Positions 1-64,000 of a DNA stretch of 64,000 bases are shown here, piece after piece. A program made the position numbers and the translations under genes. Positions within the stretch are counted from its first letter, which is position 1. Every line of letters starts with the position of its first letter. Source of the DNA: Methylocystis sp. B8 (lineage in GTDB: Bacteria; Pseudomonadota; Alphaproteobacteria; Rhizobiales; Beijerinckiaceae); contig NZ_VBTZ01000002.1 of assembly GCF_005771425.1 (NCBI RefSeq), positions 248,001-312,000 of the forward strand, written 5' to 3'. Under the pieces are notes generated by a model, which was not told the DNA's origin, searched no databases, and saw nothing but the letters and a program-made list of their open reading frames with translations.

Positions 1-2448
<2,448 letters not shown>

Positions 2449-2475
2449 GTTCACGCAGCAGGTCGCTGAAATTGA

Positions 2476-2506
2476 AAAAGGCCGCCCCGAAACGGGCGGC
2501 CTTTTT
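2476..2506 (+). terminator. Rho-independent terminator of rpoC
   Basis: A GC-rich stem (AAGGCCGCCC pairing with GGGCGGCCTT, loop CGAAA) is flanked by A and T runs 28 bases after the rpoC stop. The T-run on the + strand makes it a terminator for rpoC; the A-run on the left would also let it work in the other direction. Confidence 0.9.
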
Positions 2507-2579
2507 CATTTGAGAATCGTCTCCGACGAACAGAGCGATTTTCCTTCAGATAGGGGCAGCGACAACATAGATTGATATC

Positions 2580-2924
2580 GTGTCCTCCCTATCGTCCTTG
2601 CCCGCCCGCGCGGCGCGCGCGTTGATCCTCGTCTACCGCGTCACCTTCTCGATGATTGCGGGGCGCTTTTGCCGCTACGCGCCCACCTGCTCCGAATATG
2701 CCGACGAGGCGATCGCCAGATATGGCCTATGGGCCGGCGGCTGGATGGGCTTCGCGCGCCTCTGCCGTTGCCGTCCTGGCGGCGGCGCGGGATTCGACCC
2801 CGTTCCCGAGACGCTGCGCGCCGATGCGAACCCGCTCACGCCCTGGCGCTATGGCGTCTGGCGTCGGCGTCCAGTCTGCGAAGCAATCGAGTCCGCGGGC
2901 AAGATGGACTCCGGCCGCCCTTAG
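2580..2924 (+). CDS. yidD: YidD-type membrane protein insertion efficiency factor
   Basis: A 114-residue protein of the YidD family (short membrane-associated proteins that assist YidC/Sec-dependent membrane protein insertion). The hallmark segment RFCRYAPTCSEYADEAIARYG is present around residues 30-49, with an amphipathic N-terminal helix before it and the family's later Cys/Arg-rich stretch (CRCRPGGGAGFDPVP). Start is GTG; no convincing ribosome binding site is seen, so the N-terminus is less certain than the body. Here yidD is not next to rnpA/yidC, its frequent location. It converges on the L,D-transpeptidase gene and the two stop codons overlap. Confidence 0.9.
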   Translation: MSSLSSLPARAARALILVYRVTFSMIAGRFCRYAPTCSEYADEAIARYGLWAGGWMGFARLCRCRPGGGAGFDPVPETLRADANPLTPWRYGVWRRRPVCEAIESAGKMDSGRP

Positions 2925-3490
2925 TTGAGCACGACGACTTTCGTGCCGACCTTAACGCGGCTGTAAAGATCGACCACGTCCTTGTTGGTCATGCGGATGC
3001 AGCCCGAAGATACGGCGGCGCCGATCGTGTCCGGCTCGTTGGAGCCATGAATGCGATATTGGCTGGAACCAAGATAAAGCGCCCGAGCGCCGAGCGGATT
3101 GTCCATGCCGCCGGCCATATGGCGCGGGAGGTCCGGTCTGCGCTTAAGCATCTGCGGCGGCGGACTCCAGTCCGGCCACTCGCGCTTGCTCGAAATCGTC
3201 TTTACGCCGGACCACGTGAAGCCCAACCGGCCCACGCCGACTCCATATTCGACCGCTCGTCCACCGCCAAGCACATAATAGAGCCGTCGATTCTTTGTCG
3301 AAATGACAACCGTGCCGCGCTCATATTCCGGATGGCGCCAGTAGACGACCTGCCGCGGTATCGCTTGCTCGCGAAAGACATTGAGAAAGTCGGCAAGCGG
3401 ACCGCGGTTGATAGGGCTATCGAAGCTCTGCGCCGGCGCCGCCGAGAGAAGAAGCGCGGCAAGAATGATTGATCCACTTGTCTTGCGCAT
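2921..3490 (-). CDS. Secreted L,D-transpeptidase (YkuD domain)
   Basis: A 189-residue protein with an N-terminal signal peptide (about residues 1-22) followed by one YkuD catalytic domain. The catalytic signature is clear: HGS at 148-150 and SSGCIRM at 161-167, with Cys164 as the nucleophile. Enzymes of this family form 3-3 peptidoglycan crosslinks or attach proteins to peptidoglycan in the periplasm. A good Shine-Dalgarno (GGGAGA) lies 6-7 bases before ATG. It stands alone, convergent with yidD. A second, more distant L,D-transpeptidase is encoded at 50664-51881. Confidence 0.92.
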   Translation of the reverse strand: MRKTSGSIILAALLLSAAPAQSFDSPINRGPLADFLNVFREQAIPRQVVYWRHPEYERGTVVISTKNRRLYYVLGGGRAVEYGVGVGRLGFTWSGVKTISSKREWPDWSPPPQMLKRRPDLPRHMAGGMDNPLGARALYLGSSQYRIHGSNEPDTIGAAVSSGCIRMTNKDVVDLYSRVKVGTKVVVLN

Positions 3491-3648
3491 GACTGATCTC
3501 CCTAGAGCCGCGCAAAGAGCTTTTTTGGCGATTATGGCCGATTTCCGGTCGGCATCTTGTGCTCACGAGAGGCCGAGAGCGCGCACTGCCATAGCGGCGC
3601 GCCAAGCGCCGCGCGCGCATGAGGGCGTCAACACTTCATTCGATGCGC

Positions 3649-4320
3649 TCAGGCGGCAGGCTTCGGCGCGCTACCTAAATTTCTGGCGCATCGATCGAGG
3701 ATCTCGATCACTTCGTCATCGCTGATCTGTCGAAAATCCCGATAAAAGAAGCCGATCGCGCCGAAGGCGCGGTGAATCTCGAGGCAGACGATCTCATCGA
3801 CTTCGGGCGCTAAGGACTCCAGCGTGTCGGGCGGCGCGACCGGAACGGCGAGCACCAGCTTCTTCGGTCCTCGCGCGCGAACGGCGCGCAACGCCGCGCG
3901 CGTCGTCGCGCCGGTGGCGACGCCGTCATCGACGACGATGGCGACATGTCCTTCCACTTCCGGCCGTTCGCGGTTTCCGAGATAGAGCCTGCGGCGACGT
4001 TCGATCTCTTGAAGCTCGCGCGCGCACACGTCCTCAAATTCCTGTTCGCTGACATCGGCCATGGCGATCACATCGTCATTGCGCACGACGACCGGATCGC
4101 CGCCATCCGCCACGGCGCCCATTGCAAGCTCCGGCTGAAAGGGAACGCCGATCTTTCTGACGAGCACGAGATCGAGCGGCGCGTTCAGCGAAGTCGCGAT
4201 CGGCTCGGCGACGGGCGCGCCGCCGCGCGGCAGAGCGAAGACAACAACATCCTCGCCTTTGAATTTATCGAGTTCGGCGGCAAGGCGGCGTCCAGCGTCG
4301 GTGCGGTCATAAAAGGACAT
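3649..4320 (-). CDS. Phosphoribosyltransferase family protein
   Basis: 223 residues with the type I PRTase fold: an N-terminal ALPRGGAPVAEPIA segment and the PRPP-binding loop IVVDDGVATGATT at 128-140. Members of this subfamily (COG1926-like) are stress-cluster proteins of unknown substrate; they are not housekeeping purine or pyrimidine salvage enzymes. It is the last gene of the leftward cluster hpf-csd, archease, rtcB, kinase-like gene, and starts 22 bases after the kinase-like gene stop behind a GAGG ribosome site. A PRPP-synthetase homologue lies in the divergent arm (8726-10243), which suggests a link to PRPP chemistry under stress, but no reaction can be assigned from sequence. Confidence 0.85.
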   Translation of the reverse strand: MSFYDRTDAGRRLAAELDKFKGEDVVVFALPRGGAPVAEPIATSLNAPLDLVLVRKIGVPFQPELAMGAVADGGDPVVVRNDDVIAMADVSEQEFEDVCARELQEIERRRRLYLGNRERPEVEGHVAIVVDDGVATGATTRAALRAVRARGPKKLVLAVPVAPPDTLESLAPEVDEIVCLEIHRAFGAIGFFYRDFRQISDDEVIEILDRCARNLGSAPKPAA

Positions 4321-4342
4321 GGCGTCGCCTCACCTTCCTAAG

Positions 4343-5389
4343 CTAAGCGTCGGCGGCGAGCGCCGCTTGCGCAAGATTGAGATAGCGCGTCGCCAGCGGC
4401 TCCCATTTCGCCGGTTCTCGGGGCGCGTCATCGAGAAGATGCGCCACGGATTGGCGCGCGCGCAGCGTTGCGCGCCAGGCGGCGTAAAGCGAGACGAGCC
4501 CGCGCGGCGGATCGCTTGAGAGGCGCTGCGCCACTTTGTCGACGAGTTGGGGGCCAAGGATCTTCGCGCCAATCAGCGCGCATTCGACGCCGAGATAAGC
4601 GAGTTCGTCGAAAGGATCGACCTGGCGCAGCTCAACGTTAAACTCCAGACAGTCGAAGATGGCGATGGGGTCCTGAAAGCAGATGTGCTCGGGGCGCAGA
4701 TCGCCATGGCCGTCGACCACGCGCCCCTGAACGACACGCTCTTGCAACAGCGACCGACTCGCTGTGAGTCTTGCGTCGAGAAGATCAAGCAGGTTGGGCG
4801 TGCGGCCATGATCGAGCGCGAAATCACGCCGCGTCAGAATGTCCCGATTCTTTTCCTGCTCGCGAAAGAAGCGCTGCACATAGTCTTCGGCGGTGATCGA
4901 AGAGCGCTCCACGCGGCGATAGAAATCCGCCAGCGTGTCGGAGAGCGCGTCAATATGCGCGCCGGTCAGGCGATCCTCGCTTATCAGCCGGTCAAGCATC
5001 GCTTCGCGCGGTAGACGACGCATCGCCACGAGCCAGTCGACGACGGCGCCGTCGCCGTCAAGCGACAAGCCACGCGACACGCGATAGGTCAGTGGGACGA
5101 TGCCCAAATACACATCGGCCGCTAGGCGGCGGTTGAGGCGCACCTCCTCGCGACAATTATTTTCACGAGCTTTGATCGTCGAGAAGTCGAGAAAAGGATA
5201 GCGGACGGGTTTCTTGAGCTTGTAGACCCTGTCGCCTGCGAGAAAAACATAGGACATATGCGTTTCGAGGACGACCACCGACGTAGGAGCGTGCGGATAG
5301 GCGTCGGTTGCGCTGAGAAAGCGAACCTTCTCGGCGGTTGACGGACACTCCGTCTCGCAAACAGCGCTTGCTCGATTATGCGAGTCCAT
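4343..5389 (-). CDS. Aminoglycoside-phosphotransferase-like kinase (COG2187 type), standalone
   Basis: About 348 residues. The fold is recognisable from the N-terminal YVFLAGDRVYKLKKPVRYP segment (nucleotide-binding lysine region) and the Brenner-like catalytic motif VVDGHGDLRPEHICF followed by IAIFDCLEFN. In many bacteria this domain is fused to a C-terminal P-loop ATPase (COG0645 type); here the protein ends after the APH-like domain. The substrate is unknown. I chose ATG at 5389; an upstream TTG at 5407 would overlap the rtcB stop codon. Position inside the rtcB cluster suggests co-transcription and a stress role, which is inference. Confidence 0.8.
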   Translation of the reverse strand: MDSHNRASAVCETECPSTAEKVRFLSATDAYPHAPTSVVVLETHMSYVFLAGDRVYKLKKPVRYPFLDFSTIKARENNCREEVRLNRRLAADVYLGIVPLTYRVSRGLSLDGDGAVVDWLVAMRRLPREAMLDRLISEDRLTGAHIDALSDTLADFYRRVERSSITAEDYVQRFFREQEKNRDILTRRDFALDHGRTPNLLDLLDARLTASRSLLQERVVQGRVVDGHGDLRPEHICFQDPIAIFDCLEFNVELRQVDPFDELAYLGVECALIGAKILGPQLVDKVAQRLSSDPPRGLVSLYAAWRATLRARQSVAHLLDDAPREPAKWEPLATRYLNLAQAALAADA

Positions 5390-5403
5390 CGTCGCGTCGC
5401 TTC

Positions 5404-6834
5404 TCAACCCTTGACGCAGATGAGCGGCTTCAGAAAGGCGACCTTTCTCGCCAATCCTGCCGCCTCGGCAGAATCGACAACCGCGCGAACGTCCTTATAT
5501 GCGCCCGGCGCCTCTTCAGCGACTCCGCGCAACGAAGGGCTCTTGATGATGATCCCCTGAGCGCGAAGGTCGTCCACAACCTTTCGCCCGCCCCACGCGC
5601 GAGTCGCCGCGTGACGGCTCATGCGGCGCCCCGCGCCATGACAGGCCGAAGAAAACGCCTGACGCTCGCTCGCCTCCATGCCGGCCAGCACATAAGAGCC
5701 CGCGCCCATGCTCCCGCCGATGATCACCGGCTGCCCGTAAGGCCGTAGCGCCTCGGGCAAACCCTCATGGTCAGGTCCGAATGCGCGCGTCGCGCCCTTG
5801 CGATGAACGAAAAGCTGGCGGGTTTCACCGTCGATCGCATGGCGCTCCACCTTGCAAGTGTTGTGTGAAACGTCAAACATGAGCGGCAATTCTCCATGCT
5901 CAAAAAATCTGGCGAAGACCTGTCGCGTTAGATGTCCGATAATCTCGCGATTGGCGAGCGCGCAATTGATCGCCGATCGCATCGCCCCGAGATATTTCTG
6001 CCCAAGTTCCGATTTGATCGGCGCGCAGGCCAACTCACGATCGGGCAATTCAATCCCGTATTCTTGCGCCGAAATCACCATATCGCGCAAATATTCAGTG
6101 CCGATCTGATGGCCGAGGCCGCGCGAGCCGCAATGGATCGTCACGACGCACTCGCCCTTGACGAGGCCATATGCAGCGGCGGTTTTCGCATCGAAGATTT
6201 CGGCGACTTCCTGAACCTCGAGGTAGTGATTGCCCGAGCCGAGCGTGCCCATTTCGCGGCGCTGTCTTTTGCGCGCATGTTCCGATACTGCGGCGGGATC
6301 GGCGCCCGATGCGCATCCTCTCTCCTCTATGCGCTCAAGATCCTCCGCGCGGCCGAAGCCACGCTCGATCGCCCATTGCGCGCCGCCGAGCAGCATGGCG
6401 TTCATAGCTTGCTCGTCGAGCGCGATTTCGCCCTCCGATCCGACGCCCGCCGGAACGTGCTCAAAAAGCGCGTCGGCAAGTTCCTGCTGAACCGAAACGA
6501 CCTGCTCGCGCGTGAGATGAGTGAGATGCGTGCGTACGCCGCAGGAGACGTCGAAGCCGACGCCGCCGGCGGACACGACGCCGCCTTCGTCCGCGTCAAA
6601 AGCCGCGACGCCGCCGATCGGAAAGCCATAGCCCCAATGCGCGTCGGGCATCGCGTAGGAAGCGCGCACGATGCCAGGAAGTTTCGCGACATTGGTCACC
6701 TGATCGAAGACCTTGTCGTCCATTTCCCTCATGAGGTCTTCGGTTGCGTAAACGATGGCCGGCACGCGCATTCCGCCGAAGGGCGCAATCCGCCAAGCCG
6801 TGTCCGAAAGCCTTTCAAAACGGGAAAGGTCCAT
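5404..6834 (-). CDS. rtcB: RtcB-type RNA-splicing ligase
   Basis: 476 residues, the usual RtcB length. RtcB joins 2',3'-cyclic phosphate or 3'-phosphate RNA ends to 5'-OH ends, using GTP and Mn2+. Metal and guanylate site motifs are visible: GVGFDVSCGVR, GTLGSGNHYLEV, HCGSRGLGHQ, DVSHNTCKVE, and SCHGAGRRMSR containing the histidine that is guanylylated. A GAGGG ribosome site lies 6 bases before ATG. It is immediately downstream of archease, the RtcB activator, so the pair is a complete RNA-ligation module. No RtcR regulator or RtcA cyclase is present nearby, unlike the enterobacterial rtc operon; regulation is therefore probably different. Confidence 0.96.
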   Translation of the reverse strand: MDLSRFERLSDTAWRIAPFGGMRVPAIVYATEDLMREMDDKVFDQVTNVAKLPGIVRASYAMPDAHWGYGFPIGGVAAFDADEGGVVSAGGVGFDVSCGVRTHLTHLTREQVVSVQQELADALFEHVPAGVGSEGEIALDEQAMNAMLLGGAQWAIERGFGRAEDLERIEERGCASGADPAAVSEHARKRQRREMGTLGSGNHYLEVQEVAEIFDAKTAAAYGLVKGECVVTIHCGSRGLGHQIGTEYLRDMVISAQEYGIELPDRELACAPIKSELGQKYLGAMRSAINCALANREIIGHLTRQVFARFFEHGELPLMFDVSHNTCKVERHAIDGETRQLFVHRKGATRAFGPDHEGLPEALRPYGQPVIIGGSMGAGSYVLAGMEASERQAFSSACHGAGRRMSRHAATRAWGGRKVVDDLRAQGIIIKSPSLRGVAEEAPGAYKDVRAVVDSAEAAGLARKVAFLKPLICVKG

Positions 6835-6849
6835 CGCAACCCTCCGCGG

Positions 6850-7299
6850 CTAAACGTCGATCACGCATTGCGCTCGCCATAGTCCAGGGCGATCCTCGAC
6901 GAAGGCCAGCTCGGTGTAGGTCGCGCCTTTCGCTTCCACGGCAGGCGCATGTCGCGCCCGCGAAACCGCTTCGCCGAAAGCGCGGCCTTTGAGGTGATTG
7001 TCGTCGATTTTCACTTCAAACGCGCCAAACAGCATTCGGCGCTCCGCCATCTCGTATATGAGCGCGTTAAGCCAATCGACGAGCAGCAGATCGAGACGCG
7101 GCGCTTCGAGATCGACGTCTACCTCTTGCTTCAGCCGAACAGTCGCCGGATCGACAATCGCGGCCATCATGGCCAGAGCCGCCTGCTCGCAGGCTTCGCC
7201 CGGACTTGCGCCATAGCCGCGCACGCCGATGTCGGCGTCATGCGGAAAATGCTCCCAGCGTCCGGTCGCGACCTGGTCGCCCGTTGTGGCCATCGCCAA
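6850..7299 (-). CDS. Archease
   Basis: 149 residues of the archease family, small acidic proteins that speed guanylylation and turnover of RtcB. The diagnostic N-terminal HFPHDADIGVRGYG metal-binding segment and the central LDLLLVDWLNALIYEM and AFGEAVSRARH motifs are present, and the C-terminus ends in WRAQCVIDV, a typical archease ending. The gene sits between hpf-csd (3-base gap) and rtcB (15-base gap), so translation is likely coupled. The start has only a weak ribosome site; the second Met is at residue 3. Confidence 0.95.
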   Translation of the reverse strand: MAMATTGDQVATGRWEHFPHDADIGVRGYGASPGEACEQAALAMMAAIVDPATVRLKQEVDVDLEAPRLDLLLVDWLNALIYEMAERRMLFGAFEVKIDDNHLKGRAFGEAVSRARHAPAVEAKGATYTELAFVEDRPGLWRAQCVIDV

Positions 7300-7302
7300 A
7301 AA

Positions 7303-7866
7303 TCAGGCGGCGTCGCGGTCAAGTAGCGTCACGCGACTCGCTTGCGGACCCTCCCGGCCTTCCTCCTCGCTGTAGCGGACGCGCGCGCCGGGCTTCAACG
7401 CGTCAAATCCGGACCCTTCGACGCTGTTGCGGTGGAAGTAGATCTCGCGACCGTCGGGCGCTTCGATAAAGCCGTAGCCGTCCTCGGCCACCATTTTCTT
7501 CACAACGCCGGTCGGCGCGGCCTCATGATATTTGACCTTGCCGCGCATGCGCCGGACCTGATCCTGCAGCCGGCGCCGCGCCCTTTTGAACGCGTCATTC
7601 AGCGCAAAATCGAAATCCTGAAATCTCTCATCCTGATGAGGCGTGCGCTCGATCGCGACCTCGCGTTTGTCAGGGAGGACGAGATGCAGATTGATCTCAT
7701 AAAGCCCTCCGGTGCGATGATGCGCGCCCGGGCCTTTCACGACGACGCGACAGGCTGTCGCACGGCCGTAGCGGTCCTCGAGCTTTTCTATCAGACGCAT
7801 TATTTTTTCCTGTCGGTCGGACGAAGGCTCAACCCCTTGAAAATCGATCTTCGGCTGAGTTTGCAT
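7303..7866 (-). CDS. HPF/RaiA-family ribosome hibernation factor fused to a cold-shock domain
   Basis: About 187 residues with two domains. Residues 1-115 form an HPF/RaiA-like domain (IDFQGVEPSSDRQEKIMRLI, then YEINLHLVLPDKREVAIERT). Residues 120-187 form a cold-shock domain: GVVKKMVAEDGYGFIEAPDGREIYFH carries both RNP motifs and RVRYSEEEGREGPQASRV closes it. The first domain would act on the 30S subunit during stress and the second binds single-stranded RNA. ATG at 7866 is preceded by GGGAGG at ideal spacing, so the upstream TTG is rejected. First gene of the leftward stress operon; the 160-bp gap to the divergent hydrolase must hold both promoters. Confidence 0.9.
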   Translation of the reverse strand: MQTQPKIDFQGVEPSSDRQEKIMRLIEKLEDRYGRATACRVVVKGPGAHHRTGGLYEINLHLVLPDKREVAIERTPHQDERFQDFDFALNDAFKRARRRLQDQVRRMRGKVKYHEAAPTGVVKKMVAEDGYGFIEAPDGREIYFHRNSVEGSGFDALKPGARVRYSEEEGREGPQASRVTLLDRDAA

Positions 7867-8026
7867 GTGCAAATCCTCCCAGGCTGAGACGGACAGCGAA
7901 CGTCCTCAATGGAATATGGCGAGGACTGAGCAGCTTCTCCAGATAGAAGATTCATAGAACCACGCCATGTAGGACGCCAAGTAGGGATCAGCCAGGCTGA
8001 AATGTTCTAAAGACCGAGGTTCAAAG

Positions 8027-8683
8027 ATGGCGAGCTTTAGGACGGTCGACGTCGTGATAGGGCCTCAGCGGCTCGAGGGGTCGCTATTTCTGCCTCAAAC
8101 GTCGCACGGCCTCATCATTTTTGCGCATGGCAGCGGCTCCTCGCGCTTCAGTCCGCGCAACAGATATGTCGCCGAACGACTTGCTGCGCAGGGATTCGCC
8201 TGTTTGCTGTTCGATCTGCTGACCGCTGAGGAAGGCGAGTTCCGCCGCAATGTCTTCGACATCGAACTGCTTGGCGCGCGCGTCATCGAAGCGGTCGCCT
8301 GGGCTGGCGGCGAGAGTGAAATTTCCCTGCTGCCGATAGGCCTTTTCGGCGCAAGCACGGGCGCCGCAGCAGCGCCCGTCGCCGCGGCGGACAAGCCACG
8401 CGTCGCGGCCGTCGTTTCGCGCGGCGGCCGGCCAGATCTTGCGGGCGACGCCCTGCGGCGCGTCCAAGCGCCGACATTGCTGATCGTCGGCGGTTTGGAT
8501 TATGGCGTCATCGAACTCAATCGCAGCGCGCAGCAACTGCTCAGATGCCGCAACCGTCTCGATATCGTGCCGGGCGCCACTCATCTTTTCGAGGAGCCAG
8601 GCACATTGGAGAGCGTCGTCGAGCGTGCGACAAAGTGGTTTATCGAATATCTTGGCGCGACTCGCGACGCGACGGATGACTAG
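8027..8683 (+). CDS. Alpha/beta hydrolase (dienelactone-hydrolase-like)
   Basis: 218 residues with a compact alpha/beta-hydrolase fold. HGSGSSRFSPRN forms the oxyanion-hole region; GLFGASTGAAAA around residues 108-119 holds the nucleophile Ser; the Asp (LIVGGLDYGVIELN) and the His (PGATHLFEEPG) complete the triad. Proteins of this type recur in stress gene clusters with phosphoribosyltransferases, and some are two-domain fusions with them; here they are separate genes in one neighbourhood. Substrate unknown. GAGG nine bases before ATG supports the start. Confidence 0.85.
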   Translation: MASFRTVDVVIGPQRLEGSLFLPQTSHGLIIFAHGSGSSRFSPRNRYVAERLAAQGFACLLFDLLTAEEGEFRRNVFDIELLGARVIEAVAWAGGESEISLLPIGLFGASTGAAAAPVAAADKPRVAAVVSRGGRPDLAGDALRRVQAPTLLIVGGLDYGVIELNRSAQQLLRCRNRLDIVPGATHLFEEPGTLESVVERATKWFIEYLGATRDATDD

Positions 8684-8725
8684 TTCGACTTCCGAAATTT
8701 GCATGACGGCGGAAGGTTCCCAAAG

Positions 8726-10243
8726 ATGACCACGATGGCGATGACCGAACCGCCGCTGAAGCGGCTCTTCGACCGACTGGATTTCGCGCCGCAGCCGAAA
8801 CGGATGGAGCTCCAAGTCGTGCAGGAACGCTGGGAGGCGGCGCGCGGCGGCGCAGTGGCGCCGAGAAGGAACGCCATTAGCTTCTCGCCGCAAGATCGCG
8901 GCGCCGCCGAAACCATCTTCGTCCATCGATTCGAAGGACCCGACGACGACGCCGTGCTGACTGAAGGCGCGTCGGCAGCAGCAATATTGCTTGGTTCTTG
9001 TCAGATCGGGGAGAAACTGAGCGAAGCGGCGCAGCGGCGGGGCGCGGTGCGACTGCGCCGTCTATTGAAGGAGGTGCGGGGAACGGGCCAACCGGTCCTC
9101 GCGCAATACACGAGCGTCGAACATGGTCGCGATCGCGCTATTATCGAAATTCTGGCGGCGCCGCTTTCCGAAGATGGACGCACCATTGATTCGGCGCTCA
9201 TCGCAGTTTGGGCGCATGTTTTGGATGGCGCGCCCGCGCGTGCGCCCCGAGAAGCGGATAGCAGCTTCGCGCTCTTCGCGCTCGGCGCAAGCGTCTCATT
9301 CGGCGAGGATGTCGCGCAATTGCTTGGCGCGGAACTTACGCCGCTCGAAGACCGTGAGTTCGAAGACGGCGAATATAAGATCCGGCCGCTCGAAAATGTG
9401 CGCGGCCGCGACTGCTATGCCGTCTTTACCCTGCATGGCGATGACGTCGCGAGCAGCGCCGACAAGCTATGCAAACTGCTGTTCTTCATCGGCGCGCTGA
9501 AGGACGCCGGCGCGGGGCGCGTCACGGCCATCACGCCTTATCTGTGCTTCTCGCGCAAAGATCGACGCACCAAGCCGCGCGATCCCGTCACCACGCGTTA
9601 CGTCGCGCAGCTCTTTGAGGCGCTCGGAACCGACCGTCTGGTCTGCATCGATGTGCATAACATCGCCGCGTTCCAGAACGCTTTTCGCTGCGAGACGGTT
9701 CACCTCGACGCCCAAGCGCTCTTTGCGCGTCATGTCGTCGCTGAGATCGGAGACTCGCCTCTCGCCGTCGTCTCTCCCGATCTTGGGGGCGAGAAGCGTG
9801 CGGAACTCTTCCGGCTGCGGCTCGAACGCATGTTGAAGCGCCCCGTCGCCAAGGCTTTCATGGACAAATATCGCAGCGAGGGTCGCGTCGTCGGCGATAT
9901 TTTTGCCGGCGACGTCAAGGACCGCACCGCCATCATCATCGACGACCTGATCGCGGGTGGCGGCACGGTGGCGCGCACAGCCGCGGCATGCCGCGCGAAT
10001 GGCGCGAAGCGCGTCTGGGCGGCGGCGACTCACGGCGTTTTTTCCGAAAAAGCGGCTTCAGCGCTGACGAACGCGCCACTCGACAAACTGATCATCACCG
10101 ATTCAGCGCCGCTGCAATCCACAATCGCGACCGCGCTAGGCGATCGACTGACAATGATCAGCGTCGCCGGCCTCGTCGCTGAGGCGATCCGGCGGCTGCA
10201 CGCAAACGGTTCCATTACCCAGCTTCTCGACGAAGGACCTTAG
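8726..10243 (+). CDS. PRPP synthetase homologue with an N-terminal PAS-like domain
   Basis: 505 residues, about 190 longer than a normal ribose-phosphate diphosphokinase. The C-terminal 315 residues are Prs-like: FALGASVSFGEDVA, REFEDGEYKIRPLENVRG, YLCFSRKDRRTKPRDPVTTRYVA (flexible-loop region), CIDVHN, and the PRPP loop IIIDDLIAGGGTVART. The N-terminal 190 residues resemble the alphaproteobacterial PAS_5-type domain (EARWEAARGG..APRR pattern, REVRGTGQPVLAQ, PLSEDGRTIDSALIAVW); this match is tentative. GGAAGG eight bases before ATG 8726 fixes the start. Sequence departures from housekeeping Prs suggest a specialised or regulatory PRPP enzyme tied to the stress cluster. Confidence 0.85.
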   Translation: MTTMAMTEPPLKRLFDRLDFAPQPKRMELQVVQERWEAARGGAVAPRRNAISFSPQDRGAAETIFVHRFEGPDDDAVLTEGASAAAILLGSCQIGEKLSEAAQRRGAVRLRRLLKEVRGTGQPVLAQYTSVEHGRDRAIIEILAAPLSEDGRTIDSALIAVWAHVLDGAPARAPREADSSFALFALGASVSFGEDVAQLLGAELTPLEDREFEDGEYKIRPLENVRGRDCYAVFTLHGDDVASSADKLCKLLFFIGALKDAGAGRVTAITPYLCFSRKDRRTKPRDPVTTRYVAQLFEALGTDRLVCIDVHNIAAFQNAFRCETVHLDAQALFARHVVAEIGDSPLAVVSPDLGGEKRAELFRLRLERMLKRPVAKAFMDKYRSEGRVVGDIFAGDVKDRTAIIIDDLIAGGGTVARTAAACRANGAKRVWAAATHGVFSEKAASALTNAPLDKLIITDSAPLQSTIATALGDRLTMISVAGLVAEAIRRLHANGSITQLLDEGP

Positions 10244-10293
10244 GCGCTGGGCATTCTCGTTGCGCCTCCCGCCGCTCACGCCGCCAGCTTCAG

Positions 10294-11136
10294 ATGAACT
10301 TGGAAGACGTACTCATTCGCCGAATGTCGAAAGCCGAGCTTTGTCTGGCGTTCGATTGGGCTGCGGCTGAGGGCTGGAATCCCGGCCTCTATGACGCTGA
10401 GAGTTTCTACGCTGTCGATCCGGAAGGATTCTTTATTGCGGAGCGCGCGGGCGAACCCTTGGGCTGCGTTTGCGGCGTCGCTTATGACGAGACTTTTGGC
10501 TACGTCGGACTCTTCATCGTTCGCGCGCCTTATCGCGGACAGGGCGTCGGCCTTCAGCTCTTAGACGTTGCGCTACGCCATGTTGAGGGACGCAATGTTG
10601 GGCTCGACGCGGTGATCGCCATGCAAGAGACTTATGGGCGATACGGGTTCAAATTCGCCTATCGCGTTATTCGCCACCAATGCATTGGCGGCGGCGATTC
10701 GCCCTCCGACGTAACGGAACTGGCCTCTGTGCCTTTTGACGAAATCGTGCGTTACGACGCAACCGTCTTTCCGGCATCGCGCGCGAAATTTCTCTCGCGC
10801 TGGATCGCTCAGCCGCGCAGCGCGGCGCTGGCGTTTATGACGCACGGGCGGGTCGCCGGCTACGGGGCGCTGCGCGCCTGCTTCGAGGGATACAAGATCG
10901 GGCCCCTGTTCGCAGACGATCCGCAGATCGCCGACGCGCTGTTTGAAGGCTTATGCGCACGAGCAAATGGCGCGCCTGTCTTTCTCGACACGCCAGAAGC
11001 GAACCCCGCTGCGATCGAACTTGCGCAACGGCGAAAAATGACGCCCGTATTCGACACGGCGCGCATGTATACGCGAGGAGCGCCGCCGGGTCGGATCGAT
11101 CATTGCTACGGAGTCACGACTCTCGAACTGGGGTAG
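10294..11136 (+). CDS. GNAT-family N-acetyltransferase (two-domain, YitH-like)
   Basis: 280 residues. The N-terminal half is a GNAT domain with the acetyl-CoA loop motif RAPYRGQGVGLQLLDVAL at about residues 74-91 and the preceding beta strand GYVGLFIV. After residue 145 comes a second lobe (SRAKFLSRWIAQPRSAALAF, GYGALRACFEGYKIGPLFADD, PEANPAAIELA) of the type found in YitH/Acetyltransf_18 proteins. Acceptor unknown. It lies 50 bases downstream of the Prs-like gene on the same strand and may be co-transcribed. Confidence 0.88.
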   Translation: MNLEDVLIRRMSKAELCLAFDWAAAEGWNPGLYDAESFYAVDPEGFFIAERAGEPLGCVCGVAYDETFGYVGLFIVRAPYRGQGVGLQLLDVALRHVEGRNVGLDAVIAMQETYGRYGFKFAYRVIRHQCIGGGDSPSDVTELASVPFDEIVRYDATVFPASRAKFLSRWIAQPRSAALAFMTHGRVAGYGALRACFEGYKIGPLFADDPQIADALFEGLCARANGAPVFLDTPEANPAAIELAQRRKMTPVFDTARMYTRGAPPGRIDHCYGVTTLELG

Positions 11137-11250
11137 TTCACGCCAACCCCTATGCGATCGAGCGGCTGGCCGATTAGGTCGGCAAGCCGCTGTCGCTCTT
11201 CCCAAGAGGAATGCCGCGAAGCGCCCGCACATTGGGCGACGCGTCCCTTT

Positions 11251-11529
11251 TTAGTAGTAATAGCGCCGTCGGTAATATGGGCGCGGCGCCGTCGCGGCGC
11301 CAATGATCGCGCCGCCGGCAGCGCCGACCGCCCCCGCGGCGAGCGTCGGCCCCGCCAAACCGCCTGAAGCAAGCGCGCCGATTCCGGCGCCGCCGAGGCC
11401 GCCGATGATACCGCCGCCGAGCGCGCGTTCTCCCGGCGTATAGCAGCCATAAAGCGGCACGGAGGCGGTCAGAAGCGTCACTAGGACGAGGGCTTTCTTG
11501 ACCCCGCGGGGCGTCGCGATGCTGTTCAT
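11251..11529 (-). CDS. Small glycine-zipper lipoprotein-like protein
   Basis: About 92 residues. An N-terminal hydrophobic segment ends in a lipobox-like VPLYGC, after which the mature part is a glycine zipper (GGGIIGGLGGAGIGALASGG, then GAVGAAGGAIIGAA) and a basic/aromatic tail rich in Arg and Tyr. Such proteins are typically outer-membrane or periplasmic; no specific role can be given. AGGGAA seven bases before the ATG at 11529 decides for this start over an in-frame ATG nine codons upstream. Confidence 0.7.
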   Translation of the reverse strand: MNSIATPRGVKKALVLVTLLTASVPLYGCYTPGERALGGGIIGGLGGAGIGALASGGLAGPTLAAGAVGAAGGAIIGAATAPRPYYRRRYYY

Positions 11530-11900
11530 ATTCGTTCCCTGGTTCATGGTCGTCACGCATCGGCGCTAAGGCCGAGCTTTGCCGAATGAACCCACATTTG
11601 CGCCAGAACGATGGCCCATCGCAGGCAGCTTGATGTGCGCAGAAAGAGGGGTCCAAACTCGCAGAACTTTGTCTCGCTGTTCTTTCAAATAAGAATATTT
11701 AGAAGGACGATTTCTAAAAGATTTCCGATGAAGGACGCATGGTATTGACCCTACGATTTGCTTGTTAAATCCTGCGGCAATGCAGTTGGCGTGAAGACAT
11801 TCTCGATCTCTGCAATCCACGACTTTGAGCTGAATGCTCGCCTTCAATCAAAAAATCGGGTTTGCGAGCGCTGCGGCATGCGATCCCGAAGGAGAGGACA
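11530..11900. other. Intergenic region without recognised gene
   Basis: 371 bases between the leftward glycine-zipper gene and the rightward small gene at 11901. It is more AT-rich than its surroundings around 11680-11740 and contains the inverted repeat annotated separately. I see no coding region or RNA gene with support. Confidence 0.5.
11698..11718. promoter_or_regulatory. Inverted repeat TTTAGAA-N7-TTCTAAA, possible operator
   Basis: A perfect 7-bp inverted repeat with a 7-bp spacer in the AT-rich part of the intergenic region upstream of the 11901/12172/12507 gene group. Half-sites resemble Fur-superfamily (Irr/Fur) boxes, and an Irr homologue is encoded at 63482-63964, but the spacing is not one I can equate with a proven Irr box. 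Function is inference. Confidence 0.4.
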
Positions 11901-12140
11901 ATGTGCGATTTGGCGCTCGAAAAAAACCGCATTGATTCGATTCTCGCCGAAGCGATGAACCATGGTCCGGTTCGAACGTCGATCGATGCAACAGAGCTCG
12001 CCGGTTACGGACTTGCGGCGCTGCGCAGCCACTATGCGCTTTCCTGTCCTGATGAGTGCATGCGCAAGCGATGCGACGAATTCGCCGCGATCGTCGCACT
12101 GTCGCGGCGCGCGCAGCAGCGCCTGCTCCAGACTGCCTGA
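11901..12140 (+). CDS. Hypothetical protein, 79 residues
   Basis: Starts at ATG behind a good GGAG ribosome site (GAAGGAGAGGACA). The product is a soluble, mostly helical small protein with two Cys near the centre (LSCPDECMRKRCDEF, three Cys in total) and no signal peptide. I do not recognise a family. It is 31 bases upstream of the heme-monooxygenase-like gene and probably in the same transcript, which ends with ahpC. The Cys cluster could bind a metal, but that is speculation. Confidence 0.6.
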   Translation: MCDLALEKNRIDSILAEAMNHGPVRTSIDATELAGYGLAALRSHYALSCPDECMRKRCDEFAAIVALSRRAQQRLLQTA

Positions 12141-12171
12141 AAGATTCCGGACAGAGAAAAAGGACCGCGCG

Positions 12172-12477
12172 ATGTTTATGGCGTCGAATCAGTTCAAGGT
12201 CGTTAAGGGCTGCGAAGAAACATTCGAAACGGCTTGGCGAGAAACGAGCGTCCGACTGCGCGACGCGGCAGGCCTGATCGGATTTCGCTTCCATAAGGGA
12301 AGAGAGGTCGGTCCGCATGTGCTCTATTTCTCAGTGACGATGTGGGAGACGGAGGAGCGCTTCATCGACTGGCGGCGCGGCGAACTTTATGGCGCCCCTC
12401 GCGGAAGCCTCGACCCGCGCTGCGCTTCACGGCTCGAGGAGTTCGACGCGGCCGTCTCAAGAAGCAATCCGCAATAG
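12172..12477 (+). CDS. Antibiotic-biosynthesis-monooxygenase fold protein, IsdG/HmoA-like
   Basis: 101 residues of the dimeric ferredoxin-like ABM fold. The pattern ASNQFKVVKGCEETFETAW and later VTMWETEERFIDWRRG matches heme-degrading monooxygenases of the IsdG/HmoA type: the Asn at residue 6 and Trp in MWETEE are at the expected places. The axial His that IsdG carries shortly after the Trp is replaced by a YGAPRG segment, so heme degradation is not assured. Ribosome site AAAAAGGA precedes ATG. Located between the small Cys-rich protein and ahpC, in a likely iron/peroxide stress transcript. Confidence 0.75.
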   Translation: MFMASNQFKVVKGCEETFETAWRETSVRLRDAAGLIGFRFHKGREVGPHVLYFSVTMWETEERFIDWRRGELYGAPRGSLDPRCASRLEEFDAAVSRSNPQ

Positions 12478-12506
12478 CGCTCGGACGCATTTCCTGGAGG
12501 AAGCAC

Positions 12507-13064
12507 ATGTTAGGAATTGGCGACCGCCTGCCAAGTTTCACAGCGATCGGCGTGAAGCCGGGATTTAACGAGATCGAGGAGAACGGCGAGACCGCGTTCG
12601 AAACGGTGAGTGAGATGAGCTTTCCCGGCAAATGGAAAGTGATCTTTTTCTATCCGAAGGATTTCACCTTCGTTTGCCCGACGGAAATCGCCGGCTTCGC
12701 TCGCTTGTCGGATGATTTCGCCAAGCGCGACGCCGTCGTTCTCGGCGGTTCGACGGATAATGAATTCGTCAAGCTTGCTTGGCGACGCGATCACAGCGAC
12801 CTGAGGAATTTACCGATCTGGCAGTTCGCCGATTCGAAAGGCGATCTCGTCGATGGCTTGGGAGTTAGGGCGCCCTCAGGCGTCGCCTATCGCGCCACCT
12901 TCGTCGTCGATCCCGACAACGTCATTCAACACGTGTATGCGACGAACCTCGACGTGGGCCGCGCGCCCGACGACACGCTGCGCGTGCTCGACGCCTTGCA
13001 GACCGGCGCCCTCTGCGCCTGCAACCGGCCGGTCGGCGGCGAAACGCTCACCCCCGCCGCGTGA
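12507..13064 (+). CDS. ahpC: Alkyl hydroperoxide reductase C, AhpD-dependent (actinobacterial-like) type
   Basis: 185 residues, peroxiredoxin fold. The peroxidatic motif FYPKDFTFVCPTE places Cys57, and the C-terminal CAC pair (Cys170, Cys172 in GALCACNRPVGG) is characteristic of the mycobacterial-type AhpC that is reduced through AhpD. It reduces peroxides to alcohols or water in the cytoplasm. A strong GGAGG site sits six bases before ATG. No ahpD is visible in the window, so the reductant must be encoded elsewhere. Confidence 0.93.
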   Translation: MLGIGDRLPSFTAIGVKPGFNEIEENGETAFETVSEMSFPGKWKVIFFYPKDFTFVCPTEIAGFARLSDDFAKRDAVVLGGSTDNEFVKLAWRRDHSDLRNLPIWQFADSKGDLVDGLGVRAPSGVAYRATFVVDPDNVIQHVYATNLDVGRAPDDTLRVLDALQTGALCACNRPVGGETLTPAA

Positions 13065-13117
13065 CTCGGATACGACGGCATGGCCCGCGCTAACGCAGCG
13101 AAGCGCGGAATGCCTCG

Positions 13118-13309
13118 CTATTCGACCGCTTCGGCTTTAACGAAGTTCCAGGACGCCGTATCGACGATCCTGCTTTCGCAGTCCTCGTTGGTCAGCCTCG
13201 CGCAGGTGCCTTCGACCGCCATAACGGTCCAAAAGTCGCTTTCTTCGTCCCAGGCCCCTTCGTAATTCACGAGAGTCGTGACTTTGTATACTCTGCCGGC
13301 CTCAAGCAT
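13118..13309 (-). CDS. Hypothetical protein, 63 residues
   Basis: A short, acidic protein with beta-strand-like composition (RVYKVTTLVNYEG, DFWTVMAVEGTCARL, SRIVDTASWNFVKAE) and two Cys. The ATG is preceded by AAAGGA at good spacing, which together with the sensible composition supports a real gene. No family is recognised. Convergent with ahpC, 53 bases away. Confidence 0.6.
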   Translation of the reverse strand: MLEAGRVYKVTTLVNYEGAWDEESDFWTVMAVEGTCARLTNEDCESRIVDTASWNFVKAEAVE

Positions 13310-13461
13310 ATTGCAGTCCTTTGCGGAAAGATCTCTCTAAGGAGACACACGGCATTGGCTCAACGCGACGATCCTCATCGTCGCCACGAAGCGGGCAAAA
13401 TTAGGGAAAGCTGAAGGCGACACATAGAACAGCAAGAGCGAGCTGGCTCCAATACTTAAGT

Positions 13462-14220
13462 TTACGGCGCGTTGACGCCGCAGCGGATGTAAAGAGGCGC
13501 CGATAATGGCAGATTCGGCGGATCGGCGCGCCAGGCCGCCTCGAGCTCCCGATCGATAAGCGCCAGCGGGTCGCTGTCATAACGCAGCCTGTATTTCTCG
13601 ACCGCGGACCAGGTCTTGAGAAAGCTCATGAGATCGCTCTTCGATCGCGCGATCGGCGTATGAAACGGCGGGCTTTCGATCTCCTTGAATGGAAACGGCA
13701 GGGTTTCGTAGCGATTGAAATAAAGCGAAGAATTCTGGCCCCAAAAGGGGCCGAGAATATCCTCCTTGAGCTTACGCAGAATCAAATCGATCGGCTCGAC
13801 CTCTGTCCGCGGCCAGTCATAGGTCCATGCCGCTATGATCCCATCGGGGCGCAAAGCGCGCCGCGCGTTTTCGTAAAATCTCGGCAGGTCGAACCAGTGG
13901 ATCGAACAGGCGCAGGCGATGAGATCGACCTCTTTGCGCAGGCCGAGATCATCTTCCGCTCGCGCAATACGATAATCGACGTTCGCTTCCTTCGGCGCGA
14001 GCGCGAGCTGCCGCTCATCAAAATCAGTCGCGAGCACTTTTATGAAGTGGCGCGAAAGGCCGACGGCCGCCTGTCCGCTCCCTGACCCGCAATCCCAGGC
14101 GAGACGATTCTCTTTCGCGGCGCGCGCAAGCCAGGCGAACAGCGCGTCGGGATAATGCGGGCGAAAGGCGCGATAGTCGTCGGCGTTGTCGCCGAACACC
14201 ATCATCTGGCGTGCGTCCAT
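13462..14220 (-). CDS. Class I SAM-dependent methyltransferase
   Basis: 252 residues from ATG 14220, chosen because GAGGG precedes it and the upstream 35 codons look non-coding. Motif I is AWDCGSGSGQAAVGLS, the acidic residue of motif II is in VLATDFDERQL, and the post-I/II motif IACACSIHWFDLPRFYENARRALRPDG follows. This is the small Trans-aconitate-methyltransferase-like family (Methyltransf_11/25); the substrate cannot be assigned. It starts 10 bases after the upstream YheT-type hydrolase and is likely in one transcript with it. Confidence 0.85.
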   Translation of the reverse strand: MDARQMMVFGDNADDYRAFRPHYPDALFAWLARAAKENRLAWDCGSGSGQAAVGLSRHFIKVLATDFDERQLALAPKEANVDYRIARAEDDLGLRKEVDLIACACSIHWFDLPRFYENARRALRPDGIIAAWTYDWPRTEVEPIDLILRKLKEDILGPFWGQNSSLYFNRYETLPFPFKEIESPPFHTPIARSKSDLMSFLKTWSAVEKYRLRYDSDPLALIDRELEAAWRADPPNLPLSAPLYIRCGVNAP

Positions 14221-14230
14221 TCTGCAGCCC

Positions 14231-15244
14231 TCACTCCGTCTCGAACAGCCGACGCCCAAGACCTTTTCGCTGGAGCCACTGCGCCGTAACGCGATCATGC
14301 CATGGCGTGAGGCTGTCCGCCGCATGGAAGCCCATGTGCCCGCCGCCGGGGATCAAAACCGTCTCGATCACTGGCAGGCGTGACCAATCGACAGTCGTAT
14401 AGCATTCCGCCGGAATCCAGGGGTCGTCGAGAGCCTGCAGGATCAGCGTTGGCAGCGTCGCGCCGGCGAGGAAGTTCTTGGCGGCGTTGGCTTCATAATA
14501 GTCATCGGCGCCGCGATAGCCGAAATGCGGCGCGACGAAACGATCGTCGAATTCATAGACGTTGCGGGCGCCAGCGATTGCCGCGCGCTCATCGGTGGTG
14601 AGTTCTGCGCCGGGCGCAAGCGCCTCGCGTTTCATCTGATCGAGCATGTAGCGATGATAGGCGAAGTTGCGCGGCGCCATCATACGGCCGCAGGTGGCGG
14701 CGAGATCGATCGGCGTCGACACCGCGACGGCGGCGCGCACGGGTAAGCCGTGGCCGCCCTCGCCGATAAATTTCAGCACGAGATTGCCGCCGAGCGAATT
14801 GCCGACGAGCACGATTCCGTGGCGCATGAGGTCGGCAGGCAAAGCGCGCAGCGCCGCGGCGAGATCCTCGGTCTTGCCGGCGTGGTAGCGGCCGCCTGAG
14901 GTCGGGCGCGATGGCTGAGAGCCTCGAAGATTAAGGCGCAGCACCGGCCAGCCCTGGCCGACGAGATAGCGCGCCGTCGCTATCCCGTGCCGGCTCGCCT
15001 CGGACCCTGCGAGCCCATGCGCCAGAACGATGAGCGGCGCGTTCGTATCCATGGCGGGCCGGTCGAGTCGCGCCGCGAGCCTGTCGCCATCCGGCATGGC
15101 GAGCAGCAGCCGCTCGCCGCCGAGAAGCTCCGGCGGTCCGCCACAGATGATGTTGCGCAGAGTCTGCAGATCGCCGCCGAACCACGGCGCCCGCTCACGA
15201 AATGGGGGAGGCGACGGCGAAGAGTTGGAAGGTTCCCCAGGCAT
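14231..15244 (-). CDS. YheT-family alpha/beta hydrolase
   Basis: 337 residues from the ATG at 15244; a TTG eight codons upstream is the alternative. The YheT family signature is clear: an N-terminal PPFRERAPWFGGDLQTL segment, LIVLAHGLAGSEAS oxyanion region, LVGNSLGGNLVLK with the nucleophile Ser, LILQALDDPW with the Asp and GGGHMGF with the His. The family has carboxylesterase-like activity with unknown natural substrate. It marks the last ordinary chromosomal gene before the accessory island that begins around 15.3 kb. Confidence 0.88.
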   Translation of the reverse strand: MPGEPSNSSPSPPPFRERAPWFGGDLQTLRNIICGGPPELLGGERLLLAMPDGDRLAARLDRPAMDTNAPLIVLAHGLAGSEASRHGIATARYLVGQGWPVLRLNLRGSQPSRPTSGGRYHAGKTEDLAAALRALPADLMRHGIVLVGNSLGGNLVLKFIGEGGHGLPVRAAVAVSTPIDLAATCGRMMAPRNFAYHRYMLDQMKREALAPGAELTTDERAAIAGARNVYEFDDRFVAPHFGYRGADDYYEANAAKNFLAGATLPTLILQALDDPWIPAECYTTVDWSRLPVIETVLIPGGGHMGFHAADSLTPWHDRVTAQWLQRKGLGRRLFETE

Positions 15245-15498
15245 GTCCCTGATCGTTCGCGTCTTCAATGAACAGCTTCCGCTCCGTACGATTCCAGTCT
15301 CGTGAATTCAGATTAACCTTCTACGCGAATAGCATTCCGACGAACAAAAAGGGATAATGCTATCGTCGGTATCAGCCTCATTTTGGGCACTCCCTCCTCG
15401 CTGCGTCCAGTTCGAACTCCTGCGCATAATATCAATTTTGATTTTGCGCTCAGGCTTTGGGTATAGGGGGATGACCTTCGAACACCGCAACGGGGTGT

Positions 15499-16608
15499 TT
15501 ATGGGAGATTAGCATTTCCTTTCAAATATGTTGAAACAACTGTAACAAGAACTGGTACAAGGATAGAAGTTGTAAATAATTTTACCACAGTATCAAGATT
15601 TAGAGGCCATGAAGGAATGGACCTTATCCGCGAGTATACTTTTTCATAAAAGTCAAATCGTCTTTGCGTTGCCTCACACCACCTTAATATGTTGCTTACA
15701 TATGTTCGGTTTGCTGTGAGGTCAAACCTTCTTATTAGAAGTCTTTTGGAGTCGCGCAGTTTACGATGCACCAAGTAAATAGGCGTCATGAAGCTGATTA
15801 TTTGACAGATAGAATATAGAGCCAGCATCAAATAACTAACCAAGAGAGCTCTTGGCCCGTTGCTCTGGCCTATTATCACTATAAGAGGCGCAAAGAGCCA
15901 GCCGGTACAAAACATAATGGATGTTTGTAGCGCGAGCTTCCCGACAAAGGATAAGCCAAGAACGCCATCATATGAATAAATATTGCTCTTTAAGTCGCAT
16001 TTTACCAGTAGGTGGGTTAGATATATCGCTTTGAACGAGTTACAGAATCCGAGTGATGTGTAATACCCAACCAATACGACGCCAAGCAATAAAATATAGA
16101 ATAACCAGTCTTGGAAAGGATGATCGCTGACAATTAAGTTTTCTATAAACCCCATCGAAGCGAAGTATCCGACAACAACAAGCAGCATCCAAATAACTGT
16201 AAAATAAATGTTTACTCTTATTACGTAAGGTCCACCTAAAAAGGAGCGTCTTAGTCGTTCCATTCCGGGTGATGGATATTCCATCAAGAGCCTGGACTCC
16301 CGAGCAAAATTTGGCAGGATTTTGCTCTCATAATACCATACTTGTGGTGGTCCCGCGACGATCCAAGAACAAGCACCCAGGAGCGCCGCCGTCTCTTCTA
16401 TTGAAAGCCGCCATGGATTCGATCTGACAAAGTATATAAATAGGAGAAGCGCTACCACCGGCAGGATGTGTATTAGACCTCCCAGAAACAATTTCGTACC
16501 GGGTGAGCCGGGTAGCGACTGTATTGTCTTTGTAACCCCCGACCAATGGTTACGAACGTGAATATTGAATCCTATCAGACGTAGAAATAAACGTATGAGA
16601 GATCCCAT
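15499..16608 (-). CDS. Multi-pass membrane protein of unknown function
   Basis: 369 residues, six or seven hydrophobic segments (around residues 43-63, 75-93, 128-152, 168-188, 228-248, 255-282 and 345-365), and basic inter-helix loops. No family recognised. Codon usage is markedly AT-rich compared with the genes to the left and with the core genes to the right, which points to recent acquisition. It begins 7 bases after the flavoprotein gene, behind a GAGG site, so the two form an operon and probably act in the same membrane process, perhaps lipid or isoprenoid modification; that is inference from the partner. Confidence 0.75.
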   Translation of the reverse strand: MGSLIRLFLRLIGFNIHVRNHWSGVTKTIQSLPGSPGTKLFLGGLIHILPVVALLLFIYFVRSNPWRLSIEETAALLGACSWIVAGPPQVWYYESKILPNFARESRLLMEYPSPGMERLRRSFLGGPYVIRVNIYFTVIWMLLVVVGYFASMGFIENLIVSDHPFQDWLFYILLLGVVLVGYYTSLGFCNSFKAIYLTHLLVKCDLKSNIYSYDGVLGLSFVGKLALQTSIMFCTGWLFAPLIVIIGQSNGPRALLVSYLMLALYSICQIISFMTPIYLVHRKLRDSKRLLIRRFDLTANRTYVSNILRWCEATQRRFDFYEKVYSRIRSIPSWPLNLDTVVKLFTTSILVPVLVTVVSTYLKGNANLP

Positions 16609-16615
16609 AAGAGCC

Positions 16616-17785
16616 TCATCGCTTAAGATATATATATTTTCGGATGGCTTTTTTTACTTGTTGAAAGAATAATCTGGGTAATTCCCGGTACTCAAGCTCA
16701 CCCGCGAGAATGTCCATATAGCCTCTTTGCAACGTTGAAGCGTCCGAGAACGCCCAGTCGAATGTGCGCCGCAGGAATGTTGGAAAAATCAGCCACTTCC
16801 AATAATTGGCCATTTTAAGTGACGAGAAAATTGGAACGAGATGACGTAGATAAACGTCCAGCGCGATTTCAGGTTTGCCGGACTTCCGAGCTTCCAAAAT
16901 GGCCTGAGCTGCGGCGTGACCACTCTGCATTGCATAAGCGATTCCTTCACCCGTTATGGGATCGACGAATCCTGCAGCATCTCCGCACAAAAGGTCGCGA
17001 TCGCGACCCGGTCGTTGCCGAAAATCCCCAAACGGAATGAATTGGCCTTTCACGTGAAGGGACTCCGCCGATATGCCATGCTGACATAGGAATTGGTCCA
17101 AGGATCCCTTCATCGACGTATTGGAATCATGAATGCCGCCTACGCCAACTGTAAAGGTCTTTTGCTTGGGAAACACCCAGCCATATCCCCACCGTGTAAT
17201 GCCGAAATCGATATCGACGGAGTTGTCGCGCTGCGGCAATGAGTTTCGTGGCACCTCAACCTCGAGACCAAATCCTATGGTGCGAGGATCAAATGAACGG
17301 CCAAAAAGATATTTTGCGCAAAGACTGTTGACTCCATCCGCACCAATAAGGTGCGCAAATTCGATCGTCGATCCATCTGAAAGCTGCAACCTGCGCCGCT
17401 CGAACTCGATCACCGAGACTGCGTTGCCGAGATACATTTTGCAGCCGACCGACTCGGCAAGCCCGAGGAGATAGGCGTCGAAATCAAAACGCATGGTAAA
17501 ATAGAGCGTCGAATAATTGTGTAAGGAAGCAAGAGGTCGTCCATTAGAAATAAAATGTACATCTCTAGAACTTGTAAACAGATTTTCATCCCATTGACGA
17601 TGGAATACTTGCTCAAAAATTCCCTTGCTGCGAAGCGTGATTAAGCCACCACATAATTTGTTCCGAGGGAACTTACTCTTGTCGATTAGGCAAACAGAAA
17701 CGCCTGCGTTTGCAAGTGTAAACGCAGCAGCGCTTCCAGCCGGACCACCTCCAACCACAGCAACATCATAGGCGTAGGTGACCAT
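16616..17785 (-). CDS. Geranylgeranyl-reductase-family FAD-dependent oxidoreductase
   Basis: About 389 residues from ATG 17785 (a TTG seven codons upstream is the alternative). It has the FAD-binding VAVVGGGPAGSAAAFTLA at the N-terminus, PRNKLCGGLI, the second FAD motif LLCGDAAGFVDPITGEGIAYAM, and the family's middle segment GYGWVFPKQKTFTVGVGG. Relatives reduce isoprenoid chains of archaeal lipids, chlorophyll or quinones, or act as halogenase-like flavoproteins; substrate here is unknown. Chlorophyll synthesis genes are absent from the window. It is AT-rich like its downstream partner. Confidence 0.85.
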   Translation of the reverse strand: MVTYAYDVAVVGGGPAGSAAAFTLANAGVSVCLIDKSKFPRNKLCGGLITLRSKGIFEQVFHRQWDENLFTSSRDVHFISNGRPLASLHNYSTLYFTMRFDFDAYLLGLAESVGCKMYLGNAVSVIEFERRRLQLSDGSTIEFAHLIGADGVNSLCAKYLFGRSFDPRTIGFGLEVEVPRNSLPQRDNSVDIDFGITRWGYGWVFPKQKTFTVGVGGIHDSNTSMKGSLDQFLCQHGISAESLHVKGQFIPFGDFRQRPGRDRDLLCGDAAGFVDPITGEGIAYAMQSGHAAAQAILEARKSGKPEIALDVYLRHLVPIFSSLKMANYWKWLIFPTFLRRTFDWAFSDASTLQRGYMDILAGELEYRELPRLFFQQVKKAIRKYIYLKR

Positions 17786-18081
17786 CTGCTTCCGTTTCGG
17801 ATTCAACCAGCGTTTCTGTCAAACACCAAGACAAAAACGGTACAGAGAGTCAATGGAAGTGCTGTGACCCTATTCCGTTCATCCCGCTAGGGGGTTGGAG
17901 CCTCAGAGTGAGATTGGCGCAATAGCGCCGCGTGGAGCCGGGTGGGGACTACGGCAGAGCAGATCGCACATTGAGGTGCGGTAAGTGGCATAGGTTTTCC
18001 CGCCGCTTGATCGCCGAGCGCCGAATGGTGATTGTTGCGGGAGACCCATCACGCGATGGCCGTTCGAGCCTTTTCCAAAAC
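17786..18081. other. Intergenic region at left edge of the Cas1/PolB module
   Basis: 296 bases between the flavoprotein start and the 3' end of the HExxH gene. No gene, tRNA, direct repeat array or terminal inverted repeat matching the right side (25399-25861) was found by eye. It must carry the promoter of the flavoprotein operon. Confidence 0.4.
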
Positions 18082-18720
18082 TCAATCATCGGTCCGCGGT
18101 TCGCCGGAGGCGCGCGCAGATTTGAGCTCACTGATTTCGCCAGGCCGCCATTCAGGCCGCGTCGATTCCGGTATGGCGTCCTCAAGAAACGTTCTTATGC
18201 TCTGATATTCAAAAATTTTTCTTTCCGCCACCCTTCGCGCTGCAAAAGCTAGCAGTAAGCACCAGTCCGGAAAATGAAGCCGTCGGTTATAGATATCAAA
18301 GCAATCCTCAATAATTTCAGCATTTTGGCAATCTATCTCTGTGTAGTTCATTCGAATGTGTAGCTGCTCAAGGTAATGTGATGCTTCGTGACTCAAAAGC
18401 GGGAACATTTCACGATCAGTAACCGATATCAGGCGAAGATTCACGAGTAGAACGTCAACTTTGCGGTCAGGCAGACACAAGTGATTCTGCGCATCCACAC
18501 ACATGCCGGCTTCCGAGTCATGAAAAACCTTATTAATTTCTTCCAGCTCTGTCTGGCTAAAATTCCCGCAAATCGGAGTCAAGCGCTGGTTGCCGCTGTC
18601 TATGCCGATGATCCAAAACTCTCTCTCCCTGTCTTCCAAAATAGTAGTCAGATTTAGATCAAAGACTTGTGTGAGGGCGTTCTCAAAAAGCCTATACACC
18701 CTTTCGCCGAAACTTCCCAT
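18082..18720 (-). CDS. HExxH-containing (zincin-like) protein of the Cas1/PolB module
   Basis: 212 residues; no signal peptide, so likely cytoplasmic. The only motif I recognise is HEASH at residues 111-115 in the setting FPLLSHEASHYLEQL, a zinc-metallopeptidase-like motif, with possible third-ligand acidic residues downstream (EIIEDCFD). The remainder matches no family I know. AAGGAG lies nine bases before the ATG at 18720. The gene begins 11 bases after the repaired cas1 stop codon (18732-18734), which implies one operon with cas1. A peptidase role is inference from the motif only. Confidence 0.65.
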   Translation of the reverse strand: MGSFGERVYRLFENALTQVFDLNLTTILEDREREFWIIGIDSGNQRLTPICGNFSQTELEEINKVFHDSEAGMCVDAQNHLCLPDRKVDVLLVNLRLISVTDREMFPLLSHEASHYLEQLHIRMNYTEIDCQNAEIIEDCFDIYNRRLHFPDWCLLLAFAARRVAERKIFEYQSIRTFLEDAIPESTRPEWRPGEISELKSARASGEPRTDD

Positions 18721-18731
18721 GCGACTCTCCT

Positions 18732-19867
18732 TCAATAAAAGGAGCAGTTATTGACGAAGACCCTCGCGATTTCCGGATTAAGCCTGCACACGCCATCAGA
18801 CCGGATTACGAAATCCGCCGGATCAAATACGTGGCCTTTTAAGAAATCTAGCACCTTGCGATCCACCAACGGCCGAGCGGCTCCATTAAATCGAAAACAA
18901 ACGCAGCCGAACCACTATTGCCTTCATGCATGACGCCAATCGTCGGATCATAGCCTTCCGCGATGGCGTCAATCTGTAATTGCGATTGCAGCACGCTGTA
19001 GGCATAATTCAAAATTGAATTTACGGGGTGCGACGCGTTTCGATTGCCAGCCTTGTGAAATAACGATGTGCGCTGGCTGATTTCTTTCCACGCGTCTGGA
19101 ATTGGTCGCCTGGAAATTCCCCGCCACTTGATCGGCATGCCTTTCCAGGCGCGGAAATAAGCCGCCGCCGCATTCGCCTCCAGGGCGCGTAATTCGACGA
19201 CACTTTTCGGCTGTCGCGCGTCCAATTTCGTGAGCGTCGCATAGGCAATTTCCATTGCCCTATTCCAGGTGTCATTTTTTCTGACGGATTTTTCGAGCGT
19301 GGTTATTGAATTTTCGATTTTCTGTGTGATTTTCGAAATCGAAAATTCTATCCGCTTATTTTCATCGGCACGCATCTCGCGCTGCCATTGCACACGAAAT
19401 GGGTTGGCGGAATATCCCGATTTCGACGCAACGCAAATGACATCGCCGCGCCAATCAATACGAATTAAATCGATCCGTTGTTCGGCAAGCCATGAGAGGA
19501 CGTCAAAAGAAACCGTTCCGGATCCATCAAGGACAATAATTCGTTCGGGGATCGAAAGCTCGCCTTTGAAGAAGCGAATGACCTCCTGCTTTTGCGGGTA
19601 ATGGGTGAAGCCGTTGCGGATCGTCAGCGTGCCATTTTCAACGCGCAATGTGACTCCATGGCCAGAGAGAATTAGAGGCTGCCGCGGCCTTTCGCGAGCG
19701 GCGCGCCGGGAGCCAGTCTTTTGCGCTCGCTTTGCCCAGAGATTACAGCGCTCGGCCCAGTCCAGATCGTCTTCTTCTAATTCGATGTCGGACGGCACGG
19801 GCTCAGCGCAGCGCAAACGCGATCTGGGCTGAATTGTTTTCCTTCTAGAGCTGCCCAAGGATAGCAA
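18732..19867 (-). CDS. cas1: Cas1 homologue (solo), with a single-base frameshift near its 3' end
   Basis: As it reads, the ORF covers 18848-19867 (339 residues). The catalytic Glu230 (ELRALEANAAAAYF), His314 (IGVMHEGN) and Asp326 (FVFDLMEP) of the Cas1 integrase fold are present, as is the NASHPVNSILNYAYSVLQ helix. After DLMEPL the frame is lost. Reading one base out from about 18873-18877 restores a typical Cas1 ending (RPLVDRKVLDFLKG, DGVCRLNPEIARVF, NNCSFY) to a stop at 18732. An extra 65-residue N-terminal extension precedes the canonical beta domain (LILSGHGVTLRVENGTL). Start is a TTG (19867 or 19858). It is 12 bases after the upstream gene. No cas2, effector or CRISPR array is in the window. 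Confidence 0.88.
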
Positions 19868-19879
19868 TCCTCAAAATAT

Positions 19880-20593
19880 TCAGACGCTTTCTTTTCCGAG
19901 TTTAGCAGCTTCAATCTTCCTGAGAAGGTCCCAGTAGGAATCGTGGCTAGCGAAGCCTCGACGTAAATTCCTGGCCGAGAGGGCGGACTGGAATTCGGGA
20001 GCTTGCTGCAATTTTTGGACCTGCTCAGAGGCTTTTAGGCACTCTGAGGCTTTTTTTCCGAGGTCCGCGATGGTTTCGCTGTCGACGATCGAATTCGAAT
20101 AGCGCCTCAGCGCAGCGATCACGAGGACAAACAAAGCTTGGGTATTCGCTGTTGATTTCCGCGCGTGCAGCGCAGCTTGATGTAGACCGAAGGCTTTCTT
20201 CTCAAAAACCGGCGACGTCGCATCGTAAAAATCAATCAAGAAGCCCATCGCGGTACGCGCGTCGTCTCGCGCCCTTTTCAGCTCATCCTCGGGAAAGTTG
20301 CTGATCTCCACGAGAGTGTGTGTCTCGCCGACCGACGAAACTGCCGCCAACCAGTCCAAGAGCGCTGCGTCCAGCAACAGACGATTTCCGAAAACCTGGT
20401 CTGTATTCGATTGACCGATGCCAAATCCGGCCTCCAGAATGCTCGTGTCTTGATCATCGAGACGTGGGTTGAATTGCCCCGTTGCGCTGCTGAGCATAAT
20501 TCCCAAGAAGGGCAATAGATTATCAGCTCCCAATCTCCTCTTAATTTTCGATAGCCGAGCGTCGCTCGATATCTCGACGATGTGTTCATCCAA
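19880..20593 (-). CDS. Unknown protein of the Cas1/PolB module, C-terminal part of a frameshifted gene
   Basis: 237 codons open in this frame, soluble and mostly helical, with no recognised domain. The frame continues upstream without a convincing start. If the run of eight G (minus strand; C run 20644-20651) is reduced by one, this frame joins smoothly with the preceding ORF (20586-21023) through the sequence GGVRKQNAEREAQNLPSTIL, giving one protein of about 380 residues. I therefore regard the two as one gene, broken by a true mutation, a homopolymer assembly error, or possibly a slippery site. The gene is directly upstream of cas1. Confidence 0.6.
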   Translation of the reverse strand: MDEHIVEISSDARLSKIKRRLGADNLLPFLGIMLSSATGQFNPRLDDQDTSILEAGFGIGQSNTDQVFGNRLLLDAALLDWLAAVSSVGETHTLVEISNFPEDELKRARDDARTAMGFLIDFYDATSPVFEKKAFGLHQAALHARKSTANTQALFVLVIAALRRYSNSIVDSETIADLGKKASECLKASEQVQKLQQAPEFQSALSARNLRRGFASHDSYWDLLRKIEAAKLGKESV

Positions 20594-21023
20594 AATAGTT
20601 GAGGGCAGATTCTGGGCCTCTCGTTCGGCATTTTGTTTGCGAACCCCCCCCTAACAACCGGTCACCAAACCTGGCGATAAGCTTGAGTCTGCGAAACCCG
20701 TGGCATTCGTCTACCTCGTAGCCCTGCCACCATAGACGCCACCCGACGTACGTGAATCTCCGCTTTTCTTCGACAAGCAATCTCTCAATCTCTAGCGCCT
20801 GTGCCGCCGTGCCCACCGGATGATGCGTTTGACTCCCCCTTATACCCTTGGGGTGATCCCAATCGGGAAGCGGCAAAAGCCCTGCTTCACGGCGGCGCTC
20901 CAATCGCCGCTCTAGCGCGGACCTCTTGATCGTGATGCCAGCCGCTTCGAACGCTTGCTGGATGTCTTCGATCGTCTCCCAACCATCAGTCATCGCCCGG
21001 ATCAGCTCCCCGCAGAATGCCAT
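20586..21023 (-). CDS. HTH-like N-terminal part of the frameshifted gene upstream of cas1
   Basis: Encodes an N-terminal region that looks like a winged or simple helix-turn-helix (GWETIEDIQQAFEAAGITIKRSALERRLERRREAGLL) followed by an aromatic-rich segment (RRFTYVGWRLWWQGYEVDECHGF). It terminates about 25 codons after an eight-G run, where a one-base correction fuses it to the next ORF. ATG 21023 is taken as start; TTG 21062 is possible. The divergent HTH gene begins at 21080, so promoter signals for the two arms overlap coding or leader sequence. Confidence 0.55.
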   Translation of the reverse strand: MAFCGELIRAMTDGWETIEDIQQAFEAAGITIKRSALERRLERRREAGLLPLPDWDHPKGIRGSQTHHPVGTAAQALEIERLLVEEKRRFTYVGWRLWWQGYEVDECHGFRRLKLIARFGDRLLGGGSQTKCRTRGPESALNYFG

Positions 21024-21079
21024 TTTCCAGGAATCGCGCGCCTCATTTTCGCGCTCCCTCAAACGTTGGGAGCCGAATC

Positions 21080-21670
21080 ATGGCGACGAAATCCAAGAGA
21101 AAACGAGACTTTCAGGCTGAGTATAAAGCCAGAATCGCGCGCGGGCTGGCAAACGGAAAAAGCCGGTCGCAAGCGCGCGGCCACGCAAGGGCGAGCGATC
21201 TGCCTGATCGCGAGACTGCCCAATTCGTCGACAGGCGCAGCAAGCTCGAAAAAGCCCTCCGGTTAATGAAGCAAGGCTTCTCTCAAAAGGACGCCGCCAA
21301 ATCTGCCGGCATCTCGCCCGAGACGCTACGCCGCTATCAGAAGCAGAACACCAAGTCTCGCCGCGAGGGCGGGCGCTGGGTCATTGTCGACGACCGCCCG
21401 GTCACCGTGCTCATGGCGACGCGTGGCAAGTTGCGCGACGTCACAGTGAGCCGAGACGCGGCGAGCGACATTGGTCGGCACTGGGTGGCGATCAACAAGT
21501 TCCTGGACAGCAACGACCCTTCGCATCTCGCGCCCTTTGTCGGACTTGGCTTGCGCGATACGCGCGGCAAGCTCTGGCCCTTCGAAGCGCGGCCTAATGT
21601 GCTGCGCAAGCTCGATAGCGCGGGCGAGTTCTCCTTCGTCGATATCTACCGCCAGACGGCGCAGCAGTAA
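21080..21670 (+). CDS. HTH-containing protein, first gene of the PolB arm
   Basis: 196 residues. A basic, positively charged N-terminus (ATKSKRKRDFQAEYKARIARG, SRSQARGHARASD) is followed by a clear resolvase/homeodomain-like HTH at about 73-97 (MKQGFSQKDAAKSAGISPETLRRYQK). After it comes a beta-rich domain (GRWVIVDDRPVTVLMATRGK; WVAINKFLDSNDPSHL) without a recognised family. GGGAG seven bases before ATG fixes the start. It may regulate the divergent module or recognise module DNA ends. It is separated by 11 bases from the next gene. Confidence 0.7.
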   Translation: MATKSKRKRDFQAEYKARIARGLANGKSRSQARGHARASDLPDRETAQFVDRRSKLEKALRLMKQGFSQKDAAKSAGISPETLRRYQKQNTKSRREGGRWVIVDDRPVTVLMATRGKLRDVTVSRDAASDIGRHWVAINKFLDSNDPSHLAPFVGLGLRDTRGKLWPFEARPNVLRKLDSAGEFSFVDIYRQTAQQ

Positions 21671-21681
21671 GGAGCGCCGCT

Positions 21682-22149
21682 ATGGACATGTTCGAACGAA
21701 TGAGGAGCCGCGCTCGCGCGCTGTGGCGCGCCGGTCGCAAGGGTCAAAAGCTTTCATCGCTGTGGCGCTTCGAAAACTGGGCCAACGAAGGAACGGAAGA
21801 TCACCATATCGCACGGGCCAAATACGGCGACGGCCTTATCCCAGCGCCGATCGGCATGCATCAAGAGCTGACCCGTCGGCAGATGGAGGAGCATCCGCCT
21901 GAAGGTCCTGATCCCAGCAATCCGCTCGAACGTAAGGGCCGCCTCGCCCTCGGCCTAGCTGACATAGCCGAATGCGTCGCGGACGGCTTGCGCCAGATTG
22001 GGGAAAAGCTAATCGAGGAAGCAAGGACTGGCGCGCGTGATCTGGACGCAGGAGCGGATATAGACTCAGAATTCGCGACCGTTATGCGCCTTTTTAGCGG
22101 GCGGCTCATGGAAATCGAATTGAGCCGAACGCTCGACCTAAAGGAATGA
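21682..22149 (+). CDS. Unknown protein of the PolB arm
   Basis: 155 residues, basic N-terminus and acidic helical C-terminus (ADIAECVADGLRQIGEKLIEE, TVMRLFSGRLMEIELSR). No domain or motif recognised. Tightly packed between the HTH gene and the DNA polymerase (6-base gap to the latter), and preceded by AAGGAG, so a real gene and co-transcribed with the polymerase; a polymerase accessory role would be inference. Confidence 0.65.
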   Translation: MDMFERMRSRARALWRAGRKGQKLSSLWRFENWANEGTEDHHIARAKYGDGLIPAPIGMHQELTRRQMEEHPPEGPDPSNPLERKGRLALGLADIAECVADGLRQIGEKLIEEARTGARDLDAGADIDSEFATVMRLFSGRLMEIELSRTLDLKE

Positions 22150-22155
22150 CATAGG

Positions 22156-25100
22156 ATGCCCAAAATCATCGACCGGAATTCTGAGGAAGCATCGGTTCCG
22201 GTCGATCATCTTCTCATCCAGTTGCGCGCCTATATCGAACGCGCGCCCGAAAAAGCCAAGAAATCCCCAAAAGCAAAAGCCAAGGAGCGGCGGGACGCGG
22301 TCTTCGATCCCGACGCGCCGCGAACGCCGCCGAGCGATTGGGCTCTCATCTTCGACTGTGAGACCCGCACCACTCCAGATCAGCGCTTGCGGTTCGGTGC
22401 CTACCAGCTGCGTTACAAGGGTCAGCTCGGGGAACGCGGGGCGTTTTACGAGCCCAAGTCGCTTACGGCAGCCGAAACGGCGCTCTTGCAGGAATTCATT
22501 GCGAAGGAGGAGCCCGGTCCCGACGCCGAGCGCATTCGCCTGTTGACCCGCGCTGAATTTGTCGAGGAGGTTTTCTACAAATCAGGCTATCTCGTCGGCG
22601 CGCAGATTGTCGGCTTCAATTTGCCTTTCGATCTCTCCCGCCTGGCGATCCGATACGCTTCCGCCCGGCGAAGCATGCGCGGCGGCTTCAGCCTCACCCT
22701 CTGCGAAACACCAGGACGGCCTGCGATTGCCGTGAAGCACCTCTCACAGCGGGCGGCGATGATTCGCTTCACCGGCTTGAGGAAAGACGACGAAACCGAA
22801 GAGGATGACATCGATCCCGACGCGCCGCACGAGAGCGAGGAAAAGGCGGATCCCGATCGTGGGTATTTCGTTGACGTGAAGACGCTCGCGGGGGCGCTGC
22901 TCAGCGGCTCCCATTCACTTGCCTCCCTATCCGAACTGCTGAGCATAGAGACGCGCAAGGTCGAATCGGAGGAGCATGGCGGCCCATTGACGAAAGAATA
23001 TATCCGCTATGGTCTCAATGACGTGCAAACCACCTGGGAATGTTTCGAGAAGCTAACGGAGCGGTTCGAAAGCTTTGAACTGAATGAAACTGGCGCATAT
23101 GACCTCTATAGCGAGGCCAGCCTTGGCAAGGCCTATTTAAAGACAATGGGGGTGACGCCCTGGCGCAAGCTGCAGCCGGAGTTCCCGCCGCAGCTCATCG
23201 GGCAAATTCTCAGTGGCTATTACGGTGGGCGCGCCGAGGTTCATATTCGTCGCCAGATCGTCCCCGTCATTCATTGCGACTTTCTGTCAATGTATCCCAC
23301 CGTCTGCACGCTAACGGGGCTGTGGGATTTCGTTTGCGCAAAGGGGGTCAAACATCTCGACGACACGCAGGCGGCCCGCGAGTTTGTTGATCGACCCGCG
23401 TCGGAGCTGATCGAAAATCTTCAGCAAAAGGACGCCTGGTCGTCTCTCGCTGCGCTCGTGCAGGTTGAACCCAAGGACGATGTCTTTCCCGTCCGCGCCA
23501 AATATGATTCGCTTGTCGACGGCGTCGCGCCTCCAGCGACGATCGGCCTCAACTATCTGTCGAGCAAGGAACCCATATGGTTCACATTGGCGGACGTGCT
23601 CGTCTCCAAAATATTGACTGGCCGAACGCCGAAAATTCTCAGTGCCGTCCGCTTCGAGCCGATGGAAAAACAGGACGGCCTTGAGCCCATCACTGTCGCG
23701 GGCGAAACGATCGACCCTACGAAAGACGACTTTTATCGACGCCTGATCATTCATCGCAACGCTCTCAAGGCCAAAGCTGACGCCGTAGCCAGCGAGGCTG
23801 AGAAGCCGCCCCTCGAGAGCGACCAGCAAGGCGTCAAGATTCTCGCCAATGCGACGAGCTATGGGATCTTCGCCGAGTTGAACGTGGAGGATTATCGCAC
23901 AGCCAAACCTATGATTGCCTATGGCGCAAAGTCGCAGGCATTCAAATTCAAATCGAAGAAATTCGAAAAGCCGGGTCGATATTTTCACCCACTGCTCGGG
24001 GCGCTGATCACCGGAGCCGCCCGGCTGATGTTGGCGCTCGCCGAAAAACAGGTCATCGAACAAGGACTGGATTGGGCTTTTTGCGATACCGACAGCATCG
24101 CCATCGCCAACGCCGCAAATCTCCCGCTCGAAGAGTTCAAAGCGAAGGCACTAAAGGTCCATGATTGGTTCAGGGATTTGAACCCCTATGGCGAGGATAA
24201 ATCGATCCTGCAGCTCGAGAAGGTGAACTTCCCCAAGGGAAGAAACGGCGACCTCGAAGCCCTCGATCCGCCCTTCTGCCTGGCGATTTCGGCTAAGCGT
24301 TATGTCCTGTTCAACCGACACGACGGAGCACCGGTCATCCGCAAAGCGTCTGGGCATGGCCTTGGTCATCTGCTTGCGCCCTATGACGAACCCGCCAAGG
24401 AGCGCCGCTTGCGCATCAAGCGCATTGGGGTGCCGCTCTGGCAGGAAGACATCTGGAAAGAGATCATCCGCGCCGCGGATAGCGACGCACCGGACCAGAC
24501 CCGATTCATGGATATGGCCGGTTTCGAGGTCCTGGCGGCGAGTCCGTATGCGGCCACAACGCCGGAGCTTTTACGCTGGTTCGACGGCTACAACGACCGT
24601 CACAAGGACGGCGAAAAGGTCTTTCCCTTTGGCTTCTTGCTGTCGCTTCAGTCGAAGTCGCGAATAGAAATGGCGAAAGACGAGCCAGAAGCGCTTTCTG
24701 ACGACCTTTGGCAAAGACGTGAGCCGCGCCCCGCCGCGCCCTTTTTCAAACATGCAATCGACGCCAAGAATCACGCCTTCGATCGCGAGCGCAATGAGCC
24801 AATCCCGTCGTCCTGGCTCAAATCCCATGGCCGCAGCCTCGTCCGCTACCACCTTCATCAGGAATCAAAATTCTGGGGTGGCGAATATGATCAGCGCGGA
24901 CCGTTGCGCCGCCGTCATGTCCACGCCTTGTCCCTGCAGCCGATCGGCAAGGAGTCCGACAATCTCGAAGAGAATGAACTCATCGGTGAAGACGCGGGGC
25001 CAATTGAGCATCCAATGGAGTCGAGCGGCCAGAGGAAGCTAGCGGCATTCGTCTTGGAGACGCTCAAGCAATTCGAGATCAGCGATCGGGACCTGATCGG

Positions 25101-25398
25101 CAGGGCGAACGTTTCACACCATACGCTCGCATCCTTGCGCGGCCGCAAGGGCATCTCGGATGACTCCCTTCAGCGACTTGTGCGCGCCGCGGAGGAGTTG
25201 CGGCAAGAGGTAGAGTCGGTTGCTTCAGAAAATGAGCGATGGCTTGAAAAACTGAGAGAGATTTGTGACCAGGTGGGCGGGCGGAATAAATCGGCGAAAT
25301 TGCTTAGCGTCAGCGGGCCGTATCTTGGGCGGGTGATGAGCGGGAAAAAGCCGATGACTGTGGAGATGGTTGAGAGGCTCAAGGAATTTAAGATTTAG
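22156..25398 (+). CDS. Family B DNA polymerase with 3'-5' exonuclease and C-terminal HTH region
   Basis: 1080 residues. Exonuclease motifs: ExoI IFDCET (Asp67, Glu69), ExoII VGFNLPFD (Asn155, Asp159), ExoIII YGLND (Tyr285, Asp289). Polymerase motifs: A DFLSMYPTV (Asp375), B KILANATSYG (Lys561-Gly570), C FCDTDSIAI (Asp644, Asp646). All catalytic residues are intact, so both activities are expected. The last 110 residues (from about 973) contain two HTH-like stretches (DRDLIGRANVSHHTLASLRG; GRNKSAKLLSVSGPYLGRVM) that are not part of standard PolB. Viral, plasmid and casposon PolBs are the natural comparison; bacterial chromosomal Pol II is organised differently. It is the last gene of the rightward arm divergent from cas1. 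Confidence 0.9.
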   Translation: MPKIIDRNSEEASVPVDHLLIQLRAYIERAPEKAKKSPKAKAKERRDAVFDPDAPRTPPSDWALIFDCETRTTPDQRLRFGAYQLRYKGQLGERGAFYEPKSLTAAETALLQEFIAKEEPGPDAERIRLLTRAEFVEEVFYKSGYLVGAQIVGFNLPFDLSRLAIRYASARRSMRGGFSLTLCETPGRPAIAVKHLSQRAAMIRFTGLRKDDETEEDDIDPDAPHESEEKADPDRGYFVDVKTLAGALLSGSHSLASLSELLSIETRKVESEEHGGPLTKEYIRYGLNDVQTTWECFEKLTERFESFELNETGAYDLYSEASLGKAYLKTMGVTPWRKLQPEFPPQLIGQILSGYYGGRAEVHIRRQIVPVIHCDFLSMYPTVCTLTGLWDFVCAKGVKHLDDTQAAREFVDRPASELIENLQQKDAWSSLAALVQVEPKDDVFPVRAKYDSLVDGVAPPATIGLNYLSSKEPIWFTLADVLVSKILTGRTPKILSAVRFEPMEKQDGLEPITVAGETIDPTKDDFYRRLIIHRNALKAKADAVASEAEKPPLESDQQGVKILANATSYGIFAELNVEDYRTAKPMIAYGAKSQAFKFKSKKFEKPGRYFHPLLGALITGAARLMLALAEKQVIEQGLDWAFCDTDSIAIANAANLPLEEFKAKALKVHDWFRDLNPYGEDKSILQLEKVNFPKGRNGDLEALDPPFCLAISAKRYVLFNRHDGAPVIRKASGHGLGHLLAPYDEPAKERRLRIKRIGVPLWQEDIWKEIIRAADSDAPDQTRFMDMAGFEVLAASPYAATTPELLRWFDGYNDRHKDGEKVFPFGFLLSLQSKSRIEMAKDEPEALSDDLWQRREPRPAAPFFKHAIDAKNHAFDRERNEPIPSSWLKSHGRSLVRYHLHQESKFWGGEYDQRGPLRRRHVHALSLQPIGKESDNLEENELIGEDAGPIEHPMESSGQRKLAAFVLETLKQFEISDRDLIGRANVSHHTLASLRGRKGISDDSLQRLVRAAEELRQEVESVASENERWLEKLREICDQVGGRNKSAKLLSVSGPYLGRVMSGKKPMTVEMVERLKEFKI

Positions 25399-25861
25399 TT
25401 GGAACATCCGCGCATGGACGCGGCGTAGTAGGATCCGGACCGGCTATCGGGTCCGAGCTGGCCGCCACGGGGGCATTGTCTCGCAAAACGGATATTGGAA
25501 ACGATTGCCGTAAGACCGGATTTGACCCTGAGCGGACCTGCGCCCAAACTACGCGCCACATGGCGAGATCGCGCTGGAGACCTTCGAGTTGTAGGCGAAC
25601 CCGAACAACGATGCGCGTTGCGTGAGTGATCAGCATCAATCGCCGTTAAGATCGCAGATGCTGCTCACCGTCGACCCTAGGGCAAATCGCAGTGCACGCC
25701 TCTGCTTTTCTGCGAAGGAAAACGAGCGATCCGCGAACCCTGACACCTTCCCCACCAGCAAGGCCCGGCCGCGCAGTTCCGTCGAGTCGGACATTCAAGA
25801 TCCAGATAGCGGACCGTTCTAAGTTGCAACCAGCCAACGTCGAAGCTTGGCGCGAATCCAG
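25399..25861. other. Intergenic region right of the PolB gene
   Basis: 463 bases with no supported gene. A short hairpin (CGGACC at 25436-25441 pairing with GGTCCG at 25450-25455) lies 38 bases after the polymerase stop but has no T-run. No repeat array and no inverted match to 17786-18081 could be seen. It may contain the right boundary of the Cas1/PolB module. Confidence 0.45.
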
Positions 25862-26995
25862 CTAAGATGATGGGAGTGGCCTGATACCTGACTCAGAAAG
25901 CCTTCGCAAAAGGTCACTTCGTATGTGATCAATGATAAGCGTACTCATTTCGCAATAGAAATACTTGTTGGCAAACGACTTATTCTTGTCAGACCTGAAA
26001 TTTGTACATCCAGACCTGCACACATCGAAATAGTCACATTCGAGGCACTCTTTCGCGAACATTAAAGTGCTATTCTTGCAAACTTTGCAGAGAGTAGGAT
26101 GAACCTTAATGGTTTCGAGCCGATGCGTCTGCAGAGTTCCCAGCGGCTCCGGAAATGTTGATAGCAGGTCATCACAAGGGTAGATTGATCCATCTGGCAG
26201 AACGGTAATTATGTACGAACAGTCGTCACTAAAAATGCACGTGTCGGGTGCTGCACCGAGCAACAGTTGGGTGTAATCACGTAGGCGACGGACACAAATT
26301 TCGCTGTTCGCCTCGTCCATCCATTCGTCGTAAACGTCGATAAAGAACTGGGCAAACTCCCTCTGCGAGGGCATACTAGCGAGATCAATTGTGGTATGCT
26401 GCAAGCTTGCATGGGGTAGCAGGAAATCCATCCACACAGTGTCCATGGAACGAAAATAGCGGTAAATTTCAGCTCCGCGACGCATAGCGGCTGGTCCGAG
26501 AACGCAGAGTATCTGCAGCGGGTGTCCCTCTGACCGTAGCGCTTCGATACCCTGGATTACCTTAGCTGACGTCGGATGACCGGCATGGTCGACTCTCAGT
26601 GCGTCGTTGACCTCTGGTGGGCCATCCAGGCTAATAGAAGTTACTATCCCTAAGTCCTTGAGTAGTCGGGCGTAATGTCGAGTGAGTCTGACTCCGTTCG
26701 TTTGGAGTAGATGCGTAACCTTCGTGCTTGGCAGGTACTTCTGTTGAAATTCATATACGCTTTCGTAGAAGCTGGGTGGTTGTAACAGAGGCTCCCCGCC
26801 ATGCCAATAAAACGTGAATCGTGACAGTTCTTGTGATTGAACATATTCAGATATTCTCGAGAAAAGAGATTCAAGCACATCAATATCCATTAAGATCAGC
26901 TTCTTAGACCCGAAGCCGTAATGGTCAACATAGCAATATTTGCAAGCGATATTACACCCTTGCGTGACCTTAACGATGGCATGCGTAATAGCCAT
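25862..26995 (-). CDS. Radical SAM/SPASM peptide-modifying enzyme
   Basis: 377 residues from ATG 26995, chosen for its ideal AGGAGG ribosome site; the 40 upstream codons are rejected. The radical SAM cluster motif is CNIACKYC (Cys14, Cys18, Cys21), followed by FYWHGGEPLLQP and TNGVRL. The C-terminal 100 residues hold a SPASM domain with auxiliary-cluster cysteines (CDDLL, CKVCKN, CLECDYFDVCRSGC, FYCE). Enzymes of this architecture install crosslinks or other radical modifications on ribosomal peptides. The precursor gene lies 143 bases upstream, so a RiPP maturase that makes a carbon-carbon or related crosslink at the Trp is likely; the exact chemistry is inference. Confidence 0.88.
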   Translation of the reverse strand: MAITHAIVKVTQGCNIACKYCYVDHYGFGSKKLILMDIDVLESLFSRISEYVQSQELSRFTFYWHGGEPLLQPPSFYESVYEFQQKYLPSTKVTHLLQTNGVRLTRHYARLLKDLGIVTSISLDGPPEVNDALRVDHAGHPTSAKVIQGIEALRSEGHPLQILCVLGPAAMRRGAEIYRYFRSMDTVWMDFLLPHASLQHTTIDLASMPSQREFAQFFIDVYDEWMDEANSEICVRRLRDYTQLLLGAAPDTCIFSDDCSYIITVLPDGSIYPCDDLLSTFPEPLGTLQTHRLETIKVHPTLCKVCKNSTLMFAKECLECDYFDVCRSGCTNFRSDKNKSFANKYFYCEMSTLIIDHIRSDLLRRLSESGIRPLPSS

Positions 26996-27138
26996 GCTCG
27001 GTCCTCCTAGTTCAATACTTTGGTCGCTGACAGCCCGTTCAAAATCAAAAAAGCACGTTGTCGCAAAACAGTTCCGATCTGTGTCACTTTGGCAAAGCGG
27101 CACAGATCGGTGCATGAATTATCGAGGGTCAGTGCTGC

Positions 27139-27393
27139 TTATTTTTGTTTTGTTTCCAACCCGGGAACGTCAACCATGGTCGGAAGCTCTCTCTGAAGGG
27201 CCCCTCGACTCCACCCCCCTTGGATATGGTCTCCCCCACGACTCCATCCACCTTGAATATGATCGCTGGCTTTTAGGTCAGCAAAGCCCACGTCAGAGGC
27301 GCGCGCCACCGATACTAAGTCTTGAAGAAGCGAGTTGTTTATCTGGCGGATGTCGTCGATTGCCAAGTCACCAAATTCAATCTTTTTTGCCAT
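27139..27393 (-). CDS. RiPP precursor peptide with two DHIQGGWSRG repeats
   Basis: 84 residues starting at ATG 27393 behind AGGAG. Residues 1-43 look like a leader (MAKKIEFGDLAIDD, then a helical INNSLLQDLVSVARASD). Residues 44-65 are two 11-residue units DHIQGGWSRG(G/A). A 19-residue hydrophilic tail follows. The two units are identical in protein for ten residues but use different codons, so selection acted on the peptide. With a radical SAM/SPASM gene immediately downstream on the same strand, this is a strong candidate precursor; the Trp-Ser-Arg tripeptide in each unit fits the aromatic-X-X pattern used by cyclophane-forming maturases. Confidence 0.8.
   Translation of the reverse strand: MAKKIEFGDLAIDDIRQINNSLLQDLVSVARASDVGFADLKASDHIQGGWSRGGDHIQGGWSRGALQRELPTMVDVPGLETKQK
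27202..27264 (-). repeat. Tandem peptide repeat in the RiPP precursor core
   Basis: Two adjacent units coding for Asp-His-Ile-Gln-Gly-Gly-Trp-Ser-Arg-Gly, separated by one Gly. DNA identity is lower than protein identity because several third codon positions differ (for example GGT GGA versus GGG GGG for the Gly pair). Confidence 0.85.
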
Positions 27394-27842
27394 GATTTTC
27401 ACTCCTGAGCTGGAGTTAACGTTCAGGATGCTGCTATTGACCGGTCGACATGTCAAGAGCCGATGACGACACGACGAACGCGGCGTTTTGGCTCGGTACG
27501 GCCACATTCTCCTTGTGGTTCGTCCCTCAAGCTCGCGACCTTGAAGCGCTTCGTGCCATTCGGGTCACGCCGCCTTCGGCAAGGGCGCTTTGGCGTCCGC
27601 TTCTGGCGCGAAGCAGCCATCGAAGCGACGGCTGCTCATGACCCGTTCCGGACGTAGACTAGTTGCGCGTTGAGAGGTGCGAAACCGAGTAGCCAGCGCG
27701 TACGCTGAGGCAAAGACACTAAACAAATCGACTCCACTGGATATCCGGAGACCAGATCGACGCCGGCTAGCGTAAGGCGAGGAATATAGTAGATTGACTT
27801 CTCCCTTGGAGGGCTGACCTTTATGAAGAATTTGGTCGCTAG
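27394..27842. other. Intergenic region between RiPP locus and SIR2-HerA operon
   Basis: 449 bases. The leftmost part must hold the precursor promoter; the right part holds the SIR2-HerA promoter. Short ORFs in all frames have compositions typical of non-coding GC-rich DNA and none has a ribosome site I trust. Confidence 0.4.
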
Positions 27843-29159
27843 ATGAATTTCTTTGCGGTTCGAGGTAGCCGTGAGCTTAGCGAAGAAGAATTTAAGGCTC
27901 ACTTGGCGCTGACGGTTAGGCTGGAGAACGTAGGGGCTTTTCTTGGTGCAGGAGCCTCCGTCTCGGCCGGTGGAAAGACCCTCGCCGAAGTTTGGGCCGA
28001 TTTTCTCAACGTCTACCCCGAAACCATAGCTTGGCTGGTAGAACACAAATTCATAAAAAAAAACCAAGCCTGCGCAGAGGCGGTTGTAAACCTTGAACAG
28101 GTAATGGATGCGCTCGATCTGGCGTCGATCGAATGGAGCCGGGCCGAGCGCGACGGCATAGCCGACCTCGACATACATCGATCCAACCTGCGGCGTGTCA
28201 TCGTGAAGGCAGCTCTACTCCAGCCAGACCTTTGGGAGCGCCCGGACACGGCCCCGGACAACGAGGCCATCGGGGATCATGTGCGCCTACTATCCCGGCT
28301 CGTATCGAACAGACAGCCCGGCCAAGCGGCTCCGTGGGTTTACACGGTCAATTATGACCTTGCGATCGAATGGGCGGCAGAGGCCTTGGGCCTCCATCTG
28401 GTAAATGGCTTCACCGGCCTGCATTCGCGGGCATTTTCGCCTGCGTCATTCGACCTGGGTCTACGTAACACGCAGGCGCGTGGTGAAGCGCGCTTCGGCA
28501 CCTACAATGTCTACCTGGGCAAGGCGCATGGGTCCCTTTCATGGATCGAGTCGGAGGACGGCTCTGTTGTTGAACTCCCTTCTCGAGCACAATGGGCGGA
28601 CTTTAAGAAGTTCATCAACGCAGAAGCCGGAGTTACCTGCCCCGGCCTGTTGATCTTCCCTGGGGCAGCCAAGTTCGTGCAGACGGCGGGATTCATTTAC
28701 GGCGAGATAGTCCGCCGGCTTACCGAATTCATGTCGCGCCCAAACACCTGCCTGATCATTAGCGGGTACGCATTCAACGACGATCATATCAATCGGGTTA
28801 TCCTTTCGGCGCTTCAAAATCCGACCCTTCAGATCGTGATCTATCTTCCGGAGCTTGATCGCTTCGAAATGTTTCCGACAATTCCGAGGCCCCAGAAGAC
28901 GCTAACACCCAATTTGATGTTGGCGCGACTAATTAAGCGCCAACTACCGCAGGTGACTGTTTGCGGCTTCGGTGCTCGCGCCTTTTTTAGCCAGATGACT
29001 AAAGATCTTCCAGAGCCGGCATTACTTGACGACGCGGCTCAACGCGCGCGGGATCTTGAACGTCTCCTCCGAGGCCCCGCTAACCAAACGGTGGCTGTAC
29101 CCACGGGCACGATAACACAGGCCAGCGAGGCTCCCCTCGAGGATGGGGCGGAGGCATGA
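27843..29159 (+). CDS. SIR2-family NAD-processing protein (SIR2-HerA defence system)
   Basis: 438 residues. The SIR2 core is recognisable from the NAD loop AFLGAGASVSAGG (Gly35-Ser39), TVNYDLAIEWAAE (Asn170-Asp172) and the catalytic-type His229 in LGKAHGSLSW; the late strand LIISGYAFNDDHIN is also typical of SIR2_2 proteins. Such proteins hydrolyse NAD+ when phage infection is sensed. The stop overlaps the HerA start by four bases (ATGA), so the two subunits are coupled. Together they match the known SIR2-HerA (Nezha-type) anti-phage system, where the two proteins form a large complex. Confidence 0.9.
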   Translation: MNFFAVRGSRELSEEEFKAHLALTVRLENVGAFLGAGASVSAGGKTLAEVWADFLNVYPETIAWLVEHKFIKKNQACAEAVVNLEQVMDALDLASIEWSRAERDGIADLDIHRSNLRRVIVKAALLQPDLWERPDTAPDNEAIGDHVRLLSRLVSNRQPGQAAPWVYTVNYDLAIEWAAEALGLHLVNGFTGLHSRAFSPASFDLGLRNTQARGEARFGTYNVYLGKAHGSLSWIESEDGSVVELPSRAQWADFKKFINAEAGVTCPGLLIFPGAAKFVQTAGFIYGEIVRRLTEFMSRPNTCLIISGYAFNDDHINRVILSALQNPTLQIVIYLPELDRFEMFPTIPRPQKTLTPNLMLARLIKRQLPQVTVCGFGARAFFSQMTKDLPEPALLDDAAQRARDLERLLRGPANQTVAVPTGTITQASEAPLEDGAEA

Positions 29160-30985
29160 TTCGTCGGCAACCCATCGGCTATGTGGTGGAGATCGACGGG
29201 TCCAATCTGCTCGTCAATCTGCGTGAAAATGCCCGCGGGCACATCGCGGGACATCCGGACGGCGTTTCCACCGTAGGGCAACCTGGCGACTTAGTGGGGG
29301 TGCAAGGTGGTCCCGACATTATCGTGTTGCGCATTTTGTCCATCGCGTTTGCAGAGCCGAAGTCGATTCTGACGGACGCGTCGGTCACGGGGCGGATTGC
29401 GGAACCTCTGAGGCAACTGCGCGGATGCGTGATTGGCTTTCTTAGGCGCGACCGCGCGAATCTCACGTTTACAGCGCAAGACTGGCACCTTCCAGTCCTA
29501 GGAGCCGCAGTATTCCCGCTTTCGGACGAGGAGATGCTCGCGACCATCGGCGATCAGGGCCCTGCCAACGAGCGCGTTCAGCTTGGGAGTGACGCACGCA
29601 ATCCCCTCGTCGCGGTGCAGGCCAATGTCAATGACCTGCTAACCCGGCATTTCGCTATCCTCGGAGCGACAGGGCAAGGTAAGACCCACTTCCTAGCGGC
29701 AATCCTTCAGCGACTAGTCAAGGCACCGCACGCGCGAATTGTTGTGTTCGATGTCAATGGCGAGTACGCCCCCGCCTTCAGCATTCCTGGCGTGCGTCTG
29801 AAGTGGACGCGTCTTGGACCCGCGTCAGCCGACGAACAGAGGGCTGGGTTGGAATCGCTAAAAATTCCGTACTATGCCCTCGGTCGACATGGTCTTTCGC
29901 GCCTTCTTCTTCCAAGCGAGAAAACTCAGATGCCATCGCTACGCTTCGCGGTTGAGCACATGAGGTTTATCGAAGCGGATGCGGGAGGGGCACGTGTTGC
30001 TGGCCATTCCGACAATGTCTTCTTCGACGACTGTCGTCAGGGAGATGCCGAGATCGCCTATCGGCAGATGGAGCTGATCAGGACCAAGCAGGCAAGGTTG
30101 GCCGACCGCTGGCCCCATATGCGAGGATTGGCGTGCTTGGCTGCGGACTGGTACTCGATCGTCTCGGAAACTCGGGGTGGGAATACTACTTACCGCCGTA
30201 ACGCCTTCAGCTACGGCCATATCCACTCGCTGGTGAACCGAATCAGAGGGTTGATTGAGGATGCAAACTTCTGCTCCGTGGTCGACGTCAACGGCGGTGA
30301 GCCCTTGGGCGGTAGTCTCTCCATGAAACGCGAGTCGCTGGAGCTGACCGAAAGGATATTCGGCCCTGTAGCGCATGGACCGAACGATTGGCACGTGCAC
30401 GTCATCGACCTCAGTCGTCTAGCACAAGACTTGATGCCCTTCGTGCTCGGCTCACTGTTGGAGCTCTATGCTGCCGTTCTCTTCCGACGTGGACCAGGAG
30501 CCACCCACCCGACGCTGTTAGCGCTCGAAGAGGCGCACCATTACCTACGCCAGCTGCCTGGCGACGCCGAGATAGGCCAACACGCGCTTGCGTATGAAAG
30601 ACTAGCGAAGGAGGGGCGGAAGTTCGGCGTATCCATGATGATTAGCACTCAGCGCCCTTCGGAGGTTTCCCCGACCGTCTTGGCGCAATGCGGAACCTGG
30701 GCGGTGTTCAGGCTTAGTAATGACAGTGATCAGCGGGCGGTATCTGCCGCGGCCGAGAGCGTCGCCTCGAACGTCGCTCGCCAGATCAGTGGCCTCGCTC
30801 GCGGGGAAGCGGTCATCTTCGGTGCGGCCATGCCGATCGCCACCCGCGTCAACGTAGTGCCAGCGAACCCTGTTCCGAAATCGTCTGATCCGCTGTTCGT
30901 CACAAAGTGGGGATACGGCGCGAAGGGACCAGCCGGCACCGTGGATCGGAGATTCGAAGGAGCAGTCGAAGCCATTTCGGAGTGA
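29156..30985 (+). CDS. HerA-type FtsK-like ATPase (SIR2-HerA defence system)
   Basis: 609 residues. N-terminal HAS-barrel region (GYVVEIDGSNLLVNL, GDLVGVQGG) followed by a P-loop ATPase: Walker A GATGQGKTHF (Lys176, Thr177), Walker B LLALEEAHHYL (Glu458/459), and the HerA sensor region ISTQRPSEVSPTVLAQCGTWAVFRL. HerA proteins are hexameric DNA translocases; in this defence family they assemble with SIR2. A large insertion between Walker A and B (about residues 230-400) is family-typical. Catalytic residues look intact. Confidence 0.92.
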   Translation: MIRRQPIGYVVEIDGSNLLVNLRENARGHIAGHPDGVSTVGQPGDLVGVQGGPDIIVLRILSIAFAEPKSILTDASVTGRIAEPLRQLRGCVIGFLRRDRANLTFTAQDWHLPVLGAAVFPLSDEEMLATIGDQGPANERVQLGSDARNPLVAVQANVNDLLTRHFAILGATGQGKTHFLAAILQRLVKAPHARIVVFDVNGEYAPAFSIPGVRLKWTRLGPASADEQRAGLESLKIPYYALGRHGLSRLLLPSEKTQMPSLRFAVEHMRFIEADAGGARVAGHSDNVFFDDCRQGDAEIAYRQMELIRTKQARLADRWPHMRGLACLAADWYSIVSETRGGNTTYRRNAFSYGHIHSLVNRIRGLIEDANFCSVVDVNGGEPLGGSLSMKRESLELTERIFGPVAHGPNDWHVHVIDLSRLAQDLMPFVLGSLLELYAAVLFRRGPGATHPTLLALEEAHHYLRQLPGDAEIGQHALAYERLAKEGRKFGVSMMISTQRPSEVSPTVLAQCGTWAVFRLSNDSDQRAVSAAAESVASNVARQISGLARGEAVIFGAAMPIATRVNVVPANPVPKSSDPLFVTKWGYGAKGPAGTVDRRFEGAVEAISE

Positions 30986-31168
30986 TTCAAAGGCGTTGGT
31001 TGGAGTAAATTAGCCCCTCGCCGCCACTCCAGTGCAAAATCTGACACGAAGCGGCAATTCTTAAGGGCGAAATCTTGAATGAAATACCCTGTCGATGATG
31101 CGAGATATCGCGCTAGGAATGCAGCGCACCTTCTCACGATCATCATCGATACCGATCGAGGCGCGACA

Positions 31169-32194
31169 ATGCCATTTGACCCATCAATGTTTGATCAAAT
31201 CGTTGCCGATCTTCGCGTCCTCGAGATTGATGAGATCAAACAAAGATTGCGACCCTTGATGATCGGGTACGAAATTAAGTCGCCTAAATTCAATGCGGGC
31301 GCGTTTCTTTATCGGGCGCGAATGTTGGATTCCAAATTTAGCAAATCCGCCGGTGTCACGCATAAGGACCTTATATACCCGCCCAAGCACTTAGCGAAAC
31401 TCGGCCGGCTGAACCGCGCGGGAGACTCTGTTTTTTATGCGTCAATGCACAAGGAATCCGTTTTCTTCGAGCTTCCTAACTTAAAGACGGGTGACGAGCT
31501 GATCTTAACCTTTTGGAAGACGACCGAGCAAATGTTCGTCAACAACATTGGTTATACGGAATTCGCCTTTAAGAGGCTCGGCGCAAAGCGTCCTGTTCCC
31601 ACATGGAGGCCGCCAAAAGCTCCGGAAGACACAGGAACGTCGGTGAGTTTGCCGACATTGCCGCAAGACGTTGTGAATGTCGCCCTATCCAAGGACGAGA
31701 ATCGTGAGATCAAGGAAGCGTTCAGCGAACACTTCATGCACAGTGTCACTTGTGACGAATCCTTTCGCTACAAACTTACCGTGGCTATCGGTGAAATGCA
31801 CTTGGGCTACATTACCGATCAAAACGTGCAGTTCGCCGGCATCCTCTATCCGTCAGTTCGCATGTGGGCCAATGGTGACAATATTGCCTTGCTTCCTTGG
31901 TTTGTCGATAATCACCTTGAATTTCGCAAGGCCGTCCACGTTCGGATCAAAGGCCGGACTGAAAGGACTATAGATATCGATTATCTAGATGCCGCACATG
32001 AATTTGACGACGCGGGAAGATTGAAGTGGCTCGGCCGCATTCGAGCTTGGACGCTGAAACCGCAGCAGGCAGCAAGGTTTTTGGGTGTTGCTGGTCAGGA
32101 CGACGACGGGGATTACACCGTAGGCGAAGATGGTCAGCCTGCGCATTGGACGGCGGTGGACGCGACCACGGAACAACCAATTTATCCGGAATAG
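31169..32194 (+). CDS. RES-domain protein (NAD+-degrading toxin-like)
   Basis: 341 residues from ATG 31169, chosen because GAGG precedes it; an ATG 30 codons upstream is less likely. The RES domain is visible at residues 44-170: LYRARML (Arg49), LGRLNRAGDSVFYAS (Arg80, Tyr90) and VFFEL (Glu101), the residues that define the family. RES toxins (for example in Xre-RES modules) hydrolyse or phosphorolyse NAD+. No Xre-type antitoxin gene is adjacent, and the protein is about twice the size of the simple toxins, with an unassigned C-terminal half. Its place next to SIR2-HerA suggests a defence role. Confidence 0.82.
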   Translation: MPFDPSMFDQIVADLRVLEIDEIKQRLRPLMIGYEIKSPKFNAGAFLYRARMLDSKFSKSAGVTHKDLIYPPKHLAKLGRLNRAGDSVFYASMHKESVFFELPNLKTGDELILTFWKTTEQMFVNNIGYTEFAFKRLGAKRPVPTWRPPKAPEDTGTSVSLPTLPQDVVNVALSKDENREIKEAFSEHFMHSVTCDESFRYKLTVAIGEMHLGYITDQNVQFAGILYPSVRMWANGDNIALLPWFVDNHLEFRKAVHVRIKGRTERTIDIDYLDAAHEFDDAGRLKWLGRIRAWTLKPQQAARFLGVAGQDDDGDYTVGEDGQPAHWTAVDATTEQPIYPE

Positions 32195-32641
32195 TATTTA
32201 GGGTCGTATAGAATCCTAGGGGCGAAATTGGTCCAGTCCCGTCTGGCGCTTCTCCGACATTCCCTGCTGTCGGCAGTTCGTTCGCAGACCGGTGAAAAGC
32301 AGACGCGCCTACTCCGCTGCAAACCCGCCCATCAAAAAGCTACGCCTCTTATTGCATCCCCCAAAATGTAATTTGTTTCGCCGGACAAGCGTGTGCCGAG
32401 AGGCTGACTCAAACTGACGATCGAAAACGACGGGGGGTGCCTAAAGTGTGGCTGATGTCAGTGATAGCTATATCCCCCCGACGAACAAAAAAAGAACTTG
32501 GCAAAAAGAACAAATCGTGCACACTGGAGTTCAGGGTCAAGCGCGCCGTCCCCCCTTCTCGCCTTGGCGCGCTTGGCCCTGCGCCCCTCGCAGCCGCCGT
32601 TGCCTGCGCCTAGCTAACCATGTCAGAAGGAATTTTCAGCC
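32195..32641. other. Intergenic region upstream of recA
   Basis: 447 bases. The right 160 bases carry the LexA box and recA promoter region. The left part contains nothing I recognise and is the right boundary of the accessory island. Confidence 0.5.
32483..32497. promoter_or_regulatory. LexA-binding SOS box of recA
   Basis: GAAC, seven A, GAAC: an exact match to the alphaproteobacterial SOS box GAAC-N7-GAAC (the other strand reads GTTC-N7-GTTC). It lies about 145 bases before the recA start, where LexA would repress transcription. Confidence 0.85.
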
Positions 32642-33706
<1,065 letters not shown>

Positions 33707-33766
33707 TCTCTGCCCAGTTGCCCACGGGGACGCTGACCATAAACCTTAGCGCGCTTGGCGACAGAA

Positions 33767-33800
33767 GGCGGGAAGGCGCCATTCGGGCGCGCCTCCCGCC
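33767..33800. terminator. Strong hairpin downstream of recA
   Basis: GGCGGGA/TCCCGCC stem extended by GGCGC/GCGCC with a small bulge, 60 bases after the recA stop. No T-run follows, so it may be a Rho-independent-like hairpin only in the loose sense, or an RNA 3'-end stabiliser. Confidence 0.4.
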
Positions 33801-33993
33801 ATTGCCGTTTATCCCTGAAACTGTCATATCGCCCAGGACGAAGCGCCGCCTGCCGCAGCCTTCGCCGCAACCTCGGAGCGTCGCCAGTTTCATTGAAACG
33901 AAAAGCCGCTCCAGGTTATTGTTTTAAACGCGTCTCCCGCGTCAGTGCGCCGCCGCTTTGGCGAAAAGGGACGCATCTACGAGCCGTGACCGA

Positions 33994-36662
<2,669 letters not shown>

Positions 36663-36666
<4 letters not shown>

Positions 36667-37907
36667 GCGAGCCGGACCGGCGGCGCGGTCTGGCTTTGTT
36701 GCGGCGGCGCGTCCACGTCATTCTGGACGGCGGCAGCCATGACCACGTCGCGCGCATCGTTCATCGCGCGCTGATCTCGCTTGTGCTGCTGTCGGTCGTT
36801 TCAGTGATTTTTGAATCCGTGCCCGAATATGGCGACCGTTATGCGGTTGTTTTCGACGGCATCGAATATGTCGCGGTCGCCGCCTTTACGCTCGAATATA
36901 TATTGCGCGTCTGGTGCGCGCCCGAACTCGCATTTTACGCCCATCGCACGCCAACGGCCGCCCGCATCGCCTTCATCCGGTCGGGCTGGGCGCTGATCGA
37001 TCTGGCCGCCTTCCTGCCTTTCTATCTCTCCTTCTACTTTTCATCTGATCTGCGCGTCTTCTTGATGCTGCGCCTCCTGCGGTTTTTCAAATTCGCACGC
37101 TACTCTCCAGGCATCCGCACCTTGCTTGCGGTGATCGAGGCGGAGCGCAAGGCGCTGCTGGCCTGGCTCATCCTTCTCTTTGGCGCAGTGCTTTTTTATT
37201 CGACGGCGATGCATGTCGCCGAACATGAGGCGCAGCCCGAAAAATTCGGCACAATTCCCGATGCGATGTGGTGGGCGATCGAAACCGTGACGACGGTCGG
37301 CTATGGCGAAGTGATTCCGCTGACGCTCGCGGGCAAGCTCATCGCCTCCTTCGCCATGGTCACGGGCTTCATGCTGCTGGGCCTTCCGGTCGGCATTCTC
37401 GCCACCGCCTTCGCCGAAGAAATCCATCGTCGCGAATTCGTCGTCACCTGGACGATGGTCGCGAGCGTGCCGCTGTTTCGCGGTCTCGACGCTTCGGGAA
37501 TCGCCGAAATCATGCGCTATCTTCGTGCGCAGTCCATTCCGCGGGGCGCATTGATCGTGCGTAAGGGCGATCCCGCCCATTCAATGTATTTCATCGCCGA
37601 GGGCGAGGTCGAAGTCGAACTGGCGCATCAGAACGTCCGGCTTGGCGAAGGCCAGTTCTTCGGCGAAATGGCCGTGCTGCAAAAGACGTTGCGTAGCGCC
37701 GACGTTCACGCGACGGCGGCGACGAAGCTCCTCGTCCTCGACGCCTATGATCTGCAGACGCTGACCAAGCGCAATCCGGAAATTGGCGACGCCATCCGCG
37801 AAGTCATGCGATCGCGATCGGAACTCGCGCCCGCCGAGCGGCACGGCGACATGATCGAAGCTGAACTCGAGGAATCGTCGGCGCCTGAAGGCGTAAACGA
37901 GGTCTGA
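36663..37907 (+). CDS. Cyclic-nucleotide-gated potassium channel
   Basis: 414 residues. Six transmembrane segments (about 35-215, including an Arg-rich S4-like stretch [21 protein letters not shown]), a pore helix with the potassium selectivity filter TVGYGEVIP, and a C-terminal cyclic-nucleotide-binding domain ([50 protein letters not shown]) with the phosphate-binding Arg. Similar to MlotiK1-type channels. Coupled to alaS by an ATGA overlap, an unusual partner. Its TGA directly abuts the convergent atpC stop codon. Confidence 0.92.
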
Positions 37908-38306
37908 TCAGCCGACGATCGCCGCGCGCAGCTCCTGAAGCTGCGCGAGCTTGTCGGACGCCGCGAGGCGCGCGTCATCTGACTTGGCGTCGGCGATGTC
38001 TTCGCGCGCGTTCTGGATGTCAGCGTCGACCTTCGCGAGATCGATCTCGGCAAGCGGAATCGCCTGTTCGGCGAGAATGGTGAAGCCGGACGCGTTCACG
38101 TCAGCGAAGCCGCCGCGTACAAAGAGCTTTTCAACCTTGCCGTCGCCAGAGACCGTCACCACGCCGGCCTTTAAGGTCGTCATCACCGGCGCATGGTCCT
38201 TGAGCACAGTGAACTGGCCGTCGGCGCCGGGCGCAACGACAGATTCAACTTCGCCGGAGAAGAGATGCTTCTCGGGAGAAACGAGTTCGAAGTGGAATGC
38301 GGCCAT
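37908..38306 (-). CDS. atpC: F1F0 ATP synthase epsilon subunit
   Basis: 132 residues with the N-terminal beta sandwich of epsilon ([42 protein letters not shown]) and a helical C-terminus ([20 protein letters not shown]). Last gene of the atpHAGDC operon. A palindromic repeat separates it from atpD. Stop codons of atpC and the channel gene are adjacent (TGATCA). Confidence 0.96.
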
Positions 38307-38352
38307 GTCCGGCTCCCGCGAAGTCTTTATTCAATTGCGCCGTCTCCCGGCG

Positions 38353-38425
38353 CGTCATGGCCGGGCTTGACCCGGCCATCCATGCGAACTTTCAACCGAT
38401 GGCCGGCACACGTCCGGCCATGACG
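38353..38425. repeat. Nested palindromic repeat between atpD and atpC
   Basis: Outer arms CGTCATGGCCGG and CCGGCCATGACG are perfect inverted repeats; inner CCGGCCATC and GATGGCCGG form a second pair. This is the style of dispersed extragenic palindrome common in Hyphomicrobiales genomes. It fills most of the atpD-atpC gap and would fold in the operon mRNA. Confidence 0.8.
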
Positions 38426-38438
38426 CATAGGCGGCCGC

Positions 38439-40771
<2,333 letters not shown>

Positions 40772-40794
40772 GGACTTGCTTCTGGCCTAGAGGG

Positions 40795-40822
40795 CTTCCT
40801 CTCCCGGCAGCGGGAGAGGAAG
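40795..40822. repeat. Perfect 12-bp hairpin between atpA and atpG
   Basis: CTTCCTCTCCCG, loop GCAG, CGGGAGAGGAAG. No T-run on either side, so a processing or stability element is more likely than a terminator within this essential operon. Confidence 0.75.
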
Positions 40823-40826
40823 AAAT

Positions 40827-42356
40827 TTAAGCGAAGGACTTAGCGAAGGTCTCGACGACGTTCTTGAGTTTCGCCGCCGTCTCGTCGGTCAGATCCTTCG
40901 TCGTGCGGATGCTCTCCAGAATGTCGCTGTGCTGCGACCGCAGCACGGCAAGCAAGCCGTCTTCGAAAGCGCGCACGCGATTGACCGGCAGCGGATCGAG
41001 ATAGCCATTGACGCCGGCGTAGATCACGCAGGTCTGCTCTTCCATCTTCAGCGGCGAGAACTGGGGCTGCTTCAAGAGTTCGGTCAGCCGCGCGCCGCGA
41101 TTGAGAAGTCGCTGCGTCACTGCGTCGAGGTCCGAGCCGAACTGGGCGAAGGCCGCCATTTCGCGGTACTGGGCGAGTTCGCCCTTGATCTTGCCGGCGA
41201 CCTTCTTCGTCGCCTTGGTCTGCGCCGACGAGCCGACGCGCGAGACCGACAGACCGACGTTCACCGCAGGACGGATGCCCTGATAGAAGAGATCGGTCTC
41301 AAGGAAGATCTGGCCGTCGGTGATCGAAATGACGTTCGTCGGAATATAGGCCGACACGTCGTTCGCCTGCGTCTCGATGACGGGCAGCGCGGTCAGCGAC
41401 CCGGCGCCGCGATCGTCGGAGAGCTTCGCGGCGCGCTCGAGCAGGCGCGAATGCAGGTAGAAGACGTCGCCCGGATAGGCTTCGCGGCCCGGCGGGCGGC
41501 GCAGCAGCAGCGACATCTGGCGGTAGGCGACGGCCTGCTTCGACAGATCGTCGTAGATGATGACGGCGTGCATGCCGTTGTCGCGGAAATATTCGCCCAT
41601 CGCGCAGCCCGAGAAGGGCGCGAGGAACTGCATCGGCGCCGGATCGGAGGCGGTAGCGGCGACGACGATCGAATAGTCGAGCGCGCCGCGCTCTTCGAGC
41701 ACCTTGACGAATTGCGCGACCGTCGAGCGCTTCTGGCCGATGGCGACATAGACGCAGTAGAGCTTCGCCTTCTCGTCGTCGCCGTCGTTCAAGGACTTCT
41801 GGTTAAGGATTGTGTCGAGCGCGATGGCGGTCTTGCCGGTCTGACGGTCGCCGATGATGAGTTCGCGCTGGCCGCGGCCGATCGGGATCAGCGCGTCAAC
41901 GGCTTTCAGTCCCGTCGCCATCGGCTCATGCACCGATTTGCGCGGAATGATGCCCGGCGCCTTGACGTCGACGCGCGCGCGGGTCGCGGTCTTGATCGGC
42001 CCCTTGCCGTCGATCGGATTGCCGAGCGCGTCGACGACGCGGCCGAGAAGCTCCTTGCCGACCGGCACGTCGACGATCGCGCCGGTGCGCTTGACCGTCT
42101 GGCCTTCCTTAATGTCGCGGTCGGAGCCGAAAATAACGATGCCGACGTTGTCGGTTTCGAGATTGAGCGCCATGCCGCGCACGCCATTCTCGAATTCGAC
42201 GGTCTCGCCGGCCTGCACATTGTCGAGGCCATAGACGCGCGCGATGCCGTCGCCGACGGAGAGAACCTGGCCGACCTCGGTGACCTCGGCCTCGGCGCCA
42301 AAGTTGGCGATCTCATTCTTGAGGATCGCGGAAATTTCTGCGGCGCGGATATCCAT
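40827..42356 (-). CDS. atpA: F1F0 ATP synthase alpha subunit
   Basis: 509 residues. Walker [14 protein letters not shown], the alpha signature [17 protein letters not shown] (here [18 protein letters not shown]) and the N-terminal [13 protein letters not shown] segment are conserved. Non-catalytic nucleotide-binding subunit of F1. Its start codon overlaps the atpH stop by one base. Confidence 0.98.
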
Positions 42357-42919
42357 CAGCCGACCTCTTTCATGCGTGTGCGGATTGAGTTGAGCTTGGT
42401 GCGAACGGAAGCGTCGACCATGCGTGAACCGAGTTTGACGATTAAGCCGCCAATGATCGACGGATCTGTCTTGACGTTGAGATCGACGGTCTTGCCGCCG
42501 GTGACGCCAGCAAGCGCCTCGCGCAGCGCCGTCTCATGATCGGGCTTCAGCGGGCCCGCGACCGTGATGTCGGCGCGTACCCGCCCCTTCGCCTTATCGT
42601 TGAGACTGCGATAGGCGGCGATCATGTTCGAGATGACGAAGAGACGCCGCTTCGAGGCGACGAGCCGAATGAAATTCGCGGCGATGCCGGAGATCTGCGC
42701 CTTGTCGAGAACGGCGTCGAGCGCCTTGATCTGCTCCTGCGCGGAGAACACCGGGCTTCTCACCAAGCGCTTCAGATCGTCGCTGCCGTCGATGAGAGCC
42801 TGGAATTTGTCGAGAGCGGCGGCGACGTCATCGGCGGCGCGCTTCTCAGTCGCCAAATCATAAAGGGCGGAGGCGTAGCGACCTGCAACGCCCGATACGG
42901 AATCTTCGGCTTGAGCCAC
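42356..42919 (-). CDS. atpH: F1F0 ATP synthase delta subunit
   Basis: 187 residues, OSCP/delta family: [15 protein letters not shown] at the N-terminus and the C-terminal [29 protein letters not shown]-type motif (here [20 protein letters not shown]). Connects F1 to the peripheral stalk. First gene of the operon; the 257-base gap to mtnP must hold the operon promoter. Confidence 0.97.
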
Positions 42920-43176
42920 CTGGTTCGCTCGTAATCTACGTCGTTGACGTCGTCAGCAGTGCAAAATCGCACGGTCGCGACGATTAAGCGGTTAGCCTCA
43001 AACGACGGATGCTGTAGGAAAAGGAACGAGGGCGGCTGCGCCCCAGTTCCAAGGCGAGCGTCCCCTAACACAGGCGTTTTGGGGGCGCAACCCTGTCACA
43101 TTGCCGCGATTTTCGGCGCCGGCGCTCGCCGGCTAAGCAACAGCCGAGTAACCAGCCAAGCAGGGAGACTTCATTC

Positions 43177-44052
43177 ATGACCAAAGCGGTTGTCGGAATA
43201 ATCGGCGGCTCAGGCGTTTATCATCTACCCGGCCTGACCAACATTCGCCACGAGCGCGTTGCGACGCCCTGGGGCGAGCCTTCCGACGAACTTTGCTTCG
43301 GCGAGCTTGGCGGCACGAAAGCGGTCTTTTTGCCGCGGCACGGGCGCGGGCATCGCATCTCGCCCTCGACGATCAACTACCGCGCCAATATCGACGCGAT
43401 GAAACGCGCGGGAGTCACCGATCTGATTTCGGTCTCCGCCTGCGGCTCGTTCAAATCGGAGCTTTTTCCCGGCCTCTTCGTGCTCGTCGATCAATTCGTT
43501 GATCGCACCTTCGCAAGGCAATCCTCCTTCTTCGGCGACGGCTGCGTCGCCCATGTGTCGATGGCGCATCCGATCGCGCCATTGCTTTCCGCGCGCATCG
43601 GCGCCGCCGCGAAAGCCGAGAACATCGGTCACGTCGCCAACGGAACTTATGTCTGCATGGAAGGCCCGCAATTTTCGTCCTACGCCGAATCGCTCACCTA
43701 TAAGGGCGCCGGCTATGACGTGATCGGCATGACGGCGATGCCGGAGGCGAAGCTCGCGCGCGAAGCCGAAATCTCCTACGCGACCGTCGCGATGGTGACG
43801 GATTTCGATTGCTGGCATCCAGAGCACGACAATGTCGACGTCGCCGCGGTGATCGCAATCGTTCAGAAAAACTCGGCGACTGTCGCGCGGCTGCTCGCGC
43901 GCGTGTTGGCTGACTTTCCGCGCGAACATGAGCCCTGCCCGATCGGCTCCGACCGCGCGCTCGACAACGCCATTCTCACCGCGCCCGACGCGCGCGATCC
44001 GGAACTGTTGAAGAAACTTGATGCGGTGATGAAAAGGGCAAAGCCCGCCTAG
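43177..44052 (+). CDS. mtnP: S-methyl-5'-thioadenosine phosphorylase
   Basis: 291 residues of the PNP/MTAP family: GIIGGSGVYHLPGL at the N-terminus (phosphate site), the LPRHGRGH motif, ISVSACGSFK, TYVCMEGPQFSSYAES, and DVIGMTAMPEAKLAREAEI. Cleaves methylthioadenosine to adenine and 5-methylthioribose 1-phosphate in methionine salvage; the adenine released is used by apt, whose gene lies 6 kb downstream on the same strand, separated by the accessory block. GGGAG precedes the ATG. Confidence 0.94.
   Translation: MTKAVVGIIGGSGVYHLPGLTNIRHERVATPWGEPSDELCFGELGGTKAVFLPRHGRGHRISPSTINYRANIDAMKRAGVTDLISVSACGSFKSELFPGLFVLVDQFVDRTFARQSSFFGDGCVAHVSMAHPIAPLLSARIGAAAKAENIGHVANGTYVCMEGPQFSSYAESLTYKGAGYDVIGMTAMPEAKLAREAEISYATVAMVTDFDCWHPEHDNVDVAAVIAIVQKNSATVARLLARVLADFPREHEPCPIGSDRALDNAILTAPDARDPELLKKLDAVMKRAKPA
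43953..43985 (+). repeat. 33-bp sequence in mtnP duplicated at 49019-49051
   Basis: Within the codons for the RALDNAILTAP segment near the mtnP 3' end. The same 33 bases occur exactly at 49019-49051, and the similarity fades beyond. A 33-bp exact match between two non-paralogous places is not chance. Confidence 0.85.
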
Positions 44053-44098
44053 GAGGCGGAAGCGCCGCGCTGTGCTGCGTGGATTCGTGACGCCTGCG

Positions 44099-45463
44099 TC
44101 ACGACTGCTTCCCAGGATTCGCCAACAAGCTGGTCAGGGCGTTCAAATCAATCGGCTTGACCAAAAAGCCGTCAAAGCCTGCCTTAAGCGCGCGTTCTCG
44201 AACATTTTCCTGACCCCATCCGCTATGTGCGACGAGGAGGATGTTTTGCCCCTGTGGCGTCTTTCTAATTTCGTGCGCCAACTCATGCCCATCCATGCCC
44301 GGCAAACCGATGTCCGCGATCACAAGCTCCGGATTGAATTCCGGGATCATGGCAAGCGCGGATGAAGCATTAGAGGCGATTTGAGTTTCTACGCCGAATG
44401 ACCGGACAAGAAGCGCCAGGCTCTCAGCCACGTCGGGTTGGTCGTCGACGATCAATGCGCGGTGAATCGCAATTGCCGGGCTCGCCTTGGCGTGATCCCG
44501 ATCTTCATCGACTGGCTCAACTTCAGCAATACGGAGCCGAACGCGGAAGTCGCTGCCTTTGCCCGGACCTGGGCTATACGCCTCTATTTGACCTCCGTGC
44601 AGTTCGACGATGCCTCGGGCGAGCGTCAGTCCGACGCCAATTCCGCCCTGTTCCCTCCCAAGCTCCTTGTCTCCCTGATTGAAGAGGTCGAACGCATGGG
44701 CCAAACCTTCGGAAGAAAAGCCAGCGCCATTGTCGCGGACGCATACAACGGCGCTGTCGCCTTCACGCTCGGCGTAAAGCTCGATGCGTCCGTCCTGTTG
44801 CGTGAATTTCGAGGCGTTATTGAGCAGATTGGAAAACACTTGCGAAAGGCGAACAAGGTCCCCTTCCACGGGCAGCGCCTCATCGGGTAATGAAACCTCC
44901 AATTTCTGCTGCTTGACCTCGATCAACGGCGCCGCCGTCTCGACCGCCTGACGAATGGCGTCCTTCAACTCCATCGTCTTCACCCGCAACTCTATTTTGC
45001 CGCGGGTGATGCGCGCGACGTCAAGCAGATCGTTGACGAGCCGAAGAAGATGGATTTCCTGCCTTTCGATGAGATCGTGCAGTCGCTCAACTTGGGCCGC
45101 GTCCGGATTCCCGCGCTTCAAAATTTGCAAGGCGTTATGAATTGGCGTCAGGGGATTTCGTAGCTCATGCGCGAGCATGGCCAGGAATTCATCTTTGCGA
45201 CGGTCCGCATCTCTCAACTGCTGTTGTAGTGTGTAAACGCTGACGGCGTCCGCCGCCTGCCGCGCCCAAATATCGACGAGCCGCAGCTCATACGCCGAGA
45301 ACTGATGCGGCTCACGGAAGTGCACCGAGAGCATCCCGACCAGCTTTCCGGATGTCGCACAAAGCGGCGCGGATATCGTTGCCCGATAACCAGCGGCGCG
45401 CGCCTCTTCCAGGCTCGCTGAGCCAGACTCCCTTTCGATGCCTCCACAACGACCCGTTGGCAT
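44099..45463 (-). CDS. C-terminal part of frameshifted hybrid histidine kinase (GAF end, HisKA, HATPase, receiver)
   Basis: 454 codons as it reads. It starts inside the GAF domain (GYRATISAPLCATSGKLVGMLSVHFREPH), then HisKA with H-box MLAHELRNPLTPIHNAL, HATPase with N-box FSNLLNNASKFT and G-boxes VRDNGAGFS/GIGVGLTLARGIVELHGG, and a C-terminal receiver domain (LIVDDQPDVAESLALL; VIADIGLPGMDGHELA; FLVKPIDL). It continues the protein encoded by 45214-48228 in a different frame; the break is at about 45440, where one missing base would join GERVVVED-type sequence. If the frameshift is real, an internal start could yield a separate kinase. Confidence 0.85.
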   Translation of the reverse strand: MPTGRCGGIERESGSASLEEARAAGYRATISAPLCATSGKLVGMLSVHFREPHQFSAYELRLVDIWARQAADAVSVYTLQQQLRDADRRKDEFLAMLAHELRNPLTPIHNALQILKRGNPDAAQVERLHDLIERQEIHLLRLVNDLLDVARITRGKIELRVKTMELKDAIRQAVETAAPLIEVKQQKLEVSLPDEALPVEGDLVRLSQVFSNLLNNASKFTQQDGRIELYAEREGDSAVVCVRDNGAGFSSEGLAHAFDLFNQGDKELGREQGGIGVGLTLARGIVELHGGQIEAYSPGPGKGSDFRVRLRIAEVEPVDEDRDHAKASPAIAIHRALIVDDQPDVAESLALLVRSFGVETQIASNASSALAMIPEFNPELVIADIGLPGMDGHELAHEIRKTPQGQNILLVAHSGWGQENVRERALKAGFDGFLVKPIDLNALTSLLANPGKQS

Positions 45464-48228
45464 TTGGCGAAGGCGTCGCGGGACGATACGTCGACTTTCG
45501 CAAAATGATCGATGAACCGCTGTTCGAAGCCCCGATGAACGACGAGCCGCAGTAAATGATCTGCTTCTTCATAGAGATGTATGCAGCCGAATTGAGCGCC
45601 CGTTAATTCGATAATCGCATCGAGAATAGCTTCGAGCGGCCGCTCGAGCTGGTTGGCCTCCATTACCTTGGTGCTGAGCTCCTGAAGCCGCGCCATGGCG
45701 CGCAGCTCCATAGCGAGCTCCTGTTCTGTGTTCTTCAGCTTGGTGACGTCGGTAAATGTAACGACGACGCCGTCGATTTGTTCTTCCTGCGTGCGATAGG
45801 GTCGTACTTGCATCTGTACCCAGCGCTCGTCGGTCGTTTGCAGGTTTTTGTCGACAGGAACGAGGCTCTTGAGGACATTGGCGACATCCTGCTCAAGGCC
45901 TTCGTAAACGAGCCGATGTCGAAAATCAGAAATTCGCCGACCAATGTCGGCGGCGCTGATGTTGAAATAGTCGTTCACGCGCGGCGTGAGAAACCGGATT
46001 CTCAGATTGGGGTCGAGGAACAGAGTGCCGGCCTCGGTCGCGGCGACCAAATTCTCAAGATTGTTATGCGCTGTCGAGACTGCTTCTAGCTTGTTTTTTA
46101 GTTCACTATTGACCGTCTGTAGCTCTTCGTTGATCGACTGCAATTCCTCCTTGCTGGTTTCCAGCTCTTCAGCCGTCGAACGATATTTTTCATTGATGGA
46201 TTGGAGCTCCTCATTGGCGGCCCGCAGGTCCTGGGTCGCTTGCTCATATTCTCGTCGACCCGCGCCGAGCCGGTCTTGCGCCGCGGCAAGCTCCTGACGC
46301 AGCCGCTTGATTTCGCCGCGACTGACCTCCTCGGTCTCTGGCGCGCTCTCCATCGCCGGAGCCTTGCCGAGGTCCATGAAAAGGACGATGGCCTGCTGCG
46401 CCACCGATTGGCCGTCTGGCGTAAAGGGCGCCACATGCAGCGCCACGAGATGAGATTCGCCGTTGAAAGCAATTGGGATCGGCACGCTGAGCGAGCATTC
46501 GCCCTTTTCCACCGCCCGCTGCAACGCGAGCTTCAAATCAACGCGAAGTTCGGGACGCACTTGCGCGGCCAAATCGGCGCTAAAAGGTCCCTCCAAAGGC
46601 CTGAAGAAACGTCCGGCGTTCGGCGACAAATGAAGAATCTTAAAAGAACCGTCGACCAAGACGCTCGGCGGCGCGCTTCGCTCGAGGGCTGACGCATGTG
46701 TTTGGCCGACGCCGATAGACGGCTCGAAGGCTACAGCCTGCAAAGGCCGATGCTCAAATGACCGGAAGTCGGACGTCAACTGCGGAAGGGGCGGCGTGAC
46801 TTTTTCAGATTGGCCGACAGAAACATAGATGCGCGCGTCACGATCCACCGGCGAGAAGAAGGAATGAGTCGCGTCGATGCTCTCCGCCGAGCCCAGAAAA
46901 ACATATCCGTTAGGCTTCAACGCATAGTGGAAAAGACCGCACAGCTGCCGTTGAAGTTCGCGCTGCATATAGATGAGCAGATTGCGGCAAGAAATCAGAT
47001 CTATCTTGATGAAGGGGGGATCCTTGAGCGCGCTATGCGCGGCGAACAGGATGAGTTCCCGCAGTTCTTTTTTTACCCGGTAGTGACCGTTGTCTTGAAT
47101 AAAGAAGCGCCGCAGACGCTCTTCCGAAACATCGGCTTCTATCGACTTGAGGTATCGTCCTTCTCGCGCCGTAGCGAGAGCGACGTCGTCAATGTCGCTG
47201 GCGAAAATCTGCATGCTGGGATGGACGCCGCGCCGCGCGGCCTCTTCGAGCAGTAAAATGCCAACGCTGTATGCTTCCTCTCCCGTTGCGCAACCGATGA
47301 CCCAGACCCGAATCGGCGCATCATCCTCGAGCTTGTCGAACAAAGGCTTGATCACCTTCTCGGACAGAGCCGCGAAGGCTTCGGGATCGCGGAAGAATGC
47401 GGTGACGGAAATCAACAGGTCCGAGAAAAGGTCGTTGATCTCATTCTTATTGTTTTGAAGATATTGATAGTAGCTGGAAAAACTTTCCTGCCGGACGACC
47501 TGCATGCGTCGTGAAAGGCGACGCATGACCGTTGGCCGCTTGTAGTTGGAAAAGTCGTGCCCAGTGCGCCGCCGCAGGAAAGCGATGATTTGCATCACGC
47601 TTTGTTCTTTATCTTCAGGGTTCTCCTTGCGAATGGCCCGCTTGCTTCTCATGACTTCGCTAAGGCGTTCCGTAAGCGTCGCGAGGGGGCAGACGAAATC
47701 GACCACGCCGGTGGCGATCGCGCTTTCAGCCATCATCGGGTATTCGGCTTCCGATGGATCCTGCGCGAAAATGACGCCGCCCGCCTCTTTGACTGCGCGA
47801 ACGCCGACCGTGCCGTCGGAACCCGAACCGCTCAATAAAATGGCGATGCCGTCGCCTCTCGCGGCGGCGACGGACTCAAAAAACATATCTATGGGAGAAC
47901 GCCGCCCCTTCGCTCCAGTGAAGGGGCGCGCGGTTACGTCATCGCCGGCGATCACCAGTTCGCGGTTCGGCGGAATCACATAAACGCAATTGGGTTGAAG
48001 CTTTGCCGAATCTTCTACCTGCTGCACCGGCATGCGCGTTTGCGATGCGAGAATTTCACTGAGCGAGCTTGGATGATCTGGAGCAAGATGAACGATGACG
48101 ACATAGGCTAAGCCCAGATCACTTTTGACATGGCCGAAGAACGACTTCAGCGCAGAGACGCCACCGGCTGACGCGCCGATCGCGCACACAGGGGTGAGCG
48201 GCTGCGGATCGTCGAGGCGCGCGCCCAT
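45214..48228 (-). CDS. CheB-CheR-PAS-GAF sensory protein, N-terminal part of frameshifted hybrid histidine kinase
   Basis: 1004 codons; the last 72 or so are out of frame. Order: CheB methylesterase (VCAIGASAGGVSALKSFF; GSGSDGTVGVRAVKEAGG), CheR methyltransferase (TGHDFSNYKRPTVMRRLSRRM; VIGCATGEEAYSVGI; DLISCRNLLIYM), a PAS-like region, a coiled coil (RLRQELAAAQDRLG to NSELKNKLEAV), a PAS domain (FLDPNLRIRFLTPRVNDYF) and a GAF domain (LERPLEAILDAIIELTGAQFGCIHLYE). Frame breaks near base 45440. Such fusions are common light- or stress-type hybrid kinases in alphaproteobacteria. ATG 48228 gives a natural CheB N-terminus. Confidence 0.85.
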   Translation of the reverse strand: MGARLDDPQPLTPVCAIGASAGGVSALKSFFGHVKSDLGLAYVVIVHLAPDHPSSLSEILASQTRMPVQQVEDSAKLQPNCVYVIPPNRELVIAGDDVTARPFTGAKGRRSPIDMFFESVAAARGDGIAILLSGSGSDGTVGVRAVKEAGGVIFAQDPSEAEYPMMAESAIATGVVDFVCPLATLTERLSEVMRSKRAIRKENPEDKEQSVMQIIAFLRRRTGHDFSNYKRPTVMRRLSRRMQVVRQESFSSYYQYLQNNKNEINDLFSDLLISVTAFFRDPEAFAALSEKVIKPLFDKLEDDAPIRVWVIGCATGEEAYSVGILLLEEAARRGVHPSMQIFASDIDDVALATAREGRYLKSIEADVSEERLRRFFIQDNGHYRVKKELRELILFAAHSALKDPPFIKIDLISCRNLLIYMQRELQRQLCGLFHYALKPNGYVFLGSAESIDATHSFFSPVDRDARIYVSVGQSEKVTPPLPQLTSDFRSFEHRPLQAVAFEPSIGVGQTHASALERSAPPSVLVDGSFKILHLSPNAGRFFRPLEGPFSADLAAQVRPELRVDLKLALQRAVEKGECSLSVPIPIAFNGESHLVALHVAPFTPDGQSVAQQAIVLFMDLGKAPAMESAPETEEVSRGEIKRLRQELAAAQDRLGAGRREYEQATQDLRAANEELQSINEKYRSTAEELETSKEELQSINEELQTVNSELKNKLEAVSTAHNNLENLVAATEAGTLFLDPNLRIRFLTPRVNDYFNISAADIGRRISDFRHRLVYEGLEQDVANVLKSLVPVDKNLQTTDERWVQMQVRPYRTQEEQIDGVVVTFTDVTKLKNTEQELAMELRAMARLQELSTKVMEANQLERPLEAILDAIIELTGAQFGCIHLYEEADHLLRLVVHRGFEQRFIDHFAKVDVSSRDAFAKCQRVVVEASKGSLAQRAWKRRAPLVIGQRYPRRFVRHPESWSGCSRCTSVSRISSRRMSCGSSIFGRGRRRTPSAFTHYNSS

Positions 48229-48382
48229 GAGTCTGCTCCAAGAATGAGATATTTATGTCCCGCCTACGCCAAATAAAGGCACCGCCGATTCGGGTCGAGG
48301 GGTAACAATCGAGCGAAGCAAGCAGCGAAAGCTTTGGGAGCAAAAAATTTAGCGAGAGATTAGCCGCCTTTCCCTGCATAAG

Positions 48383-48409
48383 CATCATAAGTATGATATA
48401 GTATGATTG
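48383..48409. promoter_or_regulatory. Probable ParD operator
   Basis: AT-rich cluster of ATCATA/TATGAT half-sites (one ATCATA and two TATGAT within 27 bases) about 20-45 bases before parD. Antitoxins of the ribbon-helix-helix class autoregulate at such palindromes. Inference from position and symmetry. Confidence 0.55.
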
Positions 48410-48428
48410 CTTTTTGGGAGACCCGCAT

Positions 48429-48716
48429 ATGGCGGACATCGAGCGACTGACCATCACCCTGCCGACCGACATGGCGGCGACCATCAAGAGCGCTGTCGAA
48501 GGCGGCGACTACGCATCGGCGAGCGAAGTCATTCGCGCCGCCTTGCGCGATTGGAAGCTGAAACGCGCCTTGCAGCTTCAAGAGCTTGAGGCGTTGAAGG
48601 CCGACATCGACAAAGGCCTCGCCGACGTCGCCGCCGGCCGCGTGAAGAAGTTTGACGCTGCGAAGATTATCGCCAGGGGGAGGAAGCTATTAGCCGACCG
48701 CCCGACCTCCGCCTGA
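48429..48716 (+). CDS. parD: ParD-family ribbon-helix-helix antitoxin
   Basis: 95 residues. The N-terminal RHH pattern ERLTITLPTDMAATIKSAVEGGDYASASEVIRAALRDW is diagnostic for ParD/CopG-type antitoxins, and the C-terminal helix (LQELEALKADIDKGLADVAAGRVKKFD) is the toxin-binding part. GGGAG upstream, AT-rich operator before it. The end overlaps the toxin reading frame by 28 bases, the usual parDE coupling. Confidence 0.92.
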   Translation: MADIERLTITLPTDMAATIKSAVEGGDYASASEVIRAALRDWKLKRALQLQELEALKADIDKGLADVAAGRVKKFDAAKIIARGRKLLADRPTSA

Positions 48717-49009
48717 CCGATGCGGCGGAAGCCGACCTTGCCGAAATCTGGGCTTATGTCGCCGATGACAGTTCTGAATCGACTGCGACGCGCTTACTCG
48801 ACAAAATCCACGCAACCTTCTCTCGCTTGCAAGATTTTCCGCTTTCCGGCTCTGAGCGCCATCAACTCGCGCCGGATTTGCGCGTCGCCTTCCACGGCGG
48901 CTATGCCGTCTATTATCTTCCCACGGAATCCGAAATCGTGATTGTCCGTGTGCTGCATGGCGCACGAGACGCCGCCGCGATTGCCGATGCAGGCGGCTTT
49001 CTCAAATGA
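48689..49009 (+). CDS. parE: ParE-family toxin with no standard start codon
   Basis: 106 residues if read from ATT 48689, where GGGGGAGGAA gives an ideal ribosome site and the sequence begins in typical ParE style (SRPPDLRLTDAAEADLAEIWAYVAD). Later features match the ParE/RelE fold: RLLDKIHATFSRLQDFPLSGSERHQL, RVAFHGGYAVYYLPTESEIVIVRVLHGARD. No ATG, GTG or TTG exists at the expected place; the first is TTG 48827, which would lose half of the protein. ATT may be used at low efficiency or may be a disarming ATG-to-ATT mutation. Confidence 0.8.
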   Translation: MSRPPDLRLTDAAEADLAEIWAYVADDSSESTATRLLDKIHATFSRLQDFPLSGSERHQLAPDLRVAFHGGYAVYYLPTESEIVIVRVLHGARDAAAIADAGGFLK

Positions 49010-49018
49010 ATGCTGCGC

Positions 49019-49051
49019 CCGCGCGCTCGACAACGCCATTCTCACCGCGCC
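49019..49051 (+). repeat. Duplicated fragment of the mtnP 3' end
   Basis: Exact 33-bp copy of 43953-43985, followed by partly similar sequence, located just after the parE stop. It may be a footprint of the event that placed the kinase/parDE block between mtnP and apt. Confidence 0.85.
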
Positions 49052-49223
49052 AGGTGCGCGCGCGATGATTGCGCTTTGCTTGGAATATTTGGAGCGAGCG
49101 CTTGGTACAGACCTGATCAAACGTGCGGTAAACAAATGGCTTCCTGAGAAGTAAAAAAGCTAGGCGTCGCTGCTAAGTGAGGCGGTAGGGAGGAACCGCA
49201 TAATCGCTTTGTTGTAATCAAAA

Positions 49224-49898
49224 TCACACGTTTGATAACTTCGAGAACTTCGAATTTGTTGCCACATCAACGCACTTTTGCATGGTTGCCTTGTCGTTCT
49301 CTAAAATTTGATAAAACTTGCTCTCCCTAAGCGCATCGATCAATGCTTCGGCGTCGGACAGGCCTATCACTCCGTTCAGATAGAAAACGCTATTTGGATC
49401 CACGTAACGCTTGTGCATCATGTGCAGGAAGTCTTGCAAATCGAGCCAAAATTGATTCCATTCTGCAGGGCTTGCTTGGCCGAGCGGCTTTCCTTCCAAG
49501 ACGGAAGCGCGGTCTAAATGCCCGATATATTTATTGCGTGCACGGACGATTTTGACGCGAAAAGCGTGCATACTGGCGCTAAGCGAATTTAGCGTTTTTA
49601 CTTCCTCCGACGATGCGAAGAGTGTTGTTTTCTCGATCAGGAATTTGACGGTGAGGTTTTCATGTCCGCCAGTCTTTGCTTCGTCGGTGATTTTGCAAAT
49701 CTGCAAGATCAGATGCTCGATCAGCAGGTGATTAAGATCGCCAAAAAAGTTATGAGCAGTTCTTTGCAGCAGCTCTCGCTCAAGCTCTGTCCCTTCGTAT
49801 AGAATTTGAAAATGCCGCCAGTGAGCGCGTAACCGTATGCAGAAATTGCACAGCGCTTCTACGTCTGCTCTCAGAAACTGCGTATCGATTGAGTTCAT
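49224..49898 (-). CDS. HEPN-domain protein (AbiU2-like)
   Basis: 224 residues from ATG 49898, preceded by GGAG. All-helical; the HEPN motif R-x5-H is present as RNKYIGHLDR (Arg121, Asn122, His127) after a helix that starts SLSASMHAFRVKIVRA. The C-terminal region (WNQFWLDLQDFLHMMHKRYVD) matches what I know of AbiU2-like proteins. HEPN domains are often RNases in abortive infection or toxin-antitoxin pairs, but no MNT partner gene is adjacent. It lies divergent from apt and close to parDE, in an accessory block. The long upstream reading frame beyond 49898 is antisense to apt and not coding. Confidence 0.7.
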   Translation of the reverse strand: MNSIDTQFLRADVEALCNFCIRLRAHWRHFQILYEGTELERELLQRTAHNFFGDLNHLLIEHLILQICKITDEAKTGGHENLTVKFLIEKTTLFASSEEVKTLNSLSASMHAFRVKIVRARNKYIGHLDRASVLEGKPLGQASPAEWNQFWLDLQDFLHMMHKRYVDPNSVFYLNGVIGLSDAEALIDALRESKFYQILENDKATMQKCVDVATNSKFSKLSNV

Positions 49899-50075
49899 CG
49901 CGCTTTCTCCAAGCGAGCCGTCTACGGGGTGATTGCGGTGTGGCCATCTGATTACAGCCCCATCGCCCGCCCCCCCATTTGCCTGCCGCCCCGCCATGCG
50001 TGTATCTCTCTCAAGCCATGGCGGTTTCGCCATCACCCTCCACTCGCGGCTCGCCGCTGATCCGAAGGCCCTTTC

Positions 50076-50603
50076 ATGCCTCTCGCCGACGCCATTCGCA
50101 CCATTCCGGATTATCCCAAGAAGGGAATCCTCTTTCGCGACATCACCACCCTGCTCGGCGACGCCAAGGCGTTCCGCAAGGCGGTCGACGAACTCGTGCA
50201 GCCCTGGGCCGGAACGAAAATCGACAAGGTCGCCGGCATGGAGGCGCGCGGCTTCATTCTCGGCGGCGCCGTGGCGCATCAGCTTTCGGCCGGCTTCATC
50301 CCGATCCGCAAGAAGGGCAAGCTGCCGCATCGCGTCGTCTCGGTCGCCTATGAGCTCGAATATGGCGTCGACGAAATGGAGATGCATGAAGACGCCGTCA
50401 GCGCCGGCGAGCGCGTGATCCTCGTCGACGATCTCATCGCCACCGGCGGAACGGCCGAGGGCGCGGTGAAGCTCTTGCGCCAGGCGGGCGCAGACGTCGT
50501 CGCCGCCTGTTTTGTGATCGACCTTCCGGACCTCGCCGGCGTGAAGCGGCTCGAGGCGCTCGGCGTGCCGGTGCGCACGCTTGTCGCCTTCGAAGGCCAC
50601 TAA
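50076..50603 (+). CDS. apt: Adenine phosphoribosyltransferase
   Basis: 175 residues of the Apt family: [41 protein letters not shown], the PRPP loop [21 protein letters not shown], and [14 protein letters not shown]. Converts adenine plus PRPP to AMP. Functionally linked to mtnP, which supplies adenine in methionine salvage. GAAGG precedes ATG. Confidence 0.95.
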
Positions 50604-50663
50604 TCCGCCTTTTTTCATGTCTTTGCTGAGCCCAGGCTCGAGTAGGAGAGGCTGTACAGGCGC

Positions 50664-51881
50664 ATGACGCCGCGACAGACCCAATTGGCGCTGGCGGCGC
50701 TCGCTGTCGCGGCGCTGGCCGGCGGGTTCGTGGCCCTCCGCTACATGCCTGATTCCGACAACCAATCCGCCGTCCGCGGCAATACCTTGCGCGCGTCCTG
50801 GAGCGGCGCGCTGGCGCCCGGACTGCGGGTGGCCATGCGCGTGCAGCGCGGCGCCTTTCCCCCTGCGCCGCCCGCCGAGCCGGCGCCCGTGGCTTCCGCG
50901 GGAGCGGCGTTGCAGGCATTGCCTCAACTCGCCGCGCTGCCTACGGGCGGCGGCGTCGAAGGATCGATCTCCTTCCCGCAAGCTGAGCCGTCGCCCGCGC
51001 CGCCCGAGCGGGCCACGCCCCTGCCCCCATCGAGACCGGGCGATCTTGCCGATCTTGCGGCGCGCTCCGCTGAGACCGCCGCCACTGCCGAGCAGACACA
51101 AACTTCGGCCAGAGCCGCGCTAGAGGCCACGCCGGCCGGGCCGACCGAAGCGGCGCCGCCCACTCAGCTTGCGCGCGCCGTCGAGCCGGCGCTACGGCCA
51201 GCGCCAGACGACGCCTTTCAGCAGGAAGCGCCCATGCGCTTTGGCATGGGGGATCAGGTTTTTGTCCGGATCTTCAAGCAGGAAGGCCAGCTCGAACTCT
51301 GGCTTCGGAAGGGCAGTAGCCGCTTCTCGCTCTATAAGACCTTCCCGATCTGCAAATGGTCGGGCAGGCTCGGGCCCAAGGTCAAGGAAGCCGACTACCA
51401 ATCGCCGGAAGGTTTCTACAGCGTCTCGGCGAAACAGCTTCATCCCAATTCGAATTACCACCGCGCCTTCAACGTCGGCTATCCGAACGCCTTCGACCGT
51501 CAAAATGGCCGCACCGGCGGTCTCGTCATGGTCCATGGCGCGTGCAAATCGGTCGGCTGTTTCGCCATGACCGACCACGGCATCGAGGAAATCTACGCCT
51601 TCGTCGAGGCGGCGCTGCGCGCCGGCCAGCGCGAAGTGCAGGTGCATATTTTCCCCTTCCGCATGACCGAGCAGACGATTGCGCGCGAAACCGGAGCAAG
51701 CTGGCTGGCCTACGTCGGCGTCCACGGCGGCTATGAGCAATGGAGCGCGTTCTGGCGCAATCTGAAGGAAGGCTATGACCTGTTCGAGCAGACGGGCGAG
51801 CCGCCGGCAGCCTTCGCCTGCGGCGATCACTACGCCTTCGGCGCGGGCGACGCCTCCTGCCGACGCATTGCAGGCTGGTGA
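50664..51881 (+). CDS. L,D-transpeptidase family protein with long low-complexity linker (YafK-like)
   Basis: 405 residues. An N-terminal hydrophobic segment (residues 8-24) anchors or exports the protein. Residues 60-200 are a Pro/Ala-rich linker (for example EPSPAPPERATPLPPSRPG) of low complexity. From about residue 205 a YkuD-type domain of the YafK branch follows: LELWLRKGSSRFSLYKTFPICKWSGRLGPK, DYQSPEGFYSV, and the catalytic HGACKSVGCFAMTD with Cys in SVGCF. Likely acts in the periplasm on peptidoglycan. YafK-type enzymes in other bacteria detach Braun lipoprotein; substrate here unknown. Confidence 0.88.
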   Translation: MTPRQTQLALAALAVAALAGGFVALRYMPDSDNQSAVRGNTLRASWSGALAPGLRVAMRVQRGAFPPAPPAEPAPVASAGAALQALPQLAALPTGGGVEGSISFPQAEPSPAPPERATPLPPSRPGDLADLAARSAETAATAEQTQTSARAALEATPAGPTEAAPPTQLARAVEPALRPAPDDAFQQEAPMRFGMGDQVFVRIFKQEGQLELWLRKGSSRFSLYKTFPICKWSGRLGPKVKEADYQSPEGFYSVSAKQLHPNSNYHRAFNVGYPNAFDRQNGRTGGLVMVHGACKSVGCFAMTDHGIEEIYAFVEAALRAGQREVQVHIFPFRMTEQTIARETGASWLAYVGVHGGYEQWSAFWRNLKEGYDLFEQTGEPPAAFACGDHYAFGAGDASCRRIAGW

Positions 51882-51982
51882 TTTTGCGAGCTGAGCCCCA
51901 AGGCCGTTCAGCTTGGTTTAAGCCACGCTAAGTCAAGATCGCAGGGCAATCGGCGCCGGGGGGCGCAATCAAGGAAGCGCCC

Positions 51983-52399
51983 ATGCGCCTCATGACCTTA
52001 TCTATTGTCGGCGCCGTCTGCGCGACCGCCATGCTCGCTTCGCCTTCAGCAAAATCGGCCAATGTGCCGCTCTGCCTCGCGATCGCGCAAAACTACAATA
52101 ATTGCATGCGCCAAAACCAACTCGCCGCCCGAGGTCCCCAAGGTTACGGCTCTCCGGGCCGCTATCCCGGCGGCCCTTACGGGGACGATGAGGGGTACGG
52201 CGGCTACCGCGGCCGCGGCTATGGCCAGGATTATGGCGGCTACGACAACCGTGACGGCGGCGGTTATGGTCCCGGATATGGCGGTCGCGGCGGCTATGGC
52301 GACTATGGCGGCGGCTATCGCCGCCATAGCTACGAGCGCGCCAAAGCGGTCTGCGCGGTTTGGTTCGTCCAGATGCAGGCCAGCGGTTGCTTTAACTAA
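51983..52399 (+). CDS. Secreted Gly/Tyr-rich small protein
   Basis: 138 residues. Signal peptide (about residues 1-25) is followed by a short helix with two Cys (PLCLAIAQNYNNCMRQN), a 75-residue Gly/Tyr/Arg-rich low-complexity region (many GGY, GYG and GYGG units), and a C-terminal pair of Cys (AKAVCAVWFVQMQASGCFN). The four Cys could form two disulfides bracketing the disordered middle. Family unknown to me; DUF3551-like proteins in Hyphomicrobiales have a similar plan. GAAGCGCCC precedes the ATG. Confidence 0.72.
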   Translation: MRLMTLSIVGAVCATAMLASPSAKSANVPLCLAIAQNYNNCMRQNQLAARGPQGYGSPGRYPGGPYGDDEGYGGYRGRGYGQDYGGYDNRDGGGYGPGYGGRGGYGDYGGGYRRHSYERAKAVCAVWFVQMQASGCFN

Positions 52400-52450
52400 C
52401 GGCGAAGAGAGGGCGTGACTTTCGGTTGCGCCACGCCGCCCAAGCGACGC

Positions 52451-52774
52451 TTACCTATAGGGTTTCGGACAGGCGCCGTCAGACTTTTTCGCGACCTTCG
52501 CCGCCTGACGCGTGCAGTCATTGCCGTAGGTCTTGTCGTCACAGCCGCAAACGGGACGATACTCTTTGGTGCACTTATGCGGAATCTGAACGCACGTGCC
52601 GGCGATGTCGGCCCCGCGGCATTGGCCCGGTTGGGGATCACACCACAGCCCCTTGTCGCATGGAATGCCGGCGATGCCTCCGCACATCTCGCCGACCTTG
52701 GCCGCCGAAGCAGGCGCTGAAATCAAGGCTGAGAGCGCCAGAGCGAACGTGAATCTCCAAAGCATCTTTGTCAT
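52451..52774 (-). CDS. Secreted Kazal-type protease inhibitor domain protein (copy A)
   Basis: 107 residues from ATG 52774 behind GGGAGG. Signal peptide (residues 1-22, ending ASA), a Cys-rich CGGIAGIPCDKGLWCDPQPGQC segment, then a Kazal domain with the diagnostic YRPVCGCDDKTYGNDCTRQAA pattern and final Cys in GACPKP. Ten Cys suggest a disulfide-rich periplasmic or secreted protein. Kazal domains inhibit serine proteases in animals; bacterial representatives are less studied. It is paralogous to the next gene upstream. Confidence 0.85.
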   Translation of the reverse strand: MTKMLWRFTFALALSALISAPASAAKVGEMCGGIAGIPCDKGLWCDPQPGQCRGADIAGTCVQIPHKCTKEYRPVCGCDDKTYGNDCTRQAAKVAKKSDGACPKPYR

Positions 52775-52916
52775 ATCAAAGTCCTCCCAAAAATTACGTT
52801 GACGTAGCTGCGCTCGGGCGCGTTCCGCCAGAGCGATGACTAAAAAGAATCGCGCCATTGCGCGCCGCCAAAACTGCGAGCGCAGCAAGCTGCTTGGACC
52901 GTCTCGAGCGGCCGCT

Positions 52917-53276
52917 TCAGTGACGCCTGCACGGTCCTTCGTGCTTTTTGCAGGGGCCATTGTGTTTTTTATTGACCATCGCCGCCTGCCTTACGCAGTC
53001 ATTGCTATAGGTGCGGCCGTTACATCCGCAAACCGGCTTGTAGATGAAGTGACAGAACTTCGGCTTGCGCGCGCAATGGCCGAAAGCGTCGGCCACGTGG
53101 CAAGTGCCGGGGCGCATCTCGCACCAAAGGCCGTGGGCGCAGGGTAAGCCCGCGATGCCGCCGCACTTGGCGCCGACCCCGCCGGCGGCGACCGCCGGCG
53201 ATTGCGTCGCCACAAAAAGCACAAATAGCAAGGGAGAGAAGAGCGCGCAGAGGCGCAAGCCAAGGCGTAAGTTCAT
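52917..53276 (-). CDS. Secreted Kazal-type protease inhibitor domain protein (copy B)
   Basis: 119 residues, same plan as copy A: signal peptide (about 1-30, ending AVAA), CGGIAGLPCAHGLWCEMRPGTC, Kazal core YKPVCGCNGRTYSNDCVRQAA, and a basic Cys/His/Lys-rich tail (PCKKHEGPCRRH) that copy A lacks. The two genes are in tandem on the same strand, 142 bases apart, and arose by duplication. The tail could bind metal, which is inference. Confidence 0.85.
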   Translation of the reverse strand: MNLRLGLRLCALFSPLLFVLFVATQSPAVAAGGVGAKCGGIAGLPCAHGLWCEMRPGTCHVADAFGHCARKPKFCHFIYKPVCGCNGRTYSNDCVRQAAMVNKKHNGPCKKHEGPCRRH

Positions 53277-53599
53277 ATCAATGCTCCATAAAATGGTTCA
53301 GCAACGGCGGGATAACGCTCGTGAGCGGCGAGCGTTCCACACCGCGCCGAAAAGGCTTTGCCGATCATGAATTTGCGGGGGGCTGGCAGGCGCGAACGCC
53401 AATTTCGCGGTCGACGCCTTTCAATATTGAGCCCGCCCAATTAGGGTGTTTGCCAGATGGGGATGGAGCTCCCCGGAACCGCCTCACCGAAGGCTGATGG
53501 CTCCTGCCGCAAGGGCGCAGACATGCGCGGCGTCAGGAGCCTGTCTCAACTCCGCCTGTCGCCGCACGTTTGCGTCCGCCTGCTCAAGAGGAGGACGCC
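53277..53599. other. Intergenic region with the crcB leader
   Basis: 323 bases between the divergent Kazal gene and crcB. It contains the fluoride riboswitch annotated at 53457-53510 and a small hairpin (CGCTCG/CGAGCG around 53322-53340). No coding region is supported. Confidence 0.6.
53457..53510 (+). ncRNA. Fluoride riboswitch (crcB motif)
   Basis: The sequence GGGGATGGAGCTCCCC begins the aptamer and the closing CTGATGGCTCCTGCC is the invariant 3' part of the crcB RNA motif; P1 and pseudoknot elements fit. It is about 90 bases upstream of a crcB gene, the commonest target. Binding of fluoride should raise crcB expression. No classical terminator stem is obvious in the expression platform, so control may be translational. 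Confidence 0.9.
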
Positions 53600-53968
53600 A
53601 TGGGCTTTTTGATTGTGTTTCTCGGCGGAGGATTGGGCGCAGTCGCGCGTCACGCGGTCAATCTTCTTATTGGCCGAACGATCGGCGCGCCATTCGGAAC
53701 GTTGACGATCAACGTTCTGGGCTCATTCCTCCTGGGCGCAATCATTGGCTATTTCGCCTTCAAAGGCGGGGCGTCGCAGCAGTGGCGATTGTTCCTCACC
53801 ACAGGGATTTTCGGCGGGTTCACCACCTTTTCGGCCTTCTCGCTGGAAACGGTTTTGCTTTACGAACGCGGCCAGATCGCAGTAGCGGCTTTCTATGTCG
53901 CCGCGTCGGTCGGCCTTGCCATCGCCGGCCTCTTCGCGGGCCTGTCGCTCCTGCGGCATTTTTCGTGA
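53600..53968 (+). CDS. crcB: Fluoride channel CrcB/FluC
   Basis: 122 residues, four transmembrane helices. Family motifs: GGGLGAVARHAVN, FGTLTINVLGSFLLGAI (with the conserved Asn) and TGIFGGFTTFSAFSLE (with the central Na+-site and Phe-box residues). Exports fluoride as a dual-topology dimer. GAGGAGG before ATG 53600 sets the start. It is controlled by the riboswitch upstream. Confidence 0.95.
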   Translation: MGFLIVFLGGGLGAVARHAVNLLIGRTIGAPFGTLTINVLGSFLLGAIIGYFAFKGGASQQWRLFLTTGIFGGFTTFSAFSLETVLLYERGQIAVAAFYVAASVGLAIAGLFAGLSLLRHFS

Positions 53969-54035
53969 GGGCGTCAAGACGTCGGAAATCCGCCTACATA
54001 GGCAAATTCCACGCTCCGCTAAATAATCGCACATA

Positions 54036-54064
54036 TTGACAGTCGCCGTATATGAAGAGTAGAT
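54036..54064 (+). promoter_or_regulatory. Candidate promoter for rplU-rpmA
   Basis: TTGACA (54036-54041), a 17-base spacer, then GTAGAT as a -10-like hexamer. Located between crcB and rplU. The -35 is a consensus match; the -10 is approximate. Confidence 0.5.
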
Positions 54065-54078
54065 GAAAGCCGCTTCGG

Positions 54079-54101
54079 CGCGGCGGTTTCGCCGCGTTTT
54101 T
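54079..54101 (+). terminator. Terminator-like hairpin in the rplU leader
   Basis: CGCGGCG, loop GTTT, CGCCGCG, then five T. It stands 98 bases before the rplU start. If the promoter at 54036 is correct this is an attenuator in the leader; otherwise it terminates crcB. Confidence 0.6.
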
Positions 54102-54198
54102 CGTTTGCGCCGTGGCGCGAAATCGAAGCGAAACAAACCAACTGCAAAGAAGCCGGCCGGCGGAAACGCGAGAGCCGGGACGAACACAGGACAAAAAG

Positions 54199-54507
54199 AT
54201 GTTCGCAGTCATCAAAACAGGCGGCAAGCAATATAGCGTGGCCGCAGGAGACGTGATCACCGTCATGGCGCTCGACGGCGCGCCGGGCGACGCGGTCACC
54301 TTCGACGAAGTGCTCATGCTTGGCGGCGACAGCCCCAAGATCGGCGCGCCGACCGTCGCGGGCGCGAAAGTCTCGGGCGAGATCGCCGAGCAGACCCGCA
54401 GCGCCAAGTCGATCGCCTTCAAGAAGCGCCGTCGGCAGAATTCAAAGCGCAAGCGCGGTCATCGTCAGGACCTGACGCTTGTGAGAATCACCGCGATCGA
54501 GAGCTGA
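54199..54507 (+). CDS. rplU: 50S ribosomal protein L21
   Basis: 102 residues, complete L21: [20 protein letters not shown] at the start and [25 protein letters not shown] near the end. Followed by rpmA 64 bases downstream, the standard rplU-rpmA order. Preceded by a leader with a terminator-like hairpin. Confidence 0.97.
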
Positions 54508-54571
54508 CCGCTCTCTCGCGACACCGGAACAAAGCGGCCTAAGCGCCGCACAGGACAATCGGAGCGAAACC

Positions 54572-54835
54572 ATGGCTCACAAGAAGGCAGGCGGCTCGTC
54601 GCGCAACGGCCGCGATTCCGACGGCCGGCGCCTCGGCGTCAAGAAATTCGGCGGGGAATCCGTCGTCGGCGGCAATATCATCGTGCGCCAGCGCGGCACC
54701 AAATGGCATCCAGGCCGCAATGTCGGCATGGGCAAGGACCATACGCTTTTTGCCCTGGTCGAGGGCGTTGTCGAATTTAAATCAAGCGGCGGACGTTCTA
54801 GCGTATCGGTAACGCCGACGCCGGCCGCAGAGTAA
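54572..54835 (+). CDS. rpmA: 50S ribosomal protein L27
   Basis: 87 residues: [29 protein letters not shown] is the classical L27 N-terminus, which reaches the peptidyl transferase centre without a leader peptide; [26 protein letters not shown] follows. Normal family length. Confidence 0.98.
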
Positions 54836-55017
54836 GGCGGTAGGGACGACCCCTCCGCCGACCAACCGGCGGATTACGGTCGTCTCGACCCGCTTCTGGC
54901 GATCCAGGCGGGAAACGTTCCAGGCGAGATGTCCGGAAAAGCCGTAACGGGCCGATAGGAGAACGCTCTCCTTAACGGCTTTAGGCCAAAATTTCCGAAT
55001 ATCGCTTGGAGCATTGA

Positions 55018-56689
<1,672 letters not shown>

Positions 56690-56740
56690 GAGCGCGCCGC
56701 CATTGACCTTAACAGGATCAATGAATAGCTTTGACTGGCT

Positions 56741-57136
56741 ATGGGCGCGCGCGGCGAAGTCAAGACATGGCAGTGCGGATCGACGGCAGTCACCCTGCTC
56801 GTCGCCTATCTGCTTGCTTTGCAAGGCTTCGCAATTGGCGTCTCGTTCAGCGGGCGCACTTCGGGCCCCTTTGCCAACGCGATTTGCTTTAGCAAGGCTT
56901 CTGGACCGCTCTCCGGCGATCCCGCGACCCCGGCGCGCCCGGCGCGGCACGGCGACGTCTGCTGCGTCGTGCATTGCGCCGGCCTTGGCGGAGCGACGGC
57001 GGCCTCGGCCTTCGTCGGCGAAACGCCTCCGCCGGCGTCCTATGCGACGATCAAGCTTGCCTTTGACAATGAATCCCTGGGTCCGGAAGCGGCGACCCCG
57101 CCGCTCGGCTCCCGCGCGCCTCCCGTCCTGATCTGA
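56741..57136 (+). CDS. Small membrane or secreted protein, DUF2946-like
   Basis: 131 residues with one N-terminal hydrophobic segment (AVTLLVAYLLALQGFAIGVSF) and a Cys-bearing middle part (NAICFSKASGP; HGDVCCVVHCAGLGG). The arrangement of a hydrophobic LLAYALALQ-type helix followed by IC and a CxxxC-like group resembles DUF2946 proteins, which are linked to copper or metal handling in other bacteria; the match is approximate. Start ATG has no strong ribosome site. Confidence 0.6.
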   Translation: MGARGEVKTWQCGSTAVTLLVAYLLALQGFAIGVSFSGRTSGPFANAICFSKASGPLSGDPATPARPARHGDVCCVVHCAGLGGATAASAFVGETPPPASYATIKLAFDNESLGPEAATPPLGSRAPPVLI

Positions 57137-57308
57137 CGCTTGCCGCGCCATGCGGCGTCACGCCCGATACGTCGGCAGGCCGACGCTGCGGGAGGTTCAG
57201 ATCAGCGTTTCCGTCGTTTGTCAGCGTGCGTCGTAAAGCGAGCACGCGCCGTTCAGTCCTCAGACTGGCGGCTGCGACGAACCCTCGGACCGCCAGCGAC
57301 TTGGGACC

Positions 57309-57761
57309 ATGGAACAGAAAACTCAATTGGCGCCACGCCTCGCTAAGGGGACGCGCCGCGCCGCATCGGGAGAGCGGCGCTGCTCCCATAGTGGGAAGCT
57401 CGCCGCCGTAAGCGAAGGGGGCATCCGCATTGCGCCCGAAGCGATCGCCGACCCCGCGCCGAGCCGCGGCCGGGTAGAAGTCGTCGAGACCTATTTTGAC
57501 CACGACGGGCGACCCATGAAGCGCAAGAGCCTGGGCGCCGCCCGGGTGGCGCGCTTCTATGACGCCAACGGCAATAAGGTCGAAGAGGCCTATTTCAACG
57601 CCGAAGGGAAGCCGACCGTCCGCAAGGACCTTGGCGCGGCGCGCATCTCCTGGCGTTATGACGACAGCGGCAATCAGGTCGAGGCCGCCCTGTTCGGCGC
57701 CGATGGCGCGCCCTTGCCCCGCAAGCGGCGCAGCGCCAAAAGGGCGTTCGAAAACGCCTAG
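57309..57761 (+). CDS. Protein with two-and-a-half YD/RHS-like tandem units
   Basis: 150 residues. Residues 1-50 are basic and low in predicted structure. From residue 55 the sequence shows three roughly 30-residue units: VVETYFDHDGRPMKRKSLGAARV, FYDANGNKVEEAYFNAEGKPTVRKDLGAARI, WRYDDSGNQVEAALFGADGAPLPRK. Each has the xxFDxxGxxV..YF...GKP pattern typical of short YD-like or WG-like repeats seen in secreted proteins. No signal peptide. Function unknown. Its TAG stop codon is supplied by the left end of the 115-bp repeat. Confidence 0.6.
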   Translation: MEQKTQLAPRLAKGTRRAASGERRCSHSGKLAAVSEGGIRIAPEAIADPAPSRGRVEVVETYFDHDGRPMKRKSLGAARVARFYDANGNKVEEAYFNAEGKPTVRKDLGAARISWRYDDSGNQVEAALFGADGAPLPRKRRSAKRAFENA

Positions 57762-57873
57762 AGCGCTTCCCGATCCTATGGAATCATGTGATCGATAAGG
57801 AAACGCTCAAAATCAAAACGTTGGAGCAGGTTCTCGTCGAAAAAGTCTGTCAACTTTTTCGGAACCTGCTCTA
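57759..57873. repeat. 115-bp palindromic intergenic repeat, copy 1
   Basis: Begins TAGAGCGCTTCCCGATC and ends GGAACCTGCTCTA. 110 of 115 bases match copy 2 at 62018-62132. It contains two hairpins: GATCxxATG-GAAT-CATGTGATC (imperfect in this copy) and GAGCAGGTTC...CGAAAAAGT-CTGTCA-ACTTTTTCG-GAACCTGCTC. Ends are TAGAGC in inverted orientation. Confidence 0.92.
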
Positions 57874-57895
57874 GACTCCGCCGTCGTAGGACGGC

Positions 57896-58618
57896 TCATC
57901 TGACGCGCGCGATCAAAAAGCCGTCCCATCCCTTAGCGCCGACGGTCTGCACCGCCGTCGCCTCGACCCGCCCTTCAGCGGCGACGGCGTCAAACAGGGC
58001 GCGCGCGCCAAGCGCGCCGCCGTCGGTCTTGGAGGGATCGGCGACCGCGCCCTCCCGCACGACATTGTCGACGATGATCAGCGCGCCGGGCCGCGACAGC
58101 TTCAGCGCATAAGCGAAATAGGCGGCGTTATTGGGCTTATCGGCGTCTATGAAGGCGAAATCGAAAGATCCCGCCCGCTCCGCTTCGAGCTGCGGCAACA
58201 TGTCGAGCGCAGGGCCGACGCGCAGATCGACGCGCGCGCTCATGCCTTCGCGCGCAATATTGGCGCGCGCAACCTCGGCGTGCCGCGGATCGACTTCGAA
58301 GGTGACGACCTTGCCGTTTTCGCCCACCGCCCGCGCGAGCCAGATCGTCGAATAGCCGCCAAGCGTACCGATCTCGAGAACGCGCTTGGCGCCAATGGCG
58401 CTTGCGAGCAGATGCAGCAATTTGCCTTGCGGCGGCGAAACGTCGATCGCAGGCAGATTTTCGCGCGCATTTTTGGCGAGCGTTTCTTCCTGCGCTTCGT
58501 CCTTTGAGATCAGCGCCGCAGCAATATAGTCGTCCACGCGACGCCAGTCTTCTTCCACCATGTGGAGCTTGCCTTTCTCTAAATAATTGACGCCGGTTCC
58601 ATCGAATTTATTTGACAT
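57896..58618 (-). CDS. O-methyltransferase (CCoAOMT-like)
   Basis: About 240 residues from ATG 58618; a later ATG at 58561 (MVEEDW) is equally plausible. SAM-binding motif VLEIGTLGGYSTIWLARAV, acidic FEVDPRHAEVARANI, and the metal-site region FDFAFIDADKPNNAAYFAYALKLSRPGALIIVDNV match the family-3 O-methyltransferases that use a divalent metal. Acts on catechol-like substrates in relatives; substrate here unknown. It is convergent with the YD-like gene across the 115-bp repeat. Confidence 0.88.
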   Translation of the reverse strand: MSNKFDGTGVNYLEKGKLHMVEEDWRRVDDYIAAALISKDEAQEETLAKNARENLPAIDVSPPQGKLLHLLASAIGAKRVLEIGTLGGYSTIWLARAVGENGKVVTFEVDPRHAEVARANIAREGMSARVDLRVGPALDMLPQLEAERAGSFDFAFIDADKPNNAAYFAYALKLSRPGALIIVDNVVREGAVADPSKTDGGALGARALFDAVAAEGRVEATAVQTVGAKGWDGFLIARVR

Positions 58619-58757
58619 TGCGCAGCGTTTCACGCGTTGTCACCCTACTCGCGCTTTGAACGCGGGAAGCCGAAGGGCTGGATTGGCCGCATTCACGAGC
58701 CTCAGTCGGCGCTGCGGCGGATAATGCCGCCCATCGTTAACTGTGGGAGCATCAAGA

Positions 58758-59138
58758 ATGATCAAGATTGCTTTGACGACGACCGCGATCGGTTTGGCGA
58801 TGTGCGTCGCCGCCGCCGCCGAGACGACCAAATGGAGCGTGACTGAAACCAACGCGGTCGGCATCAAGGTCGCGTCGGGAACGTGGACTCTCAACAACGA
58901 AGGCGGCAAGCTTTCGGGATCCGCCAATATGCAGTTCGATAACGGCAAGACGCTCGACTACAAACTCGAGGGAGCCGTTGAAGGCGAGGCGTATACGGTC
59001 AACCTCGTCGACCGTACCGACGACAAGAAGGATTGCGTGTGGACCGGCAAGCCCGCCGCCACCGCCAGCGGACGCGTGCTCAACGGCGAGGCCAAATGCG
59101 GCAGCTCGAAATTTACGATTCGCGCCGGCATGCAATAA
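58758..59138 (+). CDS. Hypothetical periplasmic protein
   Basis: 126 residues with a signal peptide (residues 1-22, ending AAAA before ETTKW). The mature part is a small beta-rich domain (WSVTETNAVGIKVASGTWTL, SANMQFDNGKTLDYKLEGAVEG, DRTDDKKDCVWTG, CGSSKFTIRAG) with two Cys likely disulfide-bonded. No family name is recognised. GGAG is nine bases before ATG 58758. A strong terminator follows. Confidence 0.72.
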   Translation: MIKIALTTTAIGLAMCVAAAAETTKWSVTETNAVGIKVASGTWTLNNEGGKLSGSANMQFDNGKTLDYKLEGAVEGEAYTVNLVDRTDDKKDCVWTGKPAATASGRVLNGEAKCGSSKFTIRAGMQ

Positions 59139-59154
59139 GCGACGCGCGCAAAAG

Positions 59155-59186
59155 AAAACGCCGGCCCTCAGACCGGCGTTTTTTTG
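59155..59186 (+). terminator. Rho-independent terminator
   Basis: AACGCCGG, loop CCCTCAGA, CCGGCGTT, followed by a run of T; 17 bases after the stop at 59138. An A-run on the left could allow weak use on the other strand for the peptidase gene. Confidence 0.88.
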
Positions 59187-59225
59187 TTGCGTAGCTGATA
59201 GTGATGTTGAAGAACGCGAAAAAAA

Positions 59226-61064
59226 CTACGCCTCCATCGCCTCCAGCTCCGCAATCAATCCTTCGATCATTTCGAGGCCGATGTTCCAGAAAGCGGGATC
59301 GCGCGCGTCGAGCCCGAACGGCTTGAGCAATTCGTCGTAAGGCTTGGCGCCGCCCGCTTCGAGCAACGCGAAATAGCGCTCGGCGAATCCTTCATGCGCC
59401 TTCTGATAAACGCCGTAGAGGGAATTCACCAGACAATCGCCGAATGCGTAGGCGTAGACGTAGAACGGCGAATGGATGAAATGCGGGATATAGGCCCAAA
59501 AGGTCTCATATCCCGGACCCAGGCGGATCGAAGGTCCTAGGCTTTCGCCCTGCACGCTCATCCATAATTCGCAGATCTGATCTGCCGTCAGCTCGCCCTC
59601 ACGCCGCGCGTTATGCACCTTCCGCTCGAAGGCGTAGAACGCCATTTGCCGCACGACGGTATTGAGCATGTCCTCGACTTTTGAGGCCAACATCGCACGC
59701 TTTTGCGCCTTCTCAGAAGCTTGCGCGATGAGCGCGCGAAAGGTGAGCATTTCGCCGAAGACCGACGCGGTTTCCGCGAGAGTCAACGGCGTCGGCGCCA
59801 TCAGCGCCCCTTGTCGCGCCGCGAGCACTTGGTGCACGCCGTGGCCCAGTTCATGCGCCAGCGTCATCACGTCCCGCGTCTTTCCCTGAAAATTCAGCAG
59901 TACATAGGGATGCGCGGAAGGCACCGTTGGATGGGAGAAAGCGCCCGGCGCCTTGCCCGGGCGCACCGGCGCGTCGATCCAGTTCTTGTCAAAGAAACGC
60001 CCGGCGATCTCCGCCATGCGCGGCGCAAATCCGTTGTAGGCCTCAAGCACGATGTCGCGCGCCTCGGGCCAGGAATAGCGCCTCGCGGGCGTCGCCGGCA
60101 GCGGCGCGCTGCGATCCCAATAGTCGAGCGCGTCCTTTCCGAACCATTTCGCTTTGAGCTTGTAATAGCGGTGCGACAAGCGCGGATGCGCGGTCTCCAC
60201 CGCCTGCGCGAGCGCTTCGACGACCTCTCGCTCGACGCGATTGGAGAGATGACGCGAATCGGCCACGTCCTCGAAGCCGCGCCAGCGATCCGAGATTTCC
60301 TTGTCTTTCGCTAGCGTATTAGTGATGAGCGAGAAAGTGCGCAGATTGTTTTTCAGCGTCGCGCCGATCGCCTGCGCCGCTTCTTGTCGCGTCTCTTCGC
60401 GCGGGTCCTGCATGAGATTGAGCACGGGCTCGATCGCAAGCTCGTCGCCCCCGACTTTAAAACGCAACGCGGCGATGGTTTCGTCAAAAAGACGATTCCA
60501 GGCGGCCGCGCCGGAAATGTATTTCTCGTGGAACAGCTCTTCGAGTTTATCGTCAAGTTCGTAAGGCTTTTCCTTGCGGATGTCTTCGAGCCAAGGCTTC
60601 CAGCGCGCGAGCGGTTCCTTGCTCGCCGCGGCCATCAGGGTAGCGTCGTCCAACCGATTGAGTTCCAGCTGAAAGAAAAGAAGCTGAGCCGAGGCGTTGG
60701 TGACTTTCTCCTGCACGTCGCCGTAGAATTTCGCGCGCACAGGATCGGTCGTATCGCCGCTATAGAGCAGGCCGGCGAAAGACATGAGCCGGCCGAGCAA
60801 GTCCTGCAGCGCTTCGTATCGCTTAACCGCTTCGCCAAGCTCAGCGCTAGCGTTCGCGCCTTCCGCAAGCGACCGCAGACGGCCGCGATAGTCCTTGCCG
60901 AATTGCGCGACATCTTGCGCCGTCTTGGCAAGATCGGCGGCGACCTGCGGAGAATTGGGTCCAGGATAGAGATCGGCGAGATTCCATTCCGGCAGTCGTT
61001 CGACTGCTTGAGCGGGCGCAACGGTTTCGGCGATCGAATGGAATGTCGAATGGGCGCTGAACAT
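59226..61064 (-). CDS. M3-family oligoendopeptidase (PepF-like)
   Basis: 612 residues from ATG 61064. The zinc-binding HELGH is at His404-His408 in TLAHELGHGVHQVLA. Other family hallmarks are PEWNLADLYPGPNS at the N-terminus, DALDYWDRSAPLP, and GYETFWAYIPHFIHSPFYVYAYAFGDCLVNSLY at the C-terminus. This is the pepF/M3 oligoendopeptidase, cytoplasmic, that degrades short peptides. The 33 codons upstream of 61064 lack protein-like character and were excluded. Confidence 0.93.
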   Translation of the reverse strand: MFSAHSTFHSIAETVAPAQAVERLPEWNLADLYPGPNSPQVAADLAKTAQDVAQFGKDYRGRLRSLAEGANASAELGEAVKRYEALQDLLGRLMSFAGLLYSGDTTDPVRAKFYGDVQEKVTNASAQLLFFQLELNRLDDATLMAAASKEPLARWKPWLEDIRKEKPYELDDKLEELFHEKYISGAAAWNRLFDETIAALRFKVGGDELAIEPVLNLMQDPREETRQEAAQAIGATLKNNLRTFSLITNTLAKDKEISDRWRGFEDVADSRHLSNRVEREVVEALAQAVETAHPRLSHRYYKLKAKWFGKDALDYWDRSAPLPATPARRYSWPEARDIVLEAYNGFAPRMAEIAGRFFDKNWIDAPVRPGKAPGAFSHPTVPSAHPYVLLNFQGKTRDVMTLAHELGHGVHQVLAARQGALMAPTPLTLAETASVFGEMLTFRALIAQASEKAQKRAMLASKVEDMLNTVVRQMAFYAFERKVHNARREGELTADQICELWMSVQGESLGPSIRLGPGYETFWAYIPHFIHSPFYVYAYAFGDCLVNSLYGVYQKAHEGFAERYFALLEAGGAKPYDELLKPFGLDARDPAFWNIGLEMIEGLIAELEAMEA

Positions 61065-61229
61065 GGCGGGGAACCACAATATGGGCGGCTCCAGCAAGCG
61101 GAGGCGCGAGGATCGGGACAAGCCTAATATGGCAAGAGGCCAAAGGGGATCAACCTGCGGCAAGGGTCGGCGCCCGGGCGCGTTGCGGCTATAACAATGT
61201 GGCAGCGAGAGAATCAGCTGAGGTGCGCA

Positions 61230-62012
61230 ATGGCGGGTGAGACCGATTTTCTCAGTTCGCTCACGTCGCGTTACGCCACGGCGCGCGGCCTCTTTACGCG
61301 CGTCTCAACTTTCCTCAACAAGGCGACCTTCAAGATCAAGCGCGGCTCGCCGAACGAGATGATCGACGCGATCGCAAAGCGATTCAAGACCGACGACTAT
61401 GATCGTCTGGTGCTGAAGGAACGCGCCGAAACCAAGGCAGGCGCGGCGTTCATCGACGAGAAGACGCAAGACATCAACCGCGCAAGCTTTCATCGCTCCG
61501 CCTTCGCGCTTAACGCGTTCACGCATCTGTTTTTTGTCGACCTTGCCGCGCAACTGTCCTTCTCCTTTCTCACGCTCAAATTCGCTTTTGCGCTGGCCAA
61601 TGTCCTTCTCGCGCTGCTCGCGCATTCTTCGGTGCGTCAAAGCTATCGCGCCCTGCTCGCGGGACCGAACGCGCTTCCGCCCAAACGGCGACTCTGGGGC
61701 ATGTTTACAAATCCCGCCTACAACCGCGCGGTGAAGAAGAACTCGCGCAGCTATGCGCAGAGCGCCTGGGAAGAAAAATCGCTGTTTCGTCCGGCCTATT
61801 TTATCAACGCCGCCGTCATCTTTCTCGGCGCGCAATTCATCATTCCGCCGGATCGGCTGATCTTTCCCTTCAGCTTCATCATTGGGAAAATATCTGGACT
61901 CTTCACGACGCTGATCATGGCGTTCGATCTCTGGCGCGGCATTCGCGCCGGCGACGCGGCGCGAACCGCGCGCGAACGCGAGGTTTCCGTCTACCGCGAT
62001 CTCGACATCTGA
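61230..62012 (+). CDS. Membrane protein of unknown function
   Basis: 260 residues; GAGG six bases before ATG 61230 decides the start over an ATG eleven codons earlier. Two central hydrophobic segments (about residues 85-135, FALNAFTHLFFVDLAAQLSFSFLTLKFAFALANVLLALL split by a short break) and a C-terminal pair (YFINAAVIFLGAQFIIP; FSFIIGKISGLFTTLIMAF) imply four membrane helices. No family known to me. Divergent from pepF and 5 bases from the 115-bp repeat copy 2. Confidence 0.7.
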   Translation: MAGETDFLSSLTSRYATARGLFTRVSTFLNKATFKIKRGSPNEMIDAIAKRFKTDDYDRLVLKERAETKAGAAFIDEKTQDINRASFHRSAFALNAFTHLFFVDLAAQLSFSFLTLKFAFALANVLLALLAHSSVRQSYRALLAGPNALPPKRRLWGMFTNPAYNRAVKKNSRSYAQSAWEEKSLFRPAYFINAAVIFLGAQFIIPPDRLIFPFSFIIGKISGLFTTLIMAFDLWRGIRAGDAARTAREREVSVYRDLDI

Positions 62013-62017
62013 GCCGC

Positions 62018-62132
62018 TAGAGCGCTTCCCGATCACATGGAATCATGTGATCGATAAGGAATCGCTCAAAATAAAAACGTTGGAGCAGGTTCTCATCGAA
62101 AAAGTCTGTCAACTTTTTCGGAACCTGCTCTA
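62018..62132. repeat. 115-bp palindromic intergenic repeat, copy 2
   Basis: 110 of 115 bases match copy 1. Here the first hairpin is perfect (GATCACATG-GAAT-CATGTGATC). The right end supplies the TAG stop codon of the leftward transglycosylase gene. Confidence 0.92.
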
Positions 62133-63347
62133 ACGGCCACGCAGCCGCGCCAGGATTTCCTTCGTCGCAAAGCCGTCGGCGGGCTGTATGCCTTCGCTCA
62201 ATTGAAAGGCATGAATAGCGTTGCGACTCGCCCTGCCGAGTTTGCCGTCGAAAGCGCCGCGATAGAAGCCGCGCTCGGTCAGGAGTTGCTGCATCGCCTT
62301 GACGTCGGCGGTCGACAGCGGCGCGACCTTCGGCCAGGGCTTAAGTGGAATGTCGCGTCCGGCGATGCGATCGGCGAGCAGCGCGACCGACATCGCATAG
62401 GCGTCGGACGTGTTGTATTGGCGGATGACTTCGAAATTGTCGGTGATGAGAAAGGCTGGGCCGCTCGCGCCTGCCGGCAGATAAAGGCTGGCGGCGCCGG
62501 ATGCCGGAAGCGCGCCATCGGCGCGCGTGACGCCGAGTTGCCGCCAGCGGGCGAAGTCGAGATCAAAGGCGCTGTAGTCGAAACCCTCGGGCAATCGAAC
62601 TTCGATGACGGCGGGCAATCCCGCGATCCATCCGGATTTCGCCAGGAAGTTGGCGATCGAGGCGACGGCGTCGGCGCGCGAACGCCAGATGTCCGGCGCG
62701 CCGCCGTTCTCGTCGCTTTCGGCATATTTGAGATAGGCGGAGGGCATGAATTGCGGCTGCCCCATCGCGCCAGCCCAAGAGCCGCGCAATTGCGCGCGCG
62801 TCGCATAGCCCTTTTCGAGCATCACCAGCGCAGCGACGAATTCCTCGACGAAGGTCTCGGCGCGATGGCCCTGCCAGGCTAGCGTCGCCAGCACGCGCAG
62901 CGCGTCTGCCCCGCCGGCCGCCGTTCCGAAATTGCTTTCGACGCCGAGGATGGCGACGACGATCTCGCTGGGGACGCCATGGCGGGCCTGGGCGCGACCG
63001 AGAGGTCCGGCAAGCTCCGCGGCGACCGCCCGACCGCGCGCGACGCGACTATTCGTCACAGCCCCCGCGAGATAGGCGGGGATCGAGACGATGAATTCCG
63101 CCTGGGCGCGGGGCTTTGCGAGAACCGAAGGGTCAGGTTCAAGCCCCGCTATCGCAGCGTCAAAAGTCTCGCGCGAGACGCCCGCCGCCTGAGCTGAAGG
63201 CCACAAGCCCTGCAAAAACGCCTCGAACGTGTCGGCTTTGGCGCGAACCTTGGCAAGCAAAATGACGCTGAGCGCGCAGGCAGAAGCGCTAAGAATTCGG
63301 CGCCGAGCGATCGGCGCGCTAAGTATTGGCGCAAGGCGCCTTGTCAT
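62130..63347 (-). CDS. Lytic murein transglycosylase (MltB-type) with peptidoglycan-binding domain
   Basis: 405 residues. N-terminal signal peptide with a twin-arginine-like RRRILSASACALSV, then an SLT_2/MltB catalytic domain: SEIVVAILGVESNFGTAAGG contains the catalytic Glu, and SWAGAMGQPQFMPSAYLKYA follows. A C-terminal PG_binding_1 domain (STADVKAMQQLLTERGFYRGAFDGKLGRASRNAIHAFQ) completes it. Cleaves glycan strands in the periplasm. AGGA precedes the ATG. Confidence 0.93.
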   Translation of the reverse strand: MTRRLAPILSAPIARRRILSASACALSVILLAKVRAKADTFEAFLQGLWPSAQAAGVSRETFDAAIAGLEPDPSVLAKPRAQAEFIVSIPAYLAGAVTNSRVARGRAVAAELAGPLGRAQARHGVPSEIVVAILGVESNFGTAAGGADALRVLATLAWQGHRAETFVEEFVAALVMLEKGYATRAQLRGSWAGAMGQPQFMPSAYLKYAESDENGGAPDIWRSRADAVASIANFLAKSGWIAGLPAVIEVRLPEGFDYSAFDLDFARWRQLGVTRADGALPASGAASLYLPAGASGPAFLITDNFEVIRQYNTSDAYAMSVALLADRIAGRDIPLKPWPKVAPLSTADVKAMQQLLTERGFYRGAFDGKLGRASRNAIHAFQLSEGIQPADGFATKEILARLRGR

Positions 63348-63481
63348 GAGCCAATCCTTTGCTGCTTCTTTGGAAATATTACACCTTCCGCCATTTCGTT
63401 TGACAGGGGCAGGACGCTGCCTTCTACTGAAAAAAGCTATTACAGGAATAGGGAGCGAGTGATGCTCGCCTGTCGCGAAGA

Positions 63482-63964
63482 ATGACTCATCAACCTTCGA
63501 CTACCAGTTTCGACCGTTCCATCAAACTGCGCGATCAATCCACCGAGAGCGCGACGAAGGTCTCGGATCTCAAAGCGCGACTGCGCGGCGCGGGTCTGCG
63601 TCCAACCGTTCAGCGACTCGCTCTGAGCCGGCTGCTGTACGGCAACGGCGACCGGCATGTGAGCGCCGAAGCGTTGCACGCCGAAGCGCGCGAAGCTGGC
63701 CTGACCATGTCGCTCTCCACGGTCTACAACACGCTCAACCAATTCGCCGAAGCGGGGCTGTTGCGCGAGATCGCCGTGCAGGGTCCCCGCACCTACTTCC
63801 ATACGCGCACCTCGCCACATCATCATTTCATGGATGAGGCGACGGGCCGCATGTTCGACGCGGCCGATGGCTCCGTCGAATTTGCGCGACTGCCGGCGCC
63901 GCCCGAGGGGATGGAAGTCGTCGGCTGCGACGTGATCATCCGCATTCGCCCGAAGAGAGGGTGA
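63482..63964 (+). CDS. irr: Fur-family transcriptional regulator Irr
   Basis: 160 residues. Fur-type winged helix (LRPTVQRLALSRLLYGNGDRHVSAEALHAEAREAG, STVYNTLNQFAEAGLLRE) followed by SPHHHFMDEATGRMF, where His113-His115 form the HHH heme-binding motif that separates Irr from Fur. Irr senses heme and controls iron and heme genes in Hyphomicrobiales. The N-terminal 25 residues are an unusual Ser/Thr-rich extension. Ribosome site is weak, so a later start is possible. It lies divergent from the transglycosylase gene. Confidence 0.92.
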   Translation: MTHQPSTTSFDRSIKLRDQSTESATKVSDLKARLRGAGLRPTVQRLALSRLLYGNGDRHVSAEALHAEAREAGLTMSLSTVYNTLNQFAEAGLLREIAVQGPRTYFHTRTSPHHHFMDEATGRMFDAADGSVEFARLPAPPEGMEVVGCDVIIRIRPKRG

Positions 63965-64000
63965 GCGACGGCCCGCCGCAAGACGGGCGATGGCGTTTTC

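Follow-up and report, generated by a model that had tools for sequence, protein, structure and literature searches.

Casposases are thought to be ancestral to the integrases that add spacers to CRISPR arrays. The described systems closest to our locus are the casposons of families 2 and 3. A core of five genes, encoding Cas1, a family B DNA polymerase (PolB), an HNH-family protein and two HTH proteins, is printed for family 2 and largely also for family 3 in the account of Krupovic et al. (2014, PMC4046053). As described there, family 2 has a Cas1 with a C-terminal HTH and targets tRNA 3′ ends or intergenic regions, and family 3 comprises the bacterial elements HenMar-C1, NitAL212-C1, AceAut-C1 and StrAlb-C1. 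The same paper's remarks on Tn7 supply a further comparison, since Tn7, at glmS, and other transposons of the safe-harbour kind insert beside a conserved host gene and leave it intact.

Our locus lies in a stretch of 64,000 nucleotides from Methylocystis sp. B8 (contig NZ_VBTZ01000002.1, positions 248,001 to 312,000), which we call the window and whose coordinates we use throughout. Its sequence makes us confident that it holds a bacterial casposon of 17.1 kb (15351–32477), lying at the LexA operator that precedes recA. The element is a bona fide casposon with a new target class, the recA/LexA insertion site being new relative to the published accounts used here, as are the tie between target and Cas1 tree, the hairpin targets and the frequent anti-phage cargo described below. 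A preliminary description of the DNA had proposed a divergent casposon-like element, perhaps a decayed one, and the inverted repeats, target duplication, empty sites and broken frames set out below agree with it. The true extent of the element, its target duplication, the recA/LexA target and the defence cargo had all escaped that description. The core genes are these:

18848..19867, minus strand: cas1 (casposase); PF01867; best PDB match 6opm; frame-broken near its 3′ end
19880..21062, minus strand: HTH gene of the cas1 arm, found by tblastn with the L023 homologue; at least two ORFs here (19880–20593, 20586–21062)
21017..21670, plus strand: conserved HTH protein; HTH_3 just above cut-off; probable start ATG near 21077
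21682..22149, plus strand: HNH-family endonuclease homologue; family alignment CxxC..HH..CxNCH; zinc-ligand cysteines lost
22156..25398, plus strand: family B DNA polymerase, which includes an exonuclease domain; an HTH possible at the C-terminus; 53 genome-contig loci hold relatives

Cas1 matches PF01867 with an E-value of 2.5e-31, and the E/H/D triad of the preliminary description is E230, H314 and D326, common to 42, 39 and 39 of 42 aligned Cas1 sequences. Its frame is lost after about codon 331, with some 43 more codons in another frame, to about 18747. Its best PDB match is the entry named in the paper on the Methanosarcina mazei casposase (PMC6977970). The neighbouring HTH gene, which relatives (L023, for one) have as one unbroken ORF, is broken in the window; the L023 protein has a MerR-type HTH (E 0.002, below the Pfam cut-off). 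A HEAT-repeat tail has been published for one casposon HTH protein. The leftward arm had been read as three genes, a count that fails because 19880–21062 is one broken gene and none of the 61 surveyed loci holds a relative of 18082–18735. ORFs and Pfam matches do agree with the divergent arms, each starting with an HTH protein. The rightward HTH protein has relatives in 42 of the 53 loci and the HNH-family gene in 43. That an HNH gene is missing, as had been thought, is not so: 21682–22149 belongs to a family whose 46 aligned members carry the CxxC..HH..CxNCH pattern, the window copy having lost the cysteines. Pfam HNH matches of other members fall below cut-off; we counted this against the casposon reading, together with the lost cysteines and the broken frames of cas1 and its HTH neighbour. 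The PolB motifs were rightly called intact: the residues of the exonuclease and polymerase motifs stand in columns invariant among four sequences, the window's and three relatives'. A PDB comparison of the PolB profile gave as best match a replicative-type PolB from archaea (E 0.0017) and, lower in the ranking, eukaryotic polymerase alpha (E 0.18). Pfam yields one PolB match only, to the organellar and viral DNA_pol_B_2, at E 0.0027 and below cut-off. As to the protein-primed PolB of casposon family 1, the PDB match and the PolB relatives in Methanosarcinales loci speak against it and the DNA_pol_B_2 match for it.

Set beside the described families, the window Cas1 groups with those of casposon-like loci in archaea and away from 27 of the 28 Cas1 sequences taken for comparison (branch 100/96), the 28 being the order's PF01867 matches plus one annotated type I-D Cas1, picked by match or annotation alone. 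It falls, catalytic residues present, in the casposon (Cas1-solo group 2) clade, which is anchored here by the archaeal loci L059 and L068 and not by a published alignment. With family 2 (archaeal, Methanosarcina for example; compare L068 and L059) the window shares the five-gene core, the layout of the arms and related PolB and Cas1 proteins. Family 2, however, is marked by an HTH fused to the Cas1 C-terminus and a euryarchaeal host, whereas our host is bacterial, the Cas1 of L023, an intact relative, stops a little way past the Cas1 domain, and the target is the recA operator. Family 3, marked also by a Cas1 that is sister to those of other casposons, fits in hosts and genes, its four published members being compared by description: it is bacterial, with Henriciella and Nitrosomonas also among our relatives (L050, L027), and has the Cas1, PolB, HNH and HTH core, terminal inverted repeats and target duplications. 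Its description in PMC4046053, the basis of our comparison, gives no recA or hairpin target class and no lineage with defence cargo at recA. CRISPR adaptation modules share with the window the Cas1 fold, the catalytic residues and a leader-plus-repeat target logic, going by the parts of PMC6614799 and PMC6977970 that bear on it. A CRISPR–Cas locus owning this Cas1 would have told against a casposon; the genome yielded no second Cas1 and, with a model whose control on E. coli likewise came out negative, no PF09827-type Cas2. Tn7, as PMC4046053 portrays it, differs in that our target is the promoter and operator side of recA and the integrase is a Cas1.

The ends of the element lie well outside the core genes:

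15337..15350, no strand: left target site duplication, CCGACGAACAAAAA; perfect 14-bp direct repeat
15351..15394, plus strand: left terminal inverted repeat; 33 of 44 positions match the right one
32433..32476, minus strand: right terminal inverted repeat; same kind of end as in relatives
32478..32491, no strand: right target site duplication; perfect 14-bp copy of the left

The preliminary description saw no inverted repeats; they stand beyond the stretches it inspected. Our own first search (seed 9, minimum score 15, 8–18.9 kb against 25.4–48 kb) found none, and GGGGTATAGTGA with two mismatches had no match in the window. The ends were recognised by eye in the flanks, once the motif of the relatives' repeats was known. 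An exact GGGTATAG at 15459 was considered as the element end and rejected. The pair has a local score of 22; the highest that 2000 shuffles produced was 15. That the repeats are imperfect we counted against the casposon reading. Two 14-mers are common to 10–18.8 kb and 25.4–40 kb, and only the pair at 15337–15350 and 32478–32491 adjoins the inverted repeats. A duplication of 14 bp is in keeping with the 14–15 bp or so of casposons; those of L059 and L068 are 17 bp. Two of the 29 same-genus recA loci examined are empty sites that lack the duplication and align through the joined flanks: L086 with 83.2% identity over 1171 bp and L087 with 84.8% over 1164 bp. L087 is without an exact LexA box, another point counted against the casposon reading.

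Between these ends the element carries a varied cargo:

15499..16608, minus strand: 369-aa protein, probably a membrane protein; an ORF with no Pfam match at 0.01 and no PADLOC match at 0.1
16616..17806, minus strand: FAD-dependent oxidoreductase, geranylgeranyl-reductase superfamily; TIGR02032 212 bits, above cut-off; PF01494
18082..18735, minus strand: 217-aa protein, from its sequence possibly metallopeptidase-like, with a HEASH (HExxH) motif; no Pfam family
25862..27115, minus strand: radical SAM/SPASM peptide maturase; PF04055; TIGR03942 228 bits, below cut-off
27139..27507, minus strand: short ORF whose translation has a tandem HIQGGWSRG repeat; candidate precursor for the radical SAM enzyme
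27843..29159, plus strand: SIR2 protein of SIR2-HerA; PADLOC SIR2 615 bits
29156..30985, plus strand: HerA ATPase of SIR2-HerA; PADLOC HerA 911 bits
31079..32194, plus strand: 371-aa protein with a RES domain; PF08808 27.1 bits, cut-off 23.2

The casposon thus carries SIR2-HerA, an anti-phage pair, and anti-phage genes are found on many related elements.

The target lies at the right end:

32483..32497, no strand: LexA operator of recA, GAAC-N7-GAAC; whole on the recA side; unoccupied in same-genus genomes
32492..32540, minus strand: recA-proximal leader, TTTGTTC...CAAGTTCTT read towards the element; from an alignment of nine sites
32642..33706, plus strand: recA, the host target gene, outside the element; 98.9% identical homologue in same-genus L113

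We take GTTC-N7-GTTC to be the alphaproteobacterial LexA box and 32642–33706, named from its sequence, to be recA. The insertion abuts the operator, and recA homologues adjoin the element in relatives. Nine elements from Rhizobiales and Caulobacterales sit at the recA site, all directly after GTTCT(T/G) and with one leader; seven have exact duplications of 14–15 bp, both copies identical. All nine being at recA, LexA boxes in general are unsupported as the target. A pattern for the occupied site matched only the window among 385 genomes of the class, and only the window and G291 among 397 of the order, so the occupied state is rare, as judged by a pattern that does not catch ends of the kind seen in L022, L028 and L051. 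There is a second target class: 20 of the 25 other elements with both ends sit at palindromic hairpins, a label given by eye before the statistical tests. With 40-nt targets set against host flank, 18 of the 20 reach p<0.05 (L029 and L053 do not); against a non-coding-like control, 9 of the 14 having one do so; a test made earlier and confined to the duplication yielded 16 of 20. The right end of L053 is without the usual inverted-repeat motif.

What chooses the site? In the Cas1 tree the elements at the recA site group together, with moderate support (88% of bootstraps; 87/75). The PolB tree shows no such group (AU p = 8e-6), and on these two trees the choice of target seems to travel with the casposase lineage. 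It is possible, though we lean against it, that an HTH protein does the choosing in the manner of TnsD, most plausibly the one of the cas1 arm, whose gene adjoins cas1 and could travel with it; a role for HTH and HNH proteins in target choice is among the proposals of PMC4046053. Yet the recA label changes once in the Cas1 tree and three times each in the trees of the PolB-arm HTH and HNH proteins, which are poorly resolved, well supported branches forcing only two and one changes, and the purified M. mazei casposase is site-specific by itself in vitro, in the experiments we draw on from PMC6977970. Two elements of Marinicauda salina, L038 and L039, have near-identical Cas1 proteins, different sites and different cargo, a point in favour of the casposon reading.

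The window copy itself is probably decaying. Both cas1 and its HTH neighbour are frame-broken, here and in L022, while the PolB arm is open in both, and the broken pair suggests that the copy is probably immobile by itself. Frame shifts of only one or two bases could come from sequencing or assembly in a copy that is still active, which we consider unlikely: two adjacent genes are broken and the 3.2-kb polB is not, and the genome scores 100% for completeness and 0.24% for contamination.

Might the recA location reflect survival, insertions elsewhere having been lost and the upstream site of recA being harmless? This border does tolerate change, since among the 29 recA loci of the genus the right-flank match starts within 12 bp of the element edge in 14, and no more than five have the left flank; but nine insertions out of nine directly after GTTCT(T/G) make this explanation improbable. 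Still less probable is a single old insertion passed down through Rhizobiales and Caulobacterales. One group in the Cas1 tree is what it would leave, but the duplication copies are still identical in seven elements, the window element is oriented opposite to the other six recA-site elements having both ends, there are empty sites within the genus, and the PolB arms differ.

The gene set recurs from Alphaproteobacteria to Methanosarcinales. Cas1 adjoins PolB in 41 of 53 loci, as the association first proposed would have it, and eight of the 12 misses are on short or edge contigs. PolB relatives were found neither in viral contigs nor in plasmids; a Cas1 search of plasmids gave six partial matches, five annotated as CRISPR Cas1 and the sixth an unannotated Bradyrhizobium fragment among IS elements. 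The other suggestion of the preliminary description, a non-mobile Cas1–PolB system serving the host in repair or defence, could draw on the broken cas1 arm beside an open PolB arm, but the same-genus empty sites contradict it, and with inverted repeats, target duplication, relatives at different insertion sites and a patchy spread (PolB matches, counting the window's own, in 8 of 199 genomes of the family and 5 of 397 of the order) we give it almost no credence.

How might a casposon come to lie here? By analogy with published casposase biochemistry, a casposase tetramer would join the element ends to the target, reading the leader on one side, here the recA side (...GTTCTT, the junction following the last T), and cutting 14–15 bp apart; PolB would copy the element, and the HTH and HNH proteins would help with end or target handling. 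The duplication rebuilds the recA-side LexA operator whole, so control of recA would be kept and the site would be a safe harbour. With the register seen in Rhizobiales, half of the LexA operator falls inside the 14 bp that are duplicated, and LexA sitting on it would hide the junction. We can therefore imagine, as a tentative and rather speculative idea, a casposon lineage that addresses the SOS operator of recA and is gated by LexA, damage or phage opening the site, with specificity borne by the casposase and with sisters that read hairpins.

If that were true, DNA damage or phage attack would clear LexA and open the site for integration or excision, and interchangeable anti-phage cassettes would move exactly while the host is under attack. 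Target specificity carried by the casposase would swap independently of the polymerase arm, and sister lineages would read palindromic hairpins resembling CRISPR repeats. Insertion sites reveal the target class of each element, and comparison with the gene trees shows it apparently following Cas1 and not PolB, so target reading becomes testable at the level of residues with natural pairs, the recA-readers and the hairpin-readers. Duplications centred on hairpins offer a natural parallel to the palindromic repeats of CRISPR, and through the recA/LexA site a mobile element that bears anti-phage genes is connected with the SOS regulon.

The Cas1-PolB module at 18082-25398 had been read in the preliminary description as lacking terminal inverted repeats. 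The ends turned out to lie far outside that interval, where repeats at 15351-15394 and 32433-32476 match at 33 of 44 positions, scoring 22 against 15 for the best of 2000 shuffles. Terminal inverted repeats starting GGGGGTATAG, or nearly so, are common to many relatives. A perfect 14-bp direct repeat, CCGACGAACAAAAA, lies at 15337-15350 and 32478-32491; the element is 17,127 bp long, with a G+C of 54% (61-64% in the flanks), and its joined flanks align without it in two of 29 recA loci from the same genus. Inverted repeats, direct repeat and the two empty sites together establish the element as an inserted casposon. Of the same-genus recA loci (L076-L104, L113-L117), 14 of 29 begin to align with the right flank of the window element no more than 12 bp from the element edge, and the left flank is present in 5 of 29, as if the border at recA were a variable site even without casposons. 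A second stretch of lower G+C (0.50-0.58) occupies 44000-50000 of the window.

The core genes form two arms, and they include an HNH-family gene.

Core genes of the window element
22156-25398, plus strand: polB, open frame
same strand as polB: HNH-family gene and HTH gene
strand opposite polB: cas1 and a second HTH gene

The residues of the PolB motifs fall in columns that do not vary in an alignment of four sequences, the window's own and those of three relatives. The only PolB match in Pfam is the organellar and viral model, below threshold, and the PolB profile matched an archaeal replicative polymerase in the PDB at E 0.0017. By alignment, cas1 retains its catalytic residues; its frame is broken past about codon 331. 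The frame of the HTH gene in the cas1 arm is broken too, and the window copy is probably unable to move on its own. Two frame-broken cas1-arm genes alongside an open polB arm are seen in the window (18747-21062) and again in L022 (6563-8993), a related locus. A gene at 18082-18735, once counted as part of the module, falls outside the conserved core, with no relative found among 61 loci surveyed.

The window Cas1 groups with those of two archaeal loci, L059 and L068, and apart from 27 of 28 comparison proteins (branch 100/96), a set made up of 27 PF01867 hits from the order and one annotated type I-D Cas1, one further hit having been dropped as too short. The 28th, L149, sits inside the window group, and its genome also has a PolB relative. 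Searched against the PDB, the window Cas1 matches best to 6opm, an entry that the M. mazei casposase paper (PMC6977970) names.

Genome contigs searched with a PolB profile gave 53 loci, whose hosts are Proteobacteria (mostly Alpha-), Actinomycetota, Chloroflexota and Methanosarcinales. Searched with profiles built from the window proteins, 41 of the 53 have Cas1, bearing out the pairing of cas1 with polB first read in the window, 42 have the HTH protein and 43 the HNH family; eight of the 12 loci without Cas1 sit on short or edge contigs. Complete loci usually carry cas1 and its upstream gene leftwards and HTH, HNH and polB rightwards, the exceptions being L025, L026 and L040, with cas1 on the other strand. 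Passages of PMC4046053 give the core of most family 2 casposons as Cas1, PolB, HNH and two HTH proteins. Some genomes hold more than one copy or part. Parts of neighbouring casposon modules, with two polB arms and two cas1 genes, are packed into 22 kb of Methanolobus bombayensis (L059, 1-22376), and a Robiginitomaculum MAG has three copies or parts (L071, L072, L073), the polB of one split into several frames. In Marinicauda salina, two elements (L038, L039) that differ in hairpin site and in cargo share almost the same Cas1 and PolB, a sign of recent mobility. On a Bradyrhizobium plasmid (L152, 12001-12306), a Cas1 fragment with no annotation lies among IS elements and shares 42% identity with the window Cas1.

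Directly touching the right end of the window element is GAAC-N7-GAAC, upstream of recA, which we take to be the LexA operator. The same gene adjoins the elements of L022, L023/G070 (Microvirga antarctica), L028, L051, L057, L060, G291 and G481; G291 and G481 are, we infer, Rhizobiales, the same order as the window and Microvirga. Read outwards from recA, all nine sites run TTTGTTC...GTTCT(T/G), then at once a 13-15 bp target stretch, then the element. Seven of the nine have their two ends, with an exact duplication of 14-15 bp; in the degraded G481 the match is 13 bp, and L057, with a single end left, had its register assigned by likeness. At the Rhizobiales sites one GTTC of the operator falls inside the duplicated stretch; at the two Caulobacterales sites the operator is in the leader, imperfectly so in L051. 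The window element has its polB end towards recA; the other six elements with both ends have their cas1 end there.

Both ends were available for 32 elements (29 of 46 searchable loci at a score of at least 38, plus the window, G070 and G291): seven at recA, 20 at hairpins (labelled by eye), one at tmRNA and four elsewhere. In 18 of the 20 hairpin elements the stem is one reached by fewer than 5% of host-flank positions, 9 of 14 pass against a thin non-coding-like control, and hairpin and duplication share their centre in 15 of 20. About 10 bp separate the end of an actinomycete casposon (L031, 14812-15191) from a tmRNA gene's 3' end.

Among the cargo of the window element are SIR2 and HerA genes (615 and 911 bits against PADLOC models). 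For the six further elements at recA that have both ends, selected large ORFs were scanned.

Cargo of the six other recA-site elements
G070: type I restriction-modification, PrrC
L051: GajA, GajB, type IIG enzyme
L022: Drt3a, Drt3b, TIR and SLOG proteins
L028: SNF2 helicase, weak restriction-HNH match
L060: DUF4062 protein, partial match to a candidate system
G291: no such match in three proteins tested

Of the 20 hairpin elements, 10 have a largest non-core protein that matches PADLOC at 1e-10, several of the matches being partial; for the largest coding-like ORF in the host flank the figure is 1 of 20 (Fisher p 0.003). A single-protein match is no proof of a complete system. A short window ORF with a tandem HIQGGWSRG repeat (27139-27507), upstream of a radical SAM/SPASM maturase (25862-27115), is a candidate for a ribosomal peptide made by casposon cargo.

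Casposons and bacterial family 3 have already been published. Among casposon targets, neither recA nor a LexA operator is named in the titles and abstract openings listed for this literature or in the passages and sections consulted; Krupovic 2016/2017 or supplementary tables may record one. Going by published biochemistry, casposase-bound ends would most likely attack directly behind the leader, cuts 14-15 bp apart would give the target duplication, and PolB would copy the element. According to passages of PMC10359463, one empty site remains once the M. mazei casposon is excised; excision in the control strain peaked with mitomycin C, although the authors judged stress to have little effect overall. 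Since the operator overlaps the duplication, our guess is that LexA gates events at recA.

What chooses the target? The seven rows for recA sites cluster together in the Cas1 tree (87/75; 88% of 200 bootstrap trees), which takes three changes for the four target classes, the minimum. In the PolB tree the recA label takes three changes, each of them required by supported branches, and an AU test on a quick tree rejects a grouping of all seven rows (p = 8.3e-6). The HTH and HNH trees show three changes, of which supported branches force only two (HTH) and one (HNH). One group for Cas1 and a split for PolB suggest that target choice stayed with cas1 while the polymerase arm was exchanged. This agrees with in vitro experiments in which the M. 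mazei casposase on its own is site-specific and requires an upstream leader sequence (PMC6977970), with corresponding work for A. boonei in PMC6614799. The HTH gene of the cas1 arm could have a share in the choice.
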